A stretch of DNA of 38,061 nt from a bacterium (GTDB lineage: Bacteria > Verrucomicrobiota > Lentisphaeria > Victivallales > GWF2-38-69): the NCBI GenBank assembly GCA_021781705.1, contig JAJXWI010000015.1, forward strand, positions 1-38,061, written 5' to 3'. The translations under genes were made by a program, and so were the position numbers. This document shows positions 1-38,061 of the stretch, in pieces (position 1 is the first letter of the stretch; each line of letters starts with the position of its first letter). The notes beneath the pieces were generated by a model, which saw only the letters and a list, made by a program, of their open reading frames with translations, had not been told where the DNA came from and ran no database searches.

Positions 1-170
1 ATTCTTCCTGGTTATGTCTAAATTGGTACATTATAATTCCTCTAAAGTGCAAATATTTTATGGCCATGCAGTGTAATTTCTTACACTAAATATAATATAT
101 CATACTTATATCATGCTGCACTATAGACGCTTGTGAATTATTAAGGAATCTTTATTTATATCATATTTTA
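1..170. other. AT-rich non-coding flank with a short hairpin
   Basis: No convincing reading frame is seen here. Positions 70-87 form a perfect 7-bp inverted repeat (agtgtaa / ttacact) around a 4-base TTTC loop, which could be an operator or a weak transcript hairpin; no T-run follows, so it is not a standard terminator. The stretch is the left flank of the insertion sequence that begins at 171. Before that insertion it would have lain directly downstream of the minus-strand cheC-like gene. Confidence 0.3.
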
Positions 171-195
171 GGCTCTTTCTTAAAACGAGTGGGTA
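171..195 (+). repeat. Left terminal inverted repeat of the insertion sequence
   Basis: It starts GGCTCTTTC and pairs with the inverted sequence at 1535-1559 with 15 of 25 positions identical. The outer GG and the TCTTT-like core are the ISL3-type features. The match is weak, so the exact ends are inferred partly from the family pattern. Confidence 0.5.
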
Positions 196-278
196 ATGGT
201 GCATATTTCCCAATAATGATTTAAACTTTATTTCATCGTTCAAAAAAACAATATCATAAAAATGGGATAGTAAAGAAA

Positions 279-1529
279 ATGATGAAAGAACTGTTTGAAA
301 AGGCGATTGGAATAAGCAAACCGTGGTTTATTGACAATCTAAAATTTGATGAAGGCAATCGCCGCTTGGATATTCACATAAACTTTGAAGTTGGCACTAG
401 ATTTGAGTACATTTCCGAAGAGGAACATATTTCATACAAGTTTTGCGTTTACGATACTATCGAAAAGACTTGGCGCCATTTGATTTTTTTTCAGCATGAA
501 TGCTATTTAAATTGCCGTGTCCCGAGAGTAAAACCTGAAGACAACAAGATTCGGCAAATTGATGTACCATGGGCAGGCAAGAGTAATGGTTTTACACTTT
601 TATTTGAGGCTTTATTAATGCAGTTATGCTGCGAGATGCCTGTCAATGCAGTATCTAGACTGACTAATGCAGATGACAACAAAATATGGAGAATGCTTCA
701 ATGCTATGTCGAAGAAGCAAGGAAGCATGAGGATTTTTCCAAAACAACAGAAATAGGGATGGATGAAACCAGCAAAAGAAAGCATCATGATTATGTCACG
801 TTGTTTGTTGATTTTGAACGGCGAAAAACAATGTATGTAACTAAAGGGAAAGATCATACTACAATAGAACGCTTTGCTAAGGATTTGGAGGCTCATAATG
901 GTGACCGGGAAAATATTACAGATGTTAGTTGCGATATGTCGCCGGCTTTTATCAAGGGCGTCGAAAAGAATCTTAAAAATGCAAAAATTACATTTGATAA
1001 GTTTCATTTGGTTAAGATTATCATTGAAGCAGTTGGAGATGTAAGAAAAGCTGAATCAAAAGAGAATGAGGTACTAAAAGGAACCAGAAACATCTTTAAT
1101 AAAAATCGTGAAAACATGACTGTATCACAACTTAAATATCTTCAAGAAAAACTGGAACTCAAGGGGTTGAGATTGAAAACCGTGAGAGCTTTTCATCTTT
1201 GTGAATCATTTCAAGAAATTTATCAATCAGAGACAAAAAATGAGTTCATAAGCAGGCTGAACAAATGGTATTTGTGGGCCACTCATTGCCGCCTTGAACC
1301 AATGAAAAAGGCAGCCAAAACAATAAAAGAACATTGGAATGGCGTTATCAGATGGTACGACTCAAGGATAAATAATGGCATCCTTGAGGGGCTTAACTCA
1401 CTGATTCAAAGCGCAAAAAGTAAGGCTCGCGGATTCAAGACTTTTAAGAACTTTATGGCAGTGATTTATCTGGTTACAGGAGACTTGGACTTTATCAAAG
1501 TTAACTCCCATTATCAACCACTGACATAA
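279..1529 (+). CDS. ISL3-family DDE transposase
   Basis: This 416-residue transposase should cut and paste the surrounding element. The catalytic triad is readable: D162 in GMDETS, D219 in SCDMSP and E370 in NGILEGLNS, the last within the family's C-terminal pattern that ends KSKARGF. The N-terminal region keeps family landmarks (WRHL, RVPRV, VPWA), but the cysteine pairs that normally make a zinc ribbon there are not in their usual places: the segment after RVPRVK reads PEDNKI instead of carrying Cys residues. It either belongs to a divergent subgroup or binds its ends differently. Two consecutive Met codons (279 and 282) can serve as start, with only a weak A-rich ribosome site. Length is normal for the family. 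The family assignment is firm; activity is inferred from the intact frame. Confidence 0.9.
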   Translation: MMKELFEKAIGISKPWFIDNLKFDEGNRRLDIHINFEVGTRFEYISEEEHISYKFCVYDTIEKTWRHLIFFQHECYLNCRVPRVKPEDNKIRQIDVPWAGKSNGFTLLFEALLMQLCCEMPVNAVSRLTNADDNKIWRMLQCYVEEARKHEDFSKTTEIGMDETSKRKHHDYVTLFVDFERRKTMYVTKGKDHTTIERFAKDLEAHNGDRENITDVSCDMSPAFIKGVEKNLKNAKITFDKFHLVKIIIEAVGDVRKAESKENEVLKGTRNIFNKNRENMTVSQLKYLQEKLELKGLRLKTVRAFHLCESFQEIYQSETKNEFISRLNKWYLWATHCRLEPMKKAAKTIKEHWNGVIRWYDSRINNGILEGLNSLIQSAKSKARGFKTFKNFMAVIYLVTGDLDFIKVNSHYQPLT

Positions 1530-1534
1530 AAGGG

Positions 1535-1559
1535 TACCCTCTTAAAATGAAAAGGAACC
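1535..1559 (-). repeat. Right terminal inverted repeat of the insertion sequence
   Basis: Read on the minus strand it begins GGTTCCTTTTC and is the partner of 171-195. It lies between the transposase stop codon and the cheC-like gene. See the mobile element entry for the comparison and its weakness. Confidence 0.5.
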
Positions 1560-1564
1560 AGAAT

Positions 1565-2155
1565 TTATTCGGAAATGTCAAGAGCTTTGATAATAGTATT
1601 GAATTCTTCTAGTCCGAAAAATAGGATAATATGACCTTGAAAATTAGTGTAGGAAATAGTGAACTTTACTCCTATTATCAATGACTTATTTGCCGATACT
1701 GCAAAGGTTTTGATAATACTACTGACTACCGCATCAAACCTGTCAAAACTGAAACTTGGCACCTTTTCCATGAACCTGATATTCGTTTCGTTGGCAAACA
1801 CAGTTAGAAAACTTCCACAGATTATATTGCCAACTTCCGGTATTGCTGATTTATCCATTGGAGACAACTTTTTCAAACCAGGGATTTCGGGTTTTAACAA
1901 AGCATCTCTCACTCTATACGCAGTTTCTTCAGGTAATATAAGCAATGAAGTCCCTTGAATTGCTCCAGTAATTGGAATACAGACACTCGCAACTTTAGTA
2001 TCCATCTCAATTTCAGGAAAACTTGTCTGCACTTTAGCGATTTTAATGCTAGTTATTTCTGTAGTGACAAGTTGTCCTACAAGTTTTGTCAAGGATGTTG
2101 AAGCGTTCGCCGCGGCATCCAGACAAATTCGTGAAAGTTTTTCACTATTTAACAT
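1565..2155 (-). CDS. cheC: CheC-like CheY-P phosphatase, one active site degenerate
   Basis: This 196-residue protein belongs to the CheC/CheX/FliY phosphatase group, which dephosphorylates CheY-P. CheC proteins carry two copies of the site [D/S]-x3-E-x2-N-x22-P. The second is perfect here: S103, E107, N110 and P133 with exactly 22 residues before the Pro. The first should lie around residues 10-25, where the sequence reads LDAAANASTSL; the Asn and the following helix pattern survive, but the Glu does not. It may therefore work with one site. It sits 45 bases downstream of a CheY-type receiver on the same strand, so enzyme and substrate are likely co-transcribed. A good ribosome site (AAGAAGG) precedes the ATG. 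An insertion sequence abuts the stop codon. CheX is the alternative family name. Confidence 0.75.
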   Translation of the reverse strand: MLNSEKLSRICLDAAANASTSLTKLVGQLVTTEITSIKIAKVQTSFPEIEMDTKVASVCIPITGAIQGTSLLILPEETAYRVRDALLKPEIPGLKKLSPMDKSAIPEVGNIICGSFLTVFANETNIRFMEKVPSFSFDRFDAVVSSIIKTFAVSANKSLIIGVKFTISYTNFQGHIILFFGLEEFNTIIKALDISE

Positions 2156-2200
2156 GTTTGCTACCTTCTTTATTTATGCCAAAATATGCTATGTTCCTTG

Positions 2201-2560
2201 TTAGATATACTTGCAAATTGTTTTTAAAACTTGGTCTTCATCAAAGGGCTTTATTATATAATCTGTGGCACCTATATCTTTACATTCTTTTATTACGCTG
2301 TTTTGACCGACAGCAGTAATCATAATAACTTTTGCTTCGGGATTGATTTTTATTATTTGCTTAAGAGTTTTTATTCCTTCCTCTTCTCCTTTAGGCATTA
2401 TAACATCCAATAATACTAAATCAGGGGATTCCTTACTAAACTGCCGCACTGCTGACGCTCCGCCATCAGCTTCGACTACATCAAAATTTTTATTCAGATA
2501 CTCTTTCAAAACCATTCTGATAAATTTCGAATCATCCGTAATAAGAATCTTTTTCTTCAT
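2201..2560 (-). CDS. cheY: CheY-type single-domain response regulator
   Basis: This is a 119-residue receiver domain with no output domain. The acidic pair D9-D10, phosphoacceptor D52 in LLDVIMP, switch residue T82 in MITAVG and K104 in IIKPF are all in place. The frame extends 21 codons upstream through a run of prolines encoded by a homopolymer, but the ATG at 2560 is preceded by AAGGGG at normal spacing and begins the conserved first strand (KKKILITDD), so I use it. A phosphatase-like cheC gene follows directly. Together they look like a small chemotaxis or signalling output module; whether the target is the flagellar switch cannot be told because no kinase or receptor array is in the window. 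Confidence 0.88.
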   Translation of the reverse strand: MKKKILITDDSKFIRMVLKEYLNKNFDVVEADGGASAVRQFSKESPDLVLLDVIMPKGEEEGIKTLKQIIKINPEAKVIMITAVGQNSVIKECKDIGATDYIIKPFDEDQVLKTICKYI

Positions 2561-2606
2561 GATTTCCCCTTTTGATAACTTCTTTATCTGAGGAATTATA
2601 ACGGGC

Positions 2607-2617
2607 GGGGGGGGGGG
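2607..2617. repeat. Homopolymeric run of 11 G
   Basis: Eleven consecutive G residues, preceded by GGGC, lie 46 bases upstream of the cheY start and about 140 bases upstream of trpS, in the spacer between the two divergent genes. Runs of this kind are prone to slipped-strand mispairing and, in some bacteria, switch promoters by changing spacing. It could equally be a point of sequencing or assembly error. Confidence 0.8.
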
Positions 2618-2661
2618 AGTCAATTAGAATCCAATAAAATCGTATGCAATTAAATTTACGG

Positions 2662-2690
2662 TTTATCTGCAAAAGAATTAAAAATATGAT
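2662..2690 (+). promoter_or_regulatory. Possible sigma-70-type promoter for trpS-ruvA
   Basis: TATGAT at 2685-2690 matches a -10 hexamer at five of six positions, and TTTATC at 2662-2667 is a poor -35 at 17-base spacing. A run of eight T follows the -10. The start point would fall near 2697, some 60 bases before trpS. This is a pattern match only, in AT-rich DNA. Confidence 0.25.
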
Positions 2691-2758
2691 TTTTTTTCAA
2701 TAATTTGCAGTTAAATTACATGAATGATCGGAGTCAAAAACAAATATATGGTAAAAAT

Positions 2759-3721
2759 ATGAGAATACTTTCAGGAATACAGCCAACAGGAGCTCCTCAC
2801 CTCGGCAATTACTTTGCCATGATGAAACCTGCCATCGAACTCCAAAACCAGGGAGAAGCTTTTCTTTTTATTGCGGATTACCACACGCTTACAACAACAC
2901 CAAATCATAATACTCTTAGAAAGCAAATTACGGAACTAGCTGCGGACTTTCTTGCCTGCGGGCTTAATCCTGAAAAGGCTATATTCTTCAGGCAGTCTGA
3001 CGTTCCGGAACTTACAGAGCTTACATGGATTTTAAGCTGCATTACCCCTGTAGGATTACTTGAAAGATGCCATAGCTACAAAGATAAAGTAGCAAACGGC
3101 ATAGCCCCAAACTGCGGACTCTTTTTTTATCCAGTATTGATGAGTGCTGATATTCTTATGTACAAATCAAATATCGTCCCGGTAGGAAAGGATCAGAAGC
3201 AGCATGTAGAGGTAGCGAGAGATATTGCAATAAAATTTAACAATATTTATGGAGAAACCTTCCCCCTCCCAGAACCCCAAATAAAAGAAAATGTGGCAAC
3301 TATTTCAGGAACGGACGGCAGAAAAATGTCCAAGAGTTACGGGAATACCATTCCTCTCTTTGGAAATGAAAATCAAATCAAAAAATTATTCATGAAGATA
3401 GTTACAGACTCAAAAACTCCGGAAGAATCCAAAGATCCCGATTCTTGTTCGATTTTTGCTCTCTATAAATTATTTGCAAATGAAAGGCAAATAGAAGAGA
3501 TGGCCGCCAGGTACAGGGCCGGAGGCCTTATGTACGGAACGGCAAAACAGGAGCTCTTTGAAATGTATAAAGTCCATTTTACCCCCCTGCGGGAAAAAAG
3601 GGAAGAACTTGTGGCTGACCCGCAATACATAGAATCCATATTGAGAAACGGTGCGGAAAAAGCTGCAATTACCGCAAAAAAAACAATGGAAGAAGTCAAA
3701 GAAAAAGTTGGGCTCAGGTAA
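2759..3721 (+). CDS. trpS: Tryptophanyl-tRNA synthetase
   Basis: This class Ic synthetase charges tRNA(Trp) with tryptophan in the cytoplasm. The HIGH-type signature reads TGAPHLGN (residues 10-17) and the KMSKS loop is exact at 189-193. The reading frame extends upstream to TTG and ATG codons at 2705 and 2720, but homologues begin with the MRILSGIQPTG strand, so I start at the ATG at 2759, giving 320 residues, slightly under the usual 330. No clear Shine-Dalgarno sequence is seen for any of these starts. ruvA follows 4 bases after the stop, so the two are probably co-transcribed. The identification is firm; the start is fairly secure. Confidence 0.95.
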   Translation: MRILSGIQPTGAPHLGNYFAMMKPAIELQNQGEAFLFIADYHTLTTTPNHNTLRKQITELAADFLACGLNPEKAIFFRQSDVPELTELTWILSCITPVGLLERCHSYKDKVANGIAPNCGLFFYPVLMSADILMYKSNIVPVGKDQKQHVEVARDIAIKFNNIYGETFPLPEPQIKENVATISGTDGRKMSKSYGNTIPLFGNENQIKKLFMKIVTDSKTPEESKDPDSCSIFALYKLFANERQIEEMAARYRAGGLMYGTAKQELFEMYKVHFTPLREKREELVADPQYIESILRNGAEKAAITAKKTMEEVKEKVGLR

Positions 3722-3725
3722 AAAT

Positions 3726-4331
3726 ATGATAGCAAAAATTACGGGAATATTAAGCAATATATCGTTAACGGAAATAATCGTCGAAACAAACGGGATAGGC
3801 TATGGAATAGTCATACCTCTAAGCACATACGACAAGCTTCCTCGCGAGGGGGAAAAAATCTCTCTACATACTATCCTGAATATCAGAGAAGACGCACATA
3901 CTCTGTTTGGATTTGCCACTCCGGAAGAAAAAGCTCTGTTCAAACTGCTTAATACCGTTAACGGAATAGGTCCGAAACTTTCAATAAAAATCTTGAGCAG
4001 TATTTCCGTGAATTCATTCTGTGAAGCTATTTCTTCTTCTAACATCAAAGCTCTCAGCAAAATTAATGGAGTTGGGCCAAAATCTGCAGAAAGAATGGTA
4101 ATAGAACTCAAAGATAAGGTAGTAGTCATATCACCGGAATCATCTTTTACGGGAGCAACTGCTTATGCCGAATCAAAAAATGTCGAAGAGGCCGTATTGG
4201 CGCTCGTCCAGCTCGGTTTTAAATATGATACAGCAAAGAAGTCCATTATGAAAATTGCACACGAACTCCCGACAGAAGAGCATAACAGCGAAAATCTTAT
4301 TCGTTTGGCCCTTCATAATTTGAATTCATAA
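3726..4331 (+). CDS. ruvA: Holliday junction DNA helicase subunit RuvA
   Basis: RuvA binds four-way DNA junctions as a tetramer and loads the RuvB motor for branch migration. The 201-residue length is typical. The N-terminal OB-fold begins MIAKITG, the paired helix-hairpin-helix motifs are NGIGPKLS and NGVGPKSAER near the middle, and a C-terminal RuvB-contact domain ends the protein. The frame runs 25 codons further upstream inside trpS, but the ATG at 3726 matches the family start. Neither ruvB nor ruvC is adjacent, which is unusual compared with the common ruvCAB arrangement; they must lie elsewhere. Confidence 0.95.
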   Translation: MIAKITGILSNISLTEIIVETNGIGYGIVIPLSTYDKLPREGEKISLHTILNIREDAHTLFGFATPEEKALFKLLNTVNGIGPKLSIKILSSISVNSFCEAISSSNIKALSKINGVGPKSAERMVIELKDKVVVISPESSFTGATAYAESKNVEEAVLALVQLGFKYDTAKKSIMKIAHELPTEEHNSENLIRLALHNLNS

Positions 4332-4356
4332 AATGATGTTTTTTGGGGTTTTTGCC

Positions 4357-4384
4357 ATGCAATACGCTATGCAATATGTTGCAT
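4357..4384. repeat. Small direct and inverted repeats between ruvA and the GGDEF gene
   Basis: The octamer ATGCAATA occurs at 4357-4364 and again at 4369-4376, 12 bases (about one helical turn) apart, followed by an inverted TTGCAT at 4379-4384. Helically phased repeats of this sort suit a protein-binding site, possibly controlling the downstream sensor gene. They might also be chance. The 161-base spacer holds no gene and no clear terminator. Confidence 0.3.
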
Positions 4385-4492
4385 CAACTTTATCCTAATA
4401 GTATATTGTAAATATGGGGGGCGGCTCTAGTTATAGTATTAGACGGGTGCTGTGGGACGTAGGAAGAGAATGTTGGAGAACCATAATTATTC

Positions 4493-6958
4493 ATGAAGAT
4501 AGCCAGGAAAATATATCTCTTATTTTTAATTGCTATGGTCGTTGTTTCGGTGCCGGTCGCTTTCATCGTCTACAAAACTGTAAAAGATAAATACATTCGA
4601 GAAGTAAAGAGTGATCTGGCATCAACGCTTGTTGCAACGACTTACCATGTAGAAACATACCTTAAAATGCTTAAAACTTCTGTCTTACAGGAATCAAAGA
4701 GCATCGTCATGAATGATTTATTAATGAGAAAGGACAAAAACAGCCCGGCCTATGAGATAACACTCAACAGGGCAATGGAAAGGCTTAAATTAGCTGCTGA
4801 TGTCAATCCTGCAATATTGGGATATATGCTGCTAGACATAAAAGGCACGGTGCTAGCCTCGAATGTCAGAAAAGAGATTGGAAGCGATAAGTCATCTGAT
4901 GCCTATTTTATAGAAGGGCTGAGAGGGGTTTACATCAAGGATATCTATTATTCTAAAACTTTGGAAGAAATTTTAGTGGCTGTATCTGCTCCGTTTCTGG
5001 ATAGGAATACAGGCAAACTTCTTGGTGTGCTTGTGGCAAGGGTAAAATCCGATGATTTGTACAGCATAGTTACTCACACATTAGGCAACAAGAACGAAAC
5101 AGGCGAAATTTATATCGTCAATAAAGAGGGTATCATGATAACACCTTCGAAATTTATTCCGGATGCTGTTTTAAATCAAAAAATAAATGTCGGACAAATA
5201 AAAACAACGGTAGAACATTATGAGAAAGGTAAACACATAGTCTCTGATGGCACTTTTAGTGTTTATCCTGATTATCGTGGTGTAAGCGTTTTTGGATTAA
5301 AGACAACTATCCCTGAAATGGCCTGGACAGCCGTAATAGAGATTGAAAAAAAAGAGGTGCTTGGTGTTCTTGATGCCATAAAGCTTACTGTTGGATCGGC
5401 TTTAATTATTATTATCGCTCTTTTTTGGATTATAGGCATATTTATTGCCAGAATGGTTGCCATTCCTATCACGAAACTGAGAGAAGCTACAGGTGTTATC
5501 AGCGAAGGCAATCTTGATTTTAAAGTGAATATTAAAACAAATGATGAGATCGGGCATCTGTCCCGGTCTTTTAACAAGATGACGCTAAATCTAAGAAAAA
5601 CCACTACTTCAATAGACAACCTGGAAAAGGAAATTGCCGAGCGTAAAAAATTGGAAACAGCACTGATGGAAGAAAAGGATTTTATCGATTCGGCAATAAA
5701 TAGCCTTCCCGGAATCTTTTATCTTCTGAATAGCGATGGACATTTTTTGCGATGGAACAGGAATTTTGAAATTGTTTCAGAATATTCGGCTGAAGAAATG
5801 AAAAAAATACATACACTTGTTCTATTTCCAGAAGAAGAGAAAGAGCTGGTTAGAGAAGCTATTGATAAAGTCTTAGCAACAGGGAAATCTGAAGTAGAAG
5901 CAACTCTTGTTTCAAAAAACGGAAGCAGGGTTCCTCATTATTTTACAGGGCATCTCCTTATGTCGGGAAAAACGCCTTATCTTGTTGGAATGGGAATCAA
6001 TATCAGTGAACGAAAAGAGATGGAAAGGATTCTGAAGTACAGTGAAGAGAGGCAAAGGACTATTTACGAATCTTCTGCCGATGCAATTATGACACTGGAT
6101 CCTCCTAGCTGGTTGTTTACTGCCTGTAACTCTGCCACATTGGGAATGTTCGGAATAAAGGATGAGTCAGAGTTTACATCCAAAACGCCTTATGACTTAT
6201 CTCCTGAATATCAGCCGGATGGTAACCCCTCAACTGATAAGGCGTTAGAAATGATAAATATTGCTATGAAGAATGGATCTCATTCCTTTGAATGGACGCA
6301 TAAGAGGATAAACGGCGAAGAGTTTCCCGCGCATGTTCTTCTTACGAAAGTCAATTTTCGCGACAAAGAGTTTTTACAGGCGACAGTCAGGGACATCACA
6401 GAGCTCGAGCTCAAGGAAAAAAAGCTAAAAAAACAAGCTGCGTTATTGGAATATATTGCGGCGCATGATCACCTGACAGGGATAGCAAATCGGAGTACCT
6501 TCATAAAATATGCAAACTTAGTCTTTCAAACATCTAAAAAATACAATGAAAGATTCTCCGTATTAGAAATAGACGTAGATAATTTCAAAGGGATCAATGA
6601 CCAGTACGGGCACGACATTGGAGATTTGGTATTGCAGTCTGTGGTTTTGGCAATAAAACAGAGAATTAGGGCAGGCGATCTTCTGGCAAGAATCGGGGGA
6701 GATGAGTTCGGGTTGATATTTACAGAAATAAGAGATGTCGTGGGTGCGGGGTTTTTAGCCGATATCATAGTAAAACTTTTCAGCAAGCCACTCGATATAA
6801 ACGGCAAATTAATATCCATTTCGGTATCCATCGGAATAGCCTGTTATAATCCATTGGAGGCTGTTGATAATTTTGACACGCTTTTAAAACAGGCCGATAT
6901 CGCAATGTATAAAGCCAAGGGAAAAGGGCGAAATTGCTTTGATTTTTTCGCGCCTTAG
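4493..6958 (+). CDS. Membrane-bound CACHE-HAMP-PAS-PAS-GGDEF diguanylate cyclase
   Basis: This 821-residue sensor should make cyclic di-GMP from two GTP. In order: an N-terminal membrane helix (about 5-28), a periplasmic double-CACHE-like sensor (about 40-290), a second membrane helix (about 298-322), a HAMP linker, two PAS domains (roughly 395-510 and 515-645), and a GGDEF domain from about 655. The GGDEF motif is exact (735-739) and the inhibitory product-binding site RAGD (726-729) is present, so it is probably active and feedback-inhibited. No EAL phosphodiesterase domain follows. GGAG lies 14 bases before the ATG, a little far. It is immediately upstream of the antiterminator gene of the glycan cluster, so c-di-GMP control of surface polymer is conceivable but not shown. 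Confidence 0.93.
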   Translation: MKIARKIYLLFLIAMVVVSVPVAFIVYKTVKDKYIREVKSDLASTLVATTYHVETYLKMLKTSVLQESKSIVMNDLLMRKDKNSPAYEITLNRAMERLKLAADVNPAILGYMLLDIKGTVLASNVRKEIGSDKSSDAYFIEGLRGVYIKDIYYSKTLEEILVAVSAPFLDRNTGKLLGVLVARVKSDDLYSIVTHTLGNKNETGEIYIVNKEGIMITPSKFIPDAVLNQKINVGQIKTTVEHYEKGKHIVSDGTFSVYPDYRGVSVFGLKTTIPEMAWTAVIEIEKKEVLGVLDAIKLTVGSALIIIIALFWIIGIFIARMVAIPITKLREATGVISEGNLDFKVNIKTNDEIGHLSRSFNKMTLNLRKTTTSIDNLEKEIAERKKLETALMEEKDFIDSAINSLPGIFYLLNSDGHFLRWNRNFEIVSEYSAEEMKKIHTLVLFPEEEKELVREAIDKVLATGKSEVEATLVSKNGSRVPHYFTGHLLMSGKTPYLVGMGINISERKEMERILKYSEERQRTIYESSADAIMTLDPPSWLFTACNSATLGMFGIKDESEFTSKTPYDLSPEYQPDGNPSTDKALEMINIAMKNGSHSFEWTHKRINGEEFPAHVLLTKVNFRDKEFLQATVRDITELELKEKKLKKQAALLEYIAAHDHLTGIANRSTFIKYANLVFQTSKKYNERFSVLEIDVDNFKGINDQYGHDIGDLVLQSVVLAIKQRIRAGDLLARIGGDEFGLIFTEIRDVVGAGFLADIIVKLFSKPLDINGKLISISVSIGIACYNPLEAVDNFDTLLKQADIAMYKAKGKGRNCFDFFAP

Positions 6959-7008
6959 CTGACTTTAAAAACTAAATTGAAAAACTATTTTTTTGGACTA
7001 AAAATACA

Positions 7009-7533
7009 ATGAGTGAATTAGCGACAAATCTCAAGAAGCACTGGTATGCTATTATAGTAAAACCAAAACATGAGTTTAAGGTTTTTGAGAAATTACAGGG
7101 TTCAAATATCGAATCGTTTCTTCCCACGATAGAAAGACAACGACAATGGAAAGATAGGAAAAAACTTGTCACCTTTCCTCTTTTTCCCAATTACATTTTT
7201 GTCCGCCTGTATCCCATCTACGAAGATGTTCTAAATGTTTTAAAAATCAAAGGTATAATAAAATTTCTGGGCGCAACTCAGGGGAGTCCTGAAATTATCC
7301 CTGATTTTCAAATTGACTCTCTACAAATATTGCTAAAAAATAAGCAAAATATTGACCTCTATCCTTATTTAAAGGAAGGACAAAAAGTCATAATAAAAAA
7401 TGGTCCGCTTACAGGAATCGAAGGAGTCTTAGTGAAAAAAGACTATCAACAGCATGTCCTGGTAATTTCAATTGATTTATTAGGTCAATCAGTTTGTTTG
7501 AAAGTTGATGCGTTTGAATTAGATTCGCTTTGA
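7009..7533 (+). CDS. NusG/RfaH-type transcription antiterminator of the glycan cluster
   Basis: This 174-residue protein is a specialised NusG paralogue of the RfaH/UpxY/LoaP kind. Such proteins ride on RNA polymerase and let it read through long surface-polysaccharide operons. The N-terminal NGN domain (about 11-105) has the WYAIIVKPKHE strand and the PLFPNYIFVRL core that contacts polymerase; a KOW motif follows at about 122-148 (EGQKVIIKNGPLTGIEG). It is not the housekeeping NusG, judging by its position directly before a glycan cluster and the absence of secE or ribosomal protein genes. No clear ribosome site precedes the ATG. Its 3' end is partly duplicated downstream, and an ops-like sequence lies 131 bases beyond its stop codon. 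Confidence 0.88.
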   Translation: MSELATNLKKHWYAIIVKPKHEFKVFEKLQGSNIESFLPTIERQRQWKDRKKLVTFPLFPNYIFVRLYPIYEDVLNVLKIKGIIKFLGATQGSPEIIPDFQIDSLQILLKNKQNIDLYPYLKEGQKVIIKNGPLTGIEGVLVKKDYQQHVLVISIDLLGQSVCLKVDAFELDSL

Positions 7534-7607
7534 TTTTTTGATTTTTTCTAAATTTTTCTACTTGAAAGTTGGCGCGTCTCGTTTAAATTCACCTTGGATT
7601 TTTGATT
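7498..7607. repeat. Imperfect tandem duplication of the antiterminator 3' end
   Basis: Positions 7498-7543 (the last 12 codons of the antiterminator gene plus a few bases) reappear at 7562-7607, offset by 64 bases. An ungapped comparison gives 35 matches out of 46, with the first ten bases (ttgaaagttg) and the T-rich tail identical. The second copy is outside any gene. It looks like the remains of an old duplication or of recombination that swapped the gene or the cluster behind it. Confidence 0.75.
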
Positions 7608-7663
7608 GTCTTAAAATTCCCCTTCTTGGTATTTGTCTGTGAAACGTAGATATGTAACTGAGA

Positions 7664-7676
7664 GGGCGGAGCGTGC
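7664..7676 (+). promoter_or_regulatory. ops/JUMPstart-like antitermination element
   Basis: GGGCGGAGCGTGC differs from the enterobacterial ops element (GGCGGTAGCGTG, from memory) by the loss of a single T. A GTAACTG a few bases upstream resembles the GTAGCTG that precedes ops in JUMPstart sequences. It sits in the 230-base leader between a NusG/RfaH-type gene and the first sugar gene, 87 bases before the wbpA start, which is where such an element is expected. Known function: RNA polymerase pauses here and the non-template strand recruits RfaH. That it works so here is inference. Confidence 0.6.
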
Positions 7677-7763
7677 AAAAATCAGGTTTATGTTTTTATT
7701 CTTACAGCAAATTGTTGGTCATCAATTAATAGCAAATGGCTAAGTGAAAAATATTGGGTAAAA

Positions 7764-9071
7764 ATGCTTAAAAGTTTTCTGGGAAAAATTGAAAAGAGAG
7801 AAGCAGTAATAGGTGTTCTAGGTTTGGGATATGTCGGACTTCCTCTGCTTATAGAATTTTCTAAAGCTAACTTCAAAGTAATAGGATTCGATATTGATTC
7901 TCAAAAAGGGAAAATGTTAAAAGAGGGCAAGAGTTACATAAACCATATATCCGCGGAAAGTATAAAAAAAATGGTTAATTCTGGGAACTTTGAATGCCAT
8001 TCAGAATTTAGCCATGCAAGTAAATGTGATGCTATAATATTTTGCGTACCAACACCGCTTACAAGACAGCGTGAGCCGGATATGACTTATATAGTAAATT
8101 CCGCTGAAGCGATTGCGCCTTTTATTCGCAAAAATCAGCTATATTGTTTGGAATCAACTACATACCCAGGAACTACAGATGAAGTCTTGAAGCCTATCCT
8201 TGAAAAGAATGGGCTTAAGGCAGGAGAAGATTTCTTCCTGGCTTTTTCGCCAGAACGAGAAGACCCGAATAACAAAGATTATTCTACTTCTACCATACCA
8301 AAAGTGGTGGGCGGCTATAACCATGTGTCGCTTGAAGCTGCGCAAGCAATGTATAATACGGTTATCTGCAAAACCGTTCCTGTTTCTTCTACTGCTGCAG
8401 CTGAAGCTACAAAACTAATGGAAAACATCTTTAGATGCGTTAATATCGCAATGGTAAATGAGCTCAAAATTATTTTTGACAAAATGGGGATTGATATCTG
8501 GGAAGTTATAAACGCTGCTAAAACTAAACCGTTTGGATATATGCCATTTTATCCCGGCCCGGGATTGGGTGGGCACTGCATTCCTATTGACCCCTTCTAT
8601 CTGACCTGGAAAGCAAGAGAATTCGATTATTCAACTAAATTTATTGAATTAGCGGGAGAGATAAACTCAGCTATGCCAAAATATGTCGTGGGAAAAACAC
8701 TGAATGCGCTTAATGACAGGAAAAAAACTTTAAATGGAGCCCATGTCTTAATAGTTGGTCTGGCATATAAAAAGAATGTCGACGATATAAGAGAGAGTTC
8801 CTCATTTAAACTTTGGGAACTGTTGGAAGAAAAAGGAGCCATTGTTAATTATTACGACCCATATTGTCTCGAAATTCGAGATAATAGGCATTATTCCAAA
8901 TACGCTCACAAGAAATCTTGGGGTGATATTAATAACGTTTCTATATTCGATGCGGTAGTTATTTCTACTGATCATGATTGTATCGATTTTGACAAACTCC
9001 AGCAAAATGCCAGCTTGATTATTGACGCCAGGAACGCTGTCAAAACGGCAAACAATGTTGTAAAGGCTTAA
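7764..9071 (+). CDS. wbpA: UDP-N-acetylglucosamine 6-dehydrogenase (WbpA type)
   Basis: This NAD-dependent enzyme oxidises C6 of UDP-GlcNAc to UDP-GlcNAcA. The 435 residues show the N-terminal Rossmann motif GVLGLGYVGLP (17-27), the catalytic cysteine C272 in GGHCIPIDPFYL, and the C-terminal UDP-binding domain with the NVDDIRESSS stretch. The wording around the cysteine, including TWKAREF, is that of the WbpA group rather than of UDP-glucose dehydrogenase. It is the first sugar gene after the ops-like leader and is followed 11 bases later by a WbpP-like epimerase, the usual partner for making UDP-GalNAcA. The ribosome site is weak (GGGTAAAA). Confidence in the family is high; exact substrate is inferred. 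Confidence 0.92.
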   Translation: MLKSFLGKIEKREAVIGVLGLGYVGLPLLIEFSKANFKVIGFDIDSQKGKMLKEGKSYINHISAESIKKMVNSGNFECHSEFSHASKCDAIIFCVPTPLTRQREPDMTYIVNSAEAIAPFIRKNQLYCLESTTYPGTTDEVLKPILEKNGLKAGEDFFLAFSPEREDPNNKDYSTSTIPKVVGGYNHVSLEAAQAMYNTVICKTVPVSSTAAAEATKLMENIFRCVNIAMVNELKIIFDKMGIDIWEVINAAKTKPFGYMPFYPGPGLGGHCIPIDPFYLTWKAREFDYSTKFIELAGEINSAMPKYVVGKTLNALNDRKKTLNGAHVLIVGLAYKKNVDDIRESSSFKLWELLEEKGAIVNYYDPYCLEIRDNRHYSKYAHKKSWGDINNVSIFDAVVISTDHDCIDFDKLQQNASLIIDARNAVKTANNVVKA

Positions 9072-9082
9072 CTGTAAAAAAT

Positions 9083-10090
9083 ATGCTTAAGAATAAAAGA
9101 ATTCTAATTACTGGCGGAGCCGGTTTTATCGGTTCCAACCTTGTTGAGGCTTTTCTTCAACAGGGTAACGAAGTAGTTTGTTTTGACAATTTCTCTACGG
9201 GCAAAAAAGATAATATTATTGGGTTTTTGAATTGCAAAAGTTTTACGCTGATCGAGGGAGACATCAGGAATCTCAATATATGTAAAAAAGCATGCGATGG
9301 GATTGATTATGTTTTTCATCACGCTGCTATCGGCTCAGTCCCACGCTCAATTGAAGATCCCATAACAGTTACAGAAGTCAATGTTATGGGAACACTCAAT
9401 ATGTTAGTTGCGGCTCGTGATTCTAAAGTGAAACGGTTTATTTATGCGGCGAGCAGTTCTACTTATGGTGACAGTGAATCTCTCCCGAAGATTGAAGATG
9501 AAATAGGCAAGCCTCTTTCTCCCTATGCAATTACAAAGTACGCAAATGAACTTTATGGCGAAAACTTTTCCAGACTTTACGGGATGAAAACTATTGGCTT
9601 GCGGTATTTTAACGTTTTTGGCAGAAAACAGGATCCACTTGGCGCTTATGCCGCAGTTATTCCCAAATTTATAATTTCTCTTATCAAGCGTGAAAGCCCG
9701 ATAATTAATGGAGATGGTACATATTCTAGGGATTTTGCCTATATTGACAATGTAATTCAAGCTAATGAATTAGCGGCTTTAGTTTCTTGGCAAAATCTAC
9801 GAACCACGAACAACGAGCTATCAACTATCTTCAATATTGCCTGCGGCGGGTGCATATCACTAAATGAACTTTTCCATATATTAAGGGATAATCTTTCATT
9901 TTTTGATCCTAAAATAGCAAATGTTCAGCCGAAGTATGGCCCTGCAAGAGAAGGAGACATCCCTCATTCTCTTGCGGATATAAGCAAAGCACGGAATTTG
10001 TTAGAATATGCTCCAAGTTATAGCGTCAAAGATGGACTAAAAAACACAGTAAAATGGTATTGGGAAAATAAAGAAAAAGTGTGTTCGTAA
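9083..10090 (+). CDS. wbpP: UDP-HexNAc(A) C4-epimerase (WbpP/GalE family)
   Basis: This extended short-chain dehydrogenase of 335 residues interconverts gluco and galacto forms of UDP-N-acetylhexosamines or their uronic acids. The NAD-binding motif GGAGFIG (11-17), the catalytic SSSTYG serine region and the Y148-x3-K152 pair are all present. Following a WbpA homologue, it likely converts UDP-GlcNAcA to UDP-GalNAcA or supplies UDP-GalNAc. Oddity: at roughly residues 239-248 the chain carries an LRTTNNELST insert encoded by a short AACCACG-type repeat that also occurs in the next gene. Because the frame and the following conserved segments are intact, the insert probably lies in a surface loop. 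Confidence 0.85.
   Translation: MLKNKRILITGGAGFIGSNLVEAFLQQGNEVVCFDNFSTGKKDNIIGFLNCKSFTLIEGDIRNLNICKKACDGIDYVFHHAAIGSVPRSIEDPITVTEVNVMGTLNMLVAARDSKVKRFIYAASSSTYGDSESLPKIEDEIGKPLSPYAITKYANELYGENFSRLYGMKTIGLRYFNVFGRKQDPLGAYAAVIPKFIISLIKRESPIINGDGTYSRDFAYIDNVIQANELAALVSWQNLRTTNNELSTIFNIACGGCISLNELFHILRDNLSFFDPKIANVQPKYGPAREGDIPHSLADISKARNLLEYAPSYSVKDGLKNTVKWYWENKEKVCS
9797..9826 (+). repeat. Short AACCACG-type repeat inside the epimerase gene
   Basis: This segment contains ACGAACCACGAAC (9799-9811), identical to 10287-10299 in the lipoprotein gene; over 30 bases the two copies agree at 23 positions. It is in frame and adds a polar, low-complexity stretch to the protein. It has the look of a small dispersed repeat that tolerates insertion into coding DNA. 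Confidence 0.55.
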
Positions 10091-10208
10091 AAATAAATAA
10101 TTTTAATGAAGTATATTGGAATAGTTGAAAGTAAAATAAGACTATTGGAAAAAACTTCAGGAAATAGAAATCAATAAATAATAAAAATTAAAAATACAGG
10201 AGGCTACA

Positions 10209-11549
10209 ATGAAAAAAACTCTAAAAATGATGGCATTAATGGTCTGTGCAGCAGTGCTTTTTACTGCCTGCGGCAAATCATCAACCACGAACCACGAACT
10301 ACAAACTAAAAACCTTGTTTCCAACGGCGATTTCGAAAAAGGTACTACCTCACCTGACGGCTGGCATACACACAATCAATTCCTCAACGATGTCACTGGC
10401 TGGGCAACAGACGAAGTCCATTCAGGCAAACATTCTCTCAAAATCGAGAATATCGGCGGCACCAGCGCTTACTGGGAGGGCGAGCCTATAGTATTCGATA
10501 CTCCGACTCGACTTTTTTCAGCTAGCGTATGGAGTATGGGTAAAGATATCAAAGGGGAAAAGGGGATATGTCAGCTTGTCTTTGATGTCGTATTTTTAAA
10601 AGAGAATGAAGCTAAACAAAGAGTTTTTGTTAGTGTCCCGACTACTAAATTAGGATGGCAGCAGATTTCTCAGAGATTTCTTTTTGCATCTGACATTAAA
10701 ATGATTATTCCGTATTTTATGTTTTCAGGTGCTCTTGGAAGTGTCTGGTTTGATGACTTAAACGTAAATGCAATTCAAATTGACTGGGGTAAAGCTAATA
10801 CTTTGTTTGACACCAATAAAGGCGGAAAATTTACTGGTACGTTTGAGAAAGGTGAAGGCAATTCATTAACTTTTAAGGGGAAACAAGCTGTATTTTCAAC
10901 TGATTTTATTCCTGTAAATCCTAATAAGGTTTATAGTCTTTCTGGTGAATTTAAGTCACTAGGAAGTCAAAAAAGTGTGGCTTATTTTGGGTTTGCTGCG
11001 TATTATGACAAAAACAAACAACCTATTTCTATAGCTTCGCAACGGCATATACCAAAAACAGAGACGGAACTGATAAAATCATGTAAAGCTACCGATAAAA
11101 CTGTTATAGTTAAAAATGCTAGCAGTTGGTCTGGTTCTCCATTAGGCTGTATTGCCTTTAATATTGATGATTCAGGCCAATACAAAGATATTCCTAATTT
11201 TAATCTTTCTCCATTTGGTATTGACAAAATTGAAAAGTTTGGACAATTTTGGAAAATAAGTTTATCCAAAGAAATTGGGTGTAATTATCCTGCAAAAACA
11301 AAAATTAGACAGCATTCTCATAATGACAAATGGCTCGATCCGTATGTATATAGTGCTCTCAATGGACTTTATATCCCTAACAGTTGGACTCAATATCAGA
11401 GTGTGAATGGTCTCAGGGATATTAATTTAGGATTCTATTTAGGAGCTCAATTCATTAAAGTCTTGTTATTCGTGAATTACGACGACAATAGCAATTCAAT
11501 TCTTTCTGTTAGAAATATTAAGCTGCAGGAATCGTCAATAGAGAATTAA
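10209..11549 (+). CDS. Lipoprotein with carbohydrate-binding-like beta-sandwich domains
   Basis: The 446-residue product begins with a lipoprotein signal peptide (KK followed by a hydrophobic run) and lipobox FTAC with the modified cysteine at 21, so it should be membrane-anchored outside the cytoplasm. Residues 22-36 are a polar tether, partly encoded by an AACCACG repeat. From about 36 to 195 the pattern NLVSNGDFE, W, SGKHSLKI and WFDDLNV is that of a carbohydrate-binding module of the CBM4/9 sort; the rest looks like a second beta-rich domain. The ribosome site AGGAGG is the best in the cluster. A secreted glycan-binding protein among cytoplasmic sugar genes suggests a role in holding or processing the polymer at the surface. 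No catalytic motif was recognised. Confidence 0.65.
   Translation: MKKTLKMMALMVCAAVLFTACGKSSTTNHELQTKNLVSNGDFEKGTTSPDGWHTHNQFLNDVTGWATDEVHSGKHSLKIENIGGTSAYWEGEPIVFDTPTRLFSASVWSMGKDIKGEKGICQLVFDVVFLKENEAKQRVFVSVPTTKLGWQQISQRFLFASDIKMIIPYFMFSGALGSVWFDDLNVNAIQIDWGKANTLFDTNKGGKFTGTFEKGEGNSLTFKGKQAVFSTDFIPVNPNKVYSLSGEFKSLGSQKSVAYFGFAAYYDKNKQPISIASQRHIPKTETELIKSCKATDKTVIVKNASSWSGSPLGCIAFNIDDSGQYKDIPNFNLSPFGIDKIEKFGQFWKISLSKEIGCNYPAKTKIRQHSHNDKWLDPYVYSALNGLYIPNSWTQYQSVNGLRDINLGFYLGAQFIKVLLFVNYDDNSNSILSVRNIKLQESSIEN
10285..10314 (+). repeat. Short AACCACG-type repeat inside the lipoprotein gene
   Basis: This segment holds two back-to-back AACCACG heptamers followed by AACTAC. It matches 9797-9826 at 23 of 30 positions, with a 13-base identical core. 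It encodes part of the tether just after the lipid-modified cysteine. Confidence 0.55.
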
Positions 11550-11551
11550 TA

Positions 11552-12538
11552 ATGGGCTCAAACATAAATGTTTTAGTGACTGGGGCTGATGGTTTTATAG
11601 GCAGCCATTTAACTGAACTGTTACTATCTAAAAGTTATAAAGTTAGAGCCTTGTCTCAATATAATTCCTTTAACAGCTGGGGGTGGCTTGATGGTATAAT
11701 CCACCCTAATCTTGAAGTTTTAAGCGGAGATATTCGAGATCATCACTATTGTAAGCACGTTACTGGAGATATTGACATAATATTTCATTTGGCAGCATTA
11801 ATAGCAATTCCTTACTCCTATGTTGCTCCATCAAGTTATATTGAAACAAATGTCATGGGAACTTTGAATCTATGCCAGGCAGCTCTCGATAATGGTGTTA
11901 AACGGTTAATACACACATCTACCAGTGAGGTTTATGGCACTGCGATATATGTGCCAATTGATGAAAAACATCCAAAACAACCTCAGTCGCCATATAGCGC
12001 CAGTAAAATTGGTGCTGATGCAATAGCAATGAGTTTCTATAATTCTTTCAATCTTCCAGTGACTATCGCAAGACCATTTAATACATACGGGCCAAGGCAA
12101 TCAGCTAGGGCAATAATTCCTTCAATAATTACTCAAATAGCTTCAGGTGTAAACGAGATTAAGGTTGGAGATCTTACACCAACAAGAGATTTGAATTATG
12201 TGGAAGATATTTGCAAAGGTTTTATTGCTCTGTCTGAATGCGAAGCTACCATAGGGAAAGAAATCAACATCTGTTCAAATTATGAAATTTCTATGATAAA
12301 AGTTTTTTCTTTGATTAAAGAAATAATGAATTCAGACGTTGAATTCGTTTGCGATGAACAGCGCGTTAGACCAAAAAACTCTGAAGTTTTCAGATTGTGG
12401 GGAGATAACTCTTTAATAAATAAACTGACTGGTTTTAAACCATCTCTAAGCATAAATGAAGGTTTAAAAAATACATGTAAGTGGTTTTCTGATCCATCAA
12501 ATCTAAAGAAATATAAAGGCAATATATATAATGTCTGA
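11552..12538 (+). CDS. legB: NAD-dependent 4,6-dehydratase LegB
   Basis: LegB removes water from a nucleotide-linked GlcNAc to give the 4-keto-6-deoxy sugar, the first committed step to legionaminic acid. The 328-residue extended SDR shows VTGADGFIGSHL at the N-terminus, TSTSEVYG and the Y148-x3-K152 catalytic pair (PYSASK), and the ARPFNTYGPRQS stretch typical of this dehydratase group. The nucleotide may be UDP or, as in Campylobacter, GDP; the PtmE-like gene downstream favours GDP. It overlaps the LegC gene by 8 bases and heads a tightly overlapping run legB-legC-legH-legI-legG, so these are translated together. The alternative of a different NDP-sugar dehydratase is unlikely given the neighbours. 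Confidence 0.88.
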   Translation: MGSNINVLVTGADGFIGSHLTELLLSKSYKVRALSQYNSFNSWGWLDGIIHPNLEVLSGDIRDHHYCKHVTGDIDIIFHLAALIAIPYSYVAPSSYIETNVMGTLNLCQAALDNGVKRLIHTSTSEVYGTAIYVPIDEKHPKQPQSPYSASKIGADAIAMSFYNSFNLPVTIARPFNTYGPRQSARAIIPSIITQIASGVNEIKVGDLTPTRDLNYVEDICKGFIALSECEATIGKEINICSNYEISMIKVFSLIKEIMNSDVEFVCDEQRVRPKNSEVFRLWGDNSLINKLTGFKPSLSINEGLKNTCKWFSDPSNLKKYKGNIYNV

Positions 12539-13679
12539 ATATTTTGAGATAATAGATTTTATAAAATCTATTTATCCCGATGAAAATCCTGTTCCTCTGC
12601 ATGCTCCCAGGTTTCTTGGGAATGAGAAAAAGTATCTAAATGAGTGTGTAGATTCTACATTTGTTTCAAGTGTCGGAGCCTTTGTTGATTTGTTTGAAAA
12701 AGAATTTGCTAAGTATGTTGGGGCAAAGTATGCAGTCGCAGTTGTTAATGGAACGGCTGCACTTCATGTAGTATTAAAGCTTGCCGGAGTACAGAATGAT
12801 GATGAAGTCATTACACAACCTCTTACATTTATAGCTACTGTTAATTCAATAACTTATTGCGGTGCTAGACCAGTATTTATAGATGTTGATACCGAAACGA
12901 TGGGGCTAAGTCCTGATGCTCTTCAAAAGTTTTTGCTAAATAATTGTAGAATAGAAAACAAAACGTGTATCAATAAATCCACCGGTAAGAAAATCAAAGC
13001 TTGCCTGCCTATGCATACCTTTGGTCACCCGGTAAGGATTGATAGGATAAAGGATATCTGTGATGAATGGAACATTACTCTGGTTGAAGATGCGGCTGAA
13101 TCTCTTGGGAGCTACTACAATAACAACCATACAGGCACGTTTGGAAAAGTCGGCATTTTTAGCTTTAATGGAAATAAGATCATTACATCTGGCGGTGGCG
13201 GTGCAATAGTAACTAATGATGAGTTATTGGCAAAAAAAGCTAAGTACATAACGACGACGGCAAAAATTCCACACAAATGGGAATTTGTACATGATGAGGT
13301 AGGTTATAATTACCGTATGCCTAACATTAATGCCGCCCTTTTATGTGCTCAACTTGAAAATCTTGAGAAATTTCTAGAAAGCAAAAGAAAATTGGCTGGA
13401 TTGTATTCGAAATTGTTCCGATCACATAATATGAAATTTTTTAATGAACCGGCTAATGCAAAATCGAACTATTGGTTGAATTCTGTCATTTTAAATGACA
13501 GAATTCGGCGAGATGAGTTTTTAGAATCTACAAATAACAATGGTGTCATGACAAGGCCAATTTGGAAGTTGATGAACAAGTTGGAGATGTTTAAAGATTG
13601 TCAAGCCGGAGAATTAAAAAATGCTCTTTGGCTTGCAGAAAGGGTAGTTAACATTCCCAGCAGTGTGATAGTGAAATGA
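12531..13679 (+). CDS. legC: PLP-dependent sugar aminotransferase LegC
   Basis: LegC adds an amino group to C4 of the keto sugar made by LegB. This 382-residue DegT/DnrJ/EryC1-family enzyme has the PLP lysine K216 in SFNGNKIITSGGGG, the cofactor-binding acidic residue in VEDAAESLGS (D187), and the NGTAALH phosphate cup (73-79). The N-terminal extension with LHAPRFLGNEKKY is characteristic of the LegC subgroup. It starts inside the end of legB, preceded by AAAGG, and its TGA overlaps the ATG of the next gene. Confidence 0.92.
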   Translation: MSEYFEIIDFIKSIYPDENPVPLHAPRFLGNEKKYLNECVDSTFVSSVGAFVDLFEKEFAKYVGAKYAVAVVNGTAALHVVLKLAGVQNDDEVITQPLTFIATVNSITYCGARPVFIDVDTETMGLSPDALQKFLLNNCRIENKTCINKSTGKKIKACLPMHTFGHPVRIDRIKDICDEWNITLVEDAAESLGSYYNNNHTGTFGKVGIFSFNGNKIITSGGGGAIVTNDELLAKKAKYITTTAKIPHKWEFVHDEVGYNYRMPNINAALLCAQLENLEKFLESKRKLAGLYSKLFRSHNMKFFNEPANAKSNYWLNSVILNDRIRRDEFLESTNNNGVMTRPIWKLMNKLEMFKDCQAGELKNALWLAERVVNIPSSVIVK

Positions 13680-14248
13680 AAGAAATTATACTTGTAGGTG
13701 GTGGAGGCCATTGCAAATCAGTTATAGACGTCATAGAGCTCGAAAATAAATATAAAATAATTGGTGTTATAGATAAAAAAGAATTAATTGGCTCAAAAGT
13801 TTTGGATTATGATGTTATTGGCTGTGATGATGATTTAGGGAACTTGTGTAGATCTTGTAAATATGCCGTTATTACTGTAGGTCAGACTAATTTGCCTACT
13901 ACTCGCATCAGTCTTTTCGAAAAGTTAGTTACTACTGGTTTTATCCTGCCATTTATTGTGTCGTCTCGTGCCTATATTTCGAAGTACGCATTTATTGGAG
14001 AAGGTACCGTTGTTATGCACGATGTCCTAGTCAATGCCAGTGCGAAAATAGGTAGAGGCTGTATTATAAATACAAAAGCCCTCATTGAACACGATGCAAT
14101 CATAGAAGATAATTGCCACGTCAGTACGGGCGCGATAGTAAATGGTGGCGTTATCGTAAAAGCAAATACATTTTATGGCAGCAATGCCACTTCAAAACAA
14201 TGCGCTGAAGTAAGCGGATTCATTAAGGCTGGTAGTGTTGTTAAATGA
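13676..14248 (+). CDS. legH: Sugar O/N-acetyltransferase of the NeuD/PglD/LegH type
   Basis: The 190 residues form an N-terminal small Rossmann-like domain (EIILVGGGGHCKSVIDVI) and a left-handed beta-helix of hexapeptide repeats from about 105, the PglD/NeuD architecture. In the legionaminic route the enzyme at this step (LegH) N-acetylates the 4-amino group to give the 2,4-diacetamido sugar. The catalytic histidine of this family is probably the one in the IEHDAIIE segment. It overlaps both neighbours by 4 bases (ATGA), between the aminotransferase and the synthase, exactly where LegH belongs. The family is sure; N- versus O-acetylation is inferred from context. Confidence 0.82.
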   Translation: MKEIILVGGGGHCKSVIDVIELENKYKIIGVIDKKELIGSKVLDYDVIGCDDDLGNLCRSCKYAVITVGQTNLPTTRISLFEKLVTTGFILPFIVSSRAYISKYAFIGEGTVVMHDVLVNASAKIGRGCIINTKALIEHDAIIEDNCHVSTGAIVNGGVIVKANTFYGSNATSKQCAEVSGFIKAGSVVK

Positions 14249-15243
14249 AAAAAGTGTTTATAATAGCTGAAGCAGGTGTCAATCACAACGGAAGTGTTGA
14301 AATCGCCAAACAGTTGATTGATATAGCTGTAGAGGCTGGAGCTGATGCTGTTAAATTTCAGACATTTAAGGCGGAAAAGTTAGTCTCTAAAATAGCAGAA
14401 AAAGCCGAATATCAAAAACAAGCAACAGATAAAATCGAATCTCAATATGAGATGATTAAAAAGTTAGAACTTGATGTTAACGCCCATAAAGAACTAATTT
14501 TGTATTGCAACCAAAAGGGAATTATATTTTTATCCACGCCATTTGACCACGATAGCATTGATCTTCTTAACGATTTGGGACTTGAAATATTTAAGATTCC
14601 TAGTGGAGAGATTAATAATCTTCCATATCTGAGAGCCATAGGAAAATTAGGCAAAAAAGTAATACTCTCTACAGGTATGTCGGATATAGGAGAAATTGAA
14701 GACGCATTAGATATTTTAATAGAATCAGGAACGTCAAAGGAGAATGTTACAATTCTTCATGCTAATACAGAGTATCCAACGCCAATGGAAGATGTTAACT
14801 TAAGAGCTATGCAAACCATTGCTGAAACTTTTAAAATTTCAGTGGGCTACAGCGATCATACTTTAGGAATAGAGGTTCCAATTGCTGCTGTTGCACTCGG
14901 TTCTACAGTTATAGAAAAGCACTTTACTTTGGATAAAGTGATGGAAGGCCCTGACCACAAAGCTTCTCTTGAGCCTCATGAACTTAAGGAGATGGTTAGA
15001 GTTATAAGAAATATAGAGAAAGCGTTAGGAAGTGGTATTAAGAAGCCAAGCAACAGCGAAAGAAATAATATTTCTATAGCACGTAAGAGCATTACAGCGT
15101 GTCGACAGATTCGCAAAGGGGAAGAATTAAATAGTAATAATATCACAATTAAACGTCCCGGTAATGGAATCAGCCCTATGCGATGGGATGAGATTTTAGG
15201 AACTATTGCAACTAAAGATTACAAAACCGATGATGTGATATGA
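14245..15243 (+). CDS. legI: Legionaminic acid synthase (NeuB family)
   Basis: This enzyme condenses phosphoenolpyruvate with 2,4-diacetamido-2,4,6-trideoxymannose to form the nine-carbon legionaminic acid. The 332 residues open with AEAGVNHNG (8-16), continue with VKFQTFKAE, and keep the EKHFTLD and GPDHKASLEP metal and substrate motifs; the C-terminal 60 residues (KSITACRQIRKGE onward) are the antifreeze-like SAF domain that caps the partner subunit. The NeuB fold alone does not separate sialic, legionaminic and pseudaminic synthases; the legB and legC genes beside it point to legionaminic acid. It overlaps both neighbours by 4 bases. Confidence 0.88.
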   Translation: MKKVFIIAEAGVNHNGSVEIAKQLIDIAVEAGADAVKFQTFKAEKLVSKIAEKAEYQKQATDKIESQYEMIKKLELDVNAHKELILYCNQKGIIFLSTPFDHDSIDLLNDLGLEIFKIPSGEINNLPYLRAIGKLGKKVILSTGMSDIGEIEDALDILIESGTSKENVTILHANTEYPTPMEDVNLRAMQTIAETFKISVGYSDHTLGIEVPIAAVALGSTVIEKHFTLDKVMEGPDHKASLEPHELKEMVRVIRNIEKALGSGIKKPSNSERNNISIARKSITACRQIRKGEELNSNNITIKRPGNGISPMRWDEILGTIATKDYKTDDVI

Positions 15244-16391
15244 AGATTTGTTTTGTTACCGGAACGCGGGCTGAATATGGATTGCTATACTGGCTGATGA
15301 GAGACATTCAAAAGGATCCATTTTTTGAATGTCAACTGATTGTAACGGGAATGCACCTCAGTCCTGAATTCGGGCTTACATACAAAGAAATAGAAAAAGA
15401 TTTCAAAATAGATAAGAAAGTTGAGATGTTGCTCTCTTCTGATACCCCCGTAGGTATTTCTAAGTCGATGGGATTAGCGCAAATTTCATTTGCTGAAGCT
15501 TATCAAGAACTAAAACCTGATTTAACTGTTGTACTTGGCGATAGATATGAAGTATTCAGTGCAGTAAGTGCTGCAATGATTGCTAGAATTCCAGTAGCGC
15601 ATATTCACGGGGGGGAAGTGACTGAAGGTGCATTTGATGAAGCAATACGACACAGTATAACTAAAATGTCTCATCTTCATTTTACCTCAACTGAAGAATA
15701 TCGAAGTAGAGTCATACAGCTTGGCGAATATCCCAATAGAGTTTTTAACGTAGGCGCTATTGGCTTGGAAAACAAAAAAAGATTAAAATTGCTTACAAAA
15801 GAAGAGTTTGAAAAAGGTATAAATTTTGAATTAAACAAGAAAAATATACTTGTCACTTTTCATCCGGTAACTCTTGAGAATTCAACTGCAGAAATGCAGT
15901 TCAACGAGTTGTTAAGTGCTATAAATGAGCTTGAAGATACTCATATAATTTTTACTAAAGCTAATTCAGATACTGATGGGCGTATTATTAATCAATTAAT
16001 TGATAGTTATGTTTCAAAAAATGGACAAGAATCAATTTCTTTTACTTCTCTTGGGCAACTTAGATATTTATCTGGTATGCAATATGTCGATGCAGTAGTA
16101 GGAAACAGTTCAAGCGGAATTATTGAAGCCCCGAGTTTTAAAATAGGGACAATAAATATTGGGGATAGGCAAAAAGGACGTGTAAAAGCTGAAAGTGTTA
16201 TTGATTGCCAACCTGACAAAGATTCAATCCTAAAAGCTTTCAATAAACTTTATTCAAATGAATTTAAACTTTTATTAGAGAATATTAAGAATCCTTATGA
16301 ATGTACAAATACGGTAAACAAAATAATTAGAGAGATAAAATCTTCTGATTTATCCGATATTTTGAAGAAAACTTTTTATGATCTGGAATGA
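15240..16391 (+). CDS. legG: Hydrolysing NDP-sugar 2-epimerase (NeuC/LegG)
   Basis: This enzyme removes the nucleotide from the 2,4-diacetamido sugar and inverts C2, giving the manno-type substrate for the synthase. The 383-residue GT-B-like protein shows GTRAEYG (8-14), VLGDRYE, HIHGGE and VTFHPVTLE, all NeuC signatures, plus the GNSSSGIIEAP nucleotide-binding segment near the C-terminus. Its presence, rather than a PseG-type hydrolase, argues for legionaminic over pseudaminic acid. It ends the run of overlapping genes. Confidence 0.9.
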   Translation: MKICFVTGTRAEYGLLYWLMRDIQKDPFFECQLIVTGMHLSPEFGLTYKEIEKDFKIDKKVEMLLSSDTPVGISKSMGLAQISFAEAYQELKPDLTVVLGDRYEVFSAVSAAMIARIPVAHIHGGEVTEGAFDEAIRHSITKMSHLHFTSTEEYRSRVIQLGEYPNRVFNVGAIGLENKKRLKLLTKEEFEKGINFELNKKNILVTFHPVTLENSTAEMQFNELLSAINELEDTHIIFTKANSDTDGRIINQLIDSYVSKNGQESISFTSLGQLRYLSGMQYVDAVVGNSSSGIIEAPSFKIGTINIGDRQKGRVKAESVIDCQPDKDSILKAFNKLYSNEFKLLLENIKNPYECTNTVNKIIREIKSSDLSDILKKTFYDLE

Positions 16392-16409
16392 TTTTTTGTA
16401 AAAAACAAT

Positions 16410-17333
16410 ATGACGATGTCAGGAATAAAAGCGTTAATTGTTGGTAAAGGCTCCATCGGAAAACGACATGGAGATGTTTTAGCTGGATTGGGGTTGAACG
16501 TTTATTTTATTTCGCGCCATGATGCATCTGGTTCTAACACTTTTGCTTCTTTGCCAGGTGCCTTTGAATATGACAAGTTTGACTATGTTGTTGTTGCCAA
16601 TCGAACGAGTGAGCATATTGCTTCATTACTTGAACTGGAACGGCTTGGATTCAAAGGTAAATGTCTTGTCGAAAAGCCTCTTTTTACAACAGCCTCAGAT
16701 ACTGGCAAGTTCAATTATGATTTAACCGTAGGATATGTGCTACGCTTTAATCCGATGCTTCAGCGATTACGGGAGATTATATCAGGGCAGAAAATTTTAT
16801 CAATTAATGCTTATTGTGGACAATATCTGCCTGAATGGCGTCCCAACCAGGACTATAGGCAATGTTATTCATCATCTAGAGTGCTTGGTGGTGGAGCATT
16901 GCGTGATTTAAGCCACGAGCTCGATTATTTACAGTATATTGCCGGTGGATGGAAAAGGGTGGTGGCGCTTGGAGGGAAATATAGTGGTCTTGAGATAGAT
17001 TCAGATGATCAATATATGATTTTGATGGAAAGTGATTCCGGAGCAATGAGTTCCTGTCATATCAATTATTTGGACAGGAATATCAGGCGCTTTTGCGCAG
17101 TGGAGTACGAAGGAGGGAGTGTCATTGTTGACTTTATAGGAGCTACGTTCACTCACAATAAGATTGTTGAAAAGTTTAGTTTTGATCGGGATGATATGTT
17201 TATTTCCATGCATAAAGCGATGCTGAATAGTGATTCTAGCATAATTTGCTCTTATGCAGATGGGGTACGAACGGTACATCTGATTGATGCGATAGAGGAG
17301 TCTGCCAAAAAAGGTGCTTGGATATGTTGCTAG
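16410..17333 (+). CDS. Gfo/Idh/MocA-family oxidoreductase
   Basis: This 307-residue NAD(P)-dependent dehydrogenase starts with a Rossmann GKGSIGKRHG motif and has the family's EKP signature in LVEKPLF, here containing the usual catalytic Lys. It is shorter than most relatives (330-350). Similar genes occur beside nonulosonic acid genes in flagellar glycosylation islands, but the substrate is not known to me. It begins a second block with noticeably higher GC than the leg run, and overlaps the CMP-sugar synthetase gene by 10 bases. ATG codons at 16410 and 16416 are both possible starts. It may modify the nonulosonic acid or a precursor. Confidence 0.75.
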   Translation: MTMSGIKALIVGKGSIGKRHGDVLAGLGLNVYFISRHDASGSNTFASLPGAFEYDKFDYVVVANRTSEHIASLLELERLGFKGKCLVEKPLFTTASDTGKFNYDLTVGYVLRFNPMLQRLREIISGQKILSINAYCGQYLPEWRPNQDYRQCYSSSRVLGGGALRDLSHELDYLQYIAGGWKRVVALGGKYSGLEIDSDDQYMILMESDSGAMSSCHINYLDRNIRRFCAVEYEGGSVIVDFIGATFTHNKIVEKFSFDRDDMFISMHKAMLNSDSSIICSYADGVRTVHLIDAIEESAKKGAWICC

Positions 17334-18049
17334 AAAAATCAATAATAAATGCCTGGATTTTTGCTCGCGGAGGGTCTAAAGGGCTTCCTGGGAAAAACAT
17401 CAAACCGCTTTGTGGAAAGCCATTGATTGCCTATTCAATTGATGTAGCGCGGAAATCAAAATACATTTCTGATATTTTTGTATCAACAGATTGTGATGAT
17501 ATCGCACGAGTTGCCCAGGAATATGGGGCTAAAGTGCCTTTTATTCGTCCTGTCGAACTTGCTGGTGACAAATCCCCTGAATATTTGTCATGGAAACATG
17601 CATTGGAGTTCTCAGTAAATAATGGGATAAGAACTGATATTTTAGTGGTATTGCCGACGACGTCTCCCTTGCGGACGGCTGCCGATGTTGATGGGTGTAT
17701 TGATCATTTTGTTGCTTCTAAAGGTTCAGATGTAGCTATTGCCGTGAGTAAATCAAATCATCATCCATCATTCAATATGGTTTTTAGAGATGAAAATGGT
17801 CATGTCGAGTTAGCTTTGCCAATGGAACAAAAAATTGCCAGACGGCAGGATGCAATATCGGTTTACAATATTACTACCGCAGTATATGTTACTACCCCGA
17901 ATTATGTTTTATCAACTAACTCATATTTTGATGGGAATGTAACTTCTATTGTTATTCCGGAAGAGAATGCCGTAGATATTGATACACAGATGGATTTTAT
18001 GCTTGCTGAACTATTATTGAAAAAGAGGCTTCATGAAAACAATCTTTGA
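17324..18049 (+). CDS. legF: CMP-nonulosonate (legionaminate) cytidylyltransferase
   Basis: This enzyme activates the free nine-carbon acid with CTP to the CMP-sugar used by glycosyltransferases. The 241-residue NeuA-like protein has the nucleotide loop IFARGGSKGLPGKN near the N-terminus, followed by KPLIAYSI, a VLPTTSPLR segment and VDIDTQMD near the end. An in-frame TTG lies two codons upstream at 17318, but the ATG at 17324 is the better start. Campylobacter calls the homologue PtmB/LegF. It overlaps its neighbours at both ends and is followed by a PtmA-like gene, the same pairing seen in Campylobacter flagellin-modification loci. Confidence 0.9.
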   Translation: MLLEKSIINAWIFARGGSKGLPGKNIKPLCGKPLIAYSIDVARKSKYISDIFVSTDCDDIARVAQEYGAKVPFIRPVELAGDKSPEYLSWKHALEFSVNNGIRTDILVVLPTTSPLRTAADVDGCIDHFVASKGSDVAIAVSKSNHHPSFNMVFRDENGHVELALPMEQKIARRQDAISVYNITTAVYVTTPNYVLSTNSYFDGNVTSIVIPEENAVDIDTQMDFMLAELLLKKRLHENNL

Positions 18050-18836
18050 GCTGATTGATCTTAAAGGGCGATGTGCTGTTATTACCGGAGCGACTGGATA
18101 TCTTGGGAGAACTTTTTGCCATACTTTGGCTGAACTTAACTGTAATATAGTAATTGTTGACATCAATCCCGACAAATGTAAGGAGTTTGCAACTGAAATA
18201 TCCAGCAAGTATGGTGTTGATTCTTTGGCTCTGGATTGTTATCTTTCAATCGAATCCAATGTTGCCGCCATTCCTGAGAAAGTACAGAAACATTTTGGCA
18301 GGATGGATATCCTCATTAATAATGCGGCTTATGTTGGGACTAGCGGTTTGCAAGGATGGGCTACTTCCTTTGATAAACAATCAACATCTACTTGGCGCCA
18401 GGCGCTTGAAGTCAATTTAACGGCAGTATTTACTTTGTGTCGTGAAAGTGTGCCTCTTTTGAAAAATAGCGGAAACGGTTCGATAATTAACATTGCTTCA
18501 ATTTATGGTTTACTAGGTCCTGATTGGGGACTGTATGATGGAACGGAGATGGGCAATCCAGCGGCATATTCCGCCAGTAAGGGCGGGTTGATCCAGTTTA
18601 CGCGTTGGCTTTCTACCACATGCGCTCCGGGAATCAGAGCTAACAGTATTTGTCCTGGTGGAATATTTAGAAATCAGGATAAAGTATTTCTAGAACGATA
18701 TATTTCTAAAACTCCATTACGCAGAATGGCTATTGAGGAAGACTTTAAGGGGATTATAGCCTATTTAAGTTCTGATATGTCTAGATATGTCTCAGGGCAG
18801 AATTTTATAATAGACGGTGGATTTTCTGCCTGGTAA
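18033..18836 (+). CDS. ptmA: Short-chain dehydrogenase, PtmA-like
   Basis: This 267-residue classical SDR has the cofactor loop TGATGYLG (19-26), NNAAY (97-100 region), the catalytic S156, Y179 and K183, and the IDGGFSAW ending common to the class. In Campylobacter a homologue next to ptmB is needed for flagellin nonulosonate modification; its exact reaction is not evident from sequence. A GAGG ribosome site lies inside the end of the previous gene, which it overlaps by 17 bases. Classification as SDR is firm; the ptmA name rests mainly on context. Confidence 0.78.
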   Translation: MKTIFELIDLKGRCAVITGATGYLGRTFCHTLAELNCNIVIVDINPDKCKEFATEISSKYGVDSLALDCYLSIESNVAAIPEKVQKHFGRMDILINNAAYVGTSGLQGWATSFDKQSTSTWRQALEVNLTAVFTLCRESVPLLKNSGNGSIINIASIYGLLGPDWGLYDGTEMGNPAAYSASKGGLIQFTRWLSTTCAPGIRANSICPGGIFRNQDKVFLERYISKTPLRRMAIEEDFKGIIAYLSSDMSRYVSGQNFIIDGGFSAW

Positions 18837-18856
18837 AAATAAAGGGCTTCTTACTA

Positions 18857-19879
18857 ATGTTTGCATATTGCATTAAAACAGATGCATCTATTTTAGATGC
18901 AATTAAAAACTTGGATGCAAGTGGCCTTGGAATTTGTCTGGTCATAGATTCCAATAGCAGGCTGGTCGGGACTTTGTCTGATGGAGATATTCGGAGAGCC
19001 TTAATTAAAGGAAAAAATCTATCAACTCTGGTCAATGAACATTTGAATTGCAATTTCTATGCAGTTTCGCCTACAGCCAGCCGAGTAGAAGTGCTAGAGA
19101 TTATGCATGCTCTAAAACTCAACCAGGTTCCCATTATTGACCCCGCAGGAAAATTAATGGGTCTCCACTTGATTCATTCGTTGCTCAGTCACCAAATTAA
19201 AGATAATTGGGCAGTAATTATGGCTGGCGGAAAAGGAACCCGTTTGGGAGAAGTAACCTCAACTATACCCAAGCCTATGATTAAGGTGGCAGGCCGTCCA
19301 ATATTGGAACGCATTATTTTACACTTGATCGGGCATAAAATTAAAGATTTTTATATTTCAGTAAATCATCTATCTCATATAATTGAAGACTATTTTAAGG
19401 ATGGAAGTCAATGGGGATGCAACATCCACTATTTGCGGGAAGATAAACCATTGGGGACGGGTGGAGCTCTATCTCTCTTGCCCTCAGTTCCTGGGAGTCC
19501 TCTCTTATTATTAAATGGCGACTTGATCCTGGAATCTGATATAGACAATATGCTAAAGTTTCATCAAACCAATAATTATTATGCCACGATGGGTGTTCAT
19601 TATTATAGTCATGAGGTACCTTTCGGTTGTGTTGAAGTGGATCAGAATAGAATTGTAACATTGGAAGAGAAGCCATTGCTCTCCAAAATTATTAATGCCG
19701 GAGTTTATGTCTTATCTCCTGAAGCCGTTACTTCTGTTCCGAAAAATACTTTTTTCCCAATAACTGCGCTATTTGAAGCTGCACTGAATGAAAAACGCTC
19801 ATGTGGCGCTTATTATTTGGACGGTGATTGGATTGATGTTGGCGTCCCAGAGCAACTTAGACATGCAAGAGGATTATAA
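18857..19879 (+). CDS. ptmE: CBS-domain sugar-1-phosphate nucleotidyltransferase, PtmE-like
   Basis: The 340 residues comprise a pair of CBS domains (about 1-115), which usually bind adenine nucleotides and regulate, and a nucleotidyltransferase domain with MAGGKGTRL and the PKPMIKVAGRP segment. The same arrangement is found in Campylobacter PtmE, a glucosamine-1-phosphate guanylyltransferase that feeds GDP-linked precursors to legionaminic acid. Its presence suggests LegB here may use GDP-GlcNAc rather than UDP-GlcNAc. No mutase or glucosamine-phosphate synthase paralogue is in the window, so the precursor must come from central metabolism. AAAGGG precedes the ATG. Confidence 0.82.
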   Translation: MFAYCIKTDASILDAIKNLDASGLGICLVIDSNSRLVGTLSDGDIRRALIKGKNLSTLVNEHLNCNFYAVSPTASRVEVLEIMHALKLNQVPIIDPAGKLMGLHLIHSLLSHQIKDNWAVIMAGGKGTRLGEVTSTIPKPMIKVAGRPILERIILHLIGHKIKDFYISVNHLSHIIEDYFKDGSQWGCNIHYLREDKPLGTGGALSLLPSVPGSPLLLLNGDLILESDIDNMLKFHQTNNYYATMGVHYYSHEVPFGCVEVDQNRIVTLEEKPLLSKIINAGVYVLSPEAVTSVPKNTFFPITALFEAALNEKRSCGAYYLDGDWIDVGVPEQLRHARGL

Positions 19880-19924
19880 TCTTGAAGATAGTTGAGCATG
19901 CATTTAAATATTTAAAAAAATCTT

Positions 19925-20776
19925 ATGAAAAATATTAGAATAATTCCCAGGCTTGATATAAAAGGTCCAAATCTCGTGAAAGGCATTCACCTTGAAGGAT
20001 TGAGGGTTCTTGGGAAGCCAGAAGATTTTGCACGGTGCTATTACGAAAATGGGGCCGATGAGCTCTTTTTTCAGGATACGGTAGCCAGCTTATACGATAG
20101 AAATAGCCTGCAAGATATCATTACAAAAACAGCTAAAGAGATATTCATTCCTCTAACCGTTGGCGGTGGATTGCGCACTATAGATGATATCCGAAATGTT
20201 CTTAGAGCGGGAGCAGATAAAGTAGCAATTAATACTGCGGCAGTCAAAAATCCATATTTTATTCGTGAAGCATCATTGAAATTCGGTTCTTCAACCATTG
20301 TTGTAGCTATAGAAGCAATAAAAGGCAGTGATGGCAGATATCTGGCGTTTACCGATAATGGTCGCGAATACAGCGGGTTAGAAGTTGTCTCTTGGGCTAG
20401 AAAAGTCGAAGAATTGGGAGCAGGAGAAATTGTTATTACCTCTGTGGATAAAGAGGGAACAGGAGAAGGATATGATTTGGACTTAATTAGATTAGTAAGT
20501 GAATCTGTTACAGTTCCTGTTATAGCACATGGTGGGGCCAGTTGTCCAGAAAATATAGTGCAAGCCATACGCTATGGTAAAGCAGACGCGGTCGCCATTG
20601 CTTCAATTTTACATTATTCCGTTATGAAATCATTCGTTACGTATTCTTGCGACTACCGCGAAGAGGGTAATACCACCTTTTTAAATGCAGGGAAAATTCC
20701 AAAAATGATTAAACCCAGTTCTTTAAGTGACATTAGGGCTGTTTTAATTAAAGAAAATATCCCAACAAGATTCTAA
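19925..20776 (+). CDS. wbuZ: HisF-like ammonia-channelling subunit for sugar amidation (WbuZ type)
   Basis: The 283-residue TIM barrel clearly resembles the cyclase HisF of histidine synthesis, with conserved FTDNG and VGGGLRT phosphate-binding stretches. Asp11 of HisF is kept (RLDIKG), but the second catalytic acid, Asp130, is Glu here (VVAIEAIKG), and the C-terminus is longer. In glycan clusters such proteins pass ammonia from the HisH-like partner to an amidotransferase that turns an acetamido group into an acetamidino group. The next two genes are exactly that partner and that amidotransferase, 1 and 2 bases apart. A role in histidine synthesis is unlikely because no other his gene is near. 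Confidence 0.88.
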   Translation: MKNIRIIPRLDIKGPNLVKGIHLEGLRVLGKPEDFARCYYENGADELFFQDTVASLYDRNSLQDIITKTAKEIFIPLTVGGGLRTIDDIRNVLRAGADKVAINTAAVKNPYFIREASLKFGSSTIVVAIEAIKGSDGRYLAFTDNGREYSGLEVVSWARKVEELGAGEIVITSVDKEGTGEGYDLDLIRLVSESVTVPVIAHGGASCPENIVQAIRYGKADAVAIASILHYSVMKSFVTYSCDYREEGNTTFLNAGKIPKMIKPSSLSDIRAVLIKENIPTRF

Positions 20777-20777
20777 T

Positions 20778-21443
20778 ATGACTAATTTATCTAAAAAAGT
20801 ACTTATCATTGATTACGGGCTAGGCAATCTTTTCAGTGTAACCCAAGCATTAATTAATATTGGGGTAAATGTAAAAACTACATCAAATCCAGACGAAATT
20901 GAATCCGCTGATGCAATAGTTCTTCCAGGGGTTGGCGCATTTAAGGACGCAATGAATAATTTAAAGGACCTTAATTTGATTGATTCAATAAAAAAATCTA
21001 TAGATTCAGGCAAACCCTTTCTTGGTATCTGCTTGGGTCTTCAATTGCTGTTTTCTGAGAGTGAAGAATTTGGGGTAACTAAGGGACTGGATATAGTAAA
21101 AGGGAAAGTAAAAAGATTTTCTAATAACAATCAGGAAGGTGAAATAAGAAAGGTTCCTCAAATTGGATGGAATCAGATTTCTAAAATAAACGGCAAATCA
21201 TGGGATTATACCCCGTTGAATGATATCAAAGAGGGTGAATTTATGTATTTCGTACACTCTTTTTATGTGGAGCCAGAAGAGCCGGTTGGCTTGTCACAGA
21301 CAAACTACGATGGACATTCTTATGTTTCCAGTATCCAAAAAGGTAATATTTTTGCTTGTCAATTTCATCCTGAAAAGAGTGGACATAAAGGTTTAAAAGT
21401 TTACAAAAATTGGGCCGAAATAAATAATTTAAAAAGGAATTAG
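20778..21443 (+). CDS. wbuY: HisH-like glutaminase subunit for sugar amidation (WbuY type)
   Basis: This class I glutamine amidotransferase releases ammonia from glutamine. The triad is complete: C85 in GICLGLQ and H197/E199 in FHPEKSG. The 221-residue length and the YGLGNLFSV opening match HisH and its glycan-cluster paralogues. It should form a heterodimer with the HisF-like protein encoded one base upstream, sending ammonia through the barrel to the PP-loop enzyme encoded next. Confidence 0.9.
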   Translation: MTNLSKKVLIIDYGLGNLFSVTQALINIGVNVKTTSNPDEIESADAIVLPGVGAFKDAMNNLKDLNLIDSIKKSIDSGKPFLGICLGLQLLFSESEEFGVTKGLDIVKGKVKRFSNNNQEGEIRKVPQIGWNQISKINGKSWDYTPLNDIKEGEFMYFVHSFYVEPEEPVGLSQTNYDGHSYVSSIQKGNIFACQFHPEKSGHKGLKVYKNWAEINNLKRN

Positions 21444-21445
21444 AT

Positions 21446-22660
21446 ATGAATCAAAATGAATTAGCAGTTTATTATGGACTTCCTAAGGAGGTGAAATTTT
21501 GCAAGAAATGCGTCATGAGCAATCAACGACCAACATCAACTATTGAGTTCAGGCACACAAAGGATAGTAAAAAGACTACTATGAATTTTGACGGCGGAGG
21601 AGTATGTGATGCTTGCCGTACTTCTGAGACTAAAGAGAAAATTAACTGGGCACAAAGAGAGAAGGAGTTAATTCAGTTATTAGATAAATACAGAAGCAAA
21701 GATGGCAGTTATGACTGTTTAGTTCCAGGGAGCGGCGGAAAAGACAGTGCATTTCAATCGCATGTATTGAAGTATAAGTATGGCATGCATCCACTAACGG
21801 TTACCTGGCCTCCTATACTTTACACCGACTACGGCTACAAAAATTTTAAAAACTGGATTGACAGTGGCTTCGATAATATCTCGTTTAACAGAAATGGTAA
21901 AACGATGAAACTATTAACAAAATTGTCAATCGAAAATCTGTTTCACCCGTTTCAAACCTTTATTTTAGGTCAAAAAAATCTTGCACCTAAAATTGCATGT
22001 AAATATGGAATACCTTTGATATTTTATGGAGAGAACGAAGCAGAGTACGGCAATCCTATTGCTGATAATTCTTCTTCGCTACGTGATAAATCGTATTATA
22101 GCTATAATAATTTAGATGAGATTTATTTAGGTGGAGTTTCAATTCGTGAGTTGAAGGAAAAATACAATGTGCCGCTTAATGACCTGCTCTCATTCTTGCC
22201 AGCAGATTCAAAAGAATTGGAACGATCGAATATCCAGGTACATTACTTAGGATACTACCTGAAGTGGACTCCGCAGGAAGTTTATTACTATGCTGTAGAA
22301 AATACAGGGTTTAAAGCGCGACCGTTTAGAACTCAAGGAACTTATAGCAAATATAATAGTATCGATGACAACATGGATGATTTGCACTACTATACTACTT
22401 TCATAAAGTTTGGAATAGGCAGAGCTACATACGATGCATCGCAGGAAATCAGAAATAAACACCTAACAAGAGATGACGGGAAGGCCTTGGTTAAAAAATT
22501 TGATGGCGAATTCCCAGACAGATATTTTAAAGAAATTATGGAGTATCTTGAGATTAATCCCGACCACTTTTGCAATGAATTAACTGACAAATTTCGCTCA
22601 CCGCATTTATGGAAAGAAGAAGATGGCGGATGGAGGTTAAGACATTCTGTTTGGTGCTAA
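21446..22660 (+). CDS. PP-loop N-acetyl sugar amidotransferase (WbpG/WbuX/PseA family)
   Basis: This 404-residue ATP-dependent enzyme adenylates the amide oxygen of an N-acetyl group and replaces it with ammonia, giving an acetamidino group. The PP-loop SGGKDS is at 96-101, and two CxxC pairs (C19/C22 and C54/C57) suggest a zinc knuckle. Family members act on pseudaminic or legionaminic acids (PseA-type) or on aminouronic acids (WbpG-type). With a full legionaminic route directly upstream, a legionaminic precursor is the best guess, but the GalNAcA branch cannot be excluded. AAGGA precedes the start. It closes the amidation trio. Confidence 0.87.
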   Translation: MNQNELAVYYGLPKEVKFCKKCVMSNQRPTSTIEFRHTKDSKKTTMNFDGGGVCDACRTSETKEKINWAQREKELIQLLDKYRSKDGSYDCLVPGSGGKDSAFQSHVLKYKYGMHPLTVTWPPILYTDYGYKNFKNWIDSGFDNISFNRNGKTMKLLTKLSIENLFHPFQTFILGQKNLAPKIACKYGIPLIFYGENEAEYGNPIADNSSSLRDKSYYSYNNLDEIYLGGVSIRELKEKYNVPLNDLLSFLPADSKELERSNIQVHYLGYYLKWTPQEVYYYAVENTGFKARPFRTQGTYSKYNSIDDNMDDLHYYTTFIKFGIGRATYDASQEIRNKHLTRDDGKALVKKFDGEFPDRYFKEIMEYLEINPDHFCNELTDKFRSPHLWKEEDGGWRLRHSVWC

Positions 22661-22722
22661 GTTAGATCTTGAAAGGTTCAATGAAAATTGATTTTTATTA
22701 ATAATAATGAAGGGATAAGATT

Positions 22723-23952
22723 GTGTATACAGAAATATCAAAATGTCGAATTAGTGGAAGTCCTAACCTTGTTACTGTATTATCACTTGGGCAACAATGT
22801 TTGACGGGTGTTTTTCCAAGGTCAATTGATGAAAACATTACGAAAGGGCCTTTGGATTTAGTATGGTGCCCTGATAGTGGACTTTTGCAATTGAAACAAT
22901 CATACAGTTCAGATGAGATGTATGGAGATAACTACGGGTATCGTTCAGGATTAAACTCAACAATGGTAAAGCACCTTGAGCAAAAAATTAGAATGTTGGA
23001 GCGCTTTGTAAATCTCAACGAGCATGATTTAGTGATAGACATTGGAAGTAATGATGCGACGTCCTTGAAGGCATACTCCGGTAAGCACAGAAAGGTTGGA
23101 ATAGATCCCACTGGGATAAAGTTTAAGAAATATTACAACGAAGATATCACTTTGATTTCTGATTTTTTTACAGCGCAAAAATTCAAAAAAGAATTTCCAA
23201 ATGATAAGGCAAAGATTATTACTTCTATTGGTATGTTTTATGACTTGGAAAGGCCGGTTGATTTTGTAAAGGATGTTGAACAATGTTTAGCAGATGAAGG
23301 TATTTGGCATTTTGAACAAAGCTATATGCCTAGTATGTTGAGGACCAACAGTTATGATACCATATGCCATGAACATTTAGAGTTTTATTCCTTTAAGGTT
23401 GTAAAAAGCATGATAGATAGTTGTGGGTTAAGAGTGGTAGATGTTCAAATGAACTCTATTAATGGGGGGAGTTTTGCAGTTACTGCCTGTAAGCCGAAAG
23501 CCTCATACGTTTCAAATAAACCAATAATAAACTGGCTATTGAAGCAAGAAAAAGAAATGGGCTTGGACACTCCCAAGCCATACCGTGATTTTGAAGAAAA
23601 AGTATTTAGGCATAGGAAAAACTTAACTGACTTAATTTCTGCGTTAGTTGCTGACGGGAAGCTAATTATTGGATATGGTGCAAGTACAAAGGGTAATGTT
23701 TTACTTCAATTTTGTGGTTTGACAAACAAGCAGATTCCTTATATTGCTGAAGTTAATGAGGAGAAATTTGGATCTTTCACTCCTGGAACTCATATTCCTA
23801 TCATAACTGAAGCAGAAGCAAAAGCAATGAACCCTGATTATTTCTTGGTACTTCCTTGGCATTTTAAAGACAGTATTCTTGCTCGTGAGAAAGAATATCT
23901 AGCTAAAGGGGGAAAATTTATTTTCCCATTACCAGAAATTGAGATTATTTAG
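22723..23952 (+). CDS. Sugar C-methyltransferase, NovU/TylC3-like
   Basis: The 409 residues match the three-part layout of NDP-4-ketosugar C-methyltransferases: an N-terminal cysteine-containing module (CRISGSP, SLGQQCLTGVFP), a SAM-binding domain with VIDIGSNDAT near 104-113, and a C-terminal Rossmann-like domain with IGYGASTKGNVLLQF. In known members a keto sugar is methylated at carbon, giving a branched sugar. Here no dedicated deoxyhexose dehydratase precedes it, so the substrate might be a keto sugar made by LegB or by the next gene. The start is GTG at 22723 with an AGGG-type ribosome site upstream. Family assignment is good; the substrate is unknown. Confidence 0.78.
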   Translation: MYTEISKCRISGSPNLVTVLSLGQQCLTGVFPRSIDENITKGPLDLVWCPDSGLLQLKQSYSSDEMYGDNYGYRSGLNSTMVKHLEQKIRMLERFVNLNEHDLVIDIGSNDATSLKAYSGKHRKVGIDPTGIKFKKYYNEDITLISDFFTAQKFKKEFPNDKAKIITSIGMFYDLERPVDFVKDVEQCLADEGIWHFEQSYMPSMLRTNSYDTICHEHLEFYSFKVVKSMIDSCGLRVVDVQMNSINGGSFAVTACKPKASYVSNKPIINWLLKQEKEMGLDTPKPYRDFEEKVFRHRKNLTDLISALVADGKLIIGYGASTKGNVLLQFCGLTNKQIPYIAEVNEEKFGSFTPGTHIPIITEAEAKAMNPDYFLVLPWHFKDSILAREKEYLAKGGKFIFPLPEIEII

Positions 23953-23971
23953 ATAAATTACGGAGAAGGTA

Positions 23972-24883
23972 TTGGGTTTGAAAGCAATTATTTTTGGGTC
24001 ATCTGGGCAGGATGGTTTTTACCTTACAAGATTATTAGAGCGGCATGGGTATGAAGTTATTGGATTTTCTCGTAGAGGATTAATCAAAGGAGATGTGAGT
24101 AATTATGGATTTGTGGAAGAATCAGTAAGGCGCATTCAGCCGAGCTATATTTTTCATTTCGCAGCAACATCTACTACTCAGCATTATGCATTGTTTGAAA
24201 ATCATCAATCCATAAGTACCGGAACTCTTAATATTCTTGAATCTGTACGAGTGCACTGCCCGAATGCAAAAGTATTTTTAGCAGGAAGTGCTATGCAATT
24301 TAAAAATGATGGGTTACCAGTTGATGAGTTAACTCCATTTGAAGCGTCAAGTCCTTATGCCATCGCACGTATCCAGTCTGTATATGCAGCTCGATACTAT
24401 AGAGATAAATTCGGTTTAAAAATCTATGTTGGTTATTTATTCAACCACGATAGCCCATTAAGAACAGAACAGCATGTAAATCAAAAGATCGTAAGTGCGG
24501 TTAAGCGAATATCTGCAGGGAGCGTGGAAAGATTAAAACTGGGAAACATTGATGTTAAAAAAGAATTTAACTATGCAGAAGACATTGTTCAAGCTATTTG
24601 GATATTGGTTAAACAAAATGATATTTTTGAAGTAGTAATTGGAAGCGGAGAAGCCTATAGTATAAAAGATTGGGTTCAATATTGCTTTAGCAAGATAAAT
24701 AAAAGGTGGCAAGACTACATAGAGATTAATGAAGGTTATATTCCTGAATATAAAATATTAATAAGCAACCCAAAACTAATTAAAAGCTTGGGCTGGAAAT
24801 CAAATATAAACTTTCCTGAATTGGCAGATGTTATGCTTGGAAAAGTGGAAATCAACCCCAAAAAAGAAAAATTTACCGAATGA
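23972..24883 (+). CDS. Atypical NAD-dependent sugar epimerase/dehydratase (GMD-like)
   Basis: The 303-residue extended SDR opens with [11 protein letters not shown], as in GDP-mannose 4,6-dehydratases. However, the catalytic Y-x3-K reads Y129-A-I-A-R133, with Arg in place of Lys, and the usual GSS-x-E segment reads GSAMQF. It may be a reductase or epimerase with altered chemistry, or have lost activity. TTG codons at 23972 and 23978 are candidate starts; the GGAGAAGG at 23962-23969 fits the second better. The gene overlaps the next by 4 bases. Placement after the C-methyltransferase suggests the two act on the same sugar. Confidence 0.7.
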
Positions 24884-25410
24884 AAATATTTAAAATGCTA
24901 AAGTATCGTTTGCGAAATCCATTAAGACCACTAATGCGGTTGTTTAAGTTCTATTTTTATGATACATCGTATATTGTCGGGGATAGAGAAAAGCTCCATC
25001 TAGGCAATAGGGTCGCCGTTGCTAATACAATTTTTAATTTGTCAAGTGGTTCAATCTATGTTGGTGATTACACTATTTTTAGTTACAACGTAATGGTACT
25101 AACAGGTAGACACAATTTTTATAATGGAATGCGTGCATCTTTGGTAACAGGCGTGAACAGTCAATCTTGGGGTGGTGGAGAAGAAGAGGTGCCACCCTCG
25201 GGTTTTGATATTCATATTGGTTCTAGTGTTTGGATTGCAGCTGGTGTAATCATAACAGGAGGAGTAAAGATTGGTAATGGTGTAATTGTTGCTGCAAATG
25301 CTGTAGTTACGAAAGATATTCCAGATTACTCAATAGCTGCAGGTGTTCCAGCTAAAATAGTTGGTGATACAAGAACTCTATGTCGACCTCCTTCTAGTGT
25401 AAACGTTTGA
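24880..25410 (+). CDS. Hexapeptide-repeat acyltransferase (LbetaH, maltose O-acetyltransferase-like)
   Basis: The 176-residue protein shows hexapeptide-repeat turns ([43 protein letters not shown]) and the GVPAKIVG ending of sugar O-acetyltransferases. The histidine in TGRHNF is the expected catalytic residue. A basic N-terminal stretch of about 25 residues may touch the membrane. It would acetylate a sugar in the repeat unit. It overlaps the previous gene by 4 bases. Confidence 0.82.
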
Positions 25411-25493
25411 TGTAATATGTGTCATTTTAATAGCAGGTTTTTCCAGAAGATCTTCTTGTTAATGTTAAACAGTTTTATTTATGGGATAAATAT

Positions 25494-27479
25494 ATGAAAA
25501 TTGGAATAGTTCAGATAAGTAGTAGTTTCTCAAAGCAAAGCTATATGCCATACAGTGCCGGATTACTTGAGGCAAATGCGAGAGCTTTTGCAAAAAACGC
25601 ATCGGAATTCGATTTTTTGCTGCCACTGTTTAAGAGGCAGCCCGTCAGGGATATGGAGATATATCTTCGAGGTGTCGATATACTTGCATTGAGCCTTTAT
25701 ACTTGGAATGAGCAAATTTCTCTTGAATTAGCAAGAAGAGTGAAGGCAACTGCCCCCAAGACGATAATCATTGCTGGTGGTCCGCAAGTACCAAGCGATT
25801 CTCGTAATTTTTTACGGTCAAATAAGGCCATAGATTTGGTAATTCATGGCGAAGGAGAGAGAGTTTTTTCAGATTTTCTGGAAAACCCAAATCGAAATTC
25901 CTATATCAATTTGCCCTCGGTTTCTTACATTAACCATTCTGGCGAGTACGTTAAAACAGAAAATATTGAAAGAGAGAAAAATCTTGATAGTTTTGTTTCT
26001 CCCTATCTCTCTGGGGTTTTAGATCCATTAATGAAGGCTTATCCTGATGAAAATTGGACAGCCTTGTGGGAAACAAATCGGGGATGTCCATTTTCTTGCG
26101 TATATTGTGATTGGGGGTCGAATACAACAAGTAAGATTGGAAAATTTTCGACAGAGAGGCTTTTTGCTGAAATTGATTGGTTCTCAAAGAATAAAATTAA
26201 ATTTATATATTGTTGTGATGCCAACTATGGCATATTGCCGAGAGACCTTGACATTGCTGAATATATAGCAACTAAAAAAAGAGAAACTGGGTTCCCTTTA
26301 ATTTTTTCCGTGCAAAGCACCAAAAATTCGTCTGAAAAATCATTCCAAACACAAAAAGTAATTTCAGTGGCTGGATTGAGCAAAGGCGTTTCCCTATCCA
26401 TGCAAAGCCTCGATCAAAATGTGCTGAAGTTGATAAAACGTGATAATATTCATCAAGAAACTTTTGATGCGCTCCAATATAGGTTCGCAAAAGAGAAAAT
26501 AGAAACGTATTCAGATTTGATAATAGGTTTGCCAGGAGAAACTTATACAAGTTTTAAGAGCGGTGTTGAGTATTTGGTGAAAAAGGGACAGCATAATCGT
26601 ATTAGATTTAACAACCTAGTGGTTTTGCCAAATTCGGAAGTTGGTAGTGCCGATTATCAGAAACTACATGGGATTGAATTGGTAAAAACTAAGGCAGTTA
26701 ATGTTTATGGAGAACAAGAGATAATCGATGATGATGTTGAGGAGTATCAGTATTTGGTGGTTGGAACTAACTCTGCAAAAGGTCGGGATTGGATAAGGAT
26801 AAGGGCTTTTGCCTGGATGACAGATCTTGTATATTTTGATAAGAATCTCCAAATCCCCATATTAATTGCGCATAGATACTTTGGAAAGAGTTTCCATGAA
26901 CTAGTTGAATTATTCATGAATGTTACCTCAGAATATCCTGTCTTTTATGAAATAAAAGAATTTTTCGAGAATAAAGCGGCTGCTATACAAGGTGGCGGCA
27001 CTGAATACTGTTTTTCTGAAAAATTTCTAAATAGTTATTGGAAATCAGATGAGTTAATGTTTATGAATGTGGTTGCAGCTGGGAATATTCATAACTATTA
27101 TGCTGAAGCCAAGCAGATTCTTCAGTCTTTTTTAGAAAAGGGTGCCGACAAGAAGGCACTTGAGATTATCGATGATGCCATCGAGTTGAATAAGGCATTG
27201 TTGAAAATGCCGAATAACAGAGTTTGTGAACTGATACCAAGTCGATACAATATTCTGAGTTGGTACAAAAAAGCATTATTTGGCGAGGAAGAATCTCTCG
27301 GGGAAGGAGATGTTTTATACGAAATCGACAAAACCTTGCTATTTTGGAATGATATCCAGGATTGGAGTCGAGAAGTAGTATGGTATGGAAATCGTACAGG
27401 CGCCTATTTACATGATAACGTAGTTACAAAAAATGCGACTGTTTCTATTATCAAAAGCAGTCAAAAATTGAAGGTTTGA
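25494..27479 (+). CDS. Radical SAM protein with B12-binding-like N-terminal domain
   Basis: The 661-residue protein carries the iron-sulfur motif C198-x3-C202-x2-C205 within GCPFSCVYCDWG. The first 150 residues look like the Rossmann-type cobalamin-binding domain that precedes many radical SAM enzymes (IIAGGPQVPS, IHGEGERVF), but no D-x-H-x2-G cobalamin-ligand motif is visible, so B12 may be bound base-on or not at all. After the radical SAM barrel (to about 390) about 270 residues remain with no recognised domain. Such enzymes catalyse methylation, ring rearrangement or other radical chemistry. In this setting it may modify a cluster sugar or a phosphonate. GGGATAA precedes the start. Confidence 0.82.
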   Translation: MKIGIVQISSSFSKQSYMPYSAGLLEANARAFAKNASEFDFLLPLFKRQPVRDMEIYLRGVDILALSLYTWNEQISLELARRVKATAPKTIIIAGGPQVPSDSRNFLRSNKAIDLVIHGEGERVFSDFLENPNRNSYINLPSVSYINHSGEYVKTENIEREKNLDSFVSPYLSGVLDPLMKAYPDENWTALWETNRGCPFSCVYCDWGSNTTSKIGKFSTERLFAEIDWFSKNKIKFIYCCDANYGILPRDLDIAEYIATKKRETGFPLIFSVQSTKNSSEKSFQTQKVISVAGLSKGVSLSMQSLDQNVLKLIKRDNIHQETFDALQYRFAKEKIETYSDLIIGLPGETYTSFKSGVEYLVKKGQHNRIRFNNLVVLPNSEVGSADYQKLHGIELVKTKAVNVYGEQEIIDDDVEEYQYLVVGTNSAKGRDWIRIRAFAWMTDLVYFDKNLQIPILIAHRYFGKSFHELVELFMNVTSEYPVFYEIKEFFENKAAAIQGGGTEYCFSEKFLNSYWKSDELMFMNVVAAGNIHNYYAEAKQILQSFLEKGADKKALEIIDDAIELNKALLKMPNNRVCELIPSRYNILSWYKKALFGEEESLGEGDVLYEIDKTLLFWNDIQDWSREVVWYGNRTGAYLHDNVVTKNATVSIIKSSQKLKV

Positions 27480-27489
27480 TCATATCGAT

Positions 27490-28674
27490 ATGATTGCTAT
27501 TTTTCCTAAGGGGGGATTGTTGAAGAAGTTAATAATATGTATTAGGAACTATTTACGCTCGAAGAGTGTATTTTTACCGTTCTGGTTAATGCGTATCGTT
27601 CCTTTACCATTTGGTTTTTTTAGGAAAGGTAAGCGATTGCGTAAGAAAATTACATCTTCGGTATTTTGCATTGAGGCAGGAGTTGGAGGTTGGGAGCTGA
27701 TCGAATTTAAAGAATTTTATATGTCGGCTTGCGAATATCTCGGGAATGATAGGGTTTATAAGGTTCAAATTAGTACAGAAGAAAGTTATTTGCAGCAGAT
27801 AAAGAAAGCATTGGACGAAAAACTTCCAACCCACTATCTTTATGATCCGCGTACGGCAAGCCAGAGTACGGTAAATCAAAACTGGTGGACAGTTCTTTGG
27901 CAAGCTTTCAGCGTTGCTTTTCTTTTACATTTGCGCGGAGTAATACCGATTGTACTTTTGACAGATTTTTCATATCGAAAATGGAGAATGCAGAGTGCTA
28001 TCATTACAGCCAAAAAAGGAGTTGTAATGTCGTTTGTGTCTCTAAGAGAAGCTTCCCCCATTTTTCCTCATAACAGGATCGTTTCTCCAGTGTTGCTGCC
28101 TCTGTCGAAAACGACACTAACATTTTTAGATGATCTTTATGTAAAACGTTCAACGAATTTACCTCGAAGGGCATATTTTATGGGATCACTCTATGAACCC
28201 CGTACTACAATGTTGCGTGTGATATCTGAAAATCTAAAGAAGAGTTATTTTTCTGTAGAAATTAGAGGTCGTAACCTGGGATCAAAAAAGATTTCAAGTG
28301 ATGAGTATTGGTCGGCATTCAGTAATGAACTCATAGTTATAACTACCGCGGGACAAATAGAGAGCTCCTTTCATCATAAAGATTGGAGTTGGTTGAAGCA
28401 ATTCCAATATCGTTATCTTGAAGCGATCGCCTGCGGAGCCTTATTGATTGCCCCTGAGATTGCTGGTATAAGTCGCTATTTTGTTCCAGGTGAGCATTTT
28501 GTATCCTTTACTACGGCTGAACAAGCTAGCAAAGCTATTGAATATTATTTAACTAATGAAGGAGAGCGTGAAAAAATTGCTAGGAACGGGAGAGAAAAGG
28601 CCAAGTCACTGATAGAAGCACATTCCTTTTGGTTGTGCATTGACATTATGTTGGGAAAAGATTCACTTATATAA
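27490..28674 (+). CDS. GT-B glycosyltransferase (group 1-like C-terminus)
   Basis: The C-terminal half of this 394-residue protein has the nucleotide-sugar-binding pattern of GT4-type enzymes, namely YLEAIACGALLIAPEIAGI followed by a loop, EGEREKIARNGREKA and a final helix. The N-terminal half is divergent. The protein would add one sugar to the lipid-linked repeat unit in the cytoplasm. The ATG at 27490 has no ribosome site, whereas AAGGGGGG at 27508-27515 stands just before in-frame TTG codons at 27517 and 27520, so the true start is probably about ten codons later. The sugar transferred cannot be told. Confidence 0.72.
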   Translation: MIAIFPKGGLLKKLIICIRNYLRSKSVFLPFWLMRIVPLPFGFFRKGKRLRKKITSSVFCIEAGVGGWELIEFKEFYMSACEYLGNDRVYKVQISTEESYLQQIKKALDEKLPTHYLYDPRTASQSTVNQNWWTVLWQAFSVAFLLHLRGVIPIVLLTDFSYRKWRMQSAIITAKKGVVMSFVSLREASPIFPHNRIVSPVLLPLSKTTLTFLDDLYVKRSTNLPRRAYFMGSLYEPRTTMLRVISENLKKSYFSVEIRGRNLGSKKISSDEYWSAFSNELIVITTAGQIESSFHHKDWSWLKQFQYRYLEAIACGALLIAPEIAGISRYFVPGEHFVSFTTAEQASKAIEYYLTNEGEREKIARNGREKAKSLIEAHSFWLCIDIMLGKDSLI

Positions 28675-28728
28675 TGTTGCCTCCTAGCATGAGTTATAAA
28701 GACTGAAATTTTTAAAAAGCTTTGAACT

Positions 28729-29937
28729 ATGATTAAGAAAATTATTTTTTTTGTTTCTTCTCCGTTGAGTAAACGTGATTATAAACGTTTTGGAATCGAA
28801 ATACTTCGGAATAATGGATTTGAGGTCGATGTTTTCGATTTCACCCCCATGGTAAATCCACTACTTTACCATTATCAAAAAAAAGCTTTTCCGCACAAAA
28901 CTAAGGAAGAAGGAGTTACTATTGTTAGTCGAAAAGATGGCTATCAATCCATTTTGACGTTAACAGGAGAATGCTTTGTAGTTTGTCTTATGCATTATAG
29001 GCGTGAGACTTTTTGGATATATAAGGCGCTTTCAAACACCAAGGTATTGTATGCTATAGATCTATTAAATAATTTTCCCTCGACTGACATATCTGGAGTG
29101 GGAAGCAATCGTATTTTTAAAAAAAAATCTCAAATAACGTTGCCTAAAATAATTAATTTTATTAATAATTATAGATTTCGACCCTCTTTTGCAAAATATC
29201 TAGGAATTCGTGGTCCCAAATTTATTCTCGCAGGAGGAGAATCCTCGCTAAATAGTTCATATACTGCTCTTATTGAGGAAAATACAGAAATATTATGGTT
29301 GCATTGTTTAGACTATGATATTTATTTAGATCACTTAAATAGTGTTGAATTTAAGGCTACAACTAATTCTAATAAGGCTCTGTTTATAGATGGGGGCGGA
29401 CCGCAATTTTCAGGGGATGAGCTTATACATGGCAGAAAGTGTATTCTCAGTAAGGAGAAATATTATCCGAGCTTGTGCAGATTCTTTGATGTAATAGAAA
29501 ATAAACTGGATGTAAGTGTAGAGATTGCTGCTCATCCTCAAAGCGATCATGAAAACAGGCCCTATTACTTTGGGCAAAGATTAGTTTTGCATGACATGAT
29601 TTTTAAAATGATTATGCAATCTAAAATTGTTATAACACACGCTAGTACAGCAGTTAACATTGCTAATATATTGAAGAAACCCGTTATTTTTATCACCACA
29701 GATGAGTTTGAAGCTGACACATTTTTTTCGTATTCAGTAAATATAAGATCAGCAGCATCTTGGTTTGGGAAAAAACCAATAAACATAGATCACAATATTG
29801 ATAGTGTAGATTTTAGTCAAGAGCTATTGGTTGATGAAATTTGTTATCATAAATACAAAAATGCTTTTATCAAGAAAGATGGATCTGAAGACTTGCCATC
29901 CTGGCAGATTCTAGCGAATAGACTAAAAGAGTTTTAA
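28729..29937 (+). CDS. Unassigned protein with sialyltransferase-like motifs
   Basis: I do not recognise a named family for this 402-residue protein. It is predicted soluble and looks like a two-domain GT-B protein: a Rossmann-like start (KIIFFVSSPLSKRD) and a C-terminal half with D221-G-G-G, H269-P270 (IAAHPQSD) and H304-A-S-T (ITHASTAVNIANILKKPVIF). Bacterial sialyltransferases share an acidic-Gly motif, an HP motif that binds CMP, and a Ser/Thr-rich motif in this order. With CMP-legionaminic acid made upstream and a flippase just downstream, a legionaminic acid transferase is an attractive guess. Other GT-B polysaccharide enzymes also have HP and Ser/Thr motifs, so this stays a hypothesis. 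Confidence 0.5.
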   Translation: MIKKIIFFVSSPLSKRDYKRFGIEILRNNGFEVDVFDFTPMVNPLLYHYQKKAFPHKTKEEGVTIVSRKDGYQSILTLTGECFVVCLMHYRRETFWIYKALSNTKVLYAIDLLNNFPSTDISGVGSNRIFKKKSQITLPKIINFINNYRFRPSFAKYLGIRGPKFILAGGESSLNSSYTALIEENTEILWLHCLDYDIYLDHLNSVEFKATTNSNKALFIDGGGPQFSGDELIHGRKCILSKEKYYPSLCRFFDVIENKLDVSVEIAAHPQSDHENRPYYFGQRLVLHDMIFKMIMQSKIVITHASTAVNIANILKKPVIFITTDEFEADTFFSYSVNIRSAASWFGKKPINIDHNIDSVDFSQELLVDEICYHKYKNAFIKKDGSEDLPSWQILANRLKEF

Positions 29938-29985
29938 ATATTCTAAAGATTAATAAACTTTAGAAGTATAAACGGGTAGATATAA

Positions 29986-31515
29986 TTGGATTCTTTAAGA
30001 AAAAGATATTTTTTTAAGCTAATGACAAATATTGTTGGACTTTTGATAAGTGCAATAACGATGTCAGTAATTCCTCGTGGACTTGGGCCTAAAGCTTACG
30101 GCGATTTTAGCTTTCTCAGTAATTTTTTTACTCAAATTGTTTCGTTTTTGGATACTGGTACGTCAACTGCCTTTTACATTAAGCTTTCTAATCGGCAAAA
30201 AGATATTGGGCTCATCACCTTTTATATTGGATTTGCGTTAATAGCTTCTATATCTCTTTTCTTGTTCATTTTTATTATTAGCCTTACGTCTTTGACAACG
30301 AAAATTTGGCCAGAGCAGTTGATGTTCTTTGTTTATCTTGCGGCGATATGGGGAATTTTTTACTGGTTTGTTCAAATTCTTAATAAAATGGTCGATGCCT
30401 TCGGGTTGACCGTGCCTGCGGAATTGGTAGGGATCGCTCAGAAAATCTTAGGGCTCATACTTATTATAAGTCTATTTTTTACTGGTCAGCTAACATTAAA
30501 GAATTTTTTTTATTATTACTATGTGTTATTGCTAGTTCTTGGCATTTCGTTTGCTTGGATCATTAAAAAACACATTGCTAGTCTTGGGGCTTTGTGGAAA
30601 ATTTCAAAAAATCAGATTTTTTCTTATGCTAAAGAATTTTATCAATATAGCCACCCATTATTTTTATTAGGCATTGTTGGTATTGTTGCAGGCATACTTG
30701 ACCGCTGGCTCTTACAGATATTTGGCGGAAGCAAACAACAGGGTTTTTACGGTCTTTCATATCAAATTGGTGCGGTTTGTTTCATTTTTACTAGTGCTAT
30801 GACTCCTTTAATTACAAGAGAGTTCTCCATTGCATTCTCAAATAAAAATCTGTCCCATATGGCTTGTTTGTTCAGACGTTATATTCCTCTTTTCTATGCA
30901 ATTGCTGCATTTTTTTCATGCTTTCTTGCCGTGCAGGCAGATAGTGTTGCTTATATATTTGGAGGAGCAAAATTTCTTGATGCTTCTTTAGCAATAGCTA
31001 TTATGGCTCTTTATCCAATTCATCAAACGTATGGGCAGCTTAGTGCTTCCGTATTTTTGGCTACCGGTCAAACGGGATTGTATCGAAACATGAATGTTAT
31101 TTTTACCATCATTGGACTTCCTCTTACGTATTTCTTAATTGCCCCCGTTGATATGCTGGGGGTAAGTGCAGGCTCGACAGGTTTGGCTATTAAAATGGTT
31201 GTAATTCAAGTTGTTGCGGTGAACGTTCAACTTTATTTCAACGCAAAATTACTACAATTGTCATTTTGGAAATACTTTACGCATCAAATATTGTGCTTAG
31301 GCTGTTTATTGTTGTTGGCCTTTCTTTCCTCTTTTAAGATAACTAATTGTTTCAGTTCATTCACAAATATTATAATTAATTTTATCTCAAATGGAATGTT
31401 GTACACAATAACTGTTGTCGTTTTGGTCTATTTCGTGCCATCGGTATTCGGTTTAAACCGCAAGGATATCTCCGTTTTTCTTGAATTCATACAAAGATTT
31501 ATGCTAAAAGCTTGA
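29986..31515 (+). CDS. wzx: Wzx-type lipid-linked oligosaccharide flippase
   Basis: The 509-residue protein is mostly hydrophobic with about 12-14 membrane helices and the N-terminal IPRGLGPKAYGDFSF pattern common to the MATE/MOP-superfamily polysaccharide exporters. It would move completed repeat units across the inner membrane. The frame begins with TTG at 29986, with an ATG at codon 13 (30022) as an alternative; neither has a strong ribosome site. Its presence implies a Wzy-dependent route, but no Wzy polymerase is in the window. Confidence 0.85.
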   Translation: MDSLRKRYFFKLMTNIVGLLISAITMSVIPRGLGPKAYGDFSFLSNFFTQIVSFLDTGTSTAFYIKLSNRQKDIGLITFYIGFALIASISLFLFIFIISLTSLTTKIWPEQLMFFVYLAAIWGIFYWFVQILNKMVDAFGLTVPAELVGIAQKILGLILIISLFFTGQLTLKNFFYYYYVLLLVLGISFAWIIKKHIASLGALWKISKNQIFSYAKEFYQYSHPLFLLGIVGIVAGILDRWLLQIFGGSKQQGFYGLSYQIGAVCFIFTSAMTPLITREFSIAFSNKNLSHMACLFRRYIPLFYAIAAFFSCFLAVQADSVAYIFGGAKFLDASLAIAIMALYPIHQTYGQLSASVFLATGQTGLYRNMNVIFTIIGLPLTYFLIAPVDMLGVSAGSTGLAIKMVVIQVVAVNVQLYFNAKLLQLSFWKYFTHQILCLGCLLLLAFLSSFKITNCFSSFTNIIINFISNGMLYTITVVVLVYFVPSVFGLNRKDISVFLEFIQRFMLKA

Positions 31516-31664
31516 AATCTATCAATCGAGAAATATTTTTTCATCTTTGTGCTTTTATTTAAATAAATACTAAAAAAGTAAGCGGTTCAAAAGTGAATCA
31601 TACTGATCGTAACAAAAGCGATTACGTGACAAATTATACATCTATATTTTTGAGGGAATAGTTT

Positions 31665-32963
31665 ATGTCAAATGTTTATGTAGGAATGACTATTGATGTC
31701 TTGCATCATGGCCACATCAATATTATCGAGCATGCTCGACAGTATGGTGATGTAATAATAGGCCTGATTACCGACGCAGCAATCGCTGATCACAAGCGCT
31801 TACCCTACTTGACTTACGAACAGCGGAAAAAAATAGTTGAAAATATTAGCGGTGTAACTAGAGTCGTGCCTCAAGAAGAATGGGACTACGCTCCCAACAT
31901 TAGGCTATATCGTCCAGATTTTATGGTGCATGGTACTGACTGGCTTGAAGGTCCGATGGCTCCGTATCGCCAGAAAGCTTTAGATGCCCTTTCTGAGTAT
32001 GGAGGAAAGTTAATTGAAATACTCTATACGCAGGGTGTTTCTTCACAAGCATTAGTTTCACAATTACAAGGTTTGGGAACCACCGTGGATATCAGACGAA
32101 GAACTTTGAAGCGACTATTGGCGGCTAAGCCAATTTCACGCTTCATCGAAGCACACAATCCAATATCTGCTCTTATTGCCGAGAGTGAAATAGTTGATGT
32201 GGATGGGAAAATTAGACAATTCGATGGATTTTGGTCTAGCTCACTTACCGATTCTACCGTTAGAGGTAAGCCTGATATTGAGGCTTTGGATATCAGCAGT
32301 CGGCTATCCAATGTGAACGATATTTTCGAGGTTACCACTAAACCTCTTATTTTTGACGGGGATACTGGGGGTAAGCTTGAACACTTTGAGCTGAATGTCC
32401 GATCCATGGAACGTCTTGGTATTTCGGCCGTTATAATCGAGGATAAAAAGGGACTAAAGAAAAATTCCCTTTTGGGCAATGAGGTTGTTCAAACCCAGGA
32501 GAATAAAGAGTTATTTTGTGACAAAATACGTGCCGGTCGAGCTGCGAGAATTTCCCACGATTTTATGGTATTTGCTAGAATTGAAAGCTTAATTCTAGAT
32601 CAAGGCATGAACGATGCAATTACACGGGCGCAGGCATACATAGGTGCCGGGGCAGATGGTATCATGATCCATAGTCGCAAAAAAACGCCTGACGAAGTGT
32701 TCGAATTTTCTCGTATCCTTCGAAGTGATTTTCCAAGTATACCACTTGCATGCGTTCCTACAAGTTATAATACCGTTAATGAAGAGGAGCTTGCCGCAAA
32801 CGGTGTTAATATCGTGATCTATGCAAACCATCTATTGCGTGCTGCATATCCAGCTATGCACCGTGTTGCTCATGAAATACTCCGTTGTGGCCGTTCAGCA
32901 GAAGTTGATGCTGATTTGATGAGTATAAACGATATTTTGAAAATAATCCCAGGTACCCGATAA
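31665..32963 (+). CDS. Cytidylyltransferase-PEP mutase fusion (phosphonate entry enzyme)
   Basis: The 432 residues join an N-terminal nucleotidyltransferase of about 130 residues, with the HHGH site at 14-17 and YTQGVSS in place of the usual second motif, to a phosphoenolpyruvate mutase. The mutase has the DGDTGG metal site and the diagnostic loop E259-D-K-K-G-x3-N-S268, which separates true mutases from the lyases of the isocitrate lyase superfamily. The mutase turns PEP into phosphonopyruvate, the first step of nearly all phosphonate biosynthesis; the fused domain probably activates the final aminophosphonate with CTP. A strong GAGGG ribosome site and a 149-base spacer, one of the longest in the cluster, precede it, so it may start its own transcript. 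Confidence 0.92.
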   Translation: MSNVYVGMTIDVLHHGHINIIEHARQYGDVIIGLITDAAIADHKRLPYLTYEQRKKIVENISGVTRVVPQEEWDYAPNIRLYRPDFMVHGTDWLEGPMAPYRQKALDALSEYGGKLIEILYTQGVSSQALVSQLQGLGTTVDIRRRTLKRLLAAKPISRFIEAHNPISALIAESEIVDVDGKIRQFDGFWSSSLTDSTVRGKPDIEALDISSRLSNVNDIFEVTTKPLIFDGDTGGKLEHFELNVRSMERLGISAVIIEDKKGLKKNSLLGNEVVQTQENKELFCDKIRAGRAARISHDFMVFARIESLILDQGMNDAITRAQAYIGAGADGIMIHSRKKTPDEVFEFSRILRSDFPSIPLACVPTSYNTVNEEELAANGVNIVIYANHLLRAAYPAMHRVAHEILRCGRSAEVDADLMSINDILKIIPGTR

Positions 32964-34106
32964 ATGATTAAGCCACTTGAATTCATAGCTTCGCTAAAAA
33001 ATCTGGATATCAGATTTGTAACAGGCGTACCGGATTCACTGCTGAAAGATATTTGTGCCTGTATAACTGAATATTTTTTGCCGCCGCAGCATGTTATTGC
33101 TACCAATGAAGGTTCTGCGGTGGGTTTAGCGATTGGACACTACCTAGCGACTAGACGGCCTGCGCTCGTATATATGCAGAACTCAGGGATAGGCAATGCG
33201 GTAAACCCAGCAACCTCCCTTGCCGACCCGCAGATATATGCGATACCCATGATTTTCATGATCGGATGGCGTGGCGAGATACTTGAAGATGGGAAGCAAA
33301 TTCATGACGAACCCCAGCACGTAATGCAGGGTCAAATTACTTTACCTCAATTAGATATTATGAAGATACCCTATATTATTATTGATAGCAACTCAATGAG
33401 AATAGACCATGTACTCAGTAAACTCATTGAGCTTGCAATGTTAAGATCAGGTCCAGTGGCGCTGGTTGTGAGGAAGCAGACATTTCATCCATTTAAGTTG
33501 ACAAAACCCGTTTGCGAAGATAGCAGATTGACGCGCGAAACGGCCATTTCTACCGTTATAAATGCTCTTCCCGGACATGTTCCAATTGTCTCAACGACAG
33601 GTATGGCGTCTCGTGAATTGTTTGAACTGCGCAAGGCAATGGGGCAAGGACACGATAGAGATTTTTTGACCGTGGGTGGTATGGGACATGCCGGACAAAT
33701 TGCTGCTGGTATTGCTATGGCAAAACCAGATTGCCAAATTGTTTGCATTGACGGAGATGGCGCAGTGTTAATGCATATGGGGTCATTGGCAATCAGCGCC
33801 GATTGTTCCAACTTATTACATATTGCAATCAATAATGGCGCTCATGATTCTGTAGGCGGTCAACCAACAAAAGGAGCAGTTCTCGATTTTACAAAGATAG
33901 CTAAAGCCTGTGGGTATGGATGCATTTCATCTGCAGTAACCATGGACGAAATTGCCCTAAATGTACAATCTATGCTGGGAAGCGGCTTGAGTTCGTTCCT
34001 GGAAATCAAATGTAAGTGTGGCGCGCGAGCGAATCTTGGCAGACCAGACCGTACGCCTGCAGAAAACAAGAGCGATTTTATGCGATTTCTTGAGAAGGAT
34101 CTATGA
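32964..34106 (+). CDS. aepY: Phosphonopyruvate decarboxylase
   Basis: This thiamine diphosphate enzyme (380 residues) decarboxylates phosphonopyruvate to phosphonoacetaldehyde, pulling the unfavourable mutase reaction forward. The N-terminal GVPDSLLK and TNEGSAVGLAIG segments and the C-terminal cofactor motif GDG...NNG (GDGAVLMHMG to AINNGAHDS) are characteristic. It starts directly after the mutase stop codon and overlaps the transaminase gene by 4 bases, so production of the three enzymes is probably coupled. Confidence 0.93.
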   Translation: MIKPLEFIASLKNLDIRFVTGVPDSLLKDICACITEYFLPPQHVIATNEGSAVGLAIGHYLATRRPALVYMQNSGIGNAVNPATSLADPQIYAIPMIFMIGWRGEILEDGKQIHDEPQHVMQGQITLPQLDIMKIPYIIIDSNSMRIDHVLSKLIELAMLRSGPVALVVRKQTFHPFKLTKPVCEDSRLTRETAISTVINALPGHVPIVSTTGMASRELFELRKAMGQGHDRDFLTVGGMGHAGQIAAGIAMAKPDCQIVCIDGDGAVLMHMGSLAISADCSNLLHIAINNGAHDSVGGQPTKGAVLDFTKIAKACGYGCISSAVTMDEIALNVQSMLGSGLSSFLEIKCKCGARANLGRPDRTPAENKSDFMRFLEKDL

Positions 34107-35131
34107 AAAAGAATCTTAAATCTATTGAAACATTTGTGGCCGAACAGAATGATCGTAAATTATTATTTACGGCTGGTCCGGCAAGTTTGTTGCCCGAGAA
34201 TCTTGCAGGATTGCGTCCATGCTTTGGACGCGGGGATGGCGATTATGCCCAAGTTGAAGATCAAGTCCTTGGTGCACTGAAAGTCATGACAGGGCATAAA
34301 CGGATTGTGCGCTTGCAAGGATCAGCAAGCCTTGCACTGGAAATTATGGCCATGAATTTTCTCTACGGTCGCGTGTTAGTTGTGTCAACTGGTTATTATT
34401 CTGATCGTCTGAAATGGTTGGCCGATTCTGCAATGCGACGAGCAGGAGAAGTGAAGGAAGTTGTGATAGCCGATTGGAAAAACGTAGAATCAATGACAGG
34501 AAGTTTTGATTGGGTTTTTGCTTGCTATACTGAAACTAGTTGTGGTCTGAAAATTCCGATCGAAATATTAAGTTCCTTGGCAAAGAATACAGGTGCGCGC
34601 CTGATGTTGGATGCTACTGCTTCTATTGGTCTTGAGTCGGGTCACGAACTAGCGGATGTCATCGGTTATAGCTCTTGCAAGGGACTGTTTGGGCTTGTGG
34701 GTGCCAGCTTTATCGCATTCAATGAGCCATCAGCAGTAGAAGTTGATTCTTTCTACCTCCGGCTTGACACTCACATCAATAAATTAATGACAGGACCGTA
34801 TCATGCCATTTGTTCGTTGGCGGAAGTAATGCCAAAACACAATGATTTCCGTGCAGCCGTAGTCGAAAACAAACGAGTGTTTTTAAGCCGTATGGGAAAT
34901 TATCTAATTATTCCTAATATTTACCAACCTCTGTTGTGCACACATGTATATTGTGAGATCGCCAGTGGCAATCCACGTGCAATTCTATATAAGCCCCGTA
35001 GCAACATTGGCGGCAGCGTTGTCTGCCATTTGGGTGAAGTTCATTTGGGCCGAACCGCCAAGGGGAGGATTCTTGACGCGCTGATAATTCCCATAGCTAA
35101 TGACTTAGAGCGAGGAGTCAACGGTATATGA
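34103..35131 (+). CDS. 2-aminoethylphosphonate transaminase-like class V aminotransferase
   Basis: This 342-residue PLP enzyme of the class V fold has the cofactor lysine K193 in YSSCKGLFGLVG and D170 in LMLDATASIG; TAGPASLLP opens the fold. After a mutase and a decarboxylase it should aminate phosphonoacetaldehyde to 2-aminoethylphosphonate. Class V members also include serine-glyoxylate transaminases, so the assignment depends on the neighbours. It overlaps both neighbours by 4 bases. Confidence 0.85.
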   Translation: MKKNLKSIETFVAEQNDRKLLFTAGPASLLPENLAGLRPCFGRGDGDYAQVEDQVLGALKVMTGHKRIVRLQGSASLALEIMAMNFLYGRVLVVSTGYYSDRLKWLADSAMRRAGEVKEVVIADWKNVESMTGSFDWVFACYTETSCGLKIPIEILSSLAKNTGARLMLDATASIGLESGHELADVIGYSSCKGLFGLVGASFIAFNEPSAVEVDSFYLRLDTHINKLMTGPYHAICSLAEVMPKHNDFRAAVVENKRVFLSRMGNYLIIPNIYQPLLCTHVYCEIASGNPRAILYKPRSNIGGSVVCHLGEVHLGRTAKGRILDALIIPIANDLERGVNGI

Positions 35132-35550
35132 AAAGCGAAGCGAAACGAATTATGGTTGATATGTCAGCGACATTGATTCATCATGGCCATATACGCATAC
35201 TTAAAGCTGCCAAGAAATTAGGCACTGTGATAGTGGCTCTTACAATGGACAATGAGATCATTGCCAAAAAAGGATATGAGCCTGAGCTAAACTTTGCGGA
35301 ACGTAGTGAGATTCTTGAGGCAATTAAATATGTTGATGAAGTTGTGCCTTCCCCTTGGTTATTAGACGAGGCCTTTCTCAGTTTGCATAAAATTGATTTG
35401 CTGGTACACGGCCATGACAATACCAATCTTATTATTCCGGAGCGGCTACTGGTTTTGCCGCGCACGAAAGGGGTTAGTAGCAATATTTTGCGCAGTAGAG
35501 TTTTGAAAACAGTTGCTGAATTTATAGCATTAAGAGAGGAAAAGATATGA
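35128..35550 (+). CDS. Stand-alone cytidylyltransferase
   Basis: The 140-residue protein is a small CTP:phosphocholine/glycerol-3-phosphate-type nucleotidyltransferase, with an HHGH motif at 18-21 and the RTKGVSS loop near the C-terminus. It probably makes CMP-aminoethylphosphonate or a related CMP ester. The cassette thus has two cytidylyltransferase units, this one and the N-terminal domain of the mutase fusion. Here the second loop is closer to the classic RTxGxS form, so it may be the active enzyme while the fused one has diverged, or the two may act on different substrates. It overlaps both neighbours by 4 bases. Confidence 0.85.
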   Translation: MKSEAKRIMVDMSATLIHHGHIRILKAAKKLGTVIVALTMDNEIIAKKGYEPELNFAERSEILEAIKYVDEVVPSPWLLDEAFLSLHKIDLLVHGHDNTNLIIPERLLVLPRTKGVSSNILRSRVLKTVAEFIALREEKI

Positions 35551-36233
35551 GCAATTGGAAAGAAATATGGAATAGGAGAAACTCAGACGAAGGAGTAATA
35601 GATTTGGACACCCTTATCAAGTTAGACGGATATGATACAGGAGCTGGGCGGATTGATGCGACAAATTGGCGACGACATGCTGCATCTATTGCGAATAGGC
35701 TCGGCATAAATAATGGTGCAACTGTGTACGAAGTAGGCTGTGGTTCGGGTGCGTTTCTATATGCATTGCGGGAGTTGTTTCCTATCAAGGTGGGAGGTAT
35801 TGACTATTCTGCAGGACTTATAGCGACTGCATCCCAGGCCATGCCGGACGGGCATTTCACAGAAGGTGGTGCCGCAACACTTGACATTGTGCCACAATAC
35901 GATTTTGTAATTTCAAACGGCGTGTTTCATTACTTTAGTCTTGAATATGCTAGTGAGGTTTTGGAACGTATGATGAAGAAGTCAAAAATTTCAGTTGGCA
36001 TCATGGATATTCCTGATGTGGCTACCAAAGATGAGGCAGAGGCATTGAGGCGTGGTATTTTGGGGCCAGAGGAATATAATGAAAAGTACAAAGGGCTTGA
36101 GCACACATATTATGCACGGAGCTGGTTTGAGGAGCAAGCAAAGGAACATGGATTTACGTGTAAGATATTTGATGGCTGTGTGCCGAACTATGCCCAAAAC
36201 TCTTTCAGATTTGGAATTATTATACATAAATAG
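35547..36233 (+). CDS. Class I SAM-dependent methyltransferase
   Basis: This 228-residue enzyme has the SAM-binding motif EVGCGSGAF (62-70) and a conserved acidic residue in the next strand (GGIDYS). Translational overlap with the cytidylyltransferase suggests a substrate in the same pathway. N-methylation of aminoethylphosphonate is plausible, since N-methylated forms are known in phosphonate-bearing lipids and glycans, but O-methylation of a sugar is equally open. The membrane transferase gene follows after a 74-base spacer. Confidence 0.78.
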   Translation: MSNWKEIWNRRNSDEGVIDLDTLIKLDGYDTGAGRIDATNWRRHAASIANRLGINNGATVYEVGCGSGAFLYALRELFPIKVGGIDYSAGLIATASQAMPDGHFTEGGAATLDIVPQYDFVISNGVFHYFSLEYASEVLERMMKKSKISVGIMDIPDVATKDEAEALRRGILGPEEYNEKYKGLEHTYYARSWFEEQAKEHGFTCKIFDGCVPNYAQNSFRFGIIIHK

Positions 36234-36307
36234 TTCTGTGTTAAAAATTACCTTGTATTCTGTAAAAAAAACACAAAACATATACCAAAGATAAAATTTA
36301 TAAAAAA

Positions 36308-37177
36308 ATGAAAAAAATTCGTGAAATAAGAAAAGGATTATATTCTAATGCTAAAGAAGTAAGTATTAATGAATATGGAGTTGATTTAGATAATTGGCGT
36401 GCGGAACCATATACAAGCCTAAAGGCCAGATTTTATATGGAAGCAAGTTCTGTTCTAGTTTGGCTGTTATTGAAAACTAAAATAAAACCGAACACAGTTA
36501 CTATTTTTTATGGTCTTGCAGGAATAATAGGATGTGTTCTTTTATCGATTCCATATAAATGGACAATAATTGTTGCTTTGTTTATATTTTTTACTAAAGG
36601 CATCTTGGATTGGACTGACGGTCAACTCGCACGTGAGACAAAGCAAACGTCCCTTGCCGGACATATGCTCGATGCTTATGGGGCACAGCTTGGGGCTTTG
36701 GGTCTACAAATTGGCCTGGGATTTTATGTTGCACAAAAAGTGGATTTTATGCCTTTTTTTTATTTAGTACCACTAATTCCATTTTTTTATACCGCAAGTT
36801 TAACCAGTTTTTGTTACTCTCCACTGTTTGACCAGATCAGTAAAGAATCTTTAAAAATCCAAAATGAGAAAAATCTGCAAAAAGAAAAGAATGGAGAGAA
36901 TAATGGTGCTGATGATATTCGTAGTGATAGATGGAAGCGATATCTATGGATAAACCATGTTCTTGACGATCGCGCTAGAAGCGTGGATTTTATATTATTA
37001 TTGATATTAATAGAGATTATTTATCCTTCTTTTTTTGTTACATGGATAGTCTTTTTATTGCTTGTTTTTAAGAGATTTTTAATTTTTAGTGGGAAGTTTT
37101 ATCTTGTGGCATATAAAGGCTGGGTAGAAAGAACATTGGAAACCAAGCTGAATGAAATCCTCAGCGGTAAGTCATAA
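36308..37177 (+). CDS. CDP-alcohol phosphatidyltransferase-like membrane enzyme with a missing Asp
   Basis: The 289-residue protein has several membrane helices and the family signature at 101-126: D101-W-T-D104-G105-x2-A108-R109-x8-G118-x3-D122-x3. The consensus ends in a fourth Asp, the presumed catalytic base, but position 126 is Ala (codon gca). A charged insert (about 185-220) separates the later helices. Known relatives move a phospho-alcohol from a CDP-alcohol to a second alcohol. After a phosphonate pathway and a cytidylyltransferase, it may move aminoethylphosphonate from its CMP ester to a lipid or glycan. The missing residue means a different mechanism, a helper protein, or lost activity. 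Codon use returns to the AT-rich style here. Confidence 0.82.
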   Translation: MKKIREIRKGLYSNAKEVSINEYGVDLDNWRAEPYTSLKARFYMEASSVLVWLLLKTKIKPNTVTIFYGLAGIIGCVLLSIPYKWTIIVALFIFFTKGILDWTDGQLARETKQTSLAGHMLDAYGAQLGALGLQIGLGFYVAQKVDFMPFFYLVPLIPFFYTASLTSFCYSPLFDQISKESLKIQNEKNLQKEKNGENNGADDIRSDRWKRYLWINHVLDDRARSVDFILLLILIEIIYPSFFVTWIVFLLLVFKRFLIFSGKFYLVAYKGWVERTLETKLNEILSGKS

Positions 37178-37219
37178 TTTTAGCATTTAATTATCTAAAA
37201 CGGAGTAAAGTCGTATTTT

Positions 37220-38061
37220 ATGGAATTATTAAAATATTTGCAGTCGACGTATCAAATTAATAAAGATGGTATTTTTTCATCTGACAATGGTGCTTACTGG
37301 TCCAATCTGAACAAAGATGAAAACAAGTTTATGATTGAAGCAGTGAGAAGTGGTACCGCCAGAGACGCACTGTTAAAATATCAACCACAGTTGGAAGAAG
37401 TTATTTATTCCCCAAAACGTCAGGCTGGACTTGAGATACTTCAATTGCGTGGTGACGAGGTTTGCATAGACTACGGATGTATGTGGGGTGCCTTGACAGT
37501 GCCTTTGGCGCTAAGAACAAAATTTGTGCTTGGAGTTGACCAGACGGAAGAATCCCTGCAATTTCTGAAAGCAAGGGTGAGAGACGAGGGAGTTGACAAT
37601 GTCGCACTGCTGCGCAACGACTTAAGAAAGATGCCTGCATTTCCCGAGCAGGCACGAGTAGATGTTGCTGTTGTCAATGGTGTTCTGGAATGGATCCCAG
37701 AGGTTGGTGACATTGAATTAAAGATGTATTATGGAAAACATCATAGAAAAAACTATTCTGGAAATCCCGGAGAACAGCATGAATCCTTCTTACGCCGTGT
37801 TCACCAAAATATGAAAGATAAGGGTAAACTCTATCTGGCTATTGAAAATCGTTTTGATTTTAAAATGTTTTTTGGTGTTAATGACCCACATTCAAATACA
37901 CCTTTCACCAGTGTCTTGCCGAGAAAAATTGCTAACTTAGTTTCCCTAGCAAAGCTTGGAAGACCCTATGTGAATTGGCTTTATTCTTTTAATGGAATAA
38001 GATCATTGCTTACAAAATCAGGTTTTTCAAGGGTAGATTTGTATATGTGTTTTCCTGACTA
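37220..38061 (+). CDS. Partial class I SAM-dependent methyltransferase (runs off the right edge)
   Basis: An open frame begins with ATG at 37220 (GGAG lies about 14 bases before it) and continues for 280 codons plus 2 bases to the end of the window without a stop, so the C-terminus is missing. The stretch CIDYGCMWGALTVPLA is a SAM-binding motif with the usual first Gly replaced by Tyr-Gly spacing, followed by GVDQTEE and a VVNGVLEWIPEV segment typical of methyltransferases. An N-terminal region of about 75 residues precedes this domain. It follows the membrane transferase by 42 bases and has higher GC than that gene. The substrate is unknown. Confidence 0.72.
   Translation, partial: MELLKYLQSTYQINKDGIFSSDNGAYWSNLNKDENKFMIEAVRSGTARDALLKYQPQLEEVIYSPKRQAGLEILQLRGDEVCIDYGCMWGALTVPLALRTKFVLGVDQTEESLQFLKARVRDEGVDNVALLRNDLRKMPAFPEQARVDVAVVNGVLEWIPEVGDIELKMYYGKHHRKNYSGNPGEQHESFLRRVHQNMKDKGKLYLAIENRFDFKMFFGVNDPHSNTPFTSVLPRKIANLVSLAKLGRPYVNWLYSFNGIRSLLTKSGFSRVDLYMCFPD

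Follow-up and report, generated by a model that had tools for sequence, protein, structure and literature searches.

Bacterial phosphonate capacity is thought to serve mostly for the tailoring of cell surfaces, and a phosphonyl tailoring (Pnt) pathway, including fused and doubled cytidylyltransferases (CyTs), has been reported (Rice et al., 2019; PMC6697681). The characterised PntC enzymes of Atopobium rimae and Treponema denticola are LicC-like proteins of family PF12804 (PMC6697681). Another relevant system is Fom1 of Streptomyces wedmorensis (fosfomycin), in which a PEP mutase carries an N-terminal CyT of family PF01467 that acts on hydroxyethylphosphonate (HEP). Among surface phosphonates, aminoethylphosphonate (AEP) has been observed on the type A flagellin glycan of Clostridioides difficile (PMC8861647), and phosphonylated glycoproteins have been proposed for Prochlorococcus (PMC8931226). 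The activation and transfer of surface phosphonates are nevertheless barely characterised.

The stretch of DNA analysed here (the window) is one whole contig of 38,061 bases from an assembly of 2.58 Mb in 140 contigs. The original prediction had described six phosphonate genes near its end, the first five touching or overlapping, and ORF calls, Pfam and NCBIfam confirm this layout (Table 1). Genes one and two abut, the next three junctions are overlaps of 4 bases, and a gap of 74 bases separates the fifth and sixth genes. The PEP mutase scores 398.8 bits against TIGR02320 (cut-off 319.6) and its translation carries the motif EDKxxxxxNS as EDKKGLKKNS; the decarboxylase scores 456.3 bits against TIGR03297 (cut-off 312.5), the methyltransferase 44.8 bits against PF13649 (cut-off 27) and the sixth gene product 42.0 bits against PF01066 (cut-off 22). 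Two PF01467 domains are present, one at the N-terminus of the PEP mutase (51.5 bits, cut-off 21) and one free (51.3 bits). The predicted enzyme identities thus held, with the qualifications that the transaminase is diverged and that the CDP-alcohol phosphotransferase-like protein is without the fourth Asp of its motif. The window shares with the Pnt pathway a PEP mutase, a decarboxylase, a diverged transaminase that probably makes AEP and predicted cytidylyl activation within a cell-surface cluster, with a nucleotidyltransferase fused to or near the PEP mutase. In contrast to the LicC-like PntCs, both CyTs of the window belong to PF01467, and the fused and the free copy alike look intact.

Table 1. 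Positions of the phosphonate cassette and of neighbouring features in the window.
Feature	Positions	Strand	Basis
Polysaccharide flippase (Wzx-like)	29986-31515	+	PF01943 36.1 bits (cut-off 28.2)
Legionaminic-type genes: LegB, LegC, acetyltransferase, NeuB, NeuC, Gfo/Idh-like, CMP-sugar synthase	11552-18049	+	
PtmA-like, PtmE-like, HisF/HisH-like, WbuX N-acetyl sugar amidotransferase	18033-22660	+	WbuX over cut-off; His_biosynth, GATase
Protein with weak PF04464-like GT-B resemblance, alternative transferase candidate	28729-29937	+	hhalign
CyT-PEP mutase fusion gene, 432 aa	31665-32963	+	ORF call
Product of the fusion gene: PEP mutase with N-terminal Fom1-type CyT domain (residues ~1-140)	31665-32963	+	TIGR02320, PF01467, 5x3d, motifs
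Phosphonopyruvate decarboxylase, 380 aa	32964-34106	+	TIGR03297
Diverged aminotransferase, probably AEP-making, 342 aa	34103-35131	+	TIGR03301 below cut-off; 7e7g; L021 fusion
Free PF01467 CyT, predicted AEP cytidylyltransferase, 140 aa	35128-35550	+	PF01467; PDB match; L019-L021 fusions
SAM methyltransferase, predicted substrate AEP or derivative, 228 aa	35547-36233	+	PF13649; homologues in AEP-type loci
CDP-alcohol phosphotransferase-like membrane protein, candidate phosphonate transferase, 289 aa	36308-37177	+	PF01066

A survey of the gene set in other genomes, which the original prediction had proposed, gave positive results in Methylophilus, a Vulcanococcus MAG and another genome of the window's phylum (G105). 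A contig scan with the free CyT recovered all five genes, in unchanged order, in eight Methylophilus loci, with two shorter Methylophilus contigs carrying part of the cassette; the first four genes are found in the same order in the Vulcanococcus MAG and G105. Gene-by-gene identity to these cassettes is about 48-77% (70-77% for the first four genes in G105). Given this shared order, the gene set is conserved well beyond chance. The fused gene was absent from 59 other relatives of the window, and a wider draw yielded one fused gene from the window's order (G222, 58% identity), of the HEP type. GC content is 0.40-0.45 in the cassette genes, as compared to 0.33-0.38 in most other genes of the cluster and 0.51-0.58 in the homologous loci. 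The patchy distribution and deviant GC suggest that the five genes at 31665-36233 are probably a horizontally acquired, mobile cassette. No relative of either the fused or the free enzyme was found in viral contigs; among phage records, distant fused genes occur in two faecal clones that have no annotation, and one plasmid record, from Segatella copri, carries the full-length fused gene. On one side of the cassette, all eight full-length Methylophilus loci carry flagellin and fliD, and on the other a PF04464-like protein and a giant TPR/GT41 protein. In this cultured genus a phosphonate may decorate flagellin; the AEP-bearing flagellin of C. difficile is a parallel, although that species is reported to be without a PEP mutase (PMC8861647).

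Our best explanation for the cassette, which we consider reasonably probable as a whole, is that it makes AEP (2-aminoethylphosphonate) and activates it with CMP for attachment to a surface glycan. PEP would be converted to phosphonopyruvate, phosphonoacetaldehyde and then AEP, which the free CyT would join with CTP to give CMP-AEP. As proposed for Prochlorococcus, the phosphonate genes would be linked to surface glycoconjugates, but there the route runs via HEP or methylphosphonate, while that of the window is of the AEP type. The transaminase reaches 58.8 bits against TIGR03301 (PhnW-AepZ), far below the curated cut-off of 360.8, which counts against this explanation, and has no Pfam match, so we regard it as a diverged member; its best PDB match is an AEP:pyruvate transaminase (7e7g, 1.7e-9). 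In three loci (L019-L021), AEP transaminases carry an orthologue of the free CyT as a fusion partner, and for this reason we predict AEP as the probable substrate of the free enzyme, a CyT of the PF01467 fold. In L019 the transaminase is a genuine AEP enzyme by score (407 bits against a cut-off of 360.8), and in L021 it is of the window's type; that one CyT family is joined to both argues that both types make AEP. The free CyT, whose best PDB match is an ethanolamine-phosphate cytidylyltransferase, matches PF01467 only and not the PF12804 of the LicC-like PntC, and may work like PntC without being one. It is thereby a candidate for an AEP-activating enzyme that is not LicC-like. Not every CyT of the free type stands near phosphonate genes (L015 and L018 do not), which advises caution before AEP is assigned to the whole family.

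The fifth gene product probably N-methylates AEP, whether before or after activation. Homologues of this methyltransferase were found in the Methylophilus cassettes and in two campylobacterial AEP-type loci, along with one weak match at a locus of unclear route. In G105 an octopine-dehydrogenase-like gene takes its place, and at another locus (L069) an unrelated methyltransferase forms one protein with an AEP transaminase. Together these observations give a hint of modification at the AEP amine. The final transfer onto the glycan would fall to the CDP-alcohol phosphotransferase-like protein or to the product of the gene at 28729. The former has a D-motif reading DWTDGQLAR..G...DAYGA, with three Asp kept and Ala in place of the fourth, which weighs against this role; its nearest relative in the set (L182), beside a HEP-type mutase, has His at that position. 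A PF01066 membrane protein directly after the cassette, with others adjoining several HEP-type PEP mutases, could instead indicate a phosphonolipid: this protein would move AEP from CMP-AEP onto diacylglycerol, and the glycan genes would lie nearby without any functional tie. We judge this rather unlikely, given the replaced fourth Asp, a GC of 0.337 that is unlike that of the cassette, the glycan-cluster setting, and the PF04464-like, flagellin and GT41 neighbours that the Methylophilus cassettes have instead. The product of the gene at 28729 is a weak alternative candidate for transfer to the glycan: it had no Pfam or NCBIfam match, resembles PF04464-like proteins with an hhalign probability of 75% over 74 columns, and its single-sequence structure prediction has a pLDDT of 33. 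Since LicD-like, PF04464-like and PF01066 proteins alternate near the PEP mutase across loci, the transferase is the least certain element.

The acceptor would be made by the surrounding cluster, in which a nonulosonic acid route had been predicted. This part stands: LegB (486.9 bits, cut-off 475), LegC (571.8, cut-off 420), NeuB (522, cut-off 399.65) and NeuC (494.3, cut-off 235.9) all exceed curated cut-offs, and a flippase accompanies them, while the PseF-type CMP synthase, at 151.4 bits, lies below its cut-off of 205.7. Judged by these profile matches, the legionaminic acid route in the window is real. A NusG-like gene also lies within the upstream cluster. No flagellin match was found in the window's genome, and so a surface polymer is likelier here than a flagellar glycan. 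Of the proposed phosphonate-bearing surface polymer, the biosynthesis, the CMP activation and the glycan setting were supported, but not the suggested rarity of the doubled activation and of the pairing with nonulosonic acid. The pairing is not unique, as NeuB homologues lie within 9 kb of the PEP mutase in five other loci.

To place the two CyTs of the window in context, we compared PEP-mutase loci, 92 in all, and classified their neighbours with purpose-built profiles. Most of the loci come from four groups: the window's phylum, the class to which Methylophilus belongs, the phylum that includes Vulcanococcus and the class of one Campylobacterales genome. The HEP route was called from a neighbouring iron-type alcohol dehydrogenase (Fe-ADH; annotated as phosphonoacetaldehyde reductase in Segatella copri) and the AEP route from a neighbouring AEP-transaminase homologue. 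Counts are restricted to loci whose fused protein has no LicC-like domain, and a second CyT is one within 5.5 kb. Such a second CyT was present in 24 of 26 AEP-type loci vs. 4 of 44 of the HEP type. With loci collapsed at 85% identity the figures were 11/13 and 2/31 (Fisher 7e-7, a descriptive value that ignores relatedness, with some loci cut by contig ends). The fused CyT was intact, in the sense that the letters of HxGH, Lys and G[ILV]S[ST] are kept rather than in the sense of activity, in 42 of 44 HEP-type loci. For the AEP type this was so in 10 of 26 loci, each a member of the window's clade, that is the window, Methylophilus, the Vulcanococcus MAG and G105; in every other sampled AEP-type locus the fused CyT has lost the Lys as well as the last motif.

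With few exceptions, HEP-route loci therefore have an intact fused CyT of the Fom1 type and no second CyT, and AEP-route loci nearly always have a second CyT, with a fused CyT that is motif-depleted except in the window's clade. In the PEP-mutase tree this clade (11 rows) has an SH-aLRT support of 100; the tree requires a minimum of 7 changes in route and 8 in motif state. A relatedness-corrected comparison of four well-supported independent pairs gave a consistent trend (on average 3.0 and 2.3 pairs concordant, 0 opposite), which is not significant with so few independent switches. The original prediction considered the doubled CyTs unusual. Doubling had already been published together with the CyT-PEP mutase fusion (PMC6697681), but among the AEP-type loci sampled both copies are intact only in this clade. 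What is new is the 92-locus comparison; the outline pathway is ordinary, and the variant is unusual. The pattern of route and CyT state was not found in the literature searched, which largely excluded subscription journals, and its novelty is provisional. It would turn PEP-mutase neighbourhoods into a readable predictor of the phosphonate made.

The nearest solved relative of the fused N-terminal domain is the CyT domain of Fom1 (5x3d, 163 bits), and the domain carries HHGH, K and GVSS, corresponding to the HxGH, Lys and GxSS of Fom1; catalytic motifs are thus kept in both proteins. That the fused CyT might be a non-functional leftover, with the free CyT alone at work, is suggested by the lost motifs in other AEP-type loci. 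In the window's clade we find this highly improbable and rejected it, on the basis of the intact motifs, the distance ratio and dN/dS. The ratio of CyT to mutase distance is 1.29 in the clade, close to that of the HEP groups (0.85-1.21) as compared to 1.70-2.30 in the AEP groups with lost motifs. In Methylophilus the mean dN/dS is 0.023 for the fused CyT, as low as that of the mutase (0.028), and 0.037 for the free CyT, which indicates strong purifying selection on the fused CyT in that genus.

Fom1 acts on HEP, whereas the cassette of the window has a transaminase and no reductase for HEP, and the clade's fused CyT has 14 diagnostic differences from 42 HEP-type domains, among them HPGH to HHGH, SYK to DHK and TLDY to EWDY. 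The Fom1 (HEP)-type domain would thus have been kept in the clade but altered near its active site, and its substrate is probably not HEP but another compound, for instance AEP or a modified form of it. It might still make CMP-HEP, with HEP supplied by a reductase elsewhere and a surface bearing both AEP and HEP. The intact Fom1-type motifs fit this reading, as does a campylobacterial locus (L202) in which a reductase, an AEP transaminase and a LicC-like CyT lie beside an intact fused domain. The margin of the active site is unlike that of HEP-type domains, however, and an Fe-ADH reductase search had no match in the G105, Methylophilus or Vulcanococcus genomes, so we consider CMP-HEP synthesis quite unlikely. 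Three distant Fe-ADH matches (27-31% identity) do make a reductase possible in the window's own genome.

Alternatively, both CyTs may make CMP-AEP, the fused one giving pathway proximity and the doubling serving as redundancy or dosage. Both carry HHGH, Lys and GVSS, and at the first of these motifs the fused domain reads as do all ten free enzymes in the comparison. They are only about 31-36% identical over their shared stretch, however, and plain redundancy does not readily explain strong selection on both; we hold a common product to be possible, if doubtful. Slightly more tentatively, the fused CyT of the clade, although of the Fom1 type, may have been redirected to a second phosphonate, e.g., an N-modified AEP, so that the one mobile cassette would deliver two different CMP-phosphonate donors. 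If so, a CyT fused to PEP mutase can switch specificity within an AEP-type pathway instead of decaying. With both CyTs intact, this one clade allows a direct test of why there are two activating enzymes. A tie between retention of the fused CyT and the methyltransferase was ruled out, since L059 and L017 retain the domain without a methyltransferase gene. In L013, from Methylophilus rhizosphaerae, the CyT and the mutase are separated by a stop at codon 133, with an ATG immediately after.

Each of the eight full-length Methylophilus loci (L006-L009, L011-L013 and L016) has the phosphonate cassette next to a flagellin gene and the gene of a giant TPR/GT41 protein, and this shared neighbourhood suggests that the flagellin of Methylophilus carries phosphonate. 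In one of these genomes, Methylophilus rhizosphaerae, the cytidylyltransferase is parted from PEP mutase by a stop codon, with an ATG directly after it.

At four loci from campylobacterial genomes (L207, L209, L211 and L213), adenylylsulfate-kinase-like and radical-SAM-like genes, predicted by reading the sequence alone, adjoin PEP mutase and decarboxylase, and some of these loci also have a PF01066-type protein. Neither phosphonoacetaldehyde reductase nor 2-aminoethylphosphonate (AEP) transaminase, the markers of the HEP and AEP routes, was detected at these four loci, which suggests a third phosphonate route there.

In the cassette of genome G105, from the window's phylum, an octopine/nopaline-dehydrogenase-like gene (100.5 bits to PF02317) stands where the methyltransferase would be; its product might couple a keto acid to the amino group of AEP. 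At another locus, a SAM methyltransferase is fused to AEP transaminase, and no second cytidylyltransferase was found near this fusion. Close homologues of the free cytidylyltransferase also occur alone amid unrelated genes in a spirochaete and in an Ignatzschineria MAG; a search of the latter genome for PEP mutase at E 1e-20 gave no match.

Coordinates of individual features
Locus	Position	Feature
L013	6933-6944	Split between cytidylyltransferase and PEP mutase
L059 (G105:C23)	5922-7058	Dehydrogenase-like gene
L069 (G149:C74)	7502-9493	Transaminase-methyltransferase fusion
L015	7309-7719	Lone homologue, spirochaete
L018	7354-7824	Lone homologue, Ignatzschineria MAG
Window	25494-27479	B12-binding radical SAM protein
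Window	279-1529	Transposase

The B12-binding protein, in the window's glycan cluster, resembles C-methyltransferases of the KedN5 type, although its score of 247 bits falls short of the 700 required by the cut-off. The transposase, of the ISL3 family, lies close to the contig start.
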